In this document: piece by piece, positions 1 to 64,000 of the stretch | Layout: every line of letters begins with the position of its first letter | Numbering within the stretch: the first letter of the stretch is position 1 | Origin: Bacteroidales bacterium | Lineage (GTDB): Bacteria > Bacteroidota > Bacteroidia > Bacteroidales > UBA10428 | Assembly (NCBI GenBank): GCA_016929525.1 | Contig: JAFGIP010000092.1 | Coordinates: 1-64,000, forward strand | DNA: 64,000 bases | Direction of reading: 5' to 3' | Position numbers and translations under genes: made by a program | Notes under the pieces: model-generated | Told to the model about the DNA's origin: nothing | Seen by the model: the letters and a program-made list of their open reading frames with translations, nothing else | Databases searched by the model: none

Positions 1-317
1 AGTTTCCGGGAAAACTTATTTATAAATCGGAAATAAACTATTCTCAGCTATGTCTGGGATTTGGTTAAAAAATAGGGTATGTCCAAATTAATAAACTCTT
101 GACTCGTAGTAATTTATATTGTAAATTAGCAGCAAATATGTTGTGCAGTCTCGTATCAGCCTTCACTTATTATTTGCTCCACCGCTTGGGAAAATTCTTT
201 TATACTCTAATAAATATGCACAAAGCATTACTACGTTACAGGAGGCTAAGAATAATCTGATTTAATTTAAAGTCGATATTTATTGTGCTTTACAAAAAAC
301 CATTAAATCCCGCCAAA

Positions 318-3300
318 ATGAAACGTTTATTCTATATACTCTTTTCATTACTCCTTCTGAGTTTTCAGTTAACTTCAAAAGAGCAGAACAGCAAAGAATC
401 TCCTGAAGGAGTTGAAAAGGGTGATATAGCTACTAACTTATTAGATAATGGTAATTTTGAGAGTGGTACATTACCCCCATGGTACTTATTTGCTTCCACC
501 ACCGACGGAGCGTCGGCAAGCACCGATGTTAGCGAGGCCTGGTGCACAGTTCAGGGTATAACTCTAGCCGGATCTCCTGCTGCATGGCAGATCCAGTTAA
601 TTCAATCTTTCTATGCTTCGCAATTGGCTCAAATGAGCCCGAACGATACATTAATTGTATCATTTGATGCTTTTTCCGAGATCAACGGTAGACCGTGCAA
701 TGTGTATTTTGGCATGGATGAGCCACCGTGGTCAACGTATCTGTTACAGGATATTCTGATCAATACCACCGTGAGCACATATACCTTTGAGTGCGTTATA
801 GGTTCGGTATTCTCCAGTATTAAATTTGCATATGGACTGGGACATCACAGTGCATCGGTAACATTTGATAATATCACGATAAAAAAGAAAACCCCTGAGG
901 ACACTGAATATACCCCTATACTTGAGTGGGAGCATCAGTATCCCGAATCCCTGCACATTGGCGATCCTGTTAGTGACAGATTTTTATTAGATAATATTGA
1001 TGAAGTCTATATTCAGGGATCTGATAAGGTTATAGTCTTCGATCAGGATGGTGCTCTGCAAGTCAGTTATCGAGGAATTACCCAAACCTTATTGGGAAAC
1101 ACAGTGCGTACAGAAGATCTGTATAATGCCGTCCCCCAGGAGGACCCTGCCGAAGGAGCCTGGTGGGTTAATACCTACAGGAAAGGAGCAGCTAATTGGA
1201 GTGTATTACAGGAACATGCATTTTATTATTTACATCCACCAGATGACCGGGCCATTGGCATAGCGATAGATGATGCCGAATACATTTATGTTGTAGCCGA
1301 TTACTCTGGACTGGATTACTACAATCACCATAAATATGCCACCATTAAATTGCGAGGAAGTGATGGCCATGAAGAATGGGAGATTTTATCCGATGAATAT
1401 GGTAAGCCTTATGATATGGTTATTGACAATTCGGCAAATATTTATGTGACAGGTAGTATTGGTACTTTTGTTTACGATAGATGGAGCCAACAGATCTGCA
1501 ATTGTGAAGATGAAGGGTCAATCATTGAGGTTGATGAGGAAGGCAATTTCTATCTTGGAAACTATATTATGACTACAAGTTATGATCCATATGACGATTG
1601 GGCACCTTACTGGCACCGCGATATTGAAATTGCTAAATTTAATTCAATGTGTGTGGAACAGTGGCGGGAAGCATATACCGAAAGCCCCTGGGGAGATTTA
1701 TATAATGATGATAATATACATAAAATTATTTTCGATCAGGATGCGATTTATATTTCGTCCAGAAACGGAACACGCTTGCAAGATTATGATTCCTTCATAG
1801 CTAAATATGATAAGGATGGTAACTTCCAGTGGGTCGAGAAAGGACTTCACGTATATGATATGACCACAGACAATCAGGGTAACCTGTATGCACTGAATTA
1901 TTCTACACTATACAAAATAGACCCGCAAAGCGGAGAGGTTATTTGGGAAATAGATAACAATTACAGTACCGGATTATCCGGTATTTATTACTCCGACGAT
2001 ATACTTCCCGTAAGTGTAATGGTTGATGCAGAATACAGCGTTTATACAGGAGGTACCTTTAATAATGAAATGGTAGTGAGAAAGTATAGCCAGAAACCGG
2101 ATACGGATGGCGATGGAGTTCCAAATGACGAGGATAATTGTCCGCTTACTGCAAACGCAGGACAGGAAGATGGCGATGCTGATGGTGTCGGTAATGTGTG
2201 TGATAATTGTGTTTCAACTGCCAATTCAGGACAGGAAGATGGTGATGGTGATGGTGAAGGCGATGCATGTGATAACTGCCCCAATGATTACAACGACCAA
2301 CAAGACACAGATAGTGATGGTATTGGAGATGTTTGTGATAATTGCTCTTCGGTTTGGAATTATAATCAGGAAGACGACGATGAAGATGGTTACGGAAATG
2401 TTTGCGACAACTGTCCGTCCGACCCCAACTCGGGTCAACAGGACAGGGATGGTGATGGAATTGGTAATGTTTGTGATCCGGATGATGACGGCGATGGCGT
2501 GCCGGATGTATCGGATAATTGCCCTTTTGTATTTAATCCTTTGCAGGAAGATTTTGATGGCGATGGTGTTGGTGATGAATGTAACGATTCGTTCGATGCC
2601 GATGGTGATGAGATTTCTGATTATCTGGATAATTGCCCTGATGTAGAAAACCCGGATCAGGCCGATCACAATGAAAATGGAATAGGTGATGCCTGCGAAT
2701 TCGATCTTTCAGTAAGTCGTGTCGAGGTAACGCAGGTAATTCAGGATCAGGATAACAGCGTTCCTTTAATATTAGGTAAAGATACATGGATCAGAATTTA
2801 TTTCGATGTTGGCCAGGCAAATGATACCTTAGGACCGATTTGGGGCCGGCTTAGCTTTACTACTTCTGATCCCTGGGTGCCTATGTTGACTTACACCGAA
2901 TATGAAAGTCTTCCGATTGATGTTATGGTAAACTCTTATAATACAATTAATGCAGTTCCAAATCCAAAATCTGCAAACAAAGGGCATACATTAAACTTTA
3001 GAATTCCCGGAAACTGGCGCTGGGATGGTAATCCCTATGTGCAAATCACCGTGTATAATGAAGATCCCCGCATAGACATTGAAAGTCGAATGACCATGGT
3101 TGAGGCCTTCCCTTTAATTCTTCATGATGTGTCTCCGCTTAACATAGCTTTTGTGCCGGTTTCATTATATGAACCCATAACATTTACCCAGATTTGCGAT
3201 GAACCAGATGAAAATGATTTTTGGAACGCTGCTTATTGGGTATTAAAATCATACCCGATATCAAAAATAAATGCCAGAAAAGTATCACTGGGTTATGTTG

Positions 3301-5699
3301 GTGATCCCACACAACTTGATCTTGGAGCCGGAATTCAGGGTTTTGGTTTATGGATGGACCTCCTGATGCTGAGCGCACTTACAAACAGTCCTTTGCCGAA
3401 TACCTATTATCATGGATTGGTATGCGAAGGTGTACCCTGTGAATATAATAATGAATTATTGAATTGTTCGGTTACCGGAATGGGATTTATGGGCATCTCA
3501 TGGAGTGCATACGGTGGCAATTCATTAAGAAAATCCATGATGGCCCATGAAATGGGCCATTCTGTCAGGTCCGATATAAGCCATGTAGAAGATACCTGTG
3601 GTGCCATGTGGCCGTTTTTTACAGATTTCACAGGAACTTCGTATGGAAAGCTTGAAGCAGGAGTCTATGGCTTCGACGGAAATGAAGTCTATCCCTGGTA
3701 TGAACATTTTGATCTTATGACCTATTGTTCTCCACAGTGGATGTCGACTTATACATATAAGAAATTATATGAAGTTTTGTCAAATAAAACTTTCAAAGAA
3801 AACAAAGTTGTTAAAGCAAAAGAATTCAGCTACTTCATGATTTCGGGAATTATAGTTAATGAAGACTATATCGAAAATTTAAGGATCCAAATGAACGCAG
3901 TTCCAATTGAAATACATACTGATCCGGGGAATGAAGAATATTCAGTAGTACAGTTAAACGGCAGTGATGAAATATTACATGAACAACCGTTTGAAGCACA
4001 GAATATGTATCATGGTCAGAATATCGAAACATTCTATATTACAGTTCCTTACTATGCCAATACCACGACAATACAAATCAGGCTCGGTTCAGAGATTATT
4101 GAAGAATTATCGGTCAGTACCCATATTCCACAAGTACAAATTACTTATCCAAACGGTACTGAAAATCTTAGCGGAAATCAAACCATAACATGGACAGCGA
4201 GCGATTCAGACGGAGATGATTTGTTGTATGACATTCTTTACAGTGCAGATAATGGTGAAAACTGGTCGGTGCTGGTACTAAATTATAGCAGTCAGTCGTA
4301 TGACTGGAACACTGAAGACTATCCCGGAGGTGACAACTCAGTTATCAGGGTAGTAGTATCAGATGGAGCCAACACAGCTTATGATGATTCAGATGCTCCT
4401 TTTACTGTAGAAACTAAAGCACCGGAAGTTTTTATTTATTCTCCCGAAAACAACAGTAATCAATTTCTTTACCGAATGGTTACACTGGAAGGAACAGCTG
4501 ATGATATGGAAGATGGATCTGTTCATGACAGTTTATTGATCTGGACATCAAATATCGATGGACATCTTGGAAAAGGTCACATGATTACTGTGGACAGCCT
4601 TACTGCAGGGACACATTTAATTACGCTGAACGTTACCGATAGTGATGAAAATTCAGGTTCAGCTTCTATATCATTAATTGTTCTCGCAGATGAAGACTCT
4701 GACGGAGATGGCATTGGCGATGATGTTGATGATGATCCTTATGTAGATAATACTGCAACACCATCTGATCTGGATGATTGTGTTCCCGACTATACAAGTG
4801 ATACAGCTAATATTCTTTATAACGGCAGTTTTGATATTTGCTTTTTCGACCCGTGGTTTTTATATACCTTCGACTGGGAAGGAGTAACGGCATCAATGGA
4901 TCTTATTGATGGATCATGTAAAATCACTCCGGGATTTTTAGCCCCCGAACCTTTGAACTGGCATATCCAACTTGTTCAGGAATTAACCTCACTGCAACGA
5001 AACAATCTTGAAGCAGGGGGCACCTATGAATTGTATTTCGATGCTTATGCAGAAACTGCCGATCGACAATGCAATGTATTTTTTGGTTTAAACGAAGCAC
5101 CATATACTCCTTATATCAGTCAGCTCCTTTTGTTCGATACGGATATTACAACTTATCAGTTTGAATTTCAGGTTGACCAGGTTTATCCGGTTATTAAGAT
5201 ATCGTTTGATCTGGGAACATCAACCTCAGCAATTACCATTGATAATGTGAGAATAATAAAGAAAATAGTAGACAGTGATGGTGACGGAATTGAAGACAGC
5301 CAGGATAACTGTCCATTGATATCAAATTATGACCAGGATGATACGGATAATGATAATGTTGGTGATATTTGCGACAACTGTCCAAATGATCCGAATACCT
5401 CTCAAACAGATTCTGATGGTGATGGTATAGGTGATGCCTGTGATGAAGTCGTTGATATTTACTCCGTAACACCACGAGTAATTCAAATCTTTCCCAATCC
5501 TGCAACAGAATACCTTGGAGTTAAAACAGAGCAGGGTTCCGAAATCAGGCTGTATAATGGTTTAGGAGTATTGATAAAATCTGAAATTTCCGGGAGCGGA
5601 TACACCAAGTTAAATGTTAGTTATTTACCTAAGGGTATTTATGTAATCGAAGTGACACGCGGAAATTATGTGTCATTACATAGAGTGGTTGTCAGGTAA
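318..5699 (+). CDS. Secreted multidomain metallopeptidase-like protein with TSP3 repeats and T9SS sorting domain
   Basis: The ATG at 318 gives a clean signal peptide (MKRLFYILFSLLLLSFQLTS); an in-frame TTG-type extension to 285 adds a charged leader and is less likely. The protein has 1793 residues. A jelly-roll, carbohydrate-binding-like module (about 40-190) is duplicated near the C-terminus (about 1490-1650). A repeat-type propeller region follows the first copy. Thrombospondin type 3 calcium-binding repeats (DxDxDGxGD...CDNC) fill about 595-794 and recur at about 1651-1711. The middle carries HEMGH at 1077-1081 and a Met-turn-like MTYCSP at 1134, the layout of a zinc metallopeptidase. The spacing to the next His is longer than in classical metzincins. 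A PKD/FN3-like stretch precedes the last modules. The tail (FPNPATEYL... KGIYVIEV) is a type IX secretion C-terminal domain, so export through PorSS and anchoring or release at the surface is expected. The substrate is unknown. Nothing clear lies in the 1-317 leader. Confidence 0.85.
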   Translation: MKRLFYILFSLLLLSFQLTSKEQNSKESPEGVEKGDIATNLLDNGNFESGTLPPWYLFASTTDGASASTDVSEAWCTVQGITLAGSPAAWQIQLIQSFYASQLAQMSPNDTLIVSFDAFSEINGRPCNVYFGMDEPPWSTYLLQDILINTTVSTYTFECVIGSVFSSIKFAYGLGHHSASVTFDNITIKKKTPEDTEYTPILEWEHQYPESLHIGDPVSDRFLLDNIDEVYIQGSDKVIVFDQDGALQVSYRGITQTLLGNTVRTEDLYNAVPQEDPAEGAWWVNTYRKGAANWSVLQEHAFYYLHPPDDRAIGIAIDDAEYIYVVADYSGLDYYNHHKYATIKLRGSDGHEEWEILSDEYGKPYDMVIDNSANIYVTGSIGTFVYDRWSQQICNCEDEGSIIEVDEEGNFYLGNYIMTTSYDPYDDWAPYWHRDIEIAKFNSMCVEQWREAYTESPWGDLYNDDNIHKIIFDQDAIYISSRNGTRLQDYDSFIAKYDKDGNFQWVEKGLHVYDMTTDNQGNLYALNYSTLYKIDPQSGEVIWEIDNNYSTGLSGIYYSDDILPVSVMVDAEYSVYTGGTFNNEMVVRKYSQKPDTDGDGVPNDEDNCPLTANAGQEDGDADGVGNVCDNCVSTANSGQEDGDGDGEGDACDNCPNDYNDQQDTDSDGIGDVCDNCSSVWNYNQEDDDEDGYGNVCDNCPSDPNSGQQDRDGDGIGNVCDPDDDGDGVPDVSDNCPFVFNPLQEDFDGDGVGDECNDSFDADGDEISDYLDNCPDVENPDQADHNENGIGDACEFDLSVSRVEVTQVIQDQDNSVPLILGKDTWIRIYFDVGQANDTLGPIWGRLSFTTSDPWVPMLTYTEYESLPIDVMVNSYNTINAVPNPKSANKGHTLNFRIPGNWRWDGNPYVQITVYNEDPRIDIESRMTMVEAFPLILHDVSPLNIAFVPVSLYEPITFTQICDEPDENDFWNAAYWVLKSYPISKINARKVSLGYVGDPTQLDLGAGIQGFGLWMDLLMLSALTNSPLPNTYYHGLVCEGVPCEYNNELLNCSVTGMGFMGISWSAYGGNSLRKSMMAHEMGHSVRSDISHVEDTCGAMWPFFTDFTGTSYGKLEAGVYGFDGNEVYPWYEHFDLMTYCSPQWMSTYTYKKLYEVLSNKTFKENKVVKAKEFSYFMISGIIVNEDYIENLRIQMNAVPIEIHTDPGNEEYSVVQLNGSDEILHEQPFEAQNMYHGQNIETFYITVPYYANTTTIQIRLGSEIIEELSVSTHIPQVQITYPNGTENLSGNQTITWTASDSDGDDLLYDILYSADNGENWSVLVLNYSSQSYDWNTEDYPGGDNSVIRVVVSDGANTAYDDSDAPFTVETKAPEVFIYSPENNSNQFLYRMVTLEGTADDMEDGSVHDSLLIWTSNIDGHLGKGHMITVDSLTAGTHLITLNVTDSDENSGSASISLIVLADEDSDGDGIGDDVDDDPYVDNTATPSDLDDCVPDYTSDTANILYNGSFDICFFDPWFLYTFDWEGVTASMDLIDGSCKITPGFLAPEPLNWHIQLVQELTSLQRNNLEAGGTYELYFDAYAETADRQCNVFFGLNEAPYTPYISQLLLFDTDITTYQFEFQVDQVYPVIKISFDLGTSTSAITIDNVRIIKKIVDSDGDGIEDSQDNCPLISNYDQDDTDNDNVGDICDNCPNDPNTSQTDSDGDGIGDACDEVVDIYSVTPRVIQIFPNPATEYLGVKTEQGSEIRLYNGLGVLIKSEISGSGYTKLNVSYLPKGIYVIEVTRGNYVSLHRVVVR

Positions 5700-5971
5700 C
5701 TGAATTTGTGACAACCAGGTTGTGGATCTTTGTATAATGTACGCTATTTGTTGTAACTGGAGAGGTATGGTCCCATGCTCAAAAATTTCTCAGTAGCCAG
5801 AATTTTTTAAGCAGTAACATTAAATTTTATTGATATAAAATACTAGGTTTAACGATATCCCATCATGTTTTAATTTGTTGAAATTTATTTTTAGTGATGT
5901 AATTCATTGGATAATCTTTTCTTATTTAATGATTCCCCTTTAATACATTAGGTTAAAGTCACTATACGGTT

Positions 5972-7859
5972 CTATGGTCTGAATATCATTTTCTTACAAA
6001 CAGAAAATTCCTGAGTTAACACTCTGCTAATGTATATACTGCCCGGTACTTTATTACCATTCTGGTCACAAACGCTCCAGATAATGCTGTGCTCACCTCT
6101 TGATTGTGCTTCATTAACCAAAATATTTACTAGCCTTCCGTTGATGTCCACAACTTCAACCCTGACTTTTGTTTCTTCAGGAATATAATATCAGATAGTT
6201 GTTATATTGTTGACAGGGTTAGGAGAATTCTTATAAAATTTTGCATCAATCCTTTCTCCTTGTATTAATGGATAGGCAGTCAGATCATCAACAATTGCAA
6301 ACGGTTCAGCATCTACTGCGGTTATTCCTTTAAGGGTAGAATTTGAAGCGGCTATACGAATAGTATACTGGCCCAAAGGCGAATCCATTAAATCAGTATG
6401 TACAGTGTTATTGGTATATGTAAAATCGTCGGCATATTCATCACCAAAACTACCATCATCGTGTAACATCATGAATGGAAAATTGGTAGTTAGCGCGCGA
6501 AATTGGTACTGATTATCTTTGAATGCATTAAAAGCCACATGGTGAATAGAATCCTCAAATGTAGTTATATAAGCTTCAAAGGTAGATGTCGTTGACAAAT
6601 CGTACATTACCTGTGGTGGATCCAGAACCACATTTGTAATTTCAGGTTCAGCACCAATTCCATTTAATCCAAGGTCTGCAATCCATATCTGTGACGGAAT
6701 ACTTGGTGCCACAAAACAAAACCTACTTCCATCTGCAGTAATCGATGGATGCATCGATTCAGACATTCTGAATCCTCCTGTTGGAATGCCCACCTCATCA
6801 ACGCTGACGATATCCACACTGTATTGGTAAACAGTATTTACCAGTGTTAGAGGAGGAGTATAAGGTACGCCTCCTCCACCTAGAATTACTGCATTGGCTC
6901 CGCTATATGCCATTTGCACACGATGTGATGTTGAAAACTGATCGTATCCGCCAAGTAATAAAATTGGTAATTCTGTCACAAGAGAATATGCATATATATT
7001 GATACCGTCGTACTCCAGCTCAGGAATATATTCTCTTCTGAAAACCACGAATTCATCTCCGTCTTCATATTTTGAAAAAGGTTGAATACCTGTTGCATAG
7101 TCGCAAAGTAATTCGAATTCGCCATCAACCCAAACGATAGCGTCACCCTTATTTAACTCTCCACCTGCAATCTGAAATGTGCGTGTTCCAAAGATAACAC
7201 GCGACCCATCCCAGTTTATATCGAAACCATTGGCAAATGCAGTGTTTTCATTATACTCTGAACCGTCACTGTCAAAAACTTCAGAAGAAACATCGATATA
7301 ATTAAAGAGTTGTGTTATTATCAGAGCCATCGGCACCAACACGCCACAGACCAGCTGCATAAGGATCATCATACGATACCAGAAAGTACACCTGCCCAAC
7401 TGTTGAAGTTATCCTTGGTGTAAGGTTTATGGTTGGTTCAATATCGGCAAATTCCGGATTTGGATTGGGTAGTAATGTAGCTATTTCTTCAAGTTCACTC
7501 CCGTCTGAATTAGCGATAAAAATTTCTCCATATCCGTCGCACCAAATAATTTTATCTCCATTATTGCTAATGTCAACTGTAGGTCCGGTTCCTGTTCTTT
7601 CAAAATCGTATACCTGAGTTAAGTCAGAATCCGTGGAACTTACTGTGAACACTTTTACTGCAGGGCCGCTTGTACCAAACACAATTGTAGAGCCATCAGC
7701 ACTGATTTTCATACTGCAGATATAATACTCTGTTTCAAAATTGCTGATTTGCTTGTAGTTTATTGATCTTATAACTGCTGTTTGTGAAAAAGTCAGACTG
7801 ATACAAGAAATCAACAAGATAAGAGTCAAATGACATGAATGGATTTTGGCTGTTTTCAT
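5972..7859 (-). pseudogene. Broken TolB/PD40-like beta-propeller protein with T9SS tail
   Basis: Reading leftwards from the ATG at 7859, a signal peptide (ILLISCISLTFSQ) is followed by repeats of the form ISADGSTIVFG and ISNNGDKIIW, typical of TolB/PD40 beta-propeller blades. The frame closes at about 7302, but the same protein carries on in another frame (TQLFNYIDVSSEVF, then INWDGSRVIFG). One extra T in a short T run near 7305-7315 would explain the shift. The second frame stops at a TGA at 6191-6193, inside the sorting domain (NSPNPVNNITTI-stop). The downstream codons still read as a T9SS tail (VEVVDINGRLV...) to a TAG at 5972-5974. Two separate lesions in one reading frame argue for a pseudogene. 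Sequencing error is possible for either one. Confidence 0.75.
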
Positions 7860-8096
7860 AACACTATATTTTTGTCTTTTTATTCAGGTGATGATCTGGT
7901 TCAATTTAAATAATATTTAATTTGAATGAAAATTTCAGCCTGCATTACTTCAGAAAATGAATTTCTTCCGAAAGGAATTGCGGAAAGTACGAGAGTTATT
8001 ATCTGTATGAGTTAAAAGAAAAGTATAAATATATAAACTCGTTACTTGGTTTCACACTCACTCTATCTATGTGGTCTTTGACCACCGAAGCCCAAA

Positions 8097-8133
8097 AATA
8101 AAAAATCCCTCCTTTGCATAAAACTCCGGAGGG
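8097..8133 (-). terminator. Intrinsic terminator behind the displaced tRNA 3' end
   Basis: On the minus strand CCCTCC (8133-8128) pairs with GGAGGG (8112-8107), followed by a T-rich run (the A-rich plus strand at 8097-8105). It lies directly downstream of the tRNA-Met remnant at 8140-8182. That is where the terminator of the tRNA gene would have been before the island entered. Confidence 0.6.
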
Positions 8134-8139
8134 CGAAGG

Positions 8140-8182
8140 TGGTCCCACTTGGGCTCGAACCAAGGACCCCCTGATTATGAGT
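8140..8182 (-). repeat. Left attachment-site repeat: 3' part of tRNA-Met(CAT)
   Basis: These 43 bases match 27239-27281, the 3' part of the intact tRNA-Met, with only two differences. The last 19 bases (GGACCCCCTGATTATGAGT) are identical, and the match stops right there, in the anticodon stem. The two differences pair with each other in the T-stem (T-A here, A-T in the intact tRNA), so both copies would fold. This is the classical footprint of tyrosine-recombinase integration at a tRNA 3' half. The integrase starts 139 bases further in. Confidence 0.9.
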
Positions 8183-8321
8183 AATGTGATTGGTGTTTTG
8201 ATATCTTTTGTTATTTTTGTATATTGTTTGTTTATCAAGCATTTGATGGAAATTAGCTTTTAATATTTTTGCAAAATTTTCCACATTTTCTAGTGATTTG
8301 TATGTAAAATGTATGTAGATA

Positions 8322-9554
8322 ATGATTCAGAAAGTTAATACAGCTATAATTTTAGAAACCCGATATAAAAAGAAAAATAAAAAGCATCCGGTTAAACTTC
8401 GAGTAACATATCGGAGAGAACAGAAGTATTACAGCACCATGTTTGACCTAACAGCAGAAGATTTTGAAAAGGTGCAATCACCAAAAGCAAGAGGCGAATA
8501 CAAACAAATACAATTAAAATTACAAGCTGTCGAAGCTAAAGCACTTCAGATAATATCTGACATGCCTGTATTTACTTTTAATGAGTTTGAAAAGTATATA
8601 CAACTACAGTTCAGCACCGAAGGATTAGTCAAAGAAGTTTATGACCAGTATATAAAAGAACTTGAAACAGAGGGTCGATACAGCTATTCACAAACATTTA
8701 TATGCAGTAGGAACTCAATATTCGAGTTTTGTAAGAATGAAGCTCTTCACTTTATCGATATTAATGAAGGATTCTTGAAATCCTATGAGAAATGGATGCT
8801 GGATAATGAAAAGTCCATTTCAACAGTTGGTATTTACTTAAGGCCATTAAGAGCTATATTCAATTATGCTCAAAAGATAAAATTAATAAGTGAGAAGATT
8901 TATCCGTTTGGGAAAAATGGTTATCAAATACCAACAAGCAGGAATATTAAGAAAGCATTGACAAAATCAGATTTAGTAAAACTTTTAAATTACAGCACAA
9001 TTCCTTATTCACCAGAAGATAAAGCAAAAGATTACTGGATATTTTCCTACCTGTGCAATGGCATTAATATTAAGGATATTGCCTTACTTAAATACAGAAA
9101 CATAAAAAATGAATCCATAATATTTATACGAGCCAAAACAGCCAGTTCCAGAAAAAAGGATTTAACACCGATTGAAGCCGTTTTAACTGATGAGGTACGT
9201 TTTATCATAGACAAATGGGGAAACAAACCTGTATCACCTGATAACTTTATTTTTCCCATACTGAAAAAAGGTTTAACTCAAAAGCAAACTCATGATCGTA
9301 TACACCAGGCAATAAAGACCATCAATAAGTATATGAAAAAGATAGGTTCAAAACTTGGTATACCTATTGCACTTACTACCTATGTGGCAAGACATACCTA
9401 TTCAACAATTATGGTACAGGCCGGAATGTCAGTAAAATTTATCTCGGAACAATTAGGGCACAGTTCTACTAAGACTACTGACAATTATATTGGCAGTTTC
9501 GATTTTGATGAAAAAAAGAAGGCTGCAATTAATCTAACAAGATTTGAAGATTGA
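8322..9554 (+). CDS. int: Tyrosine recombinase (site-specific integrase) of the island
   Basis: This 410-residue protein has the Bacteroidetes integrase layout. An N-terminal arm-binding domain (about 10-80, with TRYKKKNKKHPVKLRVTYRR) comes first, then a SAM-like core-binding domain (about 105-200), then the catalytic domain (about 215-405). The catalytic residues visible are ARH at 356-358, a GH pair in QLGHSS, and the nucleophile Tyr389 in DNYIG. The usual first catalytic Arg position reads YLCNGINIKDIALLKY, with no Arg; loss of Arg I is known in CTnDOT-type integrases. The gene lies just inside the left att repeat and is the obvious enzyme for integration into the tRNA-Met gene. ATG start. 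Confidence 0.9.
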   Translation: MIQKVNTAIILETRYKKKNKKHPVKLRVTYRREQKYYSTMFDLTAEDFEKVQSPKARGEYKQIQLKLQAVEAKALQIISDMPVFTFNEFEKYIQLQFSTEGLVKEVYDQYIKELETEGRYSYSQTFICSRNSIFEFCKNEALHFIDINEGFLKSYEKWMLDNEKSISTVGIYLRPLRAIFNYAQKIKLISEKIYPFGKNGYQIPTSRNIKKALTKSDLVKLLNYSTIPYSPEDKAKDYWIFSYLCNGINIKDIALLKYRNIKNESIIFIRAKTASSRKKDLTPIEAVLTDEVRFIIDKWGNKPVSPDNFIFPILKKGLTQKQTHDRIHQAIKTINKYMKKIGSKLGIPIALTTYVARHTYSTIMVQAGMSVKFISEQLGHSSTKTTDNYIGSFDFDEKKKAAINLTRFED

Positions 9555-9637
9555 CTTAAAAAATTAGTACCTTGTATACAAAATTTTGATTATATAATCA
9601 ACGTTTTAATCATAAAAATGTTAAATATTTTGCAATA

Positions 9638-9677
9638 GACTTCTATTTATGGTATATTTATACCATAAATAGAAGTC
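9638..9677. promoter_or_regulatory. Perfect 19-base palindrome abutting the start codon of the RHH gene
   Basis: Bases 9638-9656 are the exact reverse complement of 9659-9677, with only TT between them. The core reads TATGGTATATTTATACCATA. The right arm ends at the base before the ATG of the ribbon-helix-helix gene at 9678. Such proteins commonly bind palindromic operators next to their own gene, so this is a likely autoregulatory operator. As RNA it would form a 19-bp hairpin touching the AUG and leave no free leader for a ribosome-binding site. The symmetry is seen directly; its role is inferred. Confidence 0.75.
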
Positions 9678-9878
9678 ATGTCAAAGCCAAGCTACAATAC
9701 CAAACCAGAAAAAGTAACCATGACAACAAATCCTCGAGTCATTAGCTTTCTTGAAAAGCTTATTGAAACAGGAATGTTTGGTAGAACGAAATCAGAAGTA
9801 GCAGAACAATTGATAAGACGATCAATGGAAGATTTCTTAATGTCAGACAAAATTGAAAAACTAACTAAAGAGCTATGA
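9678..9878 (+). CDS. Small ribbon-helix-helix-like DNA-binding protein
   Basis: This 66-residue protein begins with a short strand (EKVTMTTNPRVISFLEKLI) followed by two helices (GRTKSEVAEQLIRRSMEDFL). That is the strand-helix-helix pattern of MetJ/Arc and antitoxin-type regulators. It is the first gene of a four-gene cassette, and its stop codon overlaps the next start as ATGA. A perfect palindrome sits immediately upstream, so it probably represses its own operon. It could instead be the antitoxin-like partner of one of the downstream proteins. The RHH call rests on pattern only. Confidence 0.65.
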   Translation: MSKPSYNTKPEKVTMTTNPRVISFLEKLIETGMFGRTKSEVAEQLIRRSMEDFLMSDKIEKLTKEL

Positions 9879-10297
9879 CATATCAATTAAATGAAAAAAC
9901 ACAAAGGCTTGATATAAGCTTATTAGCTATCGAAGCTGCTGAAGAACTTGTCCGCTCCCAAAGAAATATTTCAACTGATTTTAAATCAGTTAAAATATTA
10001 GCTTCTATTCTTCAGGAATCATTTTCTGACAGTTTAAAAGAATCCGGCGCATATAGATTGGATCATGCCTCAGTAGTATCTGATGCTATGTCAAACTCTT
10101 TGGATGCTGCTTTTGGCCAAAAAACCATTGCAGAGATAGCAAACGAAGCAATAAAGATTGCTAACCAACTTAATCCTGATAATATTAGTTCAAAGGACGA
10201 AGAAATTAAGAAATTGGTAGCTTTTTGCGTAGCGTTATCAGATAGTGCAGCCCTTTACAGAGAAGAAGTGGAAGATTTAAAGAAACATTTTGCCTAG
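9875..10297 (+). CDS. Hypothetical helical protein, second gene of the cassette
   Basis: I do not recognise this 140-residue protein. It is predicted mostly helical, with no signal peptide, membrane segment or Cys/His cluster. The middle contains LDHASVVSDAMSNSLDAAFG and the C-terminal third is acidic (SSKDEEIKKLV, YREEVEDLKKHF). It overlaps the RHH gene by four bases and the peptidase-like gene by eight, so its product is presumably made in step with both. It may be an adaptor or inhibitor. Nothing in the sequence shows catalysis. Confidence 0.7.
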   Translation: MTYQLNEKTQRLDISLLAIEAAEELVRSQRNISTDFKSVKILASILQESFSDSLKESGAYRLDHASVVSDAMSNSLDAAFGQKTIAEIANEAIKIANQLNPDNISSKDEEIKKLVAFCVALSDSAALYREEVEDLKKHFA

Positions 10298-11465
10298 TTT
10301 AGATTATAAGCAGTTTACGATTTCAAGGATCGAAGCTTTTTTGAAGCAGATCCAGCATCTAAAGGAATTAGATTTTCCTTATTTGGATTCTAGTGAAGCT
10401 CTCGATAAAATTTCAAAACATATAACAGATCAACATGACGCCGTTTCAAAATCTGTTTTAATAGATGATGCTTTAAAATCAAGATGTTCTCGAGCTTCAG
10501 ATCAGTTATTTATTTTCCAGAGATACTTAGGATATATTTCAAAATCCTCCGAACCGATAAACAGTTTCGAAATTTATTTCTCATTCAGGAGGTTAGCAGC
10601 AAGGATTTTAGGTGAACATACCAGATTGATTATAAGCTCCGAATGGGAGTATTATAGTCCTGTCAACTTTTCAATCCCGACTGAATTAAGTAATTTTGTT
10701 TTTATTGGATTACCCGTAGCTGAAGCAGAAAATCCCTTAATAGTGCCTCTCAGTGGCCATGAACTTGGTCATTCCATATGGGATAATACAAGCTTCGATA
10801 ATAAATATCGAGCGCTCCTTCAAACAGAAATCTTGACAAAATATTCAAGTAGCTATGATAACACCGAGATCGGCTACATGACAGAAGTATCTCTAATTAA
10901 ATGTATTGAGTATTTCTGCGATTTTATTGGAATTGGTCTATTCGGAGAATCATACCTTTATTCATTTTCCTATTTGTTAGCACCAAAGATTAGTAAATCC
11001 CTTAATCAAAGTCATCCAAATGCCAAGAACAGAGCAATAGCAATGCTTAAAGCTGCCAAGCATTTTAACAATGACTTGCCCACTAATTTTGAAAATCTCT
11101 TTAAAACTCAACTAAATCCATCTATTAACAGAAGAGATAAATTGCTTGAAATATCTGAAAATATAGCGTCAAGTCAAGTTGACGCACTGATTCAAGATGT
11201 AAGCATTTTATTGAAAAATAAAGGAGTTATTTATGCAAAACCATCTAATTATTCTGAACTAAAATCCCAAATACTTTCTGGTGTTCCAGTAAGTTCGGCA
11301 AATTCACTAGCAGATATTACAAATGTTGCATGGGATGTATACTTTGAGGAAAATAAGTGGGATGACATAAAAATTTCTGAAAATAAAAAAATTGCTTTCC
11401 TAAATGAACTTACTATTAAATCATATGAAATTCTCGAAATAAACCAACGACTCCTTGAAAAATGA
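10290..11465 (+). CDS. HExxH zinc metallopeptidase-like protein, third gene of the cassette
   Basis: This 391-residue cytoplasmic protein starts with TTG (10290), eight bases inside the previous gene. No other in-frame start is nearby. The key segment is PLSGHELGHSIWDN, with the zinc-peptidase HELGH at 157-161. About 45 residues later, CIEYFCDFIGIGLFG offers Glu207 or Asp211 as a third zinc ligand, as in gluzincin-like folds. A further conserved-looking block is SHPNAKNRAIAMLKAAKHF (241-259). The N-terminal 130 residues are helical and may sense a partner. It has no signal peptide or transmembrane segment, so it would act inside the cell. It is coupled to a dCTP-deaminase-like gene by an ATGA overlap. 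I do not recognise the family, and the substrate is unknown. Confidence 0.7.
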   Translation: MPSLDYKQFTISRIEAFLKQIQHLKELDFPYLDSSEALDKISKHITDQHDAVSKSVLIDDALKSRCSRASDQLFIFQRYLGYISKSSEPINSFEIYFSFRRLAARILGEHTRLIISSEWEYYSPVNFSIPTELSNFVFIGLPVAEAENPLIVPLSGHELGHSIWDNTSFDNKYRALLQTEILTKYSSSYDNTEIGYMTEVSLIKCIEYFCDFIGIGLFGESYLYSFSYLLAPKISKSLNQSHPNAKNRAIAMLKAAKHFNNDLPTNFENLFKTQLNPSINRRDKLLEISENIASSQVDALIQDVSILLKNKGVIYAKPSNYSELKSQILSGVPVSSANSLADITNVAWDVYFEENKWDDIKISENKKIAFLNELTIKSYEILEINQRLLEK

Positions 11466-12073
11466 TCCTAAAGTCAGATATTGTTTATGAACGGCTTCAA
11501 GCAGAAGATGAAACAAAGCTTGTTATACAACCAATTGATATTGAAGAACTAAAAAACAGCGGTTCCTCATCTGTTGATATGCGGCTTGGAACTAGATTCT
11601 TATCCACCAAACATAGTCGATGTACAATCCTTGATATCGAAGCAGAAGATAAAGATATCAACAAGGAAAAAAGATTAATGGAATCTCATTATGTCCCTTT
11701 TGGGAAAAGTTTCATTCTTCATCCAAGAGATTTTGTTTTAGGGGTTACACTTGAATGGATTAAGCTACCTTATGACTTATCTGGTTATGTTCAAGGTAGA
11801 TCTTCGTGGGGTCGTAGAGGATTAGTAATTGCTACTGCTGTAGGTGTTCATAGCGGTTTTAGTGGTTGTTTAACTCTTGAAATAACTAACTTAGGGGAAG
11901 TTCCTATTGCAATATATCCAGGAATGACAATATGCCAATTATTTCTACATAAAGTTCACACTTCAATACAAACTTCCGATTCGACCACTTTTTTTGGTAA
12001 ATCGAAACCTGTTCTTGGACGTATCTTATTAGATAAAACAGCCCGGAAACTTGCCGGATTTAAAACAACCTAA
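11462..12073 (+). CDS. dCTP deaminase / dUTPase-fold protein, fourth gene of the cassette
   Basis: The 203 residues follow the Dcd trimer fold. Key motifs are QGRSSWGRRGL (Ser114, Ser115, Arg118, matching the RSSLARLGL nucleotide-binding motif of Dcd), GFSGCLTLEITNLG (Glu140, matching the catalytic Glu of Dcd) and YPGMTICQL near the C-terminus. Dcd enzymes convert dCTP to dUTP, some on to dUMP. Stand-alone dCTP deaminases are known anti-phage nucleotide-depletion effectors. One oddity: the Asp that precedes PGW in housekeeping Dcd appears as His130 (GVHSGFSG), which may change sugar or base recognition. The ATG overlaps the metallopeptidase stop as ATGA. Deaminase activity is inferred. Confidence 0.8.
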   Translation: MILKSDIVYERLQAEDETKLVIQPIDIEELKNSGSSSVDMRLGTRFLSTKHSRCTILDIEAEDKDINKEKRLMESHYVPFGKSFILHPRDFVLGVTLEWIKLPYDLSGYVQGRSSWGRRGLVIATAVGVHSGFSGCLTLEITNLGEVPIAIYPGMTICQLFLHKVHTSIQTSDSTTFFGKSKPVLGRILLDKTARKLAGFKTT

Positions 12074-12083
12074 ATTGTCGATT

Positions 12084-12767
12084 TTACTCAAACATCTTTT
12101 CAAGCAAACCTACTAGCATCAATTCATTTTGTGGAACACCATTCATTTCAAATGCAGATATTTCACAATCGAAAATGCTTGTTACTTTGAATTGGAGTAA
12201 AGCATCTACAGGCTTACCATCGAATGTCATTCCTCCTTTCATATTGACATAAAAGCCTTCTATTTCAACATCAAAAAAGGATTCCCATTTCGGTTCACTA
12301 AAAAATCCATTTACAGCCTCTGTAACTGTTTTGTCAGGGTATCGTTTTGGACTGTATACCTGTGCAACAAGTACACCAAGCTCTCCCTTGTATTTGTTTT
12401 TCACCATCTTCATCACAGCAGGACTTCCATCAGAATGATTACCTTTTATCTCTAAAGTACTATCTGGAAGATATGTTGCTACTCCTGTAATGGTATCACC
12501 ATCGATAATTAACTCTACTTTTGCTGATGAGGTTTTCCAAGACCCTTTACTAAAACCATACCCATCACCTCCATACAAAATATTACTTGCCCTAAAGTCA
12601 AGGAACAATCCATCATTCTTACTTACTAATTCTACATCACCTGAGGTAATTGATTGAACATTCCATATGCCGACCAAGTCAATACTTTGGGTGCTGGATG
12701 AGCAGGCAGTAATACAACAAAAGAGGGCAAAAAACTTAATAGACTGTTTTATTGTTTTCATAATCAT
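12084..12767 (-). CDS. Putative lipoprotein, island cargo
   Basis: This 227-residue protein has a lipoprotein signal (IKFFALFCCITACSSS; probable lipid Cys in ITAC). The mature part begins DLVGIWNVQSI and continues with strand-rich motifs (SKGSWKTSSAKVELI, LEIKGNHSDG), resembling a lipocalin-like barrel. The C-terminal half (FDVEIEGFYVNMKGGMTFDGKP) is unassigned. It converges on the dCTP-deaminase-like gene with a 10-base gap, so it is not part of that cassette. Its upstream region is a long nested inverted repeat. Two ATG starts are possible (12767 or 12761). The function is unknown. Confidence 0.65.
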   Translation of the reverse strand: MIMKTIKQSIKFFALFCCITACSSSTQSIDLVGIWNVQSITSGDVELVSKNDGLFLDFRASNILYGGDGYGFSKGSWKTSSAKVELIIDGDTITGVATYLPDSTLEIKGNHSDGSPAVMKMVKNKYKGELGVLVAQVYSPKRYPDKTVTEAVNGFFSEPKWESFFDVEIEGFYVNMKGGMTFDGKPVDALLQFKVTSIFDCEISAFEMNGVPQNELMLVGLLEKMFE

Positions 12768-12805
12768 ATATTTAATTAATAAAAAAAGGCGTAGCCTCGG
12801 TCATT

Positions 12806-12914
12806 TGCTCCGAAGGCACGCCAATGCCTACTACGAGTAATGCCAAGGTACGCCCATTCGGCGTCCCTGAACATTTTTCCCTCGTAGTATAAATTTTTGG
12901 CGTTTTTCGGAGCA
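12806..12914. repeat. Nested inverted-repeat structure (possible structured RNA or recombination site)
   Basis: Four stems nest around one axis: 12806-12814 with 12906-12914 (9 bp), 12819-12824 with 12897-12902 (6 bp), 12829-12837 with 12881-12889 (9 bp), and an inner ACGCC/GGCGT hairpin (12850-12854 with 12860-12864). Short asymmetric loops separate the stems. The segment is far richer in G+C than its surroundings. It lies in the 232-base gap between the lipoprotein start and the end of the serine recombinase gene. The folded-strand look recalls integron attC sites or a structured RNA, but no known consensus was matched. Confidence 0.6.
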
Positions 12915-12999
12915 GGAAAAAGTCGGTAACTATATTTTCACAATTTCTTTATTCTATATTTTCAAATTTTAGGGTTTATTACTCAAATTTAACTACTAT

Positions 13000-13620
13000 T
13001 TATATTCTGTCAATATAATTCTTGTAACTATTATAACTCATCTTACTATCTCCGGGCATTTGGTTGTTAATGATTTTCTCAATTGCCCTTACAGACAAAC
13101 CCATTTTCCGATATTCTAGGATTTGGTCTTTGTATGGGTCAAGCTTAAAACCATCTTTGTTTTTACTTCCTTTGGGGCGACCTAGCTTTTTGCCGTTTGC
13201 TTTTGCAACCGCAAGACCTTGTTTTGTTCTCATAGAAATGAAGTCTCTCTCAGCTTCCGCAAAATAACTATATACAGCCAACAAGAGTTTTCCATGACTT
13301 GCAGTAGTAGAAAGTTCAGGCTGCCTTACAAATTCAATTTTTACACCTTTTTCAGTAAGAGCCTCAATGATATTTAAAACTTCCAACATGTTTCTACCTA
13401 ATCGGCTAAGTTCAGCAACCCATAATAAATCCCCCTTGCTAACTTTATTCAGAAGTTCTTCAATTCTTCTTTCCTTTAATGACTTCTTCGAAGATATTTC
13501 AATTTGCAGCATGTCATCTATAAGTAGTTTTCGCTGCTGTGAATACTCATTTAGCAGGTGTCTTTGTTTTTCTAAATCCTGCTTATCTGTGCTTACTCTT
13601 ATATATCCAAAAACACTCAT
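13000..13620 (-). CDS. Serine recombinase (resolvase/invertase family)
   Basis: The 206-residue protein starts at the ATG at 13620 (MSVFGYIRVST); nine extra codons upstream to 13647 are unlikely. The catalytic Ser10 lies in GYIRVSTDKQ. Further family motifs are ELSRLGRNMLEVLNIIEAL and GKLLLAVYSYFAEAERDFI. The C-terminus ends in GKKLGRPKGSKNKD followed by a helix-turn-helix. This is the size and layout of Tn3-type resolvases and Hin/Gin invertases. A nested inverted repeat lies just downstream, and the intergenic A+T-rich stretch upstream (13621-13756) could hold its recombination site. It may resolve or invert part of the island. Confidence 0.88.
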   Translation of the reverse strand: MSVFGYIRVSTDKQDLEKQRHLLNEYSQQRKLLIDDMLQIEISSKKSLKERRIEELLNKVSKGDLLWVAELSRLGRNMLEVLNIIEALTEKGVKIEFVRQPELSTTASHGKLLLAVYSYFAEAERDFISMRTKQGLAVAKANGKKLGRPKGSKNKDGFKLDPYKDQILEYRKMGLSVRAIEKIINNQMPGDSKMSYNSYKNYIDRI

Positions 13621-13756
13621 TTTAAATAAAAAGGTTTTTTTACACATAAATTTAGTTATTTATACGCAAATAAACCGATAATTGTTTTGAAATATATTCG
13701 AAATTTTAAGGTCCGTTATTTTTGCAATAAATAATAAACCTTGAAGGATTGAGTAA

Positions 13757-14785
13757 TCAAGAGATTTTGCTCATATTCAGATTTTCCGACTTCCAATCTG
13801 ATATACATTTCTTTTCCTCATCAAATGAAATCCCAATTAAGTGAATGACTTTTTTATGACGTAAGTATGGCTCATAATATTTTTTCTCATATATCTGGTC
13901 AATAGCTTCTTTAGCGTTTGTTACCTTACATTCAATTATATAAATATATTTTTTCAATTCAATTATTGTATCCGACCTGCCCCGGGAAGTACTTATTTCG
14001 GAGTTGGTTCTTCGATTAATCATTACAACTATTATATGCATAATAGCATGATAAAATTTTTCATGTTCTCCAAATATTTGATACGGAATAGTTGAAATTA
14101 TGGACTTTAATCCATTGATAAACTCACTGACGTTATTTTTATTAAGTGCCTCTAATATATCATCGGTATAATTATCTGGTAATTTTTCGATTTCCCTTTT
14201 CTGCTCTTTCTTCCTATTTATATGATCAATAATCTGCTTGGTAAACTTATGAGGTCTATTAAACACAGTCAATAAATTTCTATCAAGTTGAAATTCCAGT
14301 CTCTTTTCACCTTCTAAGATTATTATGGTGTTTGAGTTTACCGTTTTAAACTGGATACTAAGTTTCTCATCGATAGTCAACTTTTCAAGGTTACGAGAGA
14401 TGAAATTTCCTTGAACCACATTTAATTGAAATATGTGAAATTGAAATTCAAAACCGACAACTGAAAAAATAATAATATTAAGAACAATGTACTTGGGGTT
14501 GTGATGCTTATTTAGTTCAGAAACTCTGGCAATCTGCTCTACTTCAGGATTAATGAATTCTTCATCATCCAATTTTATATAGTTAATCCCATAGCCCCAG
14601 AAATCACCATTAAAAATTGGAAAGTCAATGTTTAATCTATTTAACTCATTCTCAAAGTTTATTCCACTTCTAATAACCGAATCCAACATACCTCCCTTTC
14701 CACCGAGAACTCTACTATATCTGAATATCCTTTTTCTCAACAAGTTGAAAAAATCTTCAGACAATATATAATCTCTATCAATCAT
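13757..14785 (-). CDS. PD-(D/E)XK nuclease-domain protein downstream of the restriction genes
   Basis: In this 342-residue protein the C-terminal part (about 205-335) matches the nuclease domain usually found behind DUF1703-type AAA proteins: GRSDTIIELKKYIYIIECKV with Asp272, Glu285 and Lys287, then Gln298. The N-terminal 200 residues are not the usual AAA ATPase, since no Walker motifs are seen. They begin MIDRDYILSEDFFNLLRKR and I do not recognise them. It is the last gene of a minus-strand series, 13 bases after the HARE-PD-(D/E)XK gene and 0.75 kb after hsdR, so it is probably co-transcribed with them. Likely an accessory DNA-cutting or DNA-sensing factor. Confidence 0.7.
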   Translation of the reverse strand: MIDRDYILSEDFFNLLRKRIFRYSRVLGGKGGMLDSVIRSGINFENELNRLNIDFPIFNGDFWGYGINYIKLDDEEFINPEVEQIARVSELNKHHNPKYIVLNIIIFSVVGFEFQFHIFQLNVVQGNFISRNLEKLTIDEKLSIQFKTVNSNTIIILEGEKRLEFQLDRNLLTVFNRPHKFTKQIIDHINRKKEQKREIEKLPDNYTDDILEALNKNNVSEFINGLKSIISTIPYQIFGEHEKFYHAIMHIIVVMINRRTNSEISTSRGRSDTIIELKKYIYIIECKVTNAKEAIDQIYEKKYYEPYLRHKKVIHLIGISFDEEKKCISDWKSENLNMSKIS

Positions 14786-14798
14786 ATAATTTAATTAG

Positions 14799-15530
14799 TT
14801 ATTTTATAACCTCCCAATTATTCCAATAATAGACAATTGGATTGGAGAGAGTGCCTATAAAAATTTCATCTTTCCGGACTTTTAATGTAACTGAAAACCG
14901 TTCATGGTTTTTGACTTCCTTGATTATATTTGAAAAAATAAGCTCATCTATTTTATGTGCCGGTAAAATCAATACAGATTTTGAAATATCTTCATGAATC
15001 ATTACAAATACATAATAGACATTACCAGCATACTCTCTTTCAAGTGCAACCTTGCGCACATTAAATACAAATTGATTATTTATTTCATTTGCTGTTTTAA
15101 CCTGCAATGAAAACAGTTTATTATTTTTTGTGGCGATTAAATCCATACCAACATCAACACTCATGATACTTGCATTAAACCCACGAAGTAGAAGTTCACT
15201 ACAGACATAAAATTCACCCGATTTTGCTACATAATTGCTTCCCCCGGAATCATCTCCTTTAACAGTAGAAGATTTCATCAGCTTATGTTTGGGTTGGTCT
15301 ATAGGTTTAGGATTAATACCAAAAATAGCAGGAGCTATTCTAATAAAAGTTGATGCCTCACCTAAAGAAGCAATTTCAGTAGTAATTTGCGCATTCATCG
15401 AAGCATCCGGCGTTTTACCTTCACTTTCCAGAATGCCTTTTTCCAAAGCTCTTTTTGTGATTTCCTTATAATGTAAAGGTTCACCAGCCTCTTTTAGGAT
15501 TTCGATTGCAGCGTTTTTGAATTTATTCAT
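14799..15530 (-). CDS. HARE-HTH plus PD-(D/E)XK endonuclease-like protein
   Basis: Residues 1-75 (FKNAAIEILKEAGEPLHYKE ... IAPAIFGINP) are a HARE-HTH winged-helix domain, a module often tied to restriction systems and DNA-modification sensing. Residues about 100-235 form a PD-(D/E)XK-like domain: GEFYVCSELLLRGF, then VDVGMDLIA (Asp126 or Asp130) and LFSLQVKT (Gln143, Lys145). The usual Glu is replaced by Gln, a known variant. It begins nine bases after hsdR, with which it is surely co-transcribed. It may restrict or recognise modified DNA alongside the type I enzyme. Confidence 0.75.
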   Translation of the reverse strand: MNKFKNAAIEILKEAGEPLHYKEITKRALEKGILESEGKTPDASMNAQITTEIASLGEASTFIRIAPAIFGINPKPIDQPKHKLMKSSTVKGDDSGGSNYVAKSGEFYVCSELLLRGFNASIMSVDVGMDLIATKNNKLFSLQVKTANEINNQFVFNVRKVALEREYAGNVYYVFVMIHEDISKSVLILPAHKIDELIFSNIIKEVKNHERFSVTLKVRKDEIFIGTLSNPIVYYWNNWEVIK

Positions 15531-15539
15531 GATTGCACC

Positions 15540-18500
15540 TTATTTCTCAACATTAATATTCTTATATATCGACTTTGCCAGATACTCAAAGATTATGGCA
15601 TTCGCCAGATTCTTATTGTTCAATAGCTTGTTGGTTGTATCATCGTTCAAGTCCATTCTGTCAATCAGCTTCTGATAAAAAAGGTCTTCAAGTTTTCCTT
15701 TTTTAAAGTTTTCAAAAGTATTGGTCAGGGCTTGTTTCACTATTGTTTCATCTGACACCAAATCTATACCCACTTGATCGAAAAAAAGTCTGTCCGCTTG
15801 TGTGAAATCAGTACCGAACCGCTCATTAATATTTTCTATTATGTCCGATAACTCACCTTTATCCTCTTTGTCTTTTCGCATTCCTGCTTCGGTAGCAGGT
15901 TGTAAGCCATATTCTGCCTCCGGGTCAAGAACGATATTACCTTCCATTGTTTTTTGCAGCCGATAGTATTCCAAGCTCACCTCATCCTTTCCCAATTTAA
16001 ACCTATCTGATAAAAGTTTTCTTGGCAGCTTATTTAGCAGCAGTTTACAGTAGGCATAATACTTTTCAAGCTCTATGTCGGCAAAGGGTATAATCTGACT
16101 TAAAAACGCATAAGAACGCACAAATTGCGTGAGTAAATGCTTAAAGTCCTCTTGTTCTTCTTCAGTATCCATTCCATTATACCTATCCACTGCCGGGTCG
16201 ATATAAGCATTTAACATTGCATGGATTTTGTTTTTATGAATATCAATCTTCTTGAAGTACTCTTTGCAGAAGTTATCTACCTCTGTTTGCCAGATTATCT
16301 GCGCTTGTTCCAGTTTTGTCTTTAAATCATACAGTCTGTTCGGATCTGATACTTCCGTAACTGAGGTCAGTTGATAATAAGGCTGAAATGAATTGCGTAT
16401 TTCTTCTTCCTCATTGGCAAAGTCAAGTACAAACGTGTTTTCTTTTCCGGCACAGGTTCTGTTCAACCTACTTAATGTTTGTACTGCCTGAACACCTGAC
16501 AATTTTTTATCTACATACATGGTATGCAGCAAAGGCTGGTCAAATCCGGTCTGGTATTTATCTGCGACCAGTAACAACTGGTATTCATTGGTATTGAATT
16601 TTTCTGGCAACTCCCGTTCTTTGATACCGTTCAACTGTTCTTCTGTCCACTCGCTATCCGGTACTTCGGGGTCAGATACCTTACCAGAGAAAGCTACCAG
16701 TGTCTTTATATTATAATTGTTTGCCTCAATGTATTTCTTGAACTCAAAGTAATACCTGACAGCATGCAATCTGGAACCAGTTACTACCATAGCCTTTGCC
16801 TTTCCTCCAATTTTCCCTGATACTACTTGTTTGAAATGCTCCAACATTACTTCGGTTTTTTGAGAAAGGTTGTAAGGATGCAAGGACAAGAATCTTGCAA
16901 TTGCCCGGCTTGCTTTTTTCTTCTGTACTGTGCGATCTTCGTCTTGCTGTGTGAGTTTATAAAAGGTTTTATAAGTCATGTAGTTTTGCAGTACATCCAA
17001 TATGAAGTTTTCTTCAATAGCTTGCTTCATTGAATACAGATGAAAGGGGCGGGGCTTTCCATCTGCTCCCGTTTCACCGAATACCTCTAATGTTTTCGCT
17101 TTTGGTGTTGCTGTATAACCAAAGAAACTCAAATTTGGCTGCTTTCCTCTGGCTTGCATCGATTGCCGGATTAAATCTTCCGAAGTCAAATCTTCATCAT
17201 TTTCTTTATCAACTGCACTGCCCAATATTTCTTTCATTTGTTTGGATGCTTCACCGCCCTGCGAACTATGAGCTTCATCAACAATTACGGCATACTTATT
17301 TCTGGCAATCTTCTTTAAGGTATCTTTCTTATCAATCCCTTCTTCCTGCGAAAGCCTGTCGATGCTTTCGAGAATGAAAGGGAACTTTTGCAAGGTTGTA
17401 ATAATAATGCTGTTTCCATTGATTAGGGCATCTCTCAGCTGATGTGTATTGACATCTATTTTATGTACTACCCCCTGTTTGTGTTCAAACTGATAAATGG
17501 TATCCTGTAATTGTTTATCCAGAATCCGTCTGTCAGTTATAACAACCACCGAATGAAAAATCTTTTTATCCTCCTTATTGTGCAGACTAAACAGACGATA
17601 AGCCAACCATGCAATGGAATTGGATTTGCCACTACCGGCTGAATGCTGTATCAGGTAATTATGACCTACTTCATTTTCTTTGGCATGCGTTGTAAGCCTG
17701 CGAACAACATCCAACTGGTGAAACCGGGGGAATATCATATTTTCTTTCACATACTTCTTCCCATCCACAATTATCTCCTCTCTGTCGAGATGGATAAACC
17801 TGCCAATAATATCTACCCAGCTATCCTTCTGCCAGACATATTCCCATAAGTAGGATGTTTTATGCCCTTTCGGGTTGGGCGGATTTCCTGCTCCGCCATT
17901 ATAACCAAGATTGAAAGGTAAAAAGAAAGTTTCTTTGCCTTCCAGCTTGGTTGCCAGATACACCTCATCGGTATCAACAGCAAAATGCACCAATGCCCCC
18001 CGTTTAAACTGAAATAAGGTTTCGCGCGGGTCTCTGTCCTCGATAAACTGGCGTTTGGCATTACTGGTATTCTGCCGGGTAAACTGGTTTTTTAACTCTA
18101 CCGTAGCCACTGGAATACCGTTCAGGAATAGAGCAATATCAACTGAATTTTCATTTTTTGTGCTGTAATATACCTGCCGGGTTACTGATAGGATGTTTTG
18201 ATTATAGAGCTTCTCAGTTTCAGGATTTAAAGAGGTTTCCGGCCGGAAGTAAGCAAGGTTAAAATGAATTCCATTATCTGTAAAACCATTACGTAGCACA
18301 TCTATTGCACCCCGGTTTGTCATTTCTTTATCTAAGCGGAACAGGATTTTAGTTTCAATCTCGCTGCGGTGAACCGAGTATAACTTCTTCCATTCTTCGG
18401 GTTGGCTATTTTGAAGAAAACTAAACAAATGCTGTGTATCTACTGCGTATGTTTTGTTAAAGTTTTCTGATATACCTTTAATATAACCGGCACTATCCAA

Positions 18501-18554
18501 TAAGTACTGTTCTATGGCTTCTTCAAATGCGGCTTCTGAATGGATTTTAGTCAT
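15540..18554 (-). CDS. hsdR: Type I restriction enzyme, R (motor/nuclease) subunit
   Basis: The 1004-residue protein has the nuclease motif near the N-terminus: VDIALFLNGIPVATVELKN with Asp139, Glu153 and Lys155. The SF2 translocase follows: Walker A HSAGSGKS at 304-311, DEAH at 426-429, and GYTATPK at 480-485. HsdR uses ATP to translocate DNA through the HsdM/HsdS complex and cuts at a distance from unmodified sites. The length is normal for the family and no break is seen. It is separated from the upstream genes by 198 bases, so it may have its own promoter, and it is followed closely by two more nuclease genes. Confidence 0.95.
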   Translation of the reverse strand: MTKIHSEAAFEEAIEQYLLDSAGYIKGISENFNKTYAVDTQHLFSFLQNSQPEEWKKLYSVHRSEIETKILFRLDKEMTNRGAIDVLRNGFTDNGIHFNLAYFRPETSLNPETEKLYNQNILSVTRQVYYSTKNENSVDIALFLNGIPVATVELKNQFTRQNTSNAKRQFIEDRDPRETLFQFKRGALVHFAVDTDEVYLATKLEGKETFFLPFNLGYNGGAGNPPNPKGHKTSYLWEYVWQKDSWVDIIGRFIHLDREEIIVDGKKYVKENMIFPRFHQLDVVRRLTTHAKENEVGHNYLIQHSAGSGKSNSIAWLAYRLFSLHNKEDKKIFHSVVVITDRRILDKQLQDTIYQFEHKQGVVHKIDVNTHQLRDALINGNSIIITTLQKFPFILESIDRLSQEEGIDKKDTLKKIARNKYAVIVDEAHSSQGGEASKQMKEILGSAVDKENDEDLTSEDLIRQSMQARGKQPNLSFFGYTATPKAKTLEVFGETGADGKPRPFHLYSMKQAIEENFILDVLQNYMTYKTFYKLTQQDEDRTVQKKKASRAIARFLSLHPYNLSQKTEVMLEHFKQVVSGKIGGKAKAMVVTGSRLHAVRYYFEFKKYIEANNYNIKTLVAFSGKVSDPEVPDSEWTEEQLNGIKERELPEKFNTNEYQLLLVADKYQTGFDQPLLHTMYVDKKLSGVQAVQTLSRLNRTCAGKENTFVLDFANEEEEIRNSFQPYYQLTSVTEVSDPNRLYDLKTKLEQAQIIWQTEVDNFCKEYFKKIDIHKNKIHAMLNAYIDPAVDRYNGMDTEEEQEDFKHLLTQFVRSYAFLSQIIPFADIELEKYYAYCKLLLNKLPRKLLSDRFKLGKDEVSLEYYRLQKTMEGNIVLDPEAEYGLQPATEAGMRKDKEDKGELSDIIENINERFGTDFTQADRLFFDQVGIDLVSDETIVKQALTNTFENFKKGKLEDLFYQKLIDRMDLNDDTTNKLLNNKNLANAIIFEYLAKSIYKNINVEK

Positions 18555-18713
18555 ACTATTAAATTTTCAACAAGTGATTTGACCCTATTTGGCTTATTTT
18601 CATCACATTAAATTGTTCATATGTGTAAATAAATGTTAATAATTTGTTTATATCATAACAATGTGATACTTTTGGCTCACTCATCTTTCCTTAATTAGGA
18701 AGAAGGAGTTTCG

Positions 18714-18745
18714 GAGGACGATGTATCTTGATATACACCGTCCTC
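18714..18745. other. Stem-loop in the 198-base gap before hsdR
   Basis: GAGGACG (18714-18720) pairs with CGTCCTC (18739-18745). TGTAT/ATACA inside extends the stem after one A/C mismatch. It lies just behind the stop of the upstream minus-strand gene (18753) and before hsdR. On the minus strand no T run follows, so it is not a clear terminator in that direction; on the plus strand it is followed by GCGTTTTT. It may slow or protect the upstream mRNA. The remaining gap (18555-18713) is A+T-rich and shows nothing definite. Confidence 0.45.
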
Positions 18746-18752
18746 TGCGTTT

Positions 18753-19277
18753 TTAGAGTATCTCTCCCAGTTTATTTTTAAGTTTATTCTTTATCTGTGT
18801 TTCTCCATGTTTTTTGTATAAATAAAAAGCTGTCAGTAAATAGTAATCTTTCTTCGTTCTCTGCGGTTCCAAAACAATGACATATTTTTCAGCTAAGTCA
18901 AAAATGTAGGTACGGAAGACAGTTTTCCCTTTAACACGTTCCTCAGTACTGAAAATCTCCATTTTATCCTTTTTATTCTCCTCAATGTGATACTTAACCC
19001 AATGCAAGCGTTGTGAGCGGTGCATATCAAACACCCTGCGTTTTACTTTCCTGCCACTTTCATCTTCTTCCTCAACTTCCTCGCGTGTTAAATGATTAAA
19101 TAATAGTTGCATTGCAGGTTCTTCACCTTTTATCGGGTAAATCTTTTTTTTTCTGAAATTTAGGTTTGGGTCATTTTCAATATCTCGCTCAAAAATACTC
19201 TTTAGAGATTTTGTCCGTTCGACAACCGACAAATAAGCCAATTCCAGTAATTCGGGATATTTCTTAAGTATATTCAT
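18753..19277 (-). CDS. Small protein with possible PBECR/RelE-like toxin fold, partner of DUF3800
   Basis: Starting at the ATG at 19277, the product has 174 residues. The C-terminal third reads VFRTYIFDLAEKYVIVLEPQ and then KKDYYLLTAFYLYKKHGE. This resembles the strand pattern of barnase/EndoU/RelE-type (PBECR) nuclease domains found in toxins and polyvalent proteins. The centre (EEEDESGRKVKRRVFDMHRSQRLHWVKYHI) holds charged residues and His. It follows the DUF3800 gene by about a dozen bases. The pair sits between hsdS and hsdR. The toxin-fold assignment is a pattern guess. Confidence 0.55.
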   Translation of the reverse strand: MNILKKYPELLELAYLSVVERTKSLKSIFERDIENDPNLNFRKKKIYPIKGEEPAMQLLFNHLTREEVEEEDESGRKVKRRVFDMHRSQRLHWVKYHIEENKKDKMEIFSTEERVKGKTVFRTYIFDLAEKYVIVLEPQRTKKDYYLLTAFYLYKKHGETQIKNKLKNKLGEIL

Positions 19278-19288
19278 TGCCAAACAGA

Positions 19289-19963
19289 CTATTTAAGTTC
19301 AATAAAAAAGAGGTTAAACTTGCTTGCGGTTTTGGGCGTGGTAAGCTCCAAAGGTCGTTTAGTGTGGTGCTTAATTTTATCCACTATTTTAATCTTGGCA
19401 ATCATTTTAAAATTACGCCTTAAATGGTAATTTAATGCTCCCATTAACACATCCGATAATTGTAATAAAACACTTTCGTGTGAACGAATGAATTGCAGGT
19501 TACGGATATTGCTATAATCTATATTGAGTATCTCCCGTAGCTTATTTATTTTTCGATAACTGCATGTATCCTTTATATCGAGATAGATGTTATAAGTATA
19601 CTCCATATCAATTTTATGGTGAAGCAACTGGTAATACATGCGATAATAAAAATCGTTATGTGTATAACCAAATCGGCTGTTGTCGATTTTTGTTTTGTCA
19701 ACAATAACTGCCCGAAAGTTTAAATCTGTTGCAAAGAAATAATCAACCAAGTCGGCATAAAAGGGATAGTTCGATTCGGAAAGCTTCGACCACTTAATTT
19801 CACCTTTGAAATTATGCTTTTCCCGAAGCATCATAATATGACCGGAATGAATCTTTACCTGATTCCATGCTGAACTAACATAGGCTATTATCATGTAAGG
19901 CATTCCATCGTTTTCAAGATGTGTGCTTTCATCGCAATAGATATTAAATGTTTTCTGTTGCAT
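19289..19963 (-). CDS. DUF3800 protein (RNase H-like fold) inside the restriction locus
   Basis: The 224-residue protein has the DUF3800 signature: FNIYCDESTH at the N-terminus (Asp11, Glu12), YLDIKDT in the middle (Asp129), and LLQLSDVLMGALNYH near 168-180 (Asp171). These acidic residues fit a two-metal RNase H-like site. DUF3800 genes are frequent in defence and mobile regions, and their role is not settled. It starts 11 bases after hsdS and is followed within about a dozen bases by the small toxin-fold candidate, so the two probably form a pair carried within the type I operon. Confidence 0.8.
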   Translation of the reverse strand: MQQKTFNIYCDESTHLENDGMPYMIIAYVSSAWNQVKIHSGHIMMLREKHNFKGEIKWSKLSESNYPFYADLVDYFFATDLNFRAVIVDKTKIDNSRFGYTHNDFYYRMYYQLLHHKIDMEYTYNIYLDIKDTCSYRKINKLREILNIDYSNIRNLQFIRSHESVLLQLSDVLMGALNYHLRRNFKMIAKIKIVDKIKHHTKRPLELTTPKTASKFNLFFIELK

Positions 19964-19974
19964 TTTATAATGGT

Positions 19975-21300
19975 TTAATTCCGTACATCAATTTTACCGG
20001 TTACTGCTTCAAATATTAAGGCCTGGCGATATTCTTTTAATAATTTGATTTCACTATCAATCTTATCTTTTATTTCTCTATTCAGTTTCAATTCCACATT
20101 GATATGTTGACATATTATCTTCTGCTCAGTAATAGGTGGTATAAGCAATTTAAAATTCACAATATCTGCTTGGAAAAGATGCGGTACACCCATTCCTGTT
20201 TTAAGAATAGTTATTACATTTTGTGTATAATCAGATTCCAAGAAAAACCTAATATACTCGGGGGAAAGATGCTTCTTATCATAAATTCTCAGAACTGCAA
20301 TTGATGAATTTACAGTTGAAGGTATTGGAAGGCTTTTTACTAAATTTACTATCCCCAACGTTGAACCATCTTTAGCCAATAAAATATCGCCTATCTCTAA
20401 CATGATTTCAGGTGATTCAAAATATCGTTCCTCTGTGATATAATTAATACTCTCAAAATCTATTGCATCAGTTTTAATGTTTGGAGTTGCAATAAAACCA
20501 TAGCCTTCCTCGACATATTCATCAGCTTTCAATCCTTTCCATCCAATTCTTGCCTTAACAGAGATATGGTACTTTAGAAGCGTTTTCTCCCAATGCTCCG
20601 GTATATCCCCCAACCATTCAATACCTGATGGCTTTAACTTCACATTCGGGTCAATGCCCTTTGTTACGGCATTGTTAATAATGGCTTTGCGTTCTTCTTC
20701 CAACAACTCAATCAGGCGTTCTTTTTTGGCAATGGTTTCATCGATTTGGGCGGTTTTTTGGTCGAGGTAGCTTGCTATAAAAGTTTGTTCTGCAATTGTT
20801 GGTAATGGTGCTTTTATGCTTCCTATCATCTCTAAATTTAAACCATCTCTCTTATCCCCTCCACCAAGGTTTCTTATGTTTTGATAGTTTGCTGTAAGCC
20901 AATAAAGCAAATATCTAGTATAATTAACATCATTAGGAACAATCACTCCCAATGATTGATTACAAGTACATTTAAACATTACTTGTCCTGCCATACCTTT
21001 TGTTTTACCTTGTCCAGCTAATGCGATGATAATTGATTTTTCTGGTATCCACTTAGCACTTGAACTTTCATAACCAAGCACAGAAATGTGTTCAGAGGGT
21101 TCAGTAATATTAAATTGATTAACTGTTCCAGAGTTTAACCATGGTATAACTCCATCATTCCAATACTCCTCTTTGTCTTTTGAAGGTGTTCCACCAGCAT
21201 AAATATTAGAAATCCATCTAAGACTTGCAGAAAACCATTCTTTTGGAATAATATCAATCCATTCAATCCCTGAATCCTTGTATTTTGGGTATTTCTTCAT
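19975..21300 (-). CDS. hsdS: Type I restriction-modification specificity subunit
   Basis: The 441-residue protein has two target-recognition domains, each opened by the same phrase: DSGIEWIDIIPKEW at about 10-25 and PSGIEWLGDIPEHW at about 225-245. Each is closed by a long helix (about 175-215 and 395-435) with KTAQIDETIAKKERLIELLE and a related C-terminal spacer. HsdS sets the two half-sites recognised by the whole enzyme. It overlaps the preceding nuclease gene by one base and is followed by DUF3800. No nearby second hsdS or inverted-repeat shuffling site was seen. Confidence 0.93.
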   Translation of the reverse strand: MKKYPKYKDSGIEWIDIIPKEWFSASLRWISNIYAGGTPSKDKEEYWNDGVIPWLNSGTVNQFNITEPSEHISVLGYESSSAKWIPEKSIIIALAGQGKTKGMAGQVMFKCTCNQSLGVIVPNDVNYTRYLLYWLTANYQNIRNLGGGDKRDGLNLEMIGSIKAPLPTIAEQTFIASYLDQKTAQIDETIAKKERLIELLEEERKAIINNAVTKGIDPNVKLKPSGIEWLGDIPEHWEKTLLKYHISVKARIGWKGLKADEYVEEGYGFIATPNIKTDAIDFESINYITEERYFESPEIMLEIGDILLAKDGSTLGIVNLVKSLPIPSTVNSSIAVLRIYDKKHLSPEYIRFFLESDYTQNVITILKTGMGVPHLFQADIVNFKLLIPPITEQKIICQHINVELKLNREIKDKIDSEIKLLKEYRQALIFEAVTGKIDVRN

Positions 21301-22517
21301 TAATTTTTAATAATCCTTTTTAGTTTATCCGTAGTTAATTGCACTAAGTTGTTTTTATCATTAAATAATGTTGCTTCTAAGATTTCTTCAAGTTTTTCAC
21401 TTAATGAATCTTTGTCCGTGAAATGATTTGATAAATCAATATCCAATATAAAAATATGATAAAAAGTCCCCGTATCTTTTCCTCTCTCACCAAATTGCAC
21501 ATGTTGTGGTAAACTAAGATTAGTAAGTTTTGACTTTAATTTGCCTCCATATTCTACGAAATCGGAATGTAATTCATATGCAGAAAAAAAATTATTATAA
21601 CATAAAAGATCATCTATATCAATATAAATTCTAAATTCTTCTGGATGTTTTAATTTCCCATTATCAAAAAAGGATTTAACTGGGTATAAATGCTTTGACT
21701 TTGAAGAATCCTTTGTATTAGTTGGCTCAAAACCAAATTTTTTAAATGTGCCAAAAACCATTTTGGATATATATCTTCGCAATTCCATTTCTAATTCCGA
21801 AATAGCTTTTATCTTTTTAAAATTGATTTGGTATTCTTTCAGCTTTGTTTCCATATTTGGGTTTGATTTATCTTCACTATATAAATAGTTTATATTCGAA
21901 ATATATTCTTTTAGAAAGAGTAAATGTCTATCATCACTATTCTTAAAATATTGATAGATATTTAAAGACACCTGGCTTAATAATTCATTATGCGTGATAT
22001 GCACATATAAAATCCCTTCCGACTTTAGCTTTTGAAGATAACTGTTCTCATCATCGCTTAATGGCTTTAATGTAAGAACAATGCCAATCTTCTTACTTTT
22101 TACGTTAACGCAATTCCAATAAGTTTTTAAATCGTTATACAAATTAGCATGGATTTTATTTTCAATAAGAATTGCCCATTCATAACTATATTTATTATTT
22201 CCCTTATTATTCGAAACAATAAGGATATCAATGAACTCAAATTCTCGAAAGACTGTAAAATCTGGAGTTAATTCATCCAGAAATTGTGGAGCTAACCTTC
22301 CTAATTTTAAATGAATTAATTCAATTAGGCTATCAAAAAAAAGGCTTTCGAATTTATGGTCTTCCTTATTATCAAAATAAAATGCTAAAAAATTACTATT
22401 TACCTGTTCCCAGTGAGGAAAACCAGCAATTTCAAAAATATTTCTTCTGTCCTTTAATTCTTCGGGCAGATTAGCTATAAAATCATCTAGCCAATTAAAG
22501 TCAAGTTTACTAATCAT
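21300..22517 (-). CDS. PD-(D/E)XK nuclease-like protein between hsdM and hsdS
   Basis: This 405-residue protein has the nuclease core at about 85-135: FEFIDILIVSNNK (Asp97), then YEWAILIENKIHANLYNDL with Glu119 and Lys121. The N-terminus (NIFEIAGFPHWEQVNSNFLA) resembles PD-(D/E)XK proteins of phage-defence loci. The C-terminal 200 residues are unassigned. It overlaps hsdM by eight bases and hsdS by one base, so translation is coupled inside the restriction operon. Classical type I loci have no gene here, which suggests an added effector or an anti-restriction countermeasure. Confidence 0.75.
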   Translation of the reverse strand: MISKLDFNWLDDFIANLPEELKDRRNIFEIAGFPHWEQVNSNFLAFYFDNKEDHKFESLFFDSLIELIHLKLGRLAPQFLDELTPDFTVFREFEFIDILIVSNNKGNNKYSYEWAILIENKIHANLYNDLKTYWNCVNVKSKKIGIVLTLKPLSDDENSYLQKLKSEGILYVHITHNELLSQVSLNIYQYFKNSDDRHLLFLKEYISNINYLYSEDKSNPNMETKLKEYQINFKKIKAISELEMELRRYISKMVFGTFKKFGFEPTNTKDSSKSKHLYPVKSFFDNGKLKHPEEFRIYIDIDDLLCYNNFFSAYELHSDFVEYGGKLKSKLTNLSLPQHVQFGERGKDTGTFYHIFILDIDLSNHFTDKDSLSEKLEEILEATLFNDKNNLVQLTTDKLKRIIKN

Positions 22518-24234
22518 CGGTAATACTCTTAATTGATCTCACTGTTTCTTTTTCCAGCTTTAAAATGTCAGCCCTAATTTCTTCGAGCGAGCGCAAAGGC
22601 TGATACTTATAAAAGTAACGAGTGAAGTTTATCTCGTACCCGATTTTATCATTCGTTCTGTCCATCCATGCGTCAGGCACATGAGGCAACACCTCCTGTT
22701 TGAAGTATTCCTCAATATCTTGTTTTAGCGGTACATTTTCATAATCACGCAAGCTGCTGTCAGGTTTCGGATTTTTCTTTGCATCGGTCAGAATGTTTCC
22801 CTTTTCATCCTTTTGAGGACGATCCACCTGTACACGAGTATAACCAAAATCTTCCCGGTCAAATATTTTTGAGTATTCACCATCCTTATACTCACAATAG
22901 ATTCGGGTAATTTTCTCAATCTGCTTGTCGCTAATTTCGTTTCGCTTATTACCTAAGCTCCTTTTCATTTTTTGGAAGTAGCTGGTTGCATTTACCAGTT
23001 GTATTTTGCCTTGTCGTTTCTTGCTCTTTCGGTTTGAAAGCACCCATACATAAGTCGAAATTCCTGTATTGTAAAATAGCTGGTCGGGCAGGGCAACAAT
23101 ACCTTCCAGTAAGTCATTCTCAATAATCCATTTACGGATACTGGAAACACCACTACCAGCACCACCTGTAAACAAAGGCGAACCATTAAATACTATTGCT
23201 AACCGTGAACCACCATCTTTGGGGTCTTTCATCTTGGAAATCATGTGTAGCAGGAACAGCAATGAACCATCGCTTACACTTGGTAATCCTGCCCCAAACC
23301 TTCCCGCAAATCCCAGCTTCTCATACTCATCCTGAATCTCTGATTGTACCTTCTTCCAATTCACACCAAAAGGCGGATTTGAAAGCATGTAGTGAAATTT
23401 CTCATTTGATAAACCATCCTGAGTGAAGGAATTTCCCTGTTTAATATTCCCCGGATTTTGCCCCTTAATCATCATATCTGCTTTGCAAATAGCATAACTC
23501 TCCGGGTTCAGTTCCTGACCATACAAATTAAGCTGTGAACTTGGACTGTTATTATGAGCTTTAAAATAGTCCTCTGCAATAGATAACATCCCACCTGTTC
23601 CACAAGCCGGGTCATACATTTCCTTTATCGTTCCTTCCTTGAAAATATCATCATCTTCGGCAAACAATAAATGCACCATCAGGCGAATAACCTCACGAGG
23701 TGTAAAATGCTCCCCGGCAGTTTCGTTAGATGCCTCCGCAAATTTCCGTATCAGATGTTCAAAAATATATCCCATCTCCAATGACTGCGACAAAGAGAGG
23801 TCTACACTATTAAACTCCTGCATCACCTTGTACAACAGGTTTGCATCATCGAGCCTTTTTATCTGCTCATCGAACCGGAAATTTTCAAATACCTCTTTGA
23901 TATTAGCTGAAAATCCTGCTATATAGTTGCGAAGGTTTGCAGCTATATTATTTGGGTCACCAAGTAGTTTTTCAAAATCGAAAGGACTGTGATTGTGAAA
24001 ATAATCATAGCCTGACTTCTGATTCAGAATTCTGTCTATCACATCCTCACTTTGCTTCTTCACCTTTTCATATTGGCTCAACACCTCCTTTTTATTAGGG
24101 GTAAGCAAGCAATCAAGTCGCCTGAGAACCGTTAACGGAAGTATCACCTTTCCATATTCTGCCTGTTTGTAGTCGCCCCGTAAATAGTCGGCAATGCTCC
24201 AAATAAAATTTGCTTTATCCTGAAAATTCGTCAT
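22510..24234 (-). CDS. hsdM: Type I DNA methyltransferase (N6-adenine), M subunit
   Basis: The 574-residue protein begins with an HsdM N-terminal helical domain (FIWSIADYLRGDYKQAEYGK). The SAM-binding motif YDPACGTGG is at about 207-215, preceded by GEHFTPREVIRLM. The catalytic N6-adenine motif NPPFG is at 286-290. With HsdS it methylates adenines in both half-sites and thereby protects host DNA. It starts eight bases after the small XRE gene and overlaps the next nuclease gene. Length and motifs are intact. Confidence 0.95.
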   Translation of the reverse strand: MTNFQDKANFIWSIADYLRGDYKQAEYGKVILPLTVLRRLDCLLTPNKKEVLSQYEKVKKQSEDVIDRILNQKSGYDYFHNHSPFDFEKLLGDPNNIAANLRNYIAGFSANIKEVFENFRFDEQIKRLDDANLLYKVMQEFNSVDLSLSQSLEMGYIFEHLIRKFAEASNETAGEHFTPREVIRLMVHLLFAEDDDIFKEGTIKEMYDPACGTGGMLSIAEDYFKAHNNSPSSQLNLYGQELNPESYAICKADMMIKGQNPGNIKQGNSFTQDGLSNEKFHYMLSNPPFGVNWKKVQSEIQDEYEKLGFAGRFGAGLPSVSDGSLLFLLHMISKMKDPKDGGSRLAIVFNGSPLFTGGAGSGVSSIRKWIIENDLLEGIVALPDQLFYNTGISTYVWVLSNRKSKKRQGKIQLVNATSYFQKMKRSLGNKRNEISDKQIEKITRIYCEYKDGEYSKIFDREDFGYTRVQVDRPQKDEKGNILTDAKKNPKPDSSLRDYENVPLKQDIEEYFKQEVLPHVPDAWMDRTNDKIGYEINFTRYFYKYQPLRSLEEIRADILKLEKETVRSIKSITDD

Positions 24235-24242
24235 ATCTGTAT

Positions 24243-24452
24243 CTATTCAATCGTTGAATTCAATAAGTCTTTAACATCAACCTGTAATGCTTTCGCAATG
24301 TCAAGTAAGGTTTCCAATGATGGCTGACTTTCATTCGTACACCACCGGGAAACAGTCGCAGGATTTTTATCCAAAACCTGTGCTAACCATTTACTGGTCT
24401 TGTTCTGCTCAACAAGCACTACCTTCAATCGGTTAATGGATTTTTGTGTCAT
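24243..24452 (-). CDS. XRE-family helix-turn-helix controller of the restriction locus
   Basis: The 69-residue protein is a compact Cro/CI-type HTH: LVEQNKTSKWLAQVLDKNPA, then TVSRWCTNESQPSLETLLDI and AKALQVDVKDLL. It lies eight bases upstream of hsdM and opens the minus-strand series. Small HTH proteins in this position control the timing of modification and restriction genes. Three similar half-sites (GTATTGCAAT, GTAGTGCAAT, and inverted GTAATACGCAAT) lie just upstream and are plausible operators. Confidence 0.88.
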   Translation of the reverse strand: MTQKSINRLKVVLVEQNKTSKWLAQVLDKNPATVSRWCTNESQPSLETLLDIAKALQVDVKDLLNSTIE

Positions 24453-24456
24453 AAAA

Positions 24457-24514
24457 ATTGCGTATTACATCAATTGTATTGCAATTTAAACAAAACATTT
24501 GAATGTAGTGCAAT
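24457..24514. promoter_or_regulatory. Candidate operator half-sites for the XRE controller
   Basis: A run of related decamers precedes the controller gene: ATTGCGTATTAC (24457-24468), GTATTGCAAT (24476-24485) and GTAGTGCAAT (24505-24514). The first is inverted relative to the other two and forms an imperfect dyad with the second. The position directly before the ATG at 24452 fits autoregulation of the controller and hsdM. The sequence similarity is seen; binding is inferred. Confidence 0.45.
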
Positions 24515-24546
24515 AAAAAGCCCCGTTTTTTTGACAAAAACAGGGC
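24515..24546 (-). terminator. Intrinsic terminator upstream of the restriction operon
   Basis: GCCCCGTTTTT (24520-24530) pairs with AAAAACAGGGC (24536-24546) across one mismatch. On the minus strand it is followed by TTTTTATT (complement of 24512-24519). It would stop transcription arriving from the right and leave the controller/hsdM genes under their own promoter. Confidence 0.6.
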
Positions 24547-25027
24547 GAACAATATATTATCTCGAATATAAACCGAACCTTGGAGAGACCGATAATTCGG
24601 GTTTAATTCGATAATTCAGTCTTTCGGTTCAGATAGTTTTAATTCTCGGTTGAAAAATCCCTTTGGAGCGCTACACTTTGCTCTTGCTGAAACACTACCA
24701 AATATCTCACCAAATAAATTATAATTGGAATACTTATTCTTGTATTTATTGATTCCGATGTTGATTGGACAAAATATAAAAACCTTTTTAATATCCTGCT
24801 ATGTCTGATAAAGTTAAAAGGTAACTATTTCGTAATGTTTCAGCAAGAGCTAAAGGTAATACTCATATTATGTAAATGATGAGCAGTTGAAAAAATAAGA
24901 TGTCTCCCGCCTCCCGAGATTTTCAATTTTAAACTGGTGCTTTTAAGATACGTAAGAAAGTATCCGAAAATGAAATAAGCCATTAAAAAAAATGATGTAA
25001 AAATGTATATGTATAATAATAAGATAA
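24547..25027. other. 481-base gene-free stretch with inverted repeats
   Basis: No credible coding frame is seen. The left part has a repeated CGATAATTC (near 24590 and 24620) flanked by AACCGAA and TTCGGTT. The middle is bounded by a 15-base inverted repeat at 24680-24694 and 24836-24850. The rest is A+T-rich and unassigned. Its right edge is the stop of the sigma-like gene at 25028. Confidence 0.5.
24677..24856. repeat. MITE-like segment with 15-base perfect terminal inverted repeats
   Basis: GCTCTTGCTGAAACA (24680-24694) is the exact reverse complement of 24836-24850. The match extends imperfectly inwards for about ten more bases (CTACCAAAT against ATTACGAAAT). The enclosed stretch of about 140 bases is non-coding. 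This is the form of a miniature inverted-repeat element or the remnant of an insertion sequence. No target-site duplication is evident. Confidence 0.45.
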
Positions 25028-25942
25028 TTATAACTGTAATTTTCTTATTACTGATATCAGTTCTGCTACATCGTCTTCATATAGGTATTCATGCAAATCA
25101 TCGAATTCCAGATTAAATTTATTTGCATGGCTCTTTAATAGATTAGCCCCTTTTTTGAATAATATACCTATGTATCTATGAGAAACATCGAACAATTGTG
25201 AAATCATTTTGAAATTTAAACCAGCCAAGAACAAGTGTAGGACGATATACTCGGATAAATTCACCTCGATTGTTCTTTTATCAGAATAGGACTTTTTTCT
25301 CGAACGAAATTTTATTTCCCCTATATTTTCTGGTCTTATTTCTTCTAGCAAGAACAAAAGTTTCTTCCTATTTGTATTGGTAAAGGGGTCTTTGTCATTA
25401 TCTAATAAGTCGATTATTAATTCCGAATTAATAAAATATTTCTTGTGTCTGTTATATTTTCTTTCCAGATCAATTAAAAAGTTCTTTACACCGAAAGCCA
25501 CCCAAGTCCAGATATTGGCTAAAGATTCATCATAGCAAGCAAAGAGACCATTTTGATATAACTGTGTAAAACAATCCCAGCTAACATCTTCAATAGGCAA
25601 TTTATTGTTGGGGTGGAATCTTCTTATAAGGTGTTTAACAAATATTTCAATAACCAGATAAGAATCAATCAATGAGGGTCCGTGGATTTCAGTAATTCCT
25701 TTTTCAAATTCTGTTAATGATTTAATTCTTTGAATCATGCTATGGGTGTACAACCCTTTAGTAGCGTTCTTAAAAAAAGCTTTTTCTTCTTTCTTGCTTG
25801 TTTCTGCTCTAATATTCGAATTTGACTCAAAAATTCTTCTGTTCATCCATGATATGTAATCATTCCAGCTTGAATTTTTGTTATCATTATCTTCAGGATT
25901 ATTGTACCATTCCTTTATGCTTTTAAAACTTTTCTTTTTCAT
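25028..25942 (-). CDS. Sigma-70-like regulatory protein of the island
   Basis: The 304-residue protein resembles a divergent sigma factor. A region-2-like block lies at about 115-165 (EDVSWDCFTQLYQNGLFACY, then NIWTWVAFGVKNFLIDLERK). A region-4-like helix-turn-helix is near 225-265 (NLSEYIVLHLFLAGLNFKMI, then SQLFDVSHRYIGILFKKGA). The N-terminal 90 residues are extra and charged. No membrane segment or anti-sigma gene is adjacent. It lies between the restriction operon and the excisionase-like gene and may switch island genes. It could also be a non-sigma HTH protein. Confidence 0.55.
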   Translation of the reverse strand: MKKKSFKSIKEWYNNPEDNDNKNSSWNDYISWMNRRIFESNSNIRAETSKKEEKAFFKNATKGLYTHSMIQRIKSLTEFEKGITEIHGPSLIDSYLVIEIFVKHLIRRFHPNNKLPIEDVSWDCFTQLYQNGLFACYDESLANIWTWVAFGVKNFLIDLERKYNRHKKYFINSELIIDLLDNDKDPFTNTNRKKLLFLLEEIRPENIGEIKFRSRKKSYSDKRTIEVNLSEYIVLHLFLAGLNFKMISQLFDVSHRYIGILFKKGANLLKSHANKFNLEFDDLHEYLYEDDVAELISVIRKLQL

Positions 25943-26007
25943 TTTTGGTATGATTTTTCATATTTAACCTTTTCTTATTATTTGTGATACATAACCTGGA
26001 ATCAAGT

Positions 26008-26457
26008 CTATAAGGATTTATGTATTTTCTTTTTTAAATCCCTTAGAAAATCTCTTGCATCTTGTTCACTCATATGTTTTAGTAACATAGGCTTTAGAGT
26101 CTCGAATACTAGATATCTTCTTTCATGTTCAATTCTGGAACGCCAACCTCCATAATATTCAACAATAAGATTATCGATGGTCTCTCGGAGTACAAAAAAG
26201 GATTTACCCTGTTTTCCTTTGTGGTAGCCATAATATATATTTTCATTATTAAACACATATAGCATTTCTAACCCGCTTACATAACTCTTCTTGCCTTTAT
26301 TAATGCCACGTAAGGCAAAAGCAGCATCGACATTTACTTTTTGATTGGGTTCAATATATAATTGTGGAGGTAGGCCGATTTTAGAGTTTTCAGTCTGCTC
26401 ACACATAGTGTAGGTCTTATCTGACCTGTAAAAATTAAGTGTTACGTGATTTTTCAT
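26008..26457 (-). CDS. Hypothetical island protein
   Basis: The ATG at 26457 gives 149 residues (MKNHVTLNFYRSDKTYTM); a GTG ten codons upstream is less likely. The middle (NVDAAFALRGINKGKKSYVS) and the basic C-terminus (DARDFLRDLKKKIHKSL) are distinctive, but I do not recognise a family. It has no signal peptide or membrane segment. It lies between the excisionase-like gene and the sigma-like gene on the same strand, so it may belong to the integration/regulation module. Confidence 0.6.
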   Translation of the reverse strand: MKNHVTLNFYRSDKTYTMCEQTENSKIGLPPQLYIEPNQKVNVDAAFALRGINKGKKSYVSGLEMLYVFNNENIYYGYHKGKQGKSFFVLRETIDNLIVEYYGGWRSRIEHERRYLVFETLKPMLLKHMSEQDARDFLRDLKKKIHKSL

Positions 26458-26492
26458 TTTTTTATATTTTAGGTTTATACTGCGCACTATTA

Positions 26493-26858
26493 TTATTTTA
26501 AGTAGCTGGCTGCATTGTTTTGGATTTCCTTATTTGTTAATTGCTTTCCTTCAAGTATCCATTTTTCGAGCATTTTCCTCGAAAAGAAAAGTGTACCGTC
26601 TCTGCGTAGGACGGGTATCTCACCCTTAGACACCTTAGTATAGATTGTTGATTTGGTAAGTCCCGTTACTTCCATAGCAAGGTCAATCCTTCCGATATCC
26701 GGTTTCTGTTGAAGTGCTGGATTATTATGCTGAATCCCTTTAATCAGATGCTCAGCAAACTGGATTAAATCTTCAAGTGAAATGTCTACACGTATTTGAG
26801 ACCTATATTCAGCAGGAACATTTAATAAAGCTAATATGTCAATTCCTTTTTCTTGCAT
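26493..26858 (-). CDS. Excisionase-like HTH_17 protein
   Basis: Residues about 55-108 of this 121-residue protein form a MerR/HTH_17-type winged helix: IGRIDLAMEVTGLTKSTIYT, then KVSKGEIPVLRRDGTLFFSR and KMLEKWI. Such proteins serve as excisionases (recombination directionality factors) in Bacteroidetes islands. The N-terminal 50 residues may serve dimerisation. It is the gene nearest the right att site, as expected for an excisionase acting with the integrase at the other end. Confidence 0.75.
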   Translation of the reverse strand: MQEKGIDILALLNVPAEYRSQIRVDISLEDLIQFAEHLIKGIQHNNPALQQKPDIGRIDLAMEVTGLTKSTIYTKVSKGEIPVLRRDGTLFFSRKMLEKWILEGKQLTNKEIQNNAASYLK

Positions 26859-27186
26859 GTATGTGCACCTCTACTTAATGAATTTTAGTTTGATGCTTCA
26901 TACAATAGTGATACGTATTTTTGAAGACGAACTTAATTTTTCAAAAGTGAGATTTGTTCTGAAAAATGTGTTAACATCATGAACAACAGGCAATAAAAAA
27001 ATCAAAAAAAATTCGGGTTACATGTGGTTTGGATTTTTTGAGAGAAAAACCTTTGCAAAAATCCAGCGTATTTTACCTATGATAAAGGTCTTATAGGAGG
27101 GTCAAAAATGGATACAAAAAAATATGCATATTAGTAAGTTTCTATTACAATTTAGACCGGGAAAGTATGTAATTTGTATGTATATG
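26859..27186. other. Right-end region of the island, with a possible mini-ORF
   Basis: This gene-free, A+T-rich stretch lies between the excisionase-like gene and the tRNA terminator. The only coding-like item is an eight-codon frame at 27108-27134 (MDTKKYAY, plus strand) behind a strong TAGGAGG ribosome-binding sequence at about 27093-27099, unusual for this phylum. It may be a leader peptide or chance. Integrase arm sites would also be expected here, but none could be defined. Confidence 0.35.
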
Positions 27187-27225
27187 AATAAAAAAACGGA
27201 TTCAGGTAAAAACCTTGAATCCGTT
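27187..27225 (-). terminator. Intrinsic terminator of the tRNA-Met gene (island-supplied)
   Basis: AACGGATTCAGGT (27195-27207) pairs with ACCTTGAATCCGTT (27212-27225), with one bulge. On the minus strand it is followed by a T run (complement of 27189-27196). It lies 14 bases behind the tRNA 3' end. Confidence 0.75.
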
Positions 27226-27238
27226 GCTGTGTAAGGAG

Positions 27239-27281
27239 TGGTCCCACATGGGCTCGAACCATGGACCCCCTGATTATGAGT
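27239..27281 (-). repeat. Right attachment-site repeat, within the tRNA-Met gene
   Basis: It shares 41 of 43 bases with 8140-8182. The two differences are a compensating pair in the T-stem. The identity core is 27263-27281, which covers part of the variable loop, the 3' anticodon stem and the anticodon loop. Confidence 0.9.
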
Positions 27282-27312
27282 CAGGTGCTCTAACCAGCTG
27301 AGCTATGGGACC
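27239..27312 (-). tRNA. tRNA-Met (anticodon CAT)
   Basis: The 74-base cloverleaf is complete: acceptor GGTCCCA/TGGGACC, D-stem GCTC/GAGC, anticodon stem CCTGA/TCAGG with loop CTCATAA, a five-base variable loop and T-stem CATGG/CCATG around TTCGAGC, discriminator A. CCA is not encoded. The CAT anticodon with this acceptor fits elongator Met; Ile2 (modified CAT) cannot be fully excluded. Its 3' part is duplicated at 8140-8182, so this gene is the island's integration target. The part from 27239 to 27281 is probably element-derived. Confidence 0.93.
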
Positions 27313-27672
27313 ATTTATTTTTATTTAAAGAACACTACTACTTTTTGGTTCCTTTAATACTGACGCTTTTCAGGTGCTCTTTCATCCTCCGGAACTTTTT
27401 TAATCACCGGAATTTTAATGAAGGTGATAGCGAAGGAGGATAACCAGTGCCGAAAATCACAAAATCAAAGATTTTGCTTTATTTTCGAGCATCCTCGATA
27501 AAATATGAAATTATAAATTTCTTGTTTATCGGGACTGAGCTATGCAACTAATTAATGAATATTCCAAATACACATTAATTTTTGGGAGTGCAATATTAAT
27601 TAATTGTACACACATTTGCAATTTTTTCCTTCTCGTGAAATATCTTGATTTAAAGCAAAAGTTTAATTTCTT
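27313..27672. other. 360-base intergenic stretch upstream of the tRNA
   Basis: No convincing coding frame is seen. It should contain the tRNA promoter (minus strand) and the 3' flank of the mtnP-like gene. Weak pairing segments (TCCTCCGGAA near 27389 and GGAGGAT near 27436) are present, but no clear terminator. Confidence 0.4.
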
Positions 27673-28419
27673 TTAAAGCTTTGAAATTGCTGTTAACACC
27701 AGCTCACGCAATTTTTTTGAATTATCTTGTATCACCTCATCTTTTTCCTGTCTGGTTGCTGGATCAATATCTGTACGCCATGTATCATAATAAGTACAAA
27801 GTGATATAGCACCATATGGTATTCCTAATTCATGCGAAAGTATTGCTTCGGGCACTGTAGTCGTATTTACAACATCTGCACCCCAATGCCTGAATAAATT
27901 TGATTCAGCCCTGGTTGACTGCCTTGGCCCATCAACAGCTATTACAGTACCTTTCGTGTGAATCGTATATCCTTTTATTACCGATGCTTCAATAAGACTG
28001 TCTCGTATTTCGTTTGAAAACGGGTTATTAAATGCCGAATGATTTAACTCACTTAAAGGTATATTTTCGTGATATGTAAGTTCGCGATGTTTTGTAAGAT
28101 CTATAAACTGATCGAATACAACGAACTCCCCAACCATAATTTCTTCCTGAAGACTCCCGCAAACAGAGGTAGCCAGAATAAGTGTACAACCCATTTCACG
28201 CAGAACCGAAATATTGGCTTTATAATTAACCAGGAATGCAGGTATTTTACTTTCACTTCCATGCCTCTTTAAAACAACTACATCGGTTTTGTCTATTTTG
28301 CCGGAGAGAAAATGTGCACTTGGCTTACCGTAAGGAGTATTCATAAAATGATCCTTGCCGTTTGCTACAACATCAGACAGATCCAGGCCATGTCCGGTTA
28401 TTATTCCAATTTTATTCAT
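27673..28419 (-). CDS. mtnP: S-methyl-5'-thioadenosine phosphorylase
   Basis: The 248-residue protein belongs to the PNP/MTAP family. It has the phosphate-binding start (GIITGHGLDLSD), LATSVCGSLQEEI at about 82-94, the MTAP signature DGPRQSTRAES at about 162-172, and NTTTVPEAILSHELGIPYG. The enzyme cleaves methylthioadenosine with phosphate to adenine and methylthioribose-1-phosphate, the step before MtnA. mtnA and a class II aldolase lie 1-2 kb away, which supports MTA rather than a general purine nucleoside as substrate. It is divergent from the HAD gene. Confidence 0.85.
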   Translation of the reverse strand: MNKIGIITGHGLDLSDVVANGKDHFMNTPYGKPSAHFLSGKIDKTDVVVLKRHGSESKIPAFLVNYKANISVLREMGCTLILATSVCGSLQEEIMVGEFVVFDQFIDLTKHRELTYHENIPLSELNHSAFNNPFSNEIRDSLIEASVIKGYTIHTKGTVIAVDGPRQSTRAESNLFRHWGADVVNTTTVPEAILSHELGIPYGAISLCTYYDTWRTDIDPATRQEKDEVIQDNSKKLRELVLTAISKL

Positions 28420-28468
28420 TCTTTACATTTTAATCAGTGCATCAATTATAAATTATAACCCGCCTTGA

Positions 28469-28499
28469 TTGCTAATTTCATATAGCTGAAATATCTTTG
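28469..28499 (+). promoter_or_regulatory. Bacteroidota-type promoter for the HAD gene
   Basis: TTG at 28469-28471 is followed, after 20 bases, by TATCTTTG at 28492-28499, a full match to the TAnnTTTG -7 box. The ATG at 28525 lies 26 bases downstream. Confidence 0.6.
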
Positions 28500-28524
28500 A
28501 TGCAATTGCACTAACGCTAAAATA

Positions 28525-29172
28525 ATGAAAATATCGCTGCCAGAGAATATCGATCACAATAGCTTTACCAACATTATTTTCGACTGGGGTGGTGTAATTA
28601 CAGAACTTGACTTTGAAATTACTAATAAAATGTTCAGTAATCTGGGCCTGCGATATTTTAAAAGCTTTTTCTCAAAAGCACACCAGATAGATATTCTCAT
28701 GGATTTTGAGCTTGGAAAAGTAACACCTGAAGAATTCAGAAATGAAATGAAGAGGCATGTTGAAAAAGAAACATCGTTTAATGAAATAAACAATGCCTGG
28801 AACAGCGTGCTAAGAGAAACTCCTGTCACCCGTATTAAATTACTGAAAAGACTAAAAATAAATTACAACCTTTATTTGCTTAGCAATACAAATAAAATTC
28901 ATACTGATTTCTATAATGATAAACTTCGCAAAGAATATGGCGATGATCATAATTCATTATTCATAAAAGCTTATTATTCATACCATATAGGATTCAGAAA
29001 ACCTGATATCCGGATTTTTAAACATGTTATAGCCGATAGTAATTTAGATCCTGATAAAACAATTTTCATTGATGACACCGAAATGCACGTTGACGCAGCA
29101 GTAAAAGCCGGCTTACATGCCTTTCACCTGTTTGACGGATTGGATATAGTTCAGTTATTTAAAGACTGGTAG
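28525..29172 (+). CDS. HAD-family hydrolase (phosphatase-like)
   Basis: The 215-residue protein shows HAD motif I as IIFDWGGVITELD (the FDxGGV form of subfamily IA/YihX-like enzymes), motif II as LYLLSNTNK, a Lys in GFRKPDIRIF and motif IV as TIFIDDTEMHVDAA. These enzymes dephosphorylate small sugar phosphates or nucleotides. Its place between MTA phosphorylase and the MtnA/aldolase pair makes a sugar-phosphate substrate plausible, but it is not the MtnX/MtnC type. It ends inside the convergent aldolase gene by 22 bases. Confidence 0.85.
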   Translation: MKISLPENIDHNSFTNIIFDWGGVITELDFEITNKMFSNLGLRYFKSFFSKAHQIDILMDFELGKVTPEEFRNEMKRHVEKETSFNEINNAWNSVLRETPVTRIKLLKRLKINYNLYLLSNTNKIHTDFYNDKLRKEYGDDHNSLFIKAYYSYHIGFRKPDIRIFKHVIADSNLDPDKTIFIDDTEMHVDAAVKAGLHAFHLFDGLDIVQLFKDW

Positions 29173-29759
29173 TTTTTTAAAATGATATCCCCTGCAAAAT
29201 CAAGGCTTTCCCCAAAAGCTAATATCCCTTCCCTGTGTCCCCCCATTATTATAATACTTTTTAAAACATTATTTTTATTTACAAGTATTCTTTTTAATTC
29301 ATAGGCCATTTCAGGAGTTCCATAATCAATATCCATCCCTGTTGCAGGTATTTTATTCAGAAGATTGTTCCAAATATCTTCAGAATGAATATGTATTACT
29401 GCTTTAATAGTATTATCAGCCTCGTATATAGCCGCATGTGTTAAAGATTCAGAAGAAGCCTTTGTCTTACCGTTACAGATCAGGCTATTTTTTTCAAAAT
29501 GCCATTCGGAAACCAGAGCGTAATCATTATATGATAAGAATCGCTTCCTTCCAGTCGCACTTCCTGTAATATAAAAGGTGCCATCACTGTTCTTTATGCT
29601 TAGATTCCCATAACTTATTCCATTTTGATAAACCCCGATTAACGAAAGATTATAAAGTTTATCCCGCCACGAATTAAGAGAATGAAAAATTTCAGCCGGA
29701 ATATCAATCGATTCATTCTTCCATATACAGTCAAATTTTATATATCCTTCGTTATTCAT
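29151..29759 (-). CDS. Class II aldolase/adducin-family enzyme, probable methylthioribulose-1-phosphate aldolase
   Basis: The 202-residue protein carries the family layout: GNLSIKN at 51-57, Glu104 in TKASSESLTH, metal ligands His123 and His125 in VIHIHSED, and His175 in MGGHREG. It could be MtnB (dehydratase) or an Ald2-type aldolase. Its start overlaps the mtnA stop by four bases, so its substrate is very likely the MtnA product. No mtnC, mtnD or other salvage genes are in the window, which favours cleavage to DHAP and methylthioacetaldehyde. Confidence 0.75.
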   Translation of the reverse strand: MNNEGYIKFDCIWKNESIDIPAEIFHSLNSWRDKLYNLSLIGVYQNGISYGNLSIKNSDGTFYITGSATGRKRFLSYNDYALVSEWHFEKNSLICNGKTKASSESLTHAAIYEADNTIKAVIHIHSEDIWNNLLNKIPATGMDIDYGTPEMAYELKRILVNKNNVLKSIIIMGGHREGILAFGESLDFAGDIILKNYQSLNN

Positions 29760-30868
29760 TTATTGATAATATCCGAAAACATTTCCGTGATACTTACCTC
29801 ATCGGCATTGCATATGCCACGTTCAGTAATAATTCCGGTAACATATTTTGCAGGTGTTACATCGAACCCGTAATTGACAGCTTTTGCGTTTCCCGGAACT
29901 ATTTCAATTTCAATTATATTATCATCCTTAATTCCCTCTATATGAGTTATCTCCCTTGATGAACGTTTTTCTATAGGTATTTCATTAATCCCGTCGGTTA
30001 TGGTAAAATCGAATGATGACGAAGGCAGTGCCACATAAAATGGGATGTTATTATCATGTGCTGCCAGTGCCTTTAAATAAGTTCCTATCTTATTCGCTAC
30101 GTCTCCTTTACGTGTGGTACGGTCGCTACCTACTATTACCAAATCAACCATACCATGCTGCATCAGGTGTCCACCGGCATTATCTGCTATGATTGTATAA
30201 GGAACGCCATGCTGACCCAGTTCCCATGCTGTAAGTTTGCTCCCCTGATTTCGCGGTCGTGTTTCATCTACCCAAACATGAACATTAATCCCGTTATCAT
30301 GTGCCATATAAATTGGTGAAGTAGCAGTACCATAATCAATACAAGCCAACCAGCCTGCATTACAATGAGTTAAAATGTTTACAGGTTTTCCTCCCTTTTT
30401 TTTATTTATTTCTTTAATAATATCTAAACCATGCTCACCTATTTTACGACTGAATTCTAATTCCATTTCAATACGCTCACAAGCCAACCGATAGGTTAAT
30501 TCTTTTAGTTCTTCCAATGTTGTGTTCTCTGGTATTTTATTCATTATCTGATCAATTACAAATGACAGATTAACTGCTGTTGGTCTTGATTCCTTCAGAT
30601 TATTTGCTACTGTTCTTAATGTAGCCATTGCATGATTTCCGGGATGTAGTTTGACAACAGCCAGATAAATACCCAAAGCTCCGGCAGCCCCAATTAAAGG
30701 AGCCCCGCGTACCAACATATTCTTAATGGCATCAATAATATCTTCCGGTGTTGTAAGATCTTTTATTTCGAACCTGAATGGTAAAACCGCCTGATTAATA
30801 ATCCGGACAACATTTTTATTGTTTGGATGAATCCATATTGATCTATATTCTTTACCTTCAACCCTCAT
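29756..30868 (-). CDS. mtnA: S-methyl-5-thioribose-1-phosphate isomerase
   Basis: The 370-residue protein matches MtnA of the eIF2B-alpha-like family. RGAPLIGAAGALGIYLA is at 54-70, the catalytic Cys169 lies in ILTHCNAGWLACIDYGTA, and the catalytic Asp249 lies in VIVGSDRTTRKGDVANKIGT. It isomerises methylthioribose-1-phosphate to methylthioribulose-1-phosphate. It may also act on 5-deoxyribose-1-phosphate, since such enzymes serve both pathways. It is translationally coupled to the aldolase gene. Confidence 0.92.
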   Translation of the reverse strand: MRVEGKEYRSIWIHPNNKNVVRIINQAVLPFRFEIKDLTTPEDIIDAIKNMLVRGAPLIGAAGALGIYLAVVKLHPGNHAMATLRTVANNLKESRPTAVNLSFVIDQIMNKIPENTTLEELKELTYRLACERIEMELEFSRKIGEHGLDIIKEINKKKGGKPVNILTHCNAGWLACIDYGTATSPIYMAHDNGINVHVWVDETRPRNQGSKLTAWELGQHGVPYTIIADNAGGHLMQHGMVDLVIVGSDRTTRKGDVANKIGTYLKALAAHDNNIPFYVALPSSSFDFTITDGINEIPIEKRSSREITHIEGIKDDNIIEIEIVPGNAKAVNYGFDVTPAKYVTGIITERGICNADEVSITEMFSDIINK

Positions 30869-30923
30869 TTAATAAAACTTTCTGTTGTTTAAATTATAAA
30901 ATTAATCTTCTTATAGAATTAAA

Positions 30924-31367
30924 ATGAGCAGAATAAAAATTAGCCTGAATAAACCATTCATTTTTGAAACACTTATCAGTATTCAAATAAGTGATATAAA
31001 CTATGGCGGTCATCTGGCAAACGATGCAGTATTGCGACTTGCGCACGAAGCCCGTTTGCGTTTTCTTACAGACTTATCTTATTCTGAAAAAGATATTGAA
31101 GGCCGGTCACTTATTATGACAGATGCTGCCATTCAATATAAGTCGGAAGGACATTATGGGGATAAGTTAAAAATTAGAATTGGGGTTGATGGCATAACCC
31201 GGTTAGGATTTGATCTTATTTACTCTATGACTAACTCTGAGACAGGAAAAGAAGTTGCAACTGTAAAAACCGGAATGGCCTTTTTTAATTATGTCGAAGG
31301 TAAATTAACCGGTACTCCTGAAAAATTCATATCGATAATAGAATCATACAATGAATCAGATACCTGA
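30924..31367 (+). CDS. Hotdog-fold acyl-CoA thioesterase (4HBT type)
   Basis: This 147-residue protein has the 4HBT signature QISDINYGGHLANDAVLRL (Asp24, His30), then ARLRFL and a hotdog C-terminal half (GKEVATVKTGMAFFNY). Such enzymes hydrolyse acyl-CoA esters in the cytoplasm. It is divergent from mtnA, with a 55-base gap. The specific substrate cannot be read from the sequence. Confidence 0.85.
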   Translation: MSRIKISLNKPFIFETLISIQISDINYGGHLANDAVLRLAHEARLRFLTDLSYSEKDIEGRSLIMTDAAIQYKSEGHYGDKLKIRIGVDGITRLGFDLIYSMTNSETGKEVATVKTGMAFFNYVEGKLTGTPEKFISIIESYNESDT

Positions 31368-31429
31368 AACGTTATACTTTTTTAATAAAATTCCGTAAAT
31401 TGGCAACTTACTAGTAAAACAGGTAAAAA

Positions 31430-31906
31430 ATGAAAATGAAAGCTGTACTGTTACTTATTGTGTTAACCTTTACAACTGCAATTAAGGCCCAGAGACCTGA
31501 TCAGCCTGTATTGATAACACTTAAAAATGGTGAAACAATAAATGCTGTTCATTTCGGGCAGTTAAAGTGCGGTAAAGAAGTGTACTCTTCAAATTATATA
31601 ATTATTAAAGGTAAATACACTGATATCGTTACAGAAATCAAAGAATATAAGGATATTGAAAAAATTGTTCTTGAAGGTTACACAGAACCTCCCGCTACAA
31701 CGGTTGGAAATCAGAAAGGAACTTTAAGGATTTTTAAAAAGGATGGCGTTTCAGTTACTTTGGAAGAAGCTGAACTGGTTATGTCGTGTTATGGACCCGG
31801 AGATAAGTATAATGAAATTACTGTTAAAATAATTAATCCGCTAACTGAACAACCTAGTGAAAGAACAATCGAGGTAAGAGAAATTCAGTCGATAATTTTT
31901 AAATAA
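31430..31906 (+). CDS. Hypothetical secreted protein
   Basis: This 158-residue protein has a signal peptide (AVLLLIVLTFTTAIKAQ). The mature part is strand-rich (VLITLKNGETINAVHFGQLK, then VSVTLEEAELVMSCYGPG), with Cys47 and Cys123 or neighbours as a possible disulfide. I do not recognise a family. It lies alone between a thioesterase and the convergent ispG. Confidence 0.65.
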   Translation: MKMKAVLLLIVLTFTTAIKAQRPDQPVLITLKNGETINAVHFGQLKCGKEVYSSNYIIIKGKYTDIVTEIKEYKDIEKIVLEGYTEPPATTVGNQKGTLRIFKKDGVSVTLEEAELVMSCYGPGDKYNEITVKIINPLTEQPSERTIEVREIQSIIFK

Positions 31907-31964
31907 AACTTTTTTAAAGCAATCTAAACTATCATTTACGACATATAGTGCACTTAAACGAAGA

Positions 31965-33863
31965 TCACGGTTCAATCCAGTCTCCGTTTTCTTTAATAAT
32001 TTCAATAAGTTTTTCTACTGCTTCATCTTCTGGGACATTTCTTTGAATAACATTTTTTTCTTTATATAAAGTAATCTTCCCTTTACCTGTTCCAACATAA
32101 CCATAATCTGCGTCAGCCATTTCACCCGGTCCGTTTACAATACACCCCATTACTCCAATTTTCAAACCTTTTAAATGTGATGTTTTAGCCCTGATTTTTT
32201 GTGTTGTTGTCTGTAAATCAAACAGTGTTCTGCCGCATGAAGGACAAGAAATATATTCTGTTTTCGAAAATCGCATTCTGCCTGCCTGTAATAATGCAAA
32301 AGAGGTATTTACTATTTCATCGGCAGACATTTCATTCTTATTTTCGAGCCAGATACCATCAATAAGTCCGTCGATCAGCAAAGTACCTGTATCAACAGAT
32401 GCTTTGATTTGAAAATCTTCCTTATATTTTTCGGAATAGTTACGTTTTACAATAACCGGGTTCTTACATTGACTATTGATCATTCTAATTATAGCAGCAC
32501 GCGTATCTGCTGTTGCATTTGCGTTTCCCGATTCTAAAACTATTACTGCATTTTTATCATTTTTTATCAGACTGATCATTTCTTCGTCCAATTCTGACGT
32601 ATTCAGTAAAACAAATTTTACATCTGAAGCGGATGGTGTATTTTCATAGTAATCCTGCCGGGCATATAAAGGAATAATATTCTTTACTTTATTATCATTC
32701 ATCCTAAAAGACATTATTACACTTTTCTCATTCGGTACCGGTAATGAATCAGGCCATGAATTTGTGAAAATTATATCCGGAGACAGCTCGGAAAATTTCC
32801 ACTTCCCATCAATAAACTGCCATCCGATTTTCTGCAAATCATTATTATTTTCTATTTCTTTTATAACTACCGCTAATTGATTCCCTCCAATGAATTTAAC
32901 AGAATCTGTAATTCTTCTTTTATACTGATATGGATTTAATGGATATTTTTCAAAAGCAGTTATTGTGTCATGATTAACACGTTGATTCATATAATCGACA
33001 ATTTTTTTTGCAACAGGAATTTCCAGTTCGGGATCTTCTGTAAGTGATACTCTGATTGTATCCCCTATTCCATCAATAAGCATTGCTCCAATACCGATCG
33101 CAGATTTTATTCTTCCATCTTCTCCCCCGCCCGCTTCTGTTACTCCAAGATGCAACGGGAACTGCATCCCTTCTTCTTCCATCTTCTTAACAAGTAAACG
33201 TGTTGAATATACCATTACACGTGTATTGCTGGCTTTCATTGAAACAACAACCTGATCAAAATCTTTTCTTTTACAAATCCTCAGTAATTCCATAGCTGAT
33301 TCAGCCATTCCTTCCGGTGTATCTCCATATCTGTTCATGATCCTGCCGGAAAGAGAACCATGATTAGTGCCAATTCTTAAAGCTGTTTTATGCTTTTTAC
33401 AAATAGAAATTAATTCGGTAAATACATCTTCAAGTTTTGAAAGTTCCTTGCGATACTGGATTTCAGAAAAATTGCCACTTCCATTTGACTTCTTATCGAT
33501 AAAATTACCCGGATTAATTCTTACTTTATGAACAATTGAGGCGGCTTCCTTTGCCAGTCGGGCATTAAAATGAACGTCTGCAATAACGGGTATCGGGCAG
33601 TTTCGTTTTGAAAGTTCTGTGATGATATCCTTCAAATTTTCGACATCGCGCATGGTCGGAGCCGTTAATCTGACATAATCTGCTTTATTGTTATAAATCC
33701 GAATTATCTGTTCAACGCTTCTCTGTGTATCCTGAGTATCGGTATTTGTCATTGACTGAAGCCTAACAGGATTATTTCCGCCTAATGGAATATCTCCGAT
33801 ATAAACCTCATTGGTTTGCCGTCGTGAGTATGTAATAAAACTTTTACAGTAGTTGGTTTCCAT
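31965..33863 (-). CDS. ispG: 4-hydroxy-3-methylbut-2-enyl diphosphate synthase (IspG), long form
   Basis: The 632-residue protein is the long Bacteroidota/plant-type IspG. A TIM barrel comes first (IPLGGNNPVRLQSMTNTDT, then IPVIADVHFNARLA). An inserted middle domain spans about 300-500. The C-terminal 4Fe-4S domain has SCPSCGRTLFDL and GVMGCIVNGPGEM. It converts MEcPP to HMBPP in the MEP isoprenoid pathway. The cluster ligands are the Cys pair in CPSC and the Cys in MGC. It stands alone on the minus strand. Confidence 0.95.
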   Translation of the reverse strand: METNYCKSFITYSRRQTNEVYIGDIPLGGNNPVRLQSMTNTDTQDTQRSVEQIIRIYNNKADYVRLTAPTMRDVENLKDIITELSKRNCPIPVIADVHFNARLAKEAASIVHKVRINPGNFIDKKSNGSGNFSEIQYRKELSKLEDVFTELISICKKHKTALRIGTNHGSLSGRIMNRYGDTPEGMAESAMELLRICKRKDFDQVVVSMKASNTRVMVYSTRLLVKKMEEEGMQFPLHLGVTEAGGGEDGRIKSAIGIGAMLIDGIGDTIRVSLTEDPELEIPVAKKIVDYMNQRVNHDTITAFEKYPLNPYQYKRRITDSVKFIGGNQLAVVIKEIENNNDLQKIGWQFIDGKWKFSELSPDIIFTNSWPDSLPVPNEKSVIMSFRMNDNKVKNIIPLYARQDYYENTPSASDVKFVLLNTSELDEEMISLIKNDKNAVIVLESGNANATADTRAAIIRMINSQCKNPVIVKRNYSEKYKEDFQIKASVDTGTLLIDGLIDGIWLENKNEMSADEIVNTSFALLQAGRMRFSKTEYISCPSCGRTLFDLQTTTQKIRAKTSHLKGLKIGVMGCIVNGPGEMADADYGYVGTGKGKITLYKEKNVIQRNVPEDEAVEKLIEIIKENGDWIEP

Positions 33864-33969
33864 AAAGATTTGTCAAGCCATTGATAAGGCAAGGATCACA
33901 AATTTAATTACTGTTTGTCAGAAAACTTTAAAATGAATGATGTGTTTTTTGAAACCTTTTCAATAATAC

Positions 33970-34551
33970 CTACCGCATGTATCTGAGAAGTTGCTTTTCA
34001 GATATTCTTAAATAGGATGCAATATCTTTTGCGGGAACTGAAGAAATGAAATTTCCAATTGCATCTTTTAAAATATTAAATCTGGTTTTCGGGTTATATA
34101 CATGAATTCCCGATTCATACATTTCTCTTTTTACAATCCACTCTCTTACTATTAGAGACTGCATAAACTTTACAAGTGTTGGATTTCCTTTTGATAGTGC
34201 CTCAAAATCTGAGAACTTAATCTGCATAATATCTGTATCCTTTACTGCCTGGAAATTCAGAAATGCCGGTTTTCTGAATATAAAGGACGGCAGGGGTAGC
34301 ACGAAATAATTATCAATAAAAATTCCATTGACAATTTCATCATCCCCCAAATTTTTATAATAAGATCGTATTATACCTTCACAAATAAAGGCGAAATGCG
34401 AAGGATAGTCTCCTGATTTACTTAAATATTCATCTTTTTGAAGTTTCCTGAAAGAAAATAGATCAAGAAATATTTTTAATGATTTTTCATTTACAGGGAA
34501 AATAGAAAGTACTGCTTTGCGAAGATTAGCGTAGCACAGGTCAACTTCCAT
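33970..34551 (-). CDS. Crp/Fnr-family transcriptional regulator
   Basis: This 193-residue protein has an N-terminal cyclic-nucleotide-binding-type barrel (FSFRKLQKDEYLSKSGDYPS, then FAFICEGIIRSYYKN) and a short C-terminal HTH (AKDIASYLRISEKQLLRYMR). The canonical cAMP-binding RxA motif is not seen, which is common in Bacteroidota members. It lies between ispG and a single-domain response regulator, each with its own spacing. The effector and targets are unknown. Confidence 0.8.
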   Translation of the reverse strand: MEVDLCYANLRKAVLSIFPVNEKSLKIFLDLFSFRKLQKDEYLSKSGDYPSHFAFICEGIIRSYYKNLGDDEIVNGIFIDNYFVLPLPSFIFRKPAFLNFQAVKDTDIMQIKFSDFEALSKGNPTLVKFMQSLIVREWIVKREMYESGIHVYNPKTRFNILKDAIGNFISSVPAKDIASYLRISEKQLLRYMR

Positions 34552-34658
34552 TGATGCTTGGATTTAGAAATTCAATAGTTCTAAATTAAAGAATCTTTTT
34601 ACACAAAAGAACTTCTTAATAAAAGAGTGCACTAAAAATGATTTGAAAAAATGAATAA

Positions 34659-35039
34659 TTAGTAAGAATATTCAATAGCCAATGCCTTTTCAAGAGAATC
34701 GCGACATATTTCGTCTTTAATAATATAACTTCTTGCTCCGGCTTCGATCATTTGAATTACATATTTCATTTCTGAATGGAATGAAACGGCAATAACAATA
34801 AGATTCCTGTATAATGTCGTTGCTTCGCGTGTGGCATCAATACCATTTATCTTTGGCATATTGATGTCCATAAATACCATGTCGTAAATTTTCTTGTTGA
34901 GTTCAATCAGACACTCTTCTCCGTCTTTTACAATGATAATATCTTCGATGCGATCCTGAAAAGAGTCCAATAACATGAACTTGAGTGCTTTTGCAAAGTG
35001 GGGATTATCGTCAGCTATTAATACTTTCAATTTTTTCAT
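34659..35039 (-). CDS. Single-domain response regulator (REC only)
   Basis: The 126 residues form one receiver domain: acidic pair Asp10-Asp11, phospho-acceptor Asp58 in MVFMDINMPKING, a Ser in IAVSFHSE and Lys108 in SYIIKDE. No output domain follows, so it probably acts by binding other proteins or in a phosphorelay. No histidine kinase is adjacent. Confidence 0.88.
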   Translation of the reverse strand: MKKLKVLIADDNPHFAKALKFMLLDSFQDRIEDIIIVKDGEECLIELNKKIYDMVFMDINMPKINGIDATREATTLYRNLIVIAVSFHSEMKYVIQMIEAGARSYIIKDEICRDSLEKALAIEYSY

Positions 35040-35451
35040 GGACTTTTACTTAAAGTCTGTTAAATCAACGCCACCACATCAATCAAGTTCTTATTTGTAT
35101 TTACAAAAGTAATAAACACATAATTCCATTTGAAGAGAATAAATACTCAAATAATGGAATTACTTACTCAAATTAAAATGCGTATTTACCGACAGTTTTA
35201 TAAAGTTATGAATATATTACAAAAAGCATCGCTAATCTGTTACTGGTTAATCTCTTCTAACGAATTTGTATAAAAAAAGAAGCAGGGCAACATGTGGAAT
35301 GCTACCCTGCCGTCTACCTAAATCCAACCAAACCCTACATCAAATATTAACCATGAAACAACCTATATGACCACCTTAAAAACCTTTCAAATATTTTCTA
35401 TACAAATATACGCCGTGATAATAGCTAAAGATATCAGCAATAGCACCCATT
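35040..35451. other. 412-base intergenic stretch between two minus-strand genes
   Basis: It is A+T-rich and shows no coding frame. It holds a terminator-like hairpin at 35273-35311. It should also include the promoter of the response regulator, but no clear -7 box was found on the minus strand. Confidence 0.5.
35273..35311 (-). terminator. Intrinsic terminator downstream of the STAS-like gene
   Basis: GCAGGG (35282-35287) pairs with CCCTGC (35305-35310). On the minus strand the hairpin is followed by TTCTTTTTTT. It lies about 140 bases behind the stop of the gene at 35452. Confidence 0.55.
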
Positions 35452-35793
35452 TTAATAAGATAACCACTCATTTTCATATGAGTATATTCCGCCATTTTTT
35501 TCCATCTGCCTGGCAATGGCGTAATTCAGCCCGATAAACCTTAATTCTCCACTCCCCATAAGTTTTAGCATTTTCTTTATTTTCCCAAAGCTTATACCCA
35601 GTCTATGATTTGAAGAGTGCAAATTTTTAATATCAACCAGTACCTCGTATCCCGGGTTCAACTTTTTACTTTCATTTTTGATCAGATAAAAAGCCAGCTC
35701 AATTTCAGACTTCATAAAGAAACCATCCAGTACAATATGAAGTTGATTTTTCCCGGGAAATGCCCTAATTAAAAAATTGTTTATCATGGTCAT
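35452..35793 (-). CDS. Small STAS/SpoIIAA-like hypothetical protein
   Basis: This 113-residue protein has alternating strands and helices (QLHIVLDGFFMKSEIELAFY, then GYEVLVDIKNLHSS and ELRFIGLNYAIARQME). This fits a STAS or SpoIIAA-like fold, used in partner-switching or as a lipid/nucleotide sensor. No Ser/Thr phosphorylation motif is obvious. Starts at M1 or M3 are both possible. No kinase or phosphatase partner is next to it. Confidence 0.55.
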   Translation of the reverse strand: MTMINNFLIRAFPGKNQLHIVLDGFFMKSEIELAFYLIKNESKKLNPGYEVLVDIKNLHSSNHRLGISFGKIKKMLKLMGSGELRFIGLNYAIARQMEKNGGIYSYENEWLSY

Positions 35794-35981
35794 TCTCTTT
35801 TAAGTGAAATTACAAAAGCAGATAGCCGATTAACCAGTTACTTTATACCCAATTTCCATTGTATTCTCACCTAAAGTTTAGTAGGTATATACCGACAAAA
35901 ATTAAAAAATCATCGACTTTAGGCTCCTGGAAATGTTAAATAATATTACCCACCAATGTTATGCAACTAATTAAAAAGCGA

Positions 35982-35989
35982 TAGATTTG
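35982..35989 (+). promoter_or_regulatory. Candidate -7 box for the metal-efflux operon
   Basis: TAGATTTG matches the Bacteroidota TAnnTTTG consensus and lies 27 bases before the ATG at 36017. No clear -33 TTTG is present at the expected distance. Confidence 0.4.
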
Positions 35990-36016
35990 TTTTACACATT
36001 ACTATAATTTCATAGA

Positions 36017-39000
36017 ATGTTCCGAAGTATAATTAAGTTCTCTGTTGAGCAGAAACCAATCATTGCATTTCTCATACTTGTTTTAATTGGTTTTGGCATT
36101 TATTCTATGCAAAAAATTCCAATTGATGCAGTACCTGATATAACTAACAACCAGGTCCAGATTGTAACTACTTCTCCGTCTTTATCGCCTCAGGAAATTG
36201 AAAGATTTATTACATATCCTTTAGAAATTGCGATGGCTAACATAACCGATGTTATTGAAATAAGAAGTATTTCAAGATATGGGTTATCGGTAATTACAGT
36301 AGTATTTAAAGACAAAGTTCCAATACTTCATGGAAGACAGCTGGTGAGTGAAATTCTTCAACAGGCAAAACAGGATATTCCCGAATTTTATGACTCTCCG
36401 GAAATGTTGCCTATAACTACAGGTCTGGGAGAAATATTCCAATATACACTTAAAGTTGATAGTGCGTATAAAAATATCTATTCTCCGATGAAGCTCAGGG
36501 AAATACAGGACTGGATCGTTAAACGTCAGCTATCAGGTATTCCGGGAATTGTAGAGATAAGCAGCTTTGGTGGGTTTTTAAAACAGTATGAAATTGCTGT
36601 AGATCCTATATTGATGAGAAGTTTTAATCTTACTTGTGCCGATATCTATGAAGCAGTAAATAAAAATAATCAAAGCAGTGGTGGAAGTTACATTGAAAAA
36701 TCTGAATATGCATTTTATATTCGTACTGAAGGTTTACTGGAAAATATACATGATATTGAGAACATCGTTGTCTGTATAAAAAATGGCGTTCCGGTTTTAG
36801 TCTCAGATCTGGCAAAAGTAAAGCTTGGTTATGCTCCTCGTTTTGGTGCTATGACAAAAAATGGCCAGGGTGAAGCCGTAGGTGGAATAACCCTTATGCT
36901 TAAGGGTGCTAACTCATCAAAAGTTATCAGTGAAGTAAAAGAACGGATAGAAAAGGTTCAACCTTCGTTACCTGCAGGAGTTTCAATAGAACCATATCTC
37001 GATAGATCTGAACTTGTAAAACGCACCACCAATACGGTAGCGAAGAATCTGGTGGAAGGTGGTTTAATCGTGATCTTTATATTGGTAATACTATTGGGTA
37101 ATTACAGGTCCGGGCTAATTGTTGCATCTGTAATTCCTCTTTCGTTATTATTTGGTTTTATCCTGATGCACTTATTCGGTGTATCGGCCAATCTGATGTC
37201 ACTTGGAGCAATAGACTTTGGGATAGTAATAGACGGTGCAGTAATTATTGTAGAAAGCATACTTTATTATATACAACAAAACTATTCCGGTAAAACGCTC
37301 GATCAGAAAAAAATGGATACTGTTGTAACGACAGCAGCAGGTAACATTTATCATTCAGCCGCATTCGGTGTTTTAATAATATTAGTAGTATTTATTCCTA
37401 TAATTACACTCACAGGTATTGAAGGTAAAAATTTCCGTCCCATGGCACAGACATTTTCATTTGTAATACTCGGTGCATTTTTTCTTTCAATGACATATGT
37501 GCCAATGATGTCGGCCCTGTTTTTAAAAAAGAAAATAATATCAAAAAGGACTTTTTCTGATAAAATAATTCGTTTACTTAAATACAGTTATCATCCCATA
37601 CTTAAATTCTCAATCAGATATAAACTGCTAATACTGATTATAACCTTCCTGGTATTTGTTGCTAGTATTATTTCATTCCCTTTTCTTGGAGGAGAATTTG
37701 TTCCTACCCTGGAAGAAGGAGATCTCGCAATGCAAATGACCGTACCTGCAGGGAGTTCTCTCAGTCAAAGCATCAAGATGTCAACGCGGGCAGAAAAAAT
37801 ACTGTTGGATAATTTTCCTGAGGTTGAACAGGTTGTTTCGAAAATTGGCACCGCTGAAGTACCTACTGATCCTATGGCAGTTGAGGATGCAGATATTATG
37901 ATAGTCCTGAAAGATAAAAAGGAATGGGTTTCGGCCAAAAGCAGGGAAGAACTTATTGGCAAGATGAAGGATAAACTCAGTGTACTTTCGGCAGCATCAT
38001 TTGAATTCACACAACCTATCCAGCTCAGATTTAATGAATTAATGACTGGCATTAAATCAGATATAGCCATAGTTATCTATGGAGATGATATTGATGAACT
38101 ATTTAAAAAAGCGAAGGAAGCATCAAAAATAATCGAAGGACTTGAGGGTGCTGCAGATATAAGAATTGAACAAATAACCGGACTCCCTCAGTATATTGTG
38201 AAATATAACAGAGACAAAATTGCCAAGTACAGTTTAAACATTGAGCAATTAAACAGAACTATTACAACTGCATATTCCGGAACATCTGCAGGTGTAATTT
38301 TTGAGAACGATCGCAAATTTGATATTGTTCTCAGGATGGATGAAAAATATCGCGATAACCTTGATCTCTCTATAATATCTGCAGTTAACCCGGAAGGGAA
38401 AATTATCCCGCTTTCTGAAGTTGCAGATATTAAAGAAATTAAAGGCCCGATGCAAATTTCACGTGACGATACGCGTCGTAGAGTTACTGTTGGAATAAAC
38501 GTAAGAAACAGAGATATAGCAAGTCTGGTATCCGATATTGATGATAAACTAAAAGAAGAAATGAAATTAAAACCCGGATATTATATTGAATATGGCGGAC
38601 AGTTTGAAAATCTTGAAAATGCGCGGAAAAGGTTGATGTTAGCAGTACCAGTTGCTTTACTTCTAATCCTCATTTTATTATTTTTTACTTTTAATTCTTT
38701 TAAATATGCTCTGCTTATTTTTACTGCTGTCCCATTATCAGCAGTAGGAGGTATTGCAGCTTTATGGATCCGCGGAATTCCTTTCAGTATATCTGCAGGT
38801 GTGGGGTTTATTGCACTTTTTGGTGTTGCAGTACTAAATGGTATCGTACTGATTTCTTATTACAGGCAAATGCATGACGAAGGGATTTCAAATGTAAAAT
38901 ATATCGTTATAAAAGGTGCCTGCACCAGATTGCGACCTGTGCTTATGACGGCTTCAACGGATATACTCGGTTTTCTGCCCATGGCCATTTCTGTGACAGC

Positions 39001-40345
39001 AGGGGCTGAAGTACAACGTCCATTAGCTACTGTTGTAATTGGTGGAATAATTACTTCAACCATGCTTACACTGATTATTCTGCCAATATTATATCTTATG
39101 ATGAATTCAGATGATGGTATAAATTTTAAAATTAAAAGACTTAAAATAATTACTCCACTTATCCTTTTAGGATTGATACTTACACCTGCTATAAATGCAG
39201 AAGATACAACAGATTACCGCGAAATAACAATAGAACAAGCTGTTGATTCCGCACTTACCCATAATCTTCGCTTAAAAAATGCACAGTTAAATGTTGAGCG
39301 TTCTGCATTATTGAAATCTGGTGCTTTCGACTTATATCCAACCGAATTGAATTATGAGTTTGGACAGATTAATTCTGAGCTGAATGACAGGTATCTTGAG
39401 ATAAATCAAAATTTTGGTTCGCTCATGGTGCATGGCGCAAAACTTAAAAAAGCTAAAATTGAGTACAACCTGCAAACAACGGCATATAAGCTTGAAGAAA
39501 ACAGGTTGAAAGCCGAAGTTAAATCGGCATACTTATTTTGGCAATATTTAAATAAGAAAGTAAAACTGCTTAAAGATGAAGCAATGTTATATCAAAAAAT
39601 GGATACAATAATGCATTTGCGTTATATCAATGGTGATGTCTCGCTGTTGAATAAAGAAATTGCCAAATCTAAAGTTGCCGAAATTACCAGTGAATATTTT
39701 ATTGCTGTTGATGATCTTCAGATCGCTTTAAACAAGCTAAAGCAATTAATGAACATTTCTCAGAATATTAAACCTGAAGATCATGACCCGGCAATGTATA
39801 TGATATATAAAAATGCCGATATATCTGTTTTAGATGAAAATACAACGCTTCTTTATTACAAACAGAAACATGACATTGCCCTTGCTGAAAAGAATATAGC
39901 CATATCAGAATATTTCCCGGAGTTTTCGGCAGGATATTTCAACCAGACAATTGATAATATATATAACCTGCATAGCTGGCAAATTGGTTTATCGGTTCCG
40001 CTTTGGATTCCTGAACAACAATCAAAAATTAAACAGGCAAAGATTGAATCTGAAATTGCTGCAAATAATCTGGAATATCAAAATCAATTATTGCGTGTTG
40101 AAATCGAGAATTTACTTTTTGAATCTAACAAATATTTCAAACAGATCAGATATTATCAGAACAATGCTTTACCACAGGCAGAACTGCTGATAAATATTGC
40201 AAAAATTCATCTTGAAACAGAAGAAATTAATTATCTGGAATTTCTTCAGAGTATTTCTATTGCAAATCAAATAAAGCAAGAATACTATCGTACTATCAAC
40301 GATTATAATCAAACAATTCTTCAACTTGAATTATATGGTAACTAA
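36017..40345 (+). CDS. Fused heavy-metal RND pump (CusA/CzcA) and TolC-like outer-membrane channel
   Basis: The 1442-residue protein begins as a full HME-type RND pump (about 1-1030): 12-helix layout, the DAVPDITNNQVQIVT start and the proton-relay helix LGAIDFGIVIDGAVIIVE. A hydrophobic segment (about 1043-1062, LILLGLILTPAINA) looks like an internal signal peptide. From there to the end runs a TolC/OEP domain (ITIEQAVDSALTHNLRLKNA and long helices). CusA exports Cu(I)/Ag(I) or Co/Zn/Cd with the proton gradient. The internal signal suggests the two halves are cleaved or span both membranes. The adaptor gene follows with an 11-base overlap. Confidence 0.9.
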   Translation: MFRSIIKFSVEQKPIIAFLILVLIGFGIYSMQKIPIDAVPDITNNQVQIVTTSPSLSPQEIERFITYPLEIAMANITDVIEIRSISRYGLSVITVVFKDKVPILHGRQLVSEILQQAKQDIPEFYDSPEMLPITTGLGEIFQYTLKVDSAYKNIYSPMKLREIQDWIVKRQLSGIPGIVEISSFGGFLKQYEIAVDPILMRSFNLTCADIYEAVNKNNQSSGGSYIEKSEYAFYIRTEGLLENIHDIENIVVCIKNGVPVLVSDLAKVKLGYAPRFGAMTKNGQGEAVGGITLMLKGANSSKVISEVKERIEKVQPSLPAGVSIEPYLDRSELVKRTTNTVAKNLVEGGLIVIFILVILLGNYRSGLIVASVIPLSLLFGFILMHLFGVSANLMSLGAIDFGIVIDGAVIIVESILYYIQQNYSGKTLDQKKMDTVVTTAAGNIYHSAAFGVLIILVVFIPIITLTGIEGKNFRPMAQTFSFVILGAFFLSMTYVPMMSALFLKKKIISKRTFSDKIIRLLKYSYHPILKFSIRYKLLILIITFLVFVASIISFPFLGGEFVPTLEEGDLAMQMTVPAGSSLSQSIKMSTRAEKILLDNFPEVEQVVSKIGTAEVPTDPMAVEDADIMIVLKDKKEWVSAKSREELIGKMKDKLSVLSAASFEFTQPIQLRFNELMTGIKSDIAIVIYGDDIDELFKKAKEASKIIEGLEGAADIRIEQITGLPQYIVKYNRDKIAKYSLNIEQLNRTITTAYSGTSAGVIFENDRKFDIVLRMDEKYRDNLDLSIISAVNPEGKIIPLSEVADIKEIKGPMQISRDDTRRRVTVGINVRNRDIASLVSDIDDKLKEEMKLKPGYYIEYGGQFENLENARKRLMLAVPVALLLILILLFFTFNSFKYALLIFTAVPLSAVGGIAALWIRGIPFSISAGVGFIALFGVAVLNGIVLISYYRQMHDEGISNVKYIVIKGACTRLRPVLMTASTDILGFLPMAISVTAGAEVQRPLATVVIGGIITSTMLTLIILPILYLMMNSDDGINFKIKRLKIITPLILLGLILTPAINAEDTTDYREITIEQAVDSALTHNLRLKNAQLNVERSALLKSGAFDLYPTELNYEFGQINSELNDRYLEINQNFGSLMVHGAKLKKAKIEYNLQTTAYKLEENRLKAEVKSAYLFWQYLNKKVKLLKDEAMLYQKMDTIMHLRYINGDVSLLNKEIAKSKVAEITSEYFIAVDDLQIALNKLKQLMNISQNIKPEDHDPAMYMIYKNADISVLDENTTLLYYKQKHDIALAEKNIAISEYFPEFSAGYFNQTIDNIYNLHSWQIGLSVPLWIPEQQSKIKQAKIESEIAANNLEYQNQLLRVEIENLLFESNKYFKQIRYYQNNALPQAELLINIAKIHLETEEINYLEFLQSISIANQIKQEYYRTINDYNQTILQLELYGN

Positions 40346-41480
40346 ATATAAATACTCCGTTCTGAGAATTTTTATTTTATTGATTCTTTGCTCATGTTCC
40401 TCAGTAAATAAAGAAGACATTAATACAAAGACTAATACATCCAGCACTTCTTATACAGTCAGCCTGACAAACGAACAAATTAAATATGCTGAAATACAGA
40501 TTATCCGAATTAAAAAACATTTAATTTCAGAAGAAATTGAATGCACCGGGTCTGTAGAAGCATCACCTAACAGTCAGGCCGTAGTGGGAGTACCTATGAA
40601 AGGGTACTTAAAGACAATTGATGCACACATTGGACAATACGTTGAAAAAGGACAAAAACTTGCTTCTGCCGAACATCCCGATTATATCGATCTTCAGCTG
40701 GCATATATTGAAACAAAAAGTGAATTCGAATATTTACATCAAGATTATAAAAGGCAAGGAGAACTAAGTCTTGAAAACGCAGCATCATTAAAAACACTTC
40801 AAAAATCGCAGGCAGAATTTCAAAAAACCGAAGCCAGGTTGATTGCTCTAAAAAAACATCTTGCATTTCTCGGAATAGATGGAGACAGTCTGCATATTGA
40901 AGATATACATTCTGAAATAATACTAAGATCCCCAATATCCGGAATCGTTACAAAAGTGAATGGCATAATTGGCATGCTTTATAATGAAAATGAACCTGTA
41001 TTTGGCATTGTTTGTAATAATAATCCTATTCTACATTTAAAAGTATTTGAGAAGGATGCCAACAGAATAATGCGAGGCCAGCAGGTTAAATTTTCACCTC
41101 TAAATAAAATAGATCAAATTTCTAAAGCAAAGATTATTAGTACTACAAAATCGATTGACACTGACAATTCATTAAACATATATGCGCAAATTAAAGATCC
41201 AAACGCTGATCTGTTGCCAGGAATGTACGTTAGGGGTTCAATTCTCATTCAAAGTGATTCAGTATATGCATTACCGCAAAACGACGTAATTTGTTTAGAA
41301 GAAGAGTGTTTGGTATTTATAAAAACTGATAGTTCATTATTTAAAGCATTACCCGTTGAAACCGGATTAGTTTACCAGGATTTGATTGAAATCATAAATA
41401 CTTCCGATCAACTACTTAATTCAGATATTGTTACTCAGGGAGCTTATTATCTTTATTCAAAGCTTTTGGAGGAAGAATAA
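40335..41480 (+). CDS. RND efflux periplasmic adaptor (CusB-like), lipoprotein
   Basis: The ATG at 40335 overlaps the end of the pump gene by 11 bases; a TTG nine bases earlier is less likely. The 381-residue product has a lipobox (FILLILCSCSS), a barrel-hairpin region (GYLKTIDAHIGQYVEKGQKL), a coiled-coil hairpin (about 110-170) and membrane-proximal strands with GMYVRGSILI. The adaptor joins the inner-membrane pump to the channel. No metal-sensor gene is adjacent. Confidence 0.9.
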   Translation: MVTKYKYSVLRIFILLILCSCSSVNKEDINTKTNTSSTSYTVSLTNEQIKYAEIQIIRIKKHLISEEIECTGSVEASPNSQAVVGVPMKGYLKTIDAHIGQYVEKGQKLASAEHPDYIDLQLAYIETKSEFEYLHQDYKRQGELSLENAASLKTLQKSQAEFQKTEARLIALKKHLAFLGIDGDSLHIEDIHSEIILRSPISGIVTKVNGIIGMLYNENEPVFGIVCNNNPILHLKVFEKDANRIMRGQQVKFSPLNKIDQISKAKIISTTKSIDTDNSLNIYAQIKDPNADLLPGMYVRGSILIQSDSVYALPQNDVICLEEECLVFIKTDSSLFKALPVETGLVYQDLIEIINTSDQLLNSDIVTQGAYYLYSKLLEEE

Positions 41481-41487
41481 AATCTTA

Positions 41488-41985
41488 TTAACAGTATTTT
41501 TCAATAATATCAATATGTTTGGGGAATGCCTGTATGAGATCTTCTTTGTCATACATTTCAAAATCGTCGTACTCAAAACCGGGTGATACCATACATCCAA
41601 CCAGACTATATGACTTTTTGTCGACAACCTCAGCGGCAAAGATTGTTCCTGCCGGAATTAAAACCTGCAAGTGCTCAGCTTTCTCAACCCTGGATCCTAA
41701 AATGATTTTTTTCTTCTTCCCTTCAGGATCAATAAAAATTAATTTGACAGCACTACCGTAATGATAATACCAAAGTTCATCCGATCTTAAGCGATGCAGT
41801 TTTGAAATTTCACCTGACCGTAATAAATAGTATATGCTTGTTGATAATCTTCTGGATCCTTTAAACCCGTGAGGTAATTCTTTAATCTCAACGTCAAGAC
41901 TGGAACGATAAGTCTCTTTAAAGAATCCCCCTTCAGAATGAGGTTCCAGATTTAATTCCTGTATCCAATATTCGGCACTTTTCAT
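41488..41985 (-). CDS. Cupin-family DUF985 protein
   Basis: The 165-residue protein opens with YWIQELNLEPHSEGGFFKET, the DUF985/cupin_5 signature. It continues with cupin strands (STSIYYLLRSGEISKLHRLRSDELWYY split over two blocks; VLIPAGTIFAAEVVD). Members are small barrels of uncertain, perhaps epimerase-like, function. It is convergent with the adaptor gene, eight bases apart. Confidence 0.85.
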   Translation of the reverse strand: MKSAEYWIQELNLEPHSEGGFFKETYRSSLDVEIKELPHGFKGSRRLSTSIYYLLRSGEISKLHRLRSDELWYYHYGSAVKLIFIDPEGKKKKIILGSRVEKAEHLQVLIPAGTIFAAEVVDKKSYSLVGCMVSPGFEYDDFEMYDKEDLIQAFPKHIDIIEKYC

Positions 41986-42186
41986 CAGATATTTTTATTT
42001 TAAAGTTTTAATACAAATTTCTTCTTATAAATGACACATGGTAACACATCATCTTAATAAAATTAGTAAAAATCTTGATTCACAATAAATTTAAATATTA
42101 GCATGGACCTTAAATTATCTGAATGCATTTGAATAATCAGGTCAGAATTACTAAATTTATTTGTAACTAGAAAACCCTTTGTTACC

Positions 42187-42882
42187 ATGAAGGTAGATTT
42201 GTTAAAATATATGTCTGGCCGCTTACAGGATGATTCTGATAAGGCTAATAACCCCGGACCTGTTATCACAATTTCCCGACAGTATGGTTGCCCTTCAAGA
42301 AGAATTGCCAGAGACCTTACTGAAAGACTCACAGAAAAAATGATTGTTAAAGGGTATGAAAATATCCGATGGAAAATAATCACCAAAGAAATAATGAGCG
42401 ATTCTGCCAGAGAATTAGAAGTTGATCCCGCTAAAATCAAATACATTTTTGATTATGAACAAAAGGGAATAATAGACGATATATTATCTGCGCACCTTTA
42501 TAAATATTACAAAAGCGACAGAGCGATAAGAAGTACTGTTGGCAGGGTTATAAGAAATATTGCCGAAGAAGGGTATGCAGTCATTGTTGGTCGTGGTGGT
42601 GTTGCCATAACACATGATATCCCCCGCTCATTACATATAAATCTCGAAGCTCCCCTGGAATGGAGAACGCTCAGGGTTAGTGAAAAACATGACATTTCAC
42701 TTGAAGAAGCTGAAAAATATGCTAAAGATATAGACAGAAAACGGAAGCAATTTCGTGAATATTTTGAAGGTAAAAATACCGATTACACATGGTTTGATTT
42801 AACCTTTAACTGCATGACGCTTACCATTGATGAAATTGTGCAGATTATTTTAAAAGCTATAGACGTTCGTAAATTGTTATAA
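42187..42882 (+). CDS. Cytidylate kinase-like protein
   Basis: The 231-residue protein starts its domain with VITISRQYGCPSRRIARDL, the P-loop-like signature of the cytidylate_kin2 family (phosphate loop SRQYGCPSRRI). It continues with YAVIVGRGGVAIT and DIDRKRKQFREYF. True Cmk uses GPSGSGKS; this family is distinct, and its substrate is uncertain. The next gene starts six bases downstream and encodes a SLOG-type nucleotide-binding protein, so the two are probably co-translated. Confidence 0.8.
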   Translation: MKVDLLKYMSGRLQDDSDKANNPGPVITISRQYGCPSRRIARDLTERLTEKMIVKGYENIRWKIITKEIMSDSARELEVDPAKIKYIFDYEQKGIIDDILSAHLYKYYKSDRAIRSTVGRVIRNIAEEGYAVIVGRGGVAITHDIPRSLHINLEAPLEWRTLRVSEKHDISLEEAEKYAKDIDRKRKQFREYFEGKNTDYTWFDLTFNCMTLTIDEIVQIILKAIDVRKLL

Positions 42883-42887
42883 TCTCT

Positions 42888-43400
42888 TTGGAAAGAAAAG
42901 TTGATACCCGAATACCAATTATTGGTATAATGGGACCAGGCGAAGATGCAACCAAAACCGATGTTGCTGTTGCAAGAATTGCAGGTGAAGTTGTTTCTGA
43001 ATCAGGATATATATTACTGACTGGTGGACGTGACTGTGGAGTAATGGAGGCTGCCATGAAATCTGCTAAGGCTTCAGGAGGCAAAACAGTTGGCATTCTT
43101 CCTGATGCCAACAAAGAAAGAATGAGCCAATATGTAGATATTCCAATAGTTACCGGGATAGGTAATGCAAGAAATATCATAAATATTCTTACATCTGATG
43201 TTATTATTGCTATTGGTAAAGGCCCGGGAACATTTTCTGAAATAGCTTTAGCTGTTAAAAACAAAAAACCTATTATTGTATTAAACTCGTCAAAAGAATT
43301 TTTAAAATTCTTAGGACAGTTTTCCAATAGCAATATTTATTTTCTTACTGATCCAAATAAAAACTATCTTACAGATATTCTCAGAAAAATATTTAATTAA
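42888..43400 (+). CDS. SLOG/TIGR00725-type nucleotide-binding protein
   Basis: The start is a TTG at 42888, six bases behind the kinase-like gene. An ATG at residue 15 (MGPGED) would cut off the first strand (IPIIGIMGPGE). The 170 residues form a Rossmann-like LOG/SLOG domain: GYILLTGGRDCGVMEAAMKS, then IGKGPGTFSEIALAVKNKKP. The classical LOG motif is PGGxGTxxE; here it reads GKGPGTFSE. Relatives act as cytokinin-type phosphoribohydrolases or as sensors of modified nucleotides. The pairing with a nucleotide-kinase-like protein points to a nucleotide substrate. Confidence 0.8.
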   Translation: MERKVDTRIPIIGIMGPGEDATKTDVAVARIAGEVVSESGYILLTGGRDCGVMEAAMKSAKASGGKTVGILPDANKERMSQYVDIPIVTGIGNARNIINILTSDVIIAIGKGPGTFSEIALAVKNKKPIIVLNSSKEFLKFLGQFSNSNIYFLTDPNKNYLTDILRKIFN

Positions 43401-43489
43401 CAATAGCCATTACACCACAATAATTTAAACATTCGTCATCATTGCTGATAACTTTATCAACAGATATTAAAAAAAAATGTACAAATCAA

Positions 43490-43497
43490 TAGCTTTG
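43490..43497 (+). promoter_or_regulatory. Candidate -7 box for the SiaC-like gene
   Basis: TAGCTTTG matches TAnnTTTG and lies 25 bases before the ATG at 43523. The -33 region is A+T-rich and has no full TTTG. Confidence 0.45.
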
Positions 43498-43522
43498 CAA
43501 ATTGGGGATAACTAATTGATTT

Positions 43523-43903
43523 ATGGAAAATCTGATTTTGGAAGGATCTGATAGTTTGCCATCTGTTCAGTTTAGTATCGATGGTAATTTAAAAATTTCC
43601 GGACGAGCACTGCCAGAAAATGCTTACAATTTTTTTAAACCTTTAATTGCATGGGTAAAAGAATTCTGTGTAGATGAACTTAACCTTGAAATCAACCTGG
43701 AGTATTTTAATACAACTGTCTCTAAACAACTATACGATTTCCTAAAAGTGATCGAACATAACAATGGTTATAAAAAGATAAACGTTAAGTGGTTTTATGA
43801 AGATGGCGATGATGAAATCCTCGAATCAGGCGAAATATATGAGGAGCTTTTACCACGTTTTAATTTTACCTATCATCGTTATGCAGAGGTTTTCGATGAA
43901 TAA
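43523..43903 (+). CDS. SiaC-family regulatory phosphoprotein (DUF1987)
   Basis: The 126-residue protein matches the SiaC/DUF1987 pattern: LPSVQFSIDGNLKISGRALP, then ENAYNFFKPLIAWV, then INLEYFNTTVSKQLYDFLKV with the phospho-acceptor segment at 64-67, and WFYEDGDDEILESGE. In Pseudomonas, SiaC is phosphorylated by SiaB and dephosphorylated by SiaA, and it controls a diguanylate cyclase. No siaA/siaB-like genes are near, so its kinase must lie elsewhere. Confidence 0.88.
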   Translation: MENLILEGSDSLPSVQFSIDGNLKISGRALPENAYNFFKPLIAWVKEFCVDELNLEINLEYFNTTVSKQLYDFLKVIEHNNGYKKINVKWFYEDGDDEILESGEIYEELLPRFNFTYHRYAEVFDE

Positions 43904-43918
43904 ACATTTAGTTTGAAT

Positions 43919-44254
43919 TTATCCTGTTTTTAAAAGCTCATTTATTTTTGCAGCTAAAATAAAGTCATTTTCAGTAAGTCCGTTTATTGCATGTGTCCAA
44001 AGTTCAATTTCACAACTGCCATAACTAATATGCAATACCGGATGGTGCCCTTCTTCTTCGGCAATATTTGCAACCTTATTTACAAAACTCATCGTATGTC
44101 CGAAATTTACAAACTGAAAATGTTTATATAGCTTTTTACTATCAATAACCGACCAGGTATTTTCTATCTCTTCCAAATACATTACAATTTTTGTTTCATC
44201 CAGTGCCGGTACATTTCCTTCGCAAGGAATACATTTTTTATTAACCAGATCCAT
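43919..44254 (-). CDS. Pterin-4a-carbinolamine dehydratase
   Basis: With the ATG at 44254 the protein has 111 residues; a TTG nine codons upstream is less likely. The PCD active-site motif is seen as AEEEGHHPVLHISYG, with a second conserved block ELWTHAINGLTENDFILAAKIN. The enzyme dehydrates 4a-hydroxytetrahydropterin, the product of aromatic amino acid hydroxylases. No phenylalanine hydroxylase is in the window, so it may serve another pterin step. Confidence 0.9.
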   Translation of the reverse strand: MDLVNKKCIPCEGNVPALDETKIVMYLEEIENTWSVIDSKKLYKHFQFVNFGHTMSFVNKVANIAEEEGHHPVLHISYGSCEIELWTHAINGLTENDFILAAKINELLKTG

Positions 44255-44311
44255 AATATCTTTTATAACAAAACAGTTCAAAAGAAAAAGTGTTTAACAA
44301 TCGGTGAAAGC

Positions 44312-44342
44312 TTGACTAAACATTTAAAATAGAATACATTTG
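44312..44342 (+). promoter_or_regulatory. Bacteroidota-type promoter for the surface-antigen gene
   Basis: TTG (44312-44314), 20 bases, then TACATTTG (44335-44342), a full TAnnTTTG match. The ATG at 44364 lies 22 bases downstream. Confidence 0.6.
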
Positions 44343-44363
44343 GACGCACCATAGATCTTCGAA

Positions 44364-45487
44364 TTGATGTTTCGAATATTATCATTAATACCACTTTGGT
44401 TATTTTGTAACATCCTTCCTGGTAACAATGAAATTACTGATTTCTTTAAATCCTCAAAGAGAAATGACAGGTTCAATGCTGGTGCTATAGTTATTTCCTC
44501 ATTTTTGTTGCCATTTTACAGTACCGAACAAGGTTTTTATTTTAGTGCCGGAATTCTCACATCATTTAAACCAAAACGAAACAATCCATATCTATCACAT
44601 TCTATTTTACCATTAAAAGCCGATCTTGGTATAAATAAGACTATTATGTCATCTCTACTGTTAAATTCTTATTGTCTCGATGACATTATCCGGTTCAACC
44701 TTCTTTTCATTTATAATAACCTCAACGATCATTACTGGGGAGTCGGAATGGACAGAAGTCTAAATGTAGAAAAAGGTAGCCTGACAACAGCATATAGAAG
44801 AAAATATTTTGCCATTCAACCTGAACTTGCAGTTCAGGTTATTAAAAATATTTATGCCGGAATTATTTATGATTACATCCATACGGTCGCAACAGATATT
44901 ACCGATCTGATGAAAGAAGATGAATATATCATCAAGTTTGGGACTGATATAAGATCAACAGGCCTCGGCGCATTGTTTAAATTTGACTCACGCTCATCTT
45001 TCTCCAGTCCTGCAAAGGGATTATTTATTAAACTTAATTATAAGATCTATCGTGAAATATTTGGCAGTAAATATGAATTTGAGATTGTTCAGTTTGATTA
45101 CAGGCAGGATCAACCTTAACATGGCAGTTAAAAAGCAGAATTGGCTTAAACAATATTCCCTGGTCTGAAATGTCCGGTCTCGGAGGCACAAATAATTTAA
45201 GGGGGAATCATCCCGGCCAGTTCATTGATAAATCGAACCTCATTTTTCAACTTGAATACAGACACACTTTTAATCGTCTATTTTCAGATGAGTTTTCCCG
45301 ACATGGAATAGTTTACTGGATTGGTGCCGGTACAATTTTTGATAACATCAGTAACATCAATAAGGCAATATTTAATACCGGATTTGGATATCGGTATAGA
45401 TTACAACCACAAATTAATTTAAGGTTAGATATTGGATTTGGTTCCAATAATTTTGGCATTTACACTGGACTGAACGAAGCTTTTTAA
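44364..45487 (+). pseudogene. Frameshifted BamA/TamA-like surface antigen (Omp85 barrel)
   Basis: The first frame (44364-45119) has barrel strands typical of bacterial surface antigens (STEQGFYFSAGILTSF, FAIQPELAVQVIKNIYAGII, FDSRSSFSSPAKGLFIKLNY). It ends at DYRQDQP-stop. The remainder (STLTWQLKSRIGLNNIPWSE, then MSGLGGTNNLRGNHPGQF) continues in another frame from about 45107 to the stop at 45487. Loss of one CAGG unit at CAGGCAGG (about 45100-45108) would explain it. The joined 370 or so residues match the barrel part of Omp85 proteins, without POTRA domains. A promoter precedes it. It may be a true pseudogene or a sequencing error. Confidence 0.75.
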
Positions 45488-45517
45488 TTAAAGGTTTAAC
45501 TTTAAACTCTGTAGGCA

Positions 45518-46093
45518 ATGAAAAAAATAATTATAATATTAGCTGTATTCGTTATACCTGTTTGCATATCAGGACAGGATGACGGAATAATTAGTAAGGA
45601 AGAACAACGTGAACTCGCTAAAGAAAAAAGAAAAGCTGAAAAACTGGCTGAAAATCAAAAAGCTATTGAACTCACTAAACTGATGCTTGATTATCAAAGG
45701 TTTGTTCTTGAAGCAAATTATGTTTCAGGGAAATCCGGACAGAGGTATATTGTAAGTCCGAATTTAAATTTTATGTACGTTGATTCTACCGAAGCTGTAC
45801 TTCAACTTGGCAACCCCTGGGGTGTGGGAATAAACGGCGTTGGTGGTATAACACTGGATGGTACGGTTAAAAAATACGAAGTAGTAAAGAAAGAGAATAA
45901 AAGAGGTATTTCATATTCTGTAAGTATGTTCATAATAACACACGCTGGAACATACGATATACATATGTGGGTAACTCAGTCAGGGAAAGCCGATGCAACT
46001 GTCAGAGGCAGTACATCCGGTCAGCTTACTTATTCAGGAGATCTTGTGCCTCTTAGTTTATCAAAAGTATATAAAGGAAATTCCTTTCCATAA
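45518..46093 (+). CDS. DUF4251 secreted protein
   Basis: The 191-residue protein has a signal peptide (IIILAVFVIPVCISGQ), a charged helix rich in Lys/Glu (LAKEKRKAEKLAENQKAIEL) and the DUF4251 strand domain (GQRYIVSPNLNFMYVDSTEA, GVGINGVGGITLDGTVKKYE). This family is confined to Bacteroidetes and has no known function. It follows the broken surface antigen by 30 bases and may be co-transcribed. Confidence 0.85.
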   Translation: MKKIIIILAVFVIPVCISGQDDGIISKEEQRELAKEKRKAEKLAENQKAIELTKLMLDYQRFVLEANYVSGKSGQRYIVSPNLNFMYVDSTEAVLQLGNPWGVGINGVGGITLDGTVKKYEVVKKENKRGISYSVSMFIITHAGTYDIHMWVTQSGKADATVRGSTSGQLTYSGDLVPLSLSKVYKGNSFP

Positions 46094-46185
46094 ATAAATT
46101 AAATATCACAATAAATACCGCATAATCCAGTTTTTTAAAATATTTTTGATCTTTAATATTATTAACTAAACCTTTCTATTTAATT

Positions 46186-47103
46186 ATGGAATCATCAGGC
46201 ACCAGCTCCGCAAATAATTTTAATAAAACATCGCAGAACAGGCAGGTACCTATGTACCTGATTGCGATCGTTATAACTCTGGCTGTTGTAGCCATTCTTC
46301 TGGCCGCTAAACTTTTTATCAATACCCGTCAACGCAATGAAGTTCGTGAAGCACTTACATACGTTGAAGATCAAAAAACAAAACTTGAAGGTGAATTAAA
46401 TACACTTATTGTTGACTATGATTCGCTAAAAACTTATAACGACTCGTTGGCTTCGCAACTTGAGGCAGAACAGGAAAAAATCAGAAAACTACTTAGATAC
46501 CAGGCATCCAATACGCAAAAAATCAAAATGTACCAGAACGAACTTGAAACTCTAAGAAAAATAATGCGAAGTTATATTGTACAGATCGATTCGCTGAACA
46601 CACGCAACCAGGAGCTTACTGCAGAAAACATTGAAGTAAGGGAAAAACTAAGCAAAAAAGCATCTGAATACGATGAATTATCTAAAAAAACCGAAGAATT
46701 AAGTTCAACGGTAAAATCCGCTCAACGCTTAACAGCAAAAAATATTCTTGCTGAAGGCCTTAATGAAAACTCTAAACCTAAAGATAAGATAAAAAAAGTA
46801 ACAAAAATAAGAGTGTGTTTTACCGTGCGTGAAAATGCCGTAGCAATACCTGGCAGTAAAATGATTTATCTCCGAATTATCAGACCTGACGAGGTTGTAC
46901 TCTCCTCACCTGATGCCGGTATTTTTTTATTTGAGGGAGAATCAATGGTTTATTCTGCTAAACGTGAGCTTGACTATGATAATTCAGATATAGATATGTG
47001 TATTTTCTGGGATGCAAACGAGGAACTTATTGAAGGGACATATTTTGTTGGAATTTACTCTGAAGGCTTTGAAATTGGCACAACAACATTTGCTTTGAAA
47101 TAG
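46186..47103 (+). CDS. Membrane-anchored coiled-coil protein
   Basis: The 305-residue protein has one transmembrane segment (about 24-46, YLIAIVITLAVVAILLAAKL). A long coiled coil follows (about 55-180, with repeated LNTLIVDYDSLKTYNDSL-type heptads). The C-terminal strand domain (about 205-305) contains ICFTVRENAVAIPGS-like and GTYFVGIYSEGFEIGTTTFA segments. The coiled coil should project into the periplasm. I do not recognise a named family. It is divergent in function from its neighbours and convergent with hemW. Confidence 0.7.
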   Translation: MESSGTSSANNFNKTSQNRQVPMYLIAIVITLAVVAILLAAKLFINTRQRNEVREALTYVEDQKTKLEGELNTLIVDYDSLKTYNDSLASQLEAEQEKIRKLLRYQASNTQKIKMYQNELETLRKIMRSYIVQIDSLNTRNQELTAENIEVREKLSKKASEYDELSKKTEELSSTVKSAQRLTAKNILAEGLNENSKPKDKIKKVTKIRVCFTVRENAVAIPGSKMIYLRIIRPDEVVLSSPDAGIFLFEGESMVYSAKRELDYDNSDIDMCIFWDANEELIEGTYFVGIYSEGFEIGTTTFALK

Positions 47104-47157
47104 AATATTATCTTCTGTTTATAGCCCATTGAATTATTAAATTCAATGGTTTTTATT

Positions 47158-48291
47158 TTATACCATAAAAAGTTCGGAAATAATGTAATCAGATACTAAC
47201 TTACCTTCAACTGTGAGAAGTAGTGTATTTTCATCTGTTGTTAAATAACCGTTTTTTTTAAATTTATCCGCTGAATTTATAAGGTGAACAGTATATTCTT
47301 CTCCGAAATCAGCTTCAATTTTCTTCAAATCTGCTCCCCACATCGTACGAAGAGAAACCAGAATATAATCATTGAACCTGGTATTGGTATTTATAATCTC
47401 TGTTTCAAAATAATCATTACTGCTTTTCTCTAATGAATCAATATAACGTTGGTTATTCGATATATTCCATCGCCGGGTATTTAAATCATAAGAATGTGCC
47501 GACGGACCTATACCAATGTATGGCTGACCTGTCCAATAACCCAGGTTGTGTTTTGAATATTCTCTTTTTCTTGCAAAATTTGAGATTTCATAGTGCTCAA
47601 AACCTTCACTCTGAGTAAACTCTATTAAAATATTAAACTGGGTCATACTTAAATCTTCATCAATTGGTTCTATTTGTCCTTTACTTAATCTTCTCCCAAA
47701 AACTGTTTTAGGTTCAATATTTAAATGATATGCTGATAAGTGATTAATTTTTAGTTTCCGGAATTCTTCCAGATTAAAATACCATTCTTCCGAATTCATC
47801 CAAGGTAAACCATATATAAGATCAACATTTATATTTTCAATTCCGATATCCTTCAGATAAAATATACTGTTCATTGCATCTTCAGCATTATGCCTTCTGT
47901 TCAACAATCTCAGATCGTTGTCAATAAACGATTGTATACCAACACTAAACCTGTTAACAGGAACTGCAGATCTTATTTCTGAAATATATCTTTTATTCAG
48001 ATCATCCGGATTGGCTTCAATGGTAAATTCAGGGTCGTCTGAAATATTACAATATCTTAAGACAGTATCATATAAATATTCAAACTCCTGTGCCGACAAT
48101 ACTGTCGGAGTTCCTCCACCAACATAAATTGTATCAAATACCAAATTGGATAATTCCTTTTCCCTCTGCTGTATTTCACATACAATTGCTTTAATAAGCT
48201 GTGATTTCTTCTTTAAAGAAACCGTAAAATGAAAATCACAGTAATAACATACTTTTCTGCAAAAAGGAATATGTATGTATAACCCGGCCAT
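47158..48291 (-). CDS. hemW: Radical SAM heme chaperone HemW
   Basis: Starting at the ATG at 48291 (MAGLYIHIPFCRKVCYYCDF), the protein has 377 residues. The radical SAM cluster is CRKVCYYC. Family motifs include DTIYVGGGTPTVLSAQEFEY, FTIEANPDDLN, RFSVGIQSFID and GLPWM. HemW inserts heme into respiratory enzymes; older annotation calls it oxygen-independent coproporphyrinogen oxidase. The additional Cys that separates true HemN is absent. Six codons upstream of 48291 are unlikely. Confidence 0.92.
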   Translation of the reverse strand: MAGLYIHIPFCRKVCYYCDFHFTVSLKKKSQLIKAIVCEIQQREKELSNLVFDTIYVGGGTPTVLSAQEFEYLYDTVLRYCNISDDPEFTIEANPDDLNKRYISEIRSAVPVNRFSVGIQSFIDNDLRLLNRRHNAEDAMNSIFYLKDIGIENINVDLIYGLPWMNSEEWYFNLEEFRKLKINHLSAYHLNIEPKTVFGRRLSKGQIEPIDEDLSMTQFNILIEFTQSEGFEHYEISNFARKREYSKHNLGYWTGQPYIGIGPSAHSYDLNTRRWNISNNQRYIDSLEKSSNDYFETEIINTNTRFNDYILVSLRTMWGADLKKIEADFGEEYTVHLINSADKFKKNGYLTTDENTLLLTVEGKLVSDYIISELFMV

Positions 48292-48430
48292 ATAATTGTT
48301 ATTTAACACCCATCAAAGATGAACAGAAAAATAAACAATGCTTTGTTTTAGGCAAATATTCATTTATTATCTCACTTCCAATGCAGAATAAATTTTAATA
48401 CCTTTAATAATAGTTGCTAAAATCAGTAGC

Positions 48431-51400
48431 ATGAAAATAAGGTCGAAGATAACTCCAAAAGGAAGGCAAATAAACCCTGATACTTTGAGTTATTGGCAGA
48501 ATAAATATCTCTCATTATTTGAAAAATTCACTTCCCCTGTTCTTGAAGTAGAGGGAAACAGAATATTACATTATAACAAATATGCAAAACAACTTTTCAA
48601 ACTGAAAGATCAACGTAAAAAGCTTTATCTGAACGATCTGTTTGACGACTGTTCAAAATTCAAACCCGGCAAAACAAATATTAAAGTCAGAACCAAAGAA
48701 GGCCGAATTAATTTTAATATTGATATTATTGAACTTGAATCTCCTGCTAACTTCATTATTATTGTAAACTATGGTCAGGAAATAGAATTAAATCCAAAAA
48801 AAGCGGCACAGATCAAAACGGGTGATTTTGAAAATGATTACTACAGTCATATATCCGAATTTTGTAATAAAATTAAGAATGGATTCTTCGTAACCGACAC
48901 GGCAGGTAATTTTTACACGGCGAATATCGCATTTTGCAATCTTACAGGGTATACACTGGAAGAACTACAAAAATTGAATTTTTTTAAAATCACACCTGAA
49001 AATTGGCTTGAGTATGAAAAGAATATTTATGAAAAAACACTTAAAACCCGTAATGCCTGTACTTATGAAAAGGAAATAAGACATAAATCCGGATTCCTTG
49101 TTCCTGTTGAAATTCAAGTATACCCTTATTTTAAAGAGGATTTACATGCCGGTTATAATTTTATGGTTCATAATATTACCAATGACAAAAAGATGTACAA
49201 CGAATTAATAGAAACCCGGCGTCTTTTTGATTCCTCATTAAAACATTCATCTTCGATAATTCTGATTTATGATAGTAAGGGTAAGGTTATTTATTCAAAT
49301 CTTGATTTTTTCAATATAGCAAGAGTAAATAACATTAAAACACCCGCTGATATTTTAAATCAACCCATACCTTTCGAATTGTATGATGCCAACGGAGCCC
49401 TTGTTTCCCCTGATAATTTCCCTCTAAGATCTGCACTAACTAAAGGTAAGATAACATCAAATGCCGAGTTTGAAGTTAAAGCTGATAATACTAGAGTCTG
49501 GGTATCAGCAACAGCTTCACCTATAAAAGATGAAAAAGGTGAAATAATTGCTGCCATTATGACCATAACATTAATCGACGATAGGAAAAGGACAGAAATT
49601 GAATTAAAAGAATCCAAACTTATAGTTGAATCAATCTTAGATACTACTCCTGCCAGAGTATTCTGGAAAGATCGCCAGTTACGATTTCTTGGTTGTAACA
49701 AAATGTTCCTTAAAGATGCAGGATTGTCTGATATAAATCAGATAATTGGCAAAACCGATCACGACATGGTCTGGGCAAAGCATGCTAAACAATACCAGTC
49801 TGATGATAAAGATATAATAAATACCGGTAATGCAAAGCTTGGTATTGAAGAGCCGCATACAACTCCTGACGGCAACATAATGTGGGTACGTACTTATAAA
49901 ATCCCACTTAAAAATCCCGATGGGGAAATTATAGGTATACTAGGTTCATATTATGATATTACAGAATTGAGAAACACTGTATTAGAATTACATGAACATC
50001 AGAATATTCTTGAACAACTCGTTAAGGCCCGAACTGATGAAATTGCCATTATTAATGATCAACTCAATGTAAAAAACGCCGAACTTGAAGAGAAAAACCT
50101 GGAGCTCCTTTCCAGCAATAAAGAATTAAAAACCCAGTTCGAAGAAAAGAACAAAATTGAACAACAACTTATTCAAAGTGAAAATATTCTAAGGGGATTT
50201 ATCGAAGAATCTTCGCAAGGTATATGTTTGATTAACAGAAAGGGTAAGATTATCGAATGGAATGATGCAATGTCTGAAATATTTGAAACAGACAGAAAAA
50301 AATACATTAATAAAAATATCTGGGAATTAGATATTGATACCCTCCCTTCCGGCATTACCAATGAAGCTGAGAAAAATATAATAAAGGAAACAAGCCTTGA
50401 TCTGTTAAATAATCCCCGCCATTTGGTAGTCAATGATGTTGAGAGAGAAATTAACGGAAAAACGAAGTACATAAACTACAGAATGTTCCCAATTCAAAGT
50501 GCGAAAGGAATAATTATCGGCAGAATTAATATTGACGTTACCGATCAAAAGCTTGCGTTCATAGAGCTGGAACAGTATAAAACACACCTTGAACAGTTGG
50601 TTGATAAACGTACCGACGAACTCCGGCAAAGTGAAGTACAGTTGCGACTTCTTCTTCAATCCGTTCCGATGGCTTTCTACTCCTATCAATCAGAAAACAG
50701 AAATAAAACTCTTTGGTACAGCGAACAGATAAAAACTTTAACAGGGTTTGAACCATCTGATTTCACAAAAAATCCTTTGCTCTGGTTAGAAAGAATTAAT
50801 AAAGATGATTATGCTGTATTACATGATTCTTTTAATAATATTTCACCTAATATACCTGTTACCTGTGAATACAGATGGAAAAACAAAAAAAATCAATATA
50901 TCTGGATATATGACCAGGCTGTGCTTATTGAAAAGACTGAAAACCATCCTTCAATGGTTATCGGATGTTTTATGGACATTACGGAAAGAAGAGAGGCTGA
51001 AAACTCTGTTTTAGAGAGCGAACGTAATTACCGTGAAATATTTAACTCCACAAGTGATGCAATTTTTATTCATAATGTACAAACCGGTACTATTGAAGAT
51101 GTTAATAGTACAATGCTTGCAATGTTCAATACAAATTACGAGAATGTCATAGCTAATGGTTTCTTTCAGTTTACAACTGATACACCTCCATTCGATATGG
51201 AAAATGCACTTAAACAAATGGAAATTACACTTGAAAAAGGATTTCATCAGTTTGAGTGGCTTGCAAAAAAGGCAACCGGCGAACGTTTCTGGACACATGT
51301 TTCCTTAAGAAAAATACGATTGAACAACATTGATAAAGTTATGGCCATTGTCAGAGATATAGATGAACAAAAGAAAACCGAAGGTCAAATAAAATATCGT

Positions 51401-53692
51401 AATGATTTTGAGAAATTAATTTATAATATTTCTTCCCGGTTTATCAATTTACCTTATGAAGAAGTTGATGCCAGTATTGATGTTGCCCTAAAAGAAATAG
51501 GAGCCTTCGCAAAAACCGATGCAGCATATATTTTTATATATAACAACGAGGCACATACCATAAGTATCAAACATTTATGGCAAAGTGAATCAATAAATTT
51601 CATCATTAAATCATTGATTGATGTAGATTTTAGTTTTATTAAATGGCATGCTGATATAATTCTTTCAAATAATGTTGTTAATGTAAAATCAACCTATGAT
51701 TTACCTGAAGAAGCAGGTATACTCAAAGAAATAGTTTTACAACAAAATGTTCATTCATTTGTGGATGTTCCTTTAATATATCAGGGAACAACGATTGGGT
51801 TTATTGGTCTGGCAGTGAAAGAACCCGGCCGCGTCTGGCTTAATGATGAGATCACCCTTCTGAGAATGATCGGACAGTCATTTATAAATGCGATCAAAAG
51901 AAAGGAATCTGTTCATGCATTATTAGATAGTGAGCAAACACACCGTGAGATTTATAATGCTACTTCTGAAGCTATGATAGTTGTAGACTTTGAAACTGCT
52001 AAATTCCTGGATGTTAATAATGCACTTCTTGAAATGTTTAATATGACTTATGAAGAAGCCATAGAAAAAGATTTATTCGAATTAATATCAACCTGTTCTT
52101 CCTATTCAAAAAAACAAATACATACCTTCATAACCAGAGCTGCTGAGGGGAAACCCCTGGTTTTTGAATGGTTTGCCAATAAAAAAGACGGATCGGGATT
52201 CTGGATAGAAAATTCATTACGAAGTGCTGATATTAAGGGTAAGAAAAGATTATTATCTGTTCTTCGCGATATTACGGATAGAAAAAAAGCAGAAGAGGAA
52301 TTAAAGAAAAGTGAAGAAAAATATCGTTTACTCGTTGAAAGCCAAACCGATTTAGTAATTAAAATCGATCCGGATGGCAGATTTCTGTTCGTTAGTCCTT
52401 CATACTGTGAGTTATTTAGTAAAACAGAGCAACATTTTTTTGGGAAAAAATTCATTACCATGGTACACGAAGACGATCAGAAAAAAACTACGGCCTTAAT
52501 CAAAAACTTGTATTCTCCTCCGCATACCTGTTTTATTGAACAGCGTTCATATACTAAAGACGGATGGAGATGGATTGCATGGAATGATAAGGCTCTTCTT
52601 GATAAAAACAATAAGGTAAAAGAAATAATTTGTGTCGGAAGGGATATAACCTATCAAAAAGGAGTTGAAGAAGCTTTGAGACGCAGTGAAGACAGATTCC
52701 GATCCATTGTACAACAGCTCTCGGATATAGTCCTGATAATTGATAAAGAAACCAATATCTTATATGATACACCATCTGTAGAACATATACTTGGATACCA
52801 TGAATCATTTTTAGTTGGAAAACCAGGTATTGAATTAATTCATCCGGAAGATAAAAATGTATTTCTCAGTAAACTTAACGAGCTTATTGATAACAAAACC
52901 CAAATCGTCACAATTGAATTAAGAATGAAGCATGACAATAATAATTGGATACCCCTCGAAACTGTTATAATTAACCTGTTAAATCATCCTTCCATTAATG
53001 GTTTAATTATTACAATGCGCGATATATCTGAAAGGAAACTTGTTGAAAAAAGAATATTAGATGCTGTCATTAAAACTGAAGAACAAGAACGGGAACGATT
53101 TGCTAAGGATCTTCACGACGATCTTGGCCCTTTGTTATCAAGTTTAAAAATGTATATCAATTCAATAAACGCTTTTGAGAACCCTGATAAAAATGAATAT
53201 ATCATTCAGCAGCTTAATGAAATAATAAAAGAATCAATCGCAACTACAAAGAATGTTTCCAATGATCTGAGCCCTCATATTTTGAATAATTACGGGCTTG
53301 TATCTGCTACTGAATCTTTTTTAAAAAAAGTACCTTCTGCAATTCATGTTAATCTTGATACAGATCTTACAATAGCTCGTTTTTCGAGTACTGTTGAAAA
53401 TTCGTTTTACAGAATCATCAAGGAATTAATAAATAATACTCTGAAACATGCTAATGCAAGTGAAATAAATATTAAATTATTTGAAAGTAACCAAAATCTG
53501 TTTTTAGATTACAGCGATAACGGAAAGGGATTTGATGTAAAAAGTCTGGAAGAAGGAAAGCATCATGGTATGGGACTTTCAAATATACTTAGCCGCGCAA
53601 AATCGCTAAACGGTAAATTCGAGTTTAAAACAGGTATAAACCAGGGATTTACATTTAAACTTAATATACCCATTAGCCAGACTATTGCTTAA
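48431..53692 (+). CDS. Multi-PAS sensor histidine kinase (nine PAS, one GAF, HisKA_3)
   Basis: This 1753-residue soluble kinase has no transmembrane segments. PAS-like units begin at about 140, 260, 395, 580, 735, 860, 1165, 1290 and 1415, most ended by a PAC motif (for example ILGSYYDITELR, SVLRDITDRKKAEEEL). A GAF-like domain lies between the sixth and seventh PAS (about 995-1145). The kinase is of the NarL/DesK class: phospho-acceptor His1562 in ERFAKDLHDDLGPLL, an N box (ELINNTLKHANASEI) and G box (DYSDNGKGFD). The gene 47 bases downstream encodes a matching NarL-type regulator. The input signals are unknown. Confidence 0.92.
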   Translation: MKIRSKITPKGRQINPDTLSYWQNKYLSLFEKFTSPVLEVEGNRILHYNKYAKQLFKLKDQRKKLYLNDLFDDCSKFKPGKTNIKVRTKEGRINFNIDIIELESPANFIIIVNYGQEIELNPKKAAQIKTGDFENDYYSHISEFCNKIKNGFFVTDTAGNFYTANIAFCNLTGYTLEELQKLNFFKITPENWLEYEKNIYEKTLKTRNACTYEKEIRHKSGFLVPVEIQVYPYFKEDLHAGYNFMVHNITNDKKMYNELIETRRLFDSSLKHSSSIILIYDSKGKVIYSNLDFFNIARVNNIKTPADILNQPIPFELYDANGALVSPDNFPLRSALTKGKITSNAEFEVKADNTRVWVSATASPIKDEKGEIIAAIMTITLIDDRKRTEIELKESKLIVESILDTTPARVFWKDRQLRFLGCNKMFLKDAGLSDINQIIGKTDHDMVWAKHAKQYQSDDKDIINTGNAKLGIEEPHTTPDGNIMWVRTYKIPLKNPDGEIIGILGSYYDITELRNTVLELHEHQNILEQLVKARTDEIAIINDQLNVKNAELEEKNLELLSSNKELKTQFEEKNKIEQQLIQSENILRGFIEESSQGICLINRKGKIIEWNDAMSEIFETDRKKYINKNIWELDIDTLPSGITNEAEKNIIKETSLDLLNNPRHLVVNDVEREINGKTKYINYRMFPIQSAKGIIIGRINIDVTDQKLAFIELEQYKTHLEQLVDKRTDELRQSEVQLRLLLQSVPMAFYSYQSENRNKTLWYSEQIKTLTGFEPSDFTKNPLLWLERINKDDYAVLHDSFNNISPNIPVTCEYRWKNKKNQYIWIYDQAVLIEKTENHPSMVIGCFMDITERREAENSVLESERNYREIFNSTSDAIFIHNVQTGTIEDVNSTMLAMFNTNYENVIANGFFQFTTDTPPFDMENALKQMEITLEKGFHQFEWLAKKATGERFWTHVSLRKIRLNNIDKVMAIVRDIDEQKKTEGQIKYRNDFEKLIYNISSRFINLPYEEVDASIDVALKEIGAFAKTDAAYIFIYNNEAHTISIKHLWQSESINFIIKSLIDVDFSFIKWHADIILSNNVVNVKSTYDLPEEAGILKEIVLQQNVHSFVDVPLIYQGTTIGFIGLAVKEPGRVWLNDEITLLRMIGQSFINAIKRKESVHALLDSEQTHREIYNATSEAMIVVDFETAKFLDVNNALLEMFNMTYEEAIEKDLFELISTCSSYSKKQIHTFITRAAEGKPLVFEWFANKKDGSGFWIENSLRSADIKGKKRLLSVLRDITDRKKAEEELKKSEEKYRLLVESQTDLVIKIDPDGRFLFVSPSYCELFSKTEQHFFGKKFITMVHEDDQKKTTALIKNLYSPPHTCFIEQRSYTKDGWRWIAWNDKALLDKNNKVKEIICVGRDITYQKGVEEALRRSEDRFRSIVQQLSDIVLIIDKETNILYDTPSVEHILGYHESFLVGKPGIELIHPEDKNVFLSKLNELIDNKTQIVTIELRMKHDNNNWIPLETVIINLLNHPSINGLIITMRDISERKLVEKRILDAVIKTEEQERERFAKDLHDDLGPLLSSLKMYINSINAFENPDKNEYIIQQLNEIIKESIATTKNVSNDLSPHILNNYGLVSATESFLKKVPSAIHVNLDTDLTIARFSSTVENSFYRIIKELINNTLKHANASEINIKLFESNQNLFLDYSDNGKGFDVKSLEEGKHHGMGLSNILSRAKSLNGKFEFKTGINQGFTFKLNIPISQTIA

Positions 53693-53704
53693 TAGTTATA
53701 TTCT

Positions 53705-53712
53705 TATATTTG
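53705..53712 (+). promoter_or_regulatory. Candidate -7 box for the NarL-type regulator
   Basis: TATATTTG matches TAnnTTTG, 27 bases before the GTG at 53740. It would give the regulator its own transcript in addition to readthrough from the kinase. No good -33 box is visible. Confidence 0.4.
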
Positions 53713-53739
53713 TAATTAACTAAACCAGCCAGACAAATA

Positions 53740-54378
53740 GTGAGTAATAAAGTCAAGATAGTGGTAGCAATTGTTGATGACCATCAGTTATTTCGAAATG
53801 GTTTGAAATTCATTATTGAAAATGAGAAGGATATGGAAGTTTGCTTTGAAGCTTCCAATGGAAAAGAATTTCTTGAATTTCTGAAAAATTTCAAACCTGA
53901 TGTAGTACTTATGGATATAAATATGCCTGGAATGGATGGCGTTGAAACCACACGAAGATCATTGGAAATTTCGCCTGATCTTGATGTTCTTGTATTATCA
54001 ATGTATAGTGATATTGAATATTATAACACAATGATCGATCTTGGTGTTAAAGGATTCATACTGAAAGATATTGATAATGATGAATTAATTGAAGCCATTC
54101 GTAAAGTACATGCAGGAGGTAATTTCTTTTCACAGGAGCTGCTTCTTCGTCTGATAAAAAATAAACCCGATGGAGAAGGTATTGATCTGACCAAAAGAGA
54201 AAAGGAAGTACTCGAACTCATTTGTCAGGGATATTCAAATCAACAAATCTCTGAGGAATTGTTTATAAGCCAGCGAACCGTAGAGCGTCATCGTTCCAGC
54301 CTGCTTTTTAAAACTGATTCAAAGAATTCTATCAGCCTGGTAGTATATGCAATAAAAAATAACCTAGTAAAGATTTAG
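53740..54378 (+). CDS. NarL/LuxR-family response regulator, partner of the multi-PAS kinase
   Basis: The start is a GTG at 53740. The 212 residues are a receiver (IVDDHQLFRNGL, Asp13-Asp14; phospho-acceptor Asp59 in VVLMDINMPGMDG; Lys109 in GFILKDI) and a LuxR HTH (LTKREKEVLELICQGYSNQQ, then ISEELFISQRTVERHR). Its type matches the HisKA_3 kinase just upstream. The targets are unknown. Confidence 0.93.
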   Translation: MSNKVKIVVAIVDDHQLFRNGLKFIIENEKDMEVCFEASNGKEFLEFLKNFKPDVVLMDINMPGMDGVETTRRSLEISPDLDVLVLSMYSDIEYYNTMIDLGVKGFILKDIDNDELIEAIRKVHAGGNFFSQELLLRLIKNKPDGEGIDLTKREKEVLELICQGYSNQQISEELFISQRTVERHRSSLLFKTDSKNSISLVVYAIKNNLVKI

Positions 54379-54389
54379 AATTATAATGG

Positions 54390-54926
54390 TTATTTTTTTT
54401 CCAGTTCCACCAGAACATCTTCTTTATTTACCACATCATTCTTTCGCACTACAATATTTGTCACTTTTCCTGTAACAGGTGAAGAAATTTCGTTTTGCAT
54501 TTTCATAGCCTCCAGAATTAGTAAAGCTTCCCCTTCCTTCACATCAGTTCCGGCATCTACCAGAATATCCACGATCTTTCCTGGCATTGGTGCCTGAACC
54601 ATTTCATGTGTGCTTTTAGATTTTGTCTTGTCGAGATATTTTTTACGCTTGTACGATATTGGCGTTTCAATGGTGAAAACATAACTAACACCATTGATTA
54701 ATACTGTATACTTATTTTGACTTCGTTCAAGAATTTCAGCTAAATATTTCTTTCTTTTATATAAAATATAAGTAAATCCATTTTCATCATCGAAAATTTT
54801 TATTTCAGTCTTTTTACCATTGATTTTTAAATCTTCACTGAATGGATTTCTGATTTTATATCTTTTGTCCTGAGAAGAGACGGCTATATATTCTGCTTCT
54901 TCTATTTTTTTCCTTGTCAGTTTCAT
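54390..54926 (-). CDS. Biotin carboxyl carrier protein of acyl-CoA carboxylase
   Basis: The 178-residue protein ends in a biotinyl domain (VQAPMPGKIVDILVDAGTDV, then LLILEAMKMQNEI); the Lys of EAMKM carries biotin. The N-terminal 100 residues are a strand-rich BT-like domain that binds the carboxylase partners. It is the last gene of the series carboxyltransferase-biotin carboxylase-carrier, 55 bases behind the carboxylase. Confidence 0.92.
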   Translation of the reverse strand: MKLTRKKIEEAEYIAVSSQDKRYKIRNPFSEDLKINGKKTEIKIFDDENGFTYILYKRKKYLAEILERSQNKYTVLINGVSYVFTIETPISYKRKKYLDKTKSKSTHEMVQAPMPGKIVDILVDAGTDVKEGEALLILEAMKMQNEISSPVTGKVTNIVVRKNDVVNKEDVLVELEKK

Positions 54927-54981
54927 ATTAATCTTATTTCAGAGATTTTATAAATATTTTGATAATCTGATAGGAATTCCG

Positions 54982-56490
54982 TTATAATGAACGAAGTCTT
55001 TTATTTAATACCCAAGGGCTGATATTTTTACCTTTCTCGAAATCGATTAAAGTTGTCTTATCTGTTTCCAGGGCAGCTGCAAAATCAAATGTGGCAAGAT
55101 ATGCGGCCAGCATTTCATCATCATTACCCTGATAAAATAGTTTATCCATTTCTTTCTCGATAAAGGATGTATTAAAATCTCCATCCTTAAATTTTTTATT
55201 TGAAAGAACAGCTTTACAAAATGGAATTGTTGTTTTTATCCCCTGTATCCAGAATTTATTAAGTGCATTAACTGAGTTACTAATTGCTTTTTCCCTTGTT
55301 TCTCCATGCACTATAAGTTTAGCCAACATAGAATCGTAATATGGTGTGACTACTGATGATTCACTTATTCCTGAATCAATTCTTATATTTTTACTTCTTG
55401 GGTACTGCAATTTTTCAATTATGCCAAGATAAGGAGAAAAACCTCCCTGGACATCCTCTGCATTTATTCTGTATTCAATAGCCCATCCATTCAATTTAAC
55501 ATCTTTTTGTTTTATGGATAATGGCTTTCCTTCCGCTATTTGTATTTGTAGTTCTAACAGATCCAGACCGGTAACCATTTCCGTCACAGGATGTTCAACT
55601 TGTATTCGTGTATTCATTTCCATGAAATAAAAGTTTTTACTGTCATCGAGTAAAAACTCAACAGTGCCCGCACTATAATATTTAGTTGCTTTTGCTATAC
55701 GCACGGCAGCTGCACCCATTTTTTCACGAAGGGTTTCATCCAAAGCCGGCGATGGGGATTCTTCAAGAAGTTTTTGATGCTTTCGCTGCACAGAACATTC
55801 TCTTTCACCAAGATGAATAAAATTTCCTTTCTTATCACCAATAATTTGAAATTCAATATGTCTCGGATTGCTTACATATTTCTCAATAAATACCGATGGA
55901 TCGTTAAAAGCTTTTTCTGCCTCAGTTGTAGCCAGCTTAAAATTTTTCTCTATCTGCGAAGCCTTTTCAATAATTCGCATGCCACGACCTCCTCCACCTG
56001 CTGCAGCTTTAAGTATTACCGGATATCCAATCTTATCAGCAATCAGATGTGCTTCTTCCGGGTTTTTAAGATTACCCTGACTGCCTTCTAAGAGAGGCAC
56101 CTTATGCTTTTTTGCTATCTGTTTTGCTATTGTTTTATTACCCATTTTATAAATAGCCTCTGCAGAAGGTCCGATAAAAATTATCCCTTCTTCATCGCAA
56201 CGTTGGGCAAAATACGGGCTTTCTGCGAGGAATCCATAACCCGGATGTATAGCATCTATTTTATAGTCTTTTGCAATGTTTACTATTCTTTCTACATCGA
56301 GAAATTCGGGAATATCATCAAGATTATCACAAAAATCGATAACCCCGTCAAGGTGCTTCAGGTAGAATGCATTTGGTTCTTTAGATGTTTTAATGCCATA
56401 AGTTTTAATACCCATTTTTTTCGCTGTCTGGCTAATTCTAATGGCTATCTCTCCACGGTTGGCAATTAAAATACTCTTAATCTTCATCAT
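54982..56490 (-). CDS. Biotin carboxylase subunit of acyl-CoA carboxylase
   Basis: The 502-residue protein is a typical biotin carboxylase. It has an N-terminal domain (ILIANRGEIAIRISQTAKKM), an ATP-grasp loop (AAAGGGGRGMRII), the active-site block YFMEMNTRIQVEHPVTEM and a C-terminal extension to about 500. It uses ATP and bicarbonate to carboxylate biotin on the carrier. It is 55 bases from the carrier gene and about 105 bases behind the carboxyltransferase. The combination fits propionyl-CoA carboxylase. Confidence 0.92.
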   Translation of the reverse strand: MMKIKSILIANRGEIAIRISQTAKKMGIKTYGIKTSKEPNAFYLKHLDGVIDFCDNLDDIPEFLDVERIVNIAKDYKIDAIHPGYGFLAESPYFAQRCDEEGIIFIGPSAEAIYKMGNKTIAKQIAKKHKVPLLEGSQGNLKNPEEAHLIADKIGYPVILKAAAGGGGRGMRIIEKASQIEKNFKLATTEAEKAFNDPSVFIEKYVSNPRHIEFQIIGDKKGNFIHLGERECSVQRKHQKLLEESPSPALDETLREKMGAAAVRIAKATKYYSAGTVEFLLDDSKNFYFMEMNTRIQVEHPVTEMVTGLDLLELQIQIAEGKPLSIKQKDVKLNGWAIEYRINAEDVQGGFSPYLGIIEKLQYPRSKNIRIDSGISESSVVTPYYDSMLAKLIVHGETREKAISNSVNALNKFWIQGIKTTIPFCKAVLSNKKFKDGDFNTSFIEKEMDKLFYQGNDDEMLAAYLATFDFAAALETDKTTLIDFEKGKNISPWVLNKRLRSL

Positions 56491-56595
56491 GAGGGTATTT
56501 AGTTCTTAATGCAGCATGAGCACAAATATGCTATTTTTTATTAAACCCAAAAATAAAAGCTTGATCTTCTTTATTTATTTACTATTTGAAAATTC

Positions 56596-58152
56596 TTATA
56601 AAGGTATATTACCATGCTTTCTGGAAGGACTTCCAATATGCTTGTTTTCAAGAGCTTCAAAAGCGAAAATTAGCTTACGTCTTGTTTCAGCAGGATCTAT
56701 AACCTCATCGATATATCCTTTTTCATCAGCAACATATGGGTTTGCAATTTCATCCCTGTATCTTACAGCAAGCTCTTTTTTCAGCTTCTCAGGATCTTCA
56801 GATTCTGCCAGTTGCTTTCTATAAAGTATTGAAACTGCTCCTTCGGGACCCATTACAGCAATTTCGGCAGTTGGCCATGCAAAATTAAAATCACCACCCA
56901 GGTTTTTACTATTCATAACACAGTAAGCCCCTCCGTATGATTTTCTTAAAATGACGGTAATTTTTGGAACCGTTGAATCAGCATAAGCATATAATAATTT
57001 AGCACCATGTTTTATTATTCCGTTATGTTCCTGATCAATTCCCGGTAAAAATCCGGGTACATCTTCGAGAGTAAGTATTGGAATATTGAAACAATCACAG
57101 AAACGAATAAACCTCGCACCTTTGACAGATGAATTTATATCAAGTGTTCCGGCCAGCACTTTAGGTTGATTGGCTAATATTCCGATTGTCTTACCAACCA
57201 ATCGGCCAAAGCCAACAACAACATTTTGAGCGTAGCTTTCTGCAACTTCAAAAAATGTTTCTTTATCTACAATAAGTTTAATGACATCTTTTACATCATA
57301 TGGTTTATTCGTATCATCGGGAACAATTTCTCTAAGTCTGTTTTCAAGCTCAATGTTTCTGTCACAAGATTCAACAATCGGCGGATTCTCAAGATTATTC
57401 GAGGGTAAATACGAAAGTAGTTTTTTTACTCCCAATAGTGTATTTTCTTCATCTGCATAAACAAATTGTGCTACGCCGCTTTTTTTCATATGTACATCAG
57501 CCCCACCCAGTTCATCGAATGTAACATCTTCATTTAAAACTTCCTTAACGACATTAGGTCCTGTAACAAACATATAACTTGTTCCTTTTGTCATAAAAAC
57601 ATAATCGGTAATAGATGGAGAATATACGGCACCTCCTGCTGCAGGTCCCATTATAACCGATATTTGAGGAATCACACCTGAAGACATTACATTTCTGTTG
57701 AATATTGCAGCGTAACCTGCAAGGCTTGCAACACCTTCTTGAATACGGGCACCACCTGAATCGATAATACCTATGATAGGTGAACCCATTTTAAGAGCCA
57801 TATCCTGAATTTTGGCAATTTTTGCCGCATGTACCGATCCAAGTGAACCTCCCATTACGGTAAAATCCTGGGCATATACAAAAGCAGTCCTTCCGGTAAT
57901 TTTCCCATGTCCTATAATAACACCATCGCCATAAGCATCAATCATTTTCCCAAATGTAGAATCACACGATGCTGTTCTTGAATATGCATCTACTTCGTTA
58001 AAAGTACCTTCATCAAATAAAAGTTCTATCCTCTCCCTGGCTGTAAGCTTTCCTTTTGCATGCTGCTTCTCAGTCGCATCGGTTACATGATGTTTCTTCA
58101 GTGCTTCCTGACGTTCTAAGAATTTTTTAAATTGTCTTCCGTTAATATCCAT
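56596..58152 (-). CDS. Acyl-CoA (probably propionyl-CoA) carboxylase, carboxyltransferase subunit
   Basis: The 518-residue protein has both crotonase-like halves of PccB/MmdA: GKLTARERIELLFDEGTFNE, SPIIGIIDSGGARIQEGVAS and VMGPAAGGAVYSP in the first, and LEDVPGFLPGIDQEHNGIIK and ILRKSYGGAYCVMNS in the second. It moves the carboxyl group from biotin to the acyl-CoA. Without a membrane decarboxylase subunit here, a soluble carboxylase with the next two genes is likelier than methylmalonyl-CoA decarboxylase. Confidence 0.92.
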   Translation of the reverse strand: MDINGRQFKKFLERQEALKKHHVTDATEKQHAKGKLTARERIELLFDEGTFNEVDAYSRTASCDSTFGKMIDAYGDGVIIGHGKITGRTAFVYAQDFTVMGGSLGSVHAAKIAKIQDMALKMGSPIIGIIDSGGARIQEGVASLAGYAAIFNRNVMSSGVIPQISVIMGPAAGGAVYSPSITDYVFMTKGTSYMFVTGPNVVKEVLNEDVTFDELGGADVHMKKSGVAQFVYADEENTLLGVKKLLSYLPSNNLENPPIVESCDRNIELENRLREIVPDDTNKPYDVKDVIKLIVDKETFFEVAESYAQNVVVGFGRLVGKTIGILANQPKVLAGTLDINSSVKGARFIRFCDCFNIPILTLEDVPGFLPGIDQEHNGIIKHGAKLLYAYADSTVPKITVILRKSYGGAYCVMNSKNLGGDFNFAWPTAEIAVMGPEGAVSILYRKQLAESEDPEKLKKELAVRYRDEIANPYVADEKGYIDEVIDPAETRRKLIFAFEALENKHIGSPSRKHGNIPL

Positions 58153-58632
58153 AAGGCCTTATTTACATAGTTGAAAATGGGAAAACTCATTACTCTATTT
58201 TGATTAAGATGAGTCGGATAAGTGGAGTGTAGTAGATAAATGCTGCTCTCACTCTTATGTTGAGTATCCCGGTATAACCTTCTGTTAAAATTCTAATCAT
58301 ACCTTTTAAAGACTTACTAATAGACAGAAGACCCTCATGAATTTTTTGTTAATGTTTTATTCAGTTCATGAGGGCAATACTAGAAAGTCGGTGGCAAAAT
58401 TAACAATAATTGTCTGACATAATCAAAACCTTTTAGACTGAATATTATCTTTAGAATGTTAAAATGTTCTATTACTGTATTTTAGCTTCTAATAATAAAT
58501 GTTATTTATCAAATATCGATGTTTAAAATAAATTTTGAGAAAATTTAATTCCATTTGGAACTAAACATTGCTTAAAAAATCTGGTTTCTGTTAAAGCTTT
58601 TGCTTACTTTCATTTCCAGAAATAAATCTGTT
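58153..58632. other. Intergenic region between the carboxylase operon and rnr
   Basis: This 480-base, A+T-rich stretch lies between two divergently transcribed units and must hold both promoters. A hairpin (CCCTCATGAA at 58332-58341 with TTCATGAGGG at 58365-58374) stands out. No coding frame or definite -7 box was found. Confidence 0.5.
58332..58374. repeat. 10-base perfect inverted repeat upstream of the carboxylase genes
   Basis: CCCTCATGAA (58332-58341) is the exact reverse complement of 58365-58374, with a T-rich 23-base loop. It may be an operator or a terminator for an unseen transcript. Neither arm is followed by a strong T run outside the hairpin. Confidence 0.45.
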
Positions 58633-60771
58633 ATGGTTAAGAAAAAAATATTCAAGAAGAAAACAGGAATAAATAAAAAAGCTCTGTCTAATAATATAAT
58701 GGGTGTTTTCACTAACAACCCGACAAAGACATATAATTATAAACAGCTTGCTAAACAGCTTTTAATTACTTCTTCTGAAGAAAAGAAATTAATTAATAAT
58801 GTACTGACATTATTACGCGATAACGAATTTTTAGAAGAAGTTTATACCGGCAAATTCAAGTTAAAATCTACGGGAGGTTATGTTATAGGAAAAATAGAAA
58901 TAACAGCCGCAGGTTATGGTTTTATAATTACAGATGCAATGGATGAAGATATCTTCATTTCAAATAAAAACCTGAACCATGCACTTGATGGCGATATAGT
59001 AAAAGCATATTTATATGCACGAAAAAGAAAATATAATCCTGAAGGTGAAGTAATTGAAATAATTGAAAGATCACGGGACACATTCGTGGGAATAATAGAA
59101 GTATTGGATAAATATGCTTTTTGTGTAGTCGATACCAGGCAGATGCCTTATGATATTTTCATTCCTCTTGAAAAACTGAATAATGCTGCTAATGCCCAGA
59201 AAGCGATTGTTAGAATAACCGGCTGGCCAAAACAGGCAAAAAATCCGTTTGGTGAGGTTGTCGAAGTTTTAGGTAATGAGGGAGAGCATGAAACTGAAAT
59301 GCATGCTATTCTGGCAGAATTCGGACTCCCCTACAAATTCTCTGAAGAAATTGAAAAAGAAGCAGAACAGATCAATGATAAAATCACTTCAGCTGATTTC
59401 TCTGAAAGAAAAGATTTCAGGGATGTTTTAACATTCACTATTGATCCTGAAGACGCTAAAGATTTCGATGATGCCCTTTCAATAAAGACTGTTTCAAAAG
59501 GCAATTGGGAAATCGGTATCCATATTGCCGATGTTACACATTACATAAAACCTAAAAGTGTTCTCGATACTGAAGCATACGAAAGAGGGACTTCAGTTTA
59601 CCTGGTCGACAGAGTTGTACCAATGCTTCCGGAAAGACTTTCAAATGATTTATGCTCACTTAGACCGAATGAAGAAAAATTATGCTTTTCGGCAGTTTTT
59701 GAATTAGATAATGATGCTAATATACTTGATGAATGGTTTGGGAAAACCGTTATATATTCAAATCGCAGATTTACTTATCAGGAAGCACAAACAATCCTTG
59801 ATTCCGGTAAAGGTGAATTTGCCGCTGAATTGCTTAAGTTAAATGAACTTGCACAGCTGTTGCGAAAAGAACGATTTAAAAATGGTGCTGTTTCTTTTGA
59901 ACGTGAAGAAGTGAAATTTGATATTGATGTAAATGGTAAACCTTTGGGAATAAAGTTCAGGGAACATGGTTTATCCAATGAACTTATAGAAGAATTTATG
60001 CTTTTAGCCAATAAAAGAGTTGCCGAATTTATTGGTAATAAAAAAGCAAATAATGAACGAAAAACCTTCGTTTACAGGATACACGATAAACCAAACATGG
60101 AAAAGCTGGAGAAATTTGCAAACTTCATAAGAAAGTTTGGTCATAATATATCAGTTACTTCGGACAAAAATATTTCGCAAACTCTTAATAATGTCCTTAG
60201 CAATGTTAAAGGAAAACCTGAACAAGATCTTGTTGAAACCCTTGCTGTACGATCAATGGCTAAAGCAGTTTATTCAACCCAGAATATTGGTCATTATGGT
60301 CTGGCTTTCAAATATTACACTCATTTCACCTCTCCTATCAGGCGATATCCTGATATGATGGTCCACCGGTTACTCTATACTTACATGCAGGGGAGTGACT
60401 CGAAGAACAGGAAAAAATTTGAAAAACGATGTCGTCATGCTTCCGATATGGAACAACGTGCTGTAGATGCAGAACGTGCTTCCATTAAATATAAACAGGT
60501 GGAATTTATGCAGGATAAAATTGGAAAAGAGTTCGATGGTATAATTTCCGGTGTTACTGAATTCGGCTTATTTGTTGAAATAATTGAAAACAAATGTGAA
60601 GGGATGGTTGTCACACGTGATATGTCTGATGATTTTTATGAGTATGACGAAGAAAATTACTGCCTTAAAGGCAAACGTTACGGAAATGTTTACCAGTTAG
60701 GAGATACAGTAAAGGTTAATGTTATAAGAGTAAACTTATCTAAAAAGCAAATCGACTTTATTCTTGTTTAA
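58633..60771 (+). CDS. rnr: Ribonuclease R
   Basis: The ATG at 58633 (MVKKKIFKKKTGINKKALSN) is preferred to an upstream in-frame TTG (58600). The 712-residue protein has an N-terminal HTH/cold-shock part and an RNB domain (FTIDPEDAKDFDDALSIKT with the metal Asp residues; HIADVTHYIKP; GTSVYLVDRVVPMLPERLSN). The C-terminal S1 domain (FDGIISGVTEFGLFVEIIEN) follows. It degrades structured RNA from the 3' end. It stands alone on the plus strand. Confidence 0.95.
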   Translation: MVKKKIFKKKTGINKKALSNNIMGVFTNNPTKTYNYKQLAKQLLITSSEEKKLINNVLTLLRDNEFLEEVYTGKFKLKSTGGYVIGKIEITAAGYGFIITDAMDEDIFISNKNLNHALDGDIVKAYLYARKRKYNPEGEVIEIIERSRDTFVGIIEVLDKYAFCVVDTRQMPYDIFIPLEKLNNAANAQKAIVRITGWPKQAKNPFGEVVEVLGNEGEHETEMHAILAEFGLPYKFSEEIEKEAEQINDKITSADFSERKDFRDVLTFTIDPEDAKDFDDALSIKTVSKGNWEIGIHIADVTHYIKPKSVLDTEAYERGTSVYLVDRVVPMLPERLSNDLCSLRPNEEKLCFSAVFELDNDANILDEWFGKTVIYSNRRFTYQEAQTILDSGKGEFAAELLKLNELAQLLRKERFKNGAVSFEREEVKFDIDVNGKPLGIKFREHGLSNELIEEFMLLANKRVAEFIGNKKANNERKTFVYRIHDKPNMEKLEKFANFIRKFGHNISVTSDKNISQTLNNVLSNVKGKPEQDLVETLAVRSMAKAVYSTQNIGHYGLAFKYYTHFTSPIRRYPDMMVHRLLYTYMQGSDSKNRKKFEKRCRHASDMEQRAVDAERASIKYKQVEFMQDKIGKEFDGIISGVTEFGLFVEIIENKCEGMVVTRDMSDDFYEYDEENYCLKGKRYGNVYQLGDTVKVNVIRVNLSKKQIDFILV

Positions 60772-60834
60772 TTATCTGTTGGTTGATCTCTTTAATTTGC
60801 TTATTTTTCATTTACCAAACCAACATCAAATAAA

Positions 60835-61216
60835 ATGAATATAAAGCGTTATTTATTATCTGTTCTGGTTGTATTTCTAACATTTGAAATACTCAACTTT
60901 TTTATCCATAGTATTTTACTAAGTGAACTGTATACAAAGCATGGATCACTATGGCGGGTTGACATGATAAGCTTTATGTGGTTAATGTATATTGCTTCTT
61001 TCATGTTTACTTTATTCTTTGTGTTTATCTATATAAAATGGTTTGCTTTTCGGTTTTCTTGTGGGAATAATGATGAATACTACAGGAATGATCAACCAGT
61101 ATGTAGTTTATCCTTTACCAAAAATTATCATTGTGCACTGGATTATCTTCGGACTCATTCAGTTTTTAATCTGCGGCCTTTTATTGGGACTGGTTTATAA
61201 GCCCAAAGCATCATAA
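60835..61216 (+). pseudogene. Frameshifted small membrane protein (DUF1761-like)
   Basis: The ATG frame (LLSVLVVFLTFEILNFFIHS ... YIASFMFTLFFVFIYIKW) has two or three membrane helices. After about 61040 it turns into an atypical Cys-rich tail. In a different frame the DNA from about 61040 to the TAA at 61214 reads LLFGFLVGIMMNTTGMINQY, then HWIIFGLIQFLICGLLLGLV, a perfectly membrane-like continuation ending VYKPKAS. The gene therefore seems to have lost its frame near 61035-61050, with a few codons possibly deleted. The function is unknown. Confidence 0.65.
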
Positions 61217-61328
61217 TTGTGGCATCAATATCTGCTTAATATATAGTATCCGTAATGATCCCGGTTTTTTTTGGTAACATTTCCTTATGTTACTTTTATA
61301 TTTCGCATTTTTTACAGAATATTGAAAT

Positions 61329-62615
61329 ATGGCTCTCAATTATATTTGGATAGGCTTTTTTCTTGTTGCATTATTGGTAGCACTATTTCGTACTATCGCA
61401 TATTTCCTTCAACAGGGATTTGACATTTCATTTTGGATAACTTTTACCGAATCCGATCGGGATGTCTTTCCTGAGATAGTAAAATCAACCTTTACTTCTG
61501 CAGAAACAAGTGTTACAATTGCTATTTATTTAATTGGAATAATGACTTTGTGGCTGGGGATTATGAAAATAGGAGAAAAAGGTGGAGCTGTAAATATGCT
61601 TTCCTGGCTTGTTGCTCCTTTCTTCAGAAAGATATTTCCCGGGGTTCCCGATAAACATCCTGCTATGGGTGCCATGATGATGAATTTCTGTGCTAATATG
61701 CTTGGGCTTGACAATGCGGCTACTCCGTTAGGATTAACGGCAATGAAAGAACTTCAGTCACTCAATAAATCAAATGATACCGCGTCAAATGCGCAAATCA
61801 TGTTTTTGGTGCTCAATACATCAGGTCTTACAATCGTACCTATCAGTATCCTTGGTATCCGTGCTGCTGCGAATGCTGTAAATCCAACCGAAGTTTTTTT
61901 ACCACTTCTTCTTACAACCTTTTTTTCGACAATGGCAGGCTTGATTGCCGTGTCTGTTGTTCAAAGAATTAATCTATTTAATAAAATCGTTCTGGCATAC
62001 CTCGTCGGTTTAAGTATAATAATAGGATTGATATTTACCTATCTCAGCAGTCTTTCTGAAAGCAGTATGCACACAGTAACAATTCTTACAGGCAATTTTA
62101 TTCTTTTCGGATTTATAATGTTCTTTATCCTTGCCGGATTACATAAAAAAGTGAACTTATATGAAACATTTATTGAAGGAGCAAAAGATGGCTTTGGTGT
62201 AGCTATTAAAATAATTCCTTACCTGGTGGCTATGCTTTTTGCAATAGGTGTTTTTCGTGCTTCAGGTGCTTTAAATTTAATAACTGATGGCATTGGAAGT
62301 TTTTTTTCATGGCTTGGAGTTGATATCCGTTTTGTAGACGGTTTGCCGACTGCCTTAATGAAACCCTTAAGCGGGAGTGGTGCCCGCGGTATGATGGTTG
62401 AAGTACTTACAAATCCCCAATTCGGTCCTGAAAGCTTTGCCGGCAGGCTGGTTTCTGTGTTGCAAGGATCGACAGAAACTACCTTCTACACATTGGTTGT
62501 TTATTATGGTGCTGTAAATATAGTTCGTACACGTTATACACTAACCTGCGGACTTATTGCAGATTTTACGGCGATAGTATCTGCCATCTTTCTTACTTAT
62601 TTTTTCTTCGGCTAG
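61329..62615 (+). CDS. SpmA-SpmB-like fused nucleoside-recognition (Gate) membrane protein
   Basis: The 428-residue multi-span protein joins both halves of the spore maturation A/B pair. The SpmA half has KHPAMGAMMMNFCANMLGLD and NAATPLGLTAMKEL; the SpmB half has YETFIEGAKDGFGVAIKIIP, GSGARGMMVEVL and STETTFYTLVVYYG. This organism is not a spore former, so the protein is probably a transporter or gate with another substrate. It is convergent with the porin-like gene by four bases. Confidence 0.88.
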   Translation: MALNYIWIGFFLVALLVALFRTIAYFLQQGFDISFWITFTESDRDVFPEIVKSTFTSAETSVTIAIYLIGIMTLWLGIMKIGEKGGAVNMLSWLVAPFFRKIFPGVPDKHPAMGAMMMNFCANMLGLDNAATPLGLTAMKELQSLNKSNDTASNAQIMFLVLNTSGLTIVPISILGIRAAANAVNPTEVFLPLLLTTFFSTMAGLIAVSVVQRINLFNKIVLAYLVGLSIIIGLIFTYLSSLSESSMHTVTILTGNFILFGFIMFFILAGLHKKVNLYETFIEGAKDGFGVAIKIIPYLVAMLFAIGVFRASGALNLITDGIGSFFSWLGVDIRFVDGLPTALMKPLSGSGARGMMVEVLTNPQFGPESFAGRLVSVLQGSTETTFYTLVVYYGAVNIVRTRYTLTCGLIADFTAIVSAIFLTYFFFG

Positions 62616-63208
62616 TTTTGTTTTCCTTCTATCCTGTAATATAACCCAAAAGTTATAACACTGTTAAACCACGCGCCTTTGCCATATGATTCCAAAGGAT
62701 CTCCCCAAATAGGGAAAAGTGAATATGATCCTCTTGCACCTACGGTTAATCTGTCAAAAAGGTCGTAAGTTAGTCCTATGCATATTGCTGTTTCAGTCCT
62801 GTCCGGGATTTCTTCAAACTGAAAATAGCCGGCTGCGTCCTTTTGTGCCGCAGCAAATAAATACCCAAAAGATAAACCAGCTTCCAGTTTAAAATTTTTA
62901 AATAATTTATACTTAACTACCAACGGGATTTCAACATATTGTAGTCTGTATTTAATTGGATCGGAATAGTTAAATGGAGTCGATGACCCTTTTTCGGCAT
63001 ATCTGATTTCCATCTGTGCCGACCAATTTTCTGTAAATTCTGTAAATACATATGCCCCGGCAACTAATCCGGCTTTATTAAAACCTGCGTAACTATCTCC
63101 GTCAATCTGGCTTACATTCAACCCTAACAGGATACCCCCTTTAAAACGTTGAGAATAAAGTGCCACTGGTATTATTAATAAAAACAGTATTGTTATAAAT
63201 CTTTTCAT
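62612..63208 (-). CDS. Outer-membrane beta-barrel (PorT-like) protein
   Basis: The 198-residue protein has a signal peptide (FITILFLLIIPVALYSQ) and a small barrel starting FKGGILLGLNVSQIDGDSYA, the PorT/OmpA-like outer-membrane fold common in Bacteroidota. It ends with SVITFGLYYRIEGKQN, a terminal strand. It is five bases from the sirtuin gene on the same strand; the two may be co-transcribed by chance of position. Confidence 0.8.
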   Translation of the reverse strand: MKRFITILFLLIIPVALYSQRFKGGILLGLNVSQIDGDSYAGFNKAGLVAGAYVFTEFTENWSAQMEIRYAEKGSSTPFNYSDPIKYRLQYVEIPLVVKYKLFKNFKLEAGLSFGYLFAAAQKDAAGYFQFEEIPDRTETAICIGLTYDLFDRLTVGARGSYSLFPIWGDPLESYGKGAWFNSVITFGLYYRIEGKQN

Positions 63209-63213
63209 ATTTA

Positions 63214-63903
63214 TTATTTCTGTTTTAACAATATTTCTTTCAACAATCCTACACCAACACTTGCCCTTTCTTTTATAATTTTAACATTACGGTATACGGG
63301 TGCATTTATATCATTTGGATCAACCAGATAAACAGGACAGTTCCCCGGAGCATAATCAACTAATCCTGCAGCAGGATAAACCACGAGCGATGTGCCTATA
63401 ACAGCAAAGATATCTGCTTTGCTTGCAATTCTTATAGCTTCTTCAATAGCGGGGACCGGTTCTCCAAACCAGACAATGTTGGGTCTGAGCTGGTATCCTT
63501 CTTCACATTTATCAAGATTTGTAATGCTTTTATAACCTATATCATAAACCAGTGATTCGTTACCTGTGCTTCGTACTTTTGTGAGCTCACCATGTAAATG
63601 TAAAACATTTCTGCTCCCGGCCCGCTCATGCAAATCATCTACATTCTGTGTTATTATATATACATCAAAAAATTCTTCCAGCTCTACAAGTCCTGTATGA
63701 GCGGCATTTGGGACAGCTTTTTCAAGCTGGGCACGACGTTCGTTGTAAAATTCCAATACCAGATCCTGATTTCTAATCCATCCATCATAACTTGCAACCT
63801 CCATGACATCATAATTCTCCCAAAGGCCCCCAGTTTCACGAAATGTTTTCAATCCACTTTCGGCACTAATTCCCGAACCAGTTAACACAACCAGCTTTTT
63901 CAT
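63214..63903 (-). CDS. NAD-dependent protein deacylase, sirtuin (CobB-like)
   Basis: This 229-residue protein shows sirtuin motifs: VLTGSGISAESGLKTFR, ITQNVDDLHERAG, the catalytic His in LHLHGEL and FAVIGTSLVVYPAAGL. The Tyr-xx-Arg motif in EFYNERRAQ is that of class III (desuccinylase-type) enzymes. The four zinc Cys usually found after the HG motif are absent; one Cys (DKCEEGY) remains. A zinc-less variant is the likely form. It removes acyl groups from lysines using NAD. Confidence 0.92.
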   Translation of the reverse strand: MKKLVVLTGSGISAESGLKTFRETGGLWENYDVMEVASYDGWIRNQDLVLEFYNERRAQLEKAVPNAAHTGLVELEEFFDVYIITQNVDDLHERAGSRNVLHLHGELTKVRSTGNESLVYDIGYKSITNLDKCEEGYQLRPNIVWFGEPVPAIEEAIRIASKADIFAVIGTSLVVYPAAGLVDYAPGNCPVYLVDPNDINAPVYRNVKIIKERASVGVGLLKEILLKQK

Positions 63904-64000
63904 AATTAAATTTCTTGATCTTTAAACAAAAATAAATAATTCAACGAACTAATCACTCTCCGTTAACACTAGCTTAAAAAATAGTACTTTTACTGGACAT

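Follow-up and report, generated by a model that had tools for sequence, protein, structure and literature searches.

A 40-base perfect palindrome immediately before the first start codon of a four-gene operon in a Bacteroidales mobile island, a probable operator for autorepression

A perfect palindrome of 40 bases heads a four-gene operon on a mobile island of a Bacteroidales bacterium, and it is probably (a chance of roughly 60%) the DNA operator through which the first product of the operon, a presumed ribbon-helix-helix (RHH) protein, represses its own expression; the fold of this protein, the position of the promoter, the binding, and the repression are what we infer. The palindrome lies in a window of 64,000 nucleotides (assembly GCA_016929525.1, contig JAFGIP010000092.1, positions 1 to 64,000 of the forward strand). 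The initial annotation of this DNA had described a 40-base palindrome with 19-base arms and a TT centre abutting the ATG at 9678, and comparison of the arms confirms every element: the arms (9638-9656 and 9659-9677, 19 nt each) are 100% complementary with TT between them, and the 3′ edge is the base directly before the start codon. The dyad symmetry is well above chance expectation and adjoins the presumed regulator gene (Table 1). A palindromic operator is an ordinary kind of control, though this one is unusually long and perfect.

Table 1. Features of the island and of the operon headed by the palindrome (window coordinates).
Feature	Coordinates	Strand	Remarks
Left attachment repeat, copy of the 3′ part of tRNA-Met	8139-8182	-	42/44 bases identical to 27238-27281
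Tyrosine integrase of the island	8322-9554	+	Pfam Phage_integrase 3.5e-15, Phage_int_SAM_5 1.2e-15, Arm-DNA-bind_5 5.3e-06
Candidate promoter	9629-9660	+	TTTG 9629-9632, 20 bases, TATATTTA 9653-9660, TGG before
Perfect palindrome, presumed operator	9638-9677	.	19-base arms around TT
Presumed RHH repressor, 66 aa	9678-9878	+	RHH assignment by reading
P140, 140 aa, companion of the metallopeptidase	9875-10297	+	
M48-like zinc metallopeptidase, 391 aa, TTG start	10290-11465	+	HELGH 157-161, E207xxxD211
dCTP deaminase (dUTPase-fold Dcd)	11462-12073	+	TIGR02274 8.4e-35; Pfam DCD 4.6e-33
Intact tRNA-Met (CAT), other end of the island	27238-27312	-	

The palindrome is exceptional by every count that was made. 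When the window was simulated 20 times with a first-order Markov model, perfect arms reached 12 at most (loop up to 10). Its own genome was sampled over 334,843 bases (the window and 20 further stretches), and there the palindrome exceeds every other perfect inverted repeat in length, the runner-up having 13-base arms (loop up to 10 for both). Upstream stretches of 100 nt from 133 sampled genes, all ATG-started frames of at least 150 aa, hold arms of 10 at most. The palindrome is single-copy in its own assembly (122 contigs, 97.7% complete), and a search of this assembly for the half-site with up to 3 mismatches returned both arms and one 3-mismatch match, versus 7 matches for the reversed control pattern. 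With as many as 3 mismatches allowed, the inner 30 bases occur in none of the 294 other genomes among the 295 searched in the order, and they have no match in IMG/VR. The single occurrence in the assembly fits a local autoregulator.

The palindrome and the integrase gene sit on a mobile island of about 19.1 kb (8139-27281) integrated in tRNA-Met. Its attachment repeats contain two stretches of exact identity, 19 and 13 bases long, found by script, the total of 42/44 having been counted by eye; by reading, the two mismatches, at 8149 (T for A) and 8163 (A for T), stand opposite each other in the T arm of the tRNA. The island carries a type I restriction set (HsdM 22510-24234, HsdS 19975-21300, and HsdR-like 15540-18554), together with two PD-(D/E)XK proteins, a DUF3800 protein, a serine recombinase of the Resolvase family (13000-13647, 3.3 kb from the palindrome), and an HTH_17 protein (26493-26858). 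The sites of serine recombinases look like a dyad around a 2-bp centre. The palindrome has this form and the Resolvase-family gene is close by, which raises the very improbable alternative that it is a recombination site, either a crossover site of this enzyme or an accessory site of the integrase. However, the att repeats of the island lie at 8139-8182 and 27238-27281, the 97.7% complete assembly holds no second copy, and no other half-site on the island is better than 14/19. The palindrome was also considered as the attachment site of the island itself and rejected on the first two of these grounds.

Four reading frames follow the palindrome, with successive overlaps of 4, 8, and 4 bases, and they code in order for the 66-aa presumed RHH protein, for P140, for an M48-like metallopeptidase, and for a dCTP deaminase. 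The earlier description of a regulatory-looking palindrome heading an operon thus stands, the presumed RHH gene being first and overlapping the next by 4 bases. An in-frame stop within the palindrome excludes an upstream start for this gene. We take its product to be an RHH protein from its strand-helix-turn-helix look, the pattern of such proteins. In Pfam the protein gives DUF2274 alone, below the cut-off (E = 0.061); NCBIfam and PHROGs give no match, and the one match among PDB sequences (E = 0.62) is taken as chance. A single-sequence AlphaFold2 model (mean pLDDT 70) has helices at 19-30, 38-54, and 57-65 and no strands, and a structure search with this model gave no significant match.

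Relatives of the 66-aa protein are lacking wherever they were sought. None beyond the window's own was found in 395 genomes of Bacteroidota or in 247 genomes of the order, none in phages (to E = 10) or IMG/VR, and none in plasmids at E = 0.01. Four plasmid records match at E = 2-6, and in the three of these that were examined a deaminase is not annotated within 3 kb. Among 198 genomes of the class, 41 besides its own have matches at E up to 1, the best of which (E = 0.006, inside a 250-aa frame) was judged to be chance. Because dyads can be used by any dimeric regulator and the RHH identity of the 66-aa protein is presumed, the palindrome might be the operator of another regulator, encoded by the host or by the island (e.g., the HTH_17 protein). 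This we regard as decidedly unlikely, since one copy in the assembly speaks against a host-wide regulator and the adjacency to the first gene favours the product of that gene.

The position of the promoter can be approached through the −7 box of Bacteroidota, which this genome uses: TAHHTTTG occurs 8-50 nt before the ATG in 18 of the 133 genes (4.5 expected; maximum of 12 in 100 simulations), and the 24 such sites near an ATG imply leaders of 1-53 nt, with a median of about 20. Fixed consensus counts alone were used, because a de novo fit of the box drifted to an uninformative C/G motif. Full TAHHTTTG is absent between 9555 and 9677. The nearest candidate box, the weak match TATATTTA, which sits on the palindrome centre, is without the final G, and boxes of the kind "TAHHTTT then not G" are at background (29/133 genes; 23.5 expected). 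Mild enrichment is seen for the pair TTG-N17-23-TAnnTTT (27 vs 15.3; at most 23 in 50 simulations). A sigma-70-type scan picks out the same place (TTGCAA at 9630-9635, 17 bases, then TATATT with TGn), and sigma-70-type promoter-like matches at 9400-9900 number 3, as compared with 2.8 in shuffles.

In the accessible parts of two reports (PMC6847099 and PMC9723704), the −7 box lies at −12 to −5 relative to the start, a spacing that puts the candidate start at 9665 and gives a leader of 13 nt. Excerpts of the same reports indicate that 87% of transcripts in F. johnsoniae have leaders over 10 nt (PMC6847099), and that in F. psychrophilum the median leader is 24, with 5.5% leaderless (PMC9723704). 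The predicted leader may thus be short and not leaderless. It had been proposed that a start inside the palindrome would make the mRNA almost leaderless; this does not hold for a start at about 9665, which leaves 13 nt, a length within the 1-53 nt of this genome. The related proposal that there is no normal 5′ leader applies only to transcription that begins outside the palindrome.

A transcript of the whole palindrome folds into a hairpin of 18 pairs (−23.4 kcal/mol, z = −8.6) whose stability is matched by 0 of 200 shuffles. For this hairpin to form, the transcript must contain the whole palindrome, and one starting at 9667 has no unusual structure (z = −0.8). Occlusion of the start codon by such a hairpin would require transcription from 9638 or further upstream, and the sole candidate found for this is a match to an alternative-sigma-like box. 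This competing box, TATTTTGC at 9626-9633, fits TAnnTTGY, likely an alternative-sigma box of F. psychrophilum in the accessible part of PMC9723704, and would place the RNA start at 9638. With such a start, the palindrome could be an RNA switch, in which the 40-nt hairpin of the leader touches the AUG and blocks translation of the RHH gene and of the genes coupled to it until it is opened or bypassed. Besides the stability of the hairpin, the association of structure around the start codon with lower translation in F. johnsoniae (PMC6847099, as far as its accessible text goes) agrees with this alternative. It is nonetheless unlikely: TAnnTTGY is not enriched at 8-50 nt upstream of genes in this genome (5/133, against an expectation of 6.9), and the palindrome is single-copy and so offers no covariation to examine. 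All 19 of 19 pairs are Watson-Crick, which an RNA does not need, though this is a weak argument.

The same hairpin, together with the start of the palindrome 84 bases past the end of the stop codon of the integrase gene, would suit a terminator of the integrase gene. This is the least credible of the alternatives, because there is no T-run after the stem, the stem is A+T-rich and flush with a start codon, and a scan of both strands at 9400-9900 gave 0 terminator-like sites.

Autorepression through a DNA operator, the preferred reading, would proceed as follows. The 66-aa first product, as a dimer or a pair of dimers of the presumed RHH fold, would bind the symmetrical 40 bp and cover the core promoter predicted on the palindrome centre, and the protein would keep its own four-gene operon repressed for as long as the island stays quiescent. 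The operon would be released once the repressor is lost or inactivated. As a secondary effect, RNA reading through from the integrase gene would fold into the 18-pair hairpin abutting the AUG, and the operon would be poorly translated from such read-through. The hairpin is thus likely to be a brake on integrase read-through and not the main switch. The placing of a palindrome on a promoter is a known arrangement: according to a review (PMC4803016), antitoxins usually act on palindromic sites that overlap the promoter, and the site of Kis is a perfect palindrome lying over the −10 box.

Homologs of the cassette downstream of the RHH gene are rare and scattered. Peptidase relatives were found in 10 Rhizobium plasmid records (the same 10 in two plasmid searches), and a scan of a genome collection gave five loci, from three Rhizobium genomes, a planctomycete, and a Nitrobacter. 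Phages gave none. In IMG/VR, a one-protein query found none and two further searches found one contig, the same both times, which carries peptidase and deaminase and breaks off ahead of P140; an alignment of P140 found no relative in IMG/VR. The full trio of P140, peptidase, and deaminase was seen in two Rhizobium plasmid records examined and in the planctomycete, and the Nitrobacter contig ends after P140 and peptidase. Identities among relatives are 27-35% for the peptidase, 22-29% for P140, and 46-54% for the deaminase. Within Bacteroidota the peptidase is rare: besides its own genome, there is one distant relative (L004, 25% identity) among 395 genomes of the phylum, one weak relative (L063) in 169 genomes of the class, and none in 295 genomes of the order. 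These two distant relatives were left out of the cassette set. In L004 (3.7 kb, frames of at least 45 aa, by reading), the peptidase relative occupies 665-2253 with a 149-aa ORF in front, and no deaminase was seen.

The region 5′ of P140 was compared in seven loci, of which L005, L006, L009, L010, and L012 have identical 250-nt upstreams, so that there are three distinct cases. Their longest perfect arms are 5, 5, and 6 (loop up to 20), and simulations produce arms at least this long in 99%, 96.5%, and 61% of cases. A tblastn search with the 66-aa protein on L005, L008, and L011 gave a best E of 0.16. Palindrome and 66-aa gene are thus both absent in 3/3 distinct homologous cassettes, which would tie the palindrome to the RHH gene and not to the conserved cassette, a co-occurrence based on one RHH-bearing locus. 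The initial annotation had offered the lack of any palindrome in homologous cassettes as grounds for giving up its proposal, and literally this is what is seen (0/3 distinct upstreams have one). Because these cassettes also lack the RHH gene, the result refutes the palindrome as part of the cassette and leaves standing the palindrome as RHH operator, and the proposed linkage of presumed RHH gene and palindrome agrees with their joint absence. The further suggestion of tight off-state control suited to a toxic cassette is not upheld: the genes overlap, but no protein 3′ of the 66-aa gene matched a known toxin family, and other genomes carry the cassette with no palindrome in front of it.

By reading, other small gene pairs precede the cassette in these genomes. 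In Rhizobium (L005, 4271-5114), a 60-aa ORF and a Fic gene form a toxin-antitoxin-like pair, and in Nitrobacter (L011, 2515-2960), a 54-aa ORF and an XRE-like 94-aa ORF do so; both are unrelated neighbours. The Rhizobium plasmid record L005 has, at 7290-13215, dcd followed by genes for an S8 peptidase, a trypsin-like peptidase, and an AAA ATPase.

Two of the three proteins of the trio are without a family at threshold: in Pfam, NCBIfam, PADLOC, and PHROGs, neither P140 nor the metallopeptidase of the window has a match at E = 0.001 or above cut-off. All family matches of P140 are sub-threshold, and among its four relatives a single one matches a Pfam model at E = 0.004, a model that looks unrelated. 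The peptidase has a single sub-threshold Pfam match (E = 0.027); its H157, E158, H161, E207, and D211 are invariant in 5/5 aligned sequences. Its five-sequence structural model (mean pLDDT 73) found nothing at E = 0.001 by Foldseek, and VIA-align gave a weak match to ZMPSTE24 (Z = 6.7, rmsd 7.5, 190 aligned). Because the VIA-align list is full of helical bundles with equal or higher Z, no peptidase family is claimed from structure. The deaminase scores 120.1 bits (TIGR02274 cut-off, 92.8), matches the PDB Dcd chains 2qxx and 2j4h in a profile search, and is the only match of TIGR02274 in the assembly. It has no PADLOC match at E = 0.1 and hence does not belong to the deaminases that this collection lists under phage defence. 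A literature search covering few subscription papers returned no paper joining dCTP deaminase, metalloprotease, and anti-phage defense.

The conserved trio, rather than the palindrome, may be the real find. This rare three-gene set (9875-12073) recurs in Bacteroidota, Planctomycetota, and Alphaproteobacteria, and here it stands beside type I restriction genes. One tentative reading is that P140, the M48-like metallopeptidase, and the dCTP deaminase are an unrecognised, horizontally moving conflict module, in which a protease freed or activated by infection would free a deaminase that removes dCTP. The gating of this speculative module would differ by lineage. Here it would fall to an RHH repressor acting at the 40-bp operator, and the supposed modules of Rhizobium and Nitrobacter lie beside unrelated toxin-antitoxin-like genes. 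The value of the palindrome is that of a pointer, since it draws attention to a regulator added to this uncommon trio. If the trio is a defence module, the operator shows a route by which it is silenced and gives a handle on its function.

Among known systems, the fourth gene resembles the Dcd of dNTP metabolism in passing the TIGR02274 cut-off and matching solved Dcd chains, but it differs in sharing an island operon with a metallopeptidase. The peptidase has HExxH and ExxxD, which we take to be the motif of M48-type metallopeptidases (ZMPSTE24/HtpX), and a weak structural match to ZMPSTE24; in contrast to that group, it has no match in Pfam or NCBIfam, and the ZMPSTE24 match stands among unrelated helical rows. 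As to the operator, the closest comparison is with RHH toxin-antitoxin operons of the RelB/MazE6 type, as far as the accessible parts of their descriptions go. The present operon differs from these in having no recognised toxin and an RHH fold that is presumed, and its 40-bp perfect dyad is flush with the start codon, whereas the MazE6 operator is 18 bp. It resembles them in that a palindrome heads the operon, the small first gene codes for the presumed repressor, and the genes overlap.
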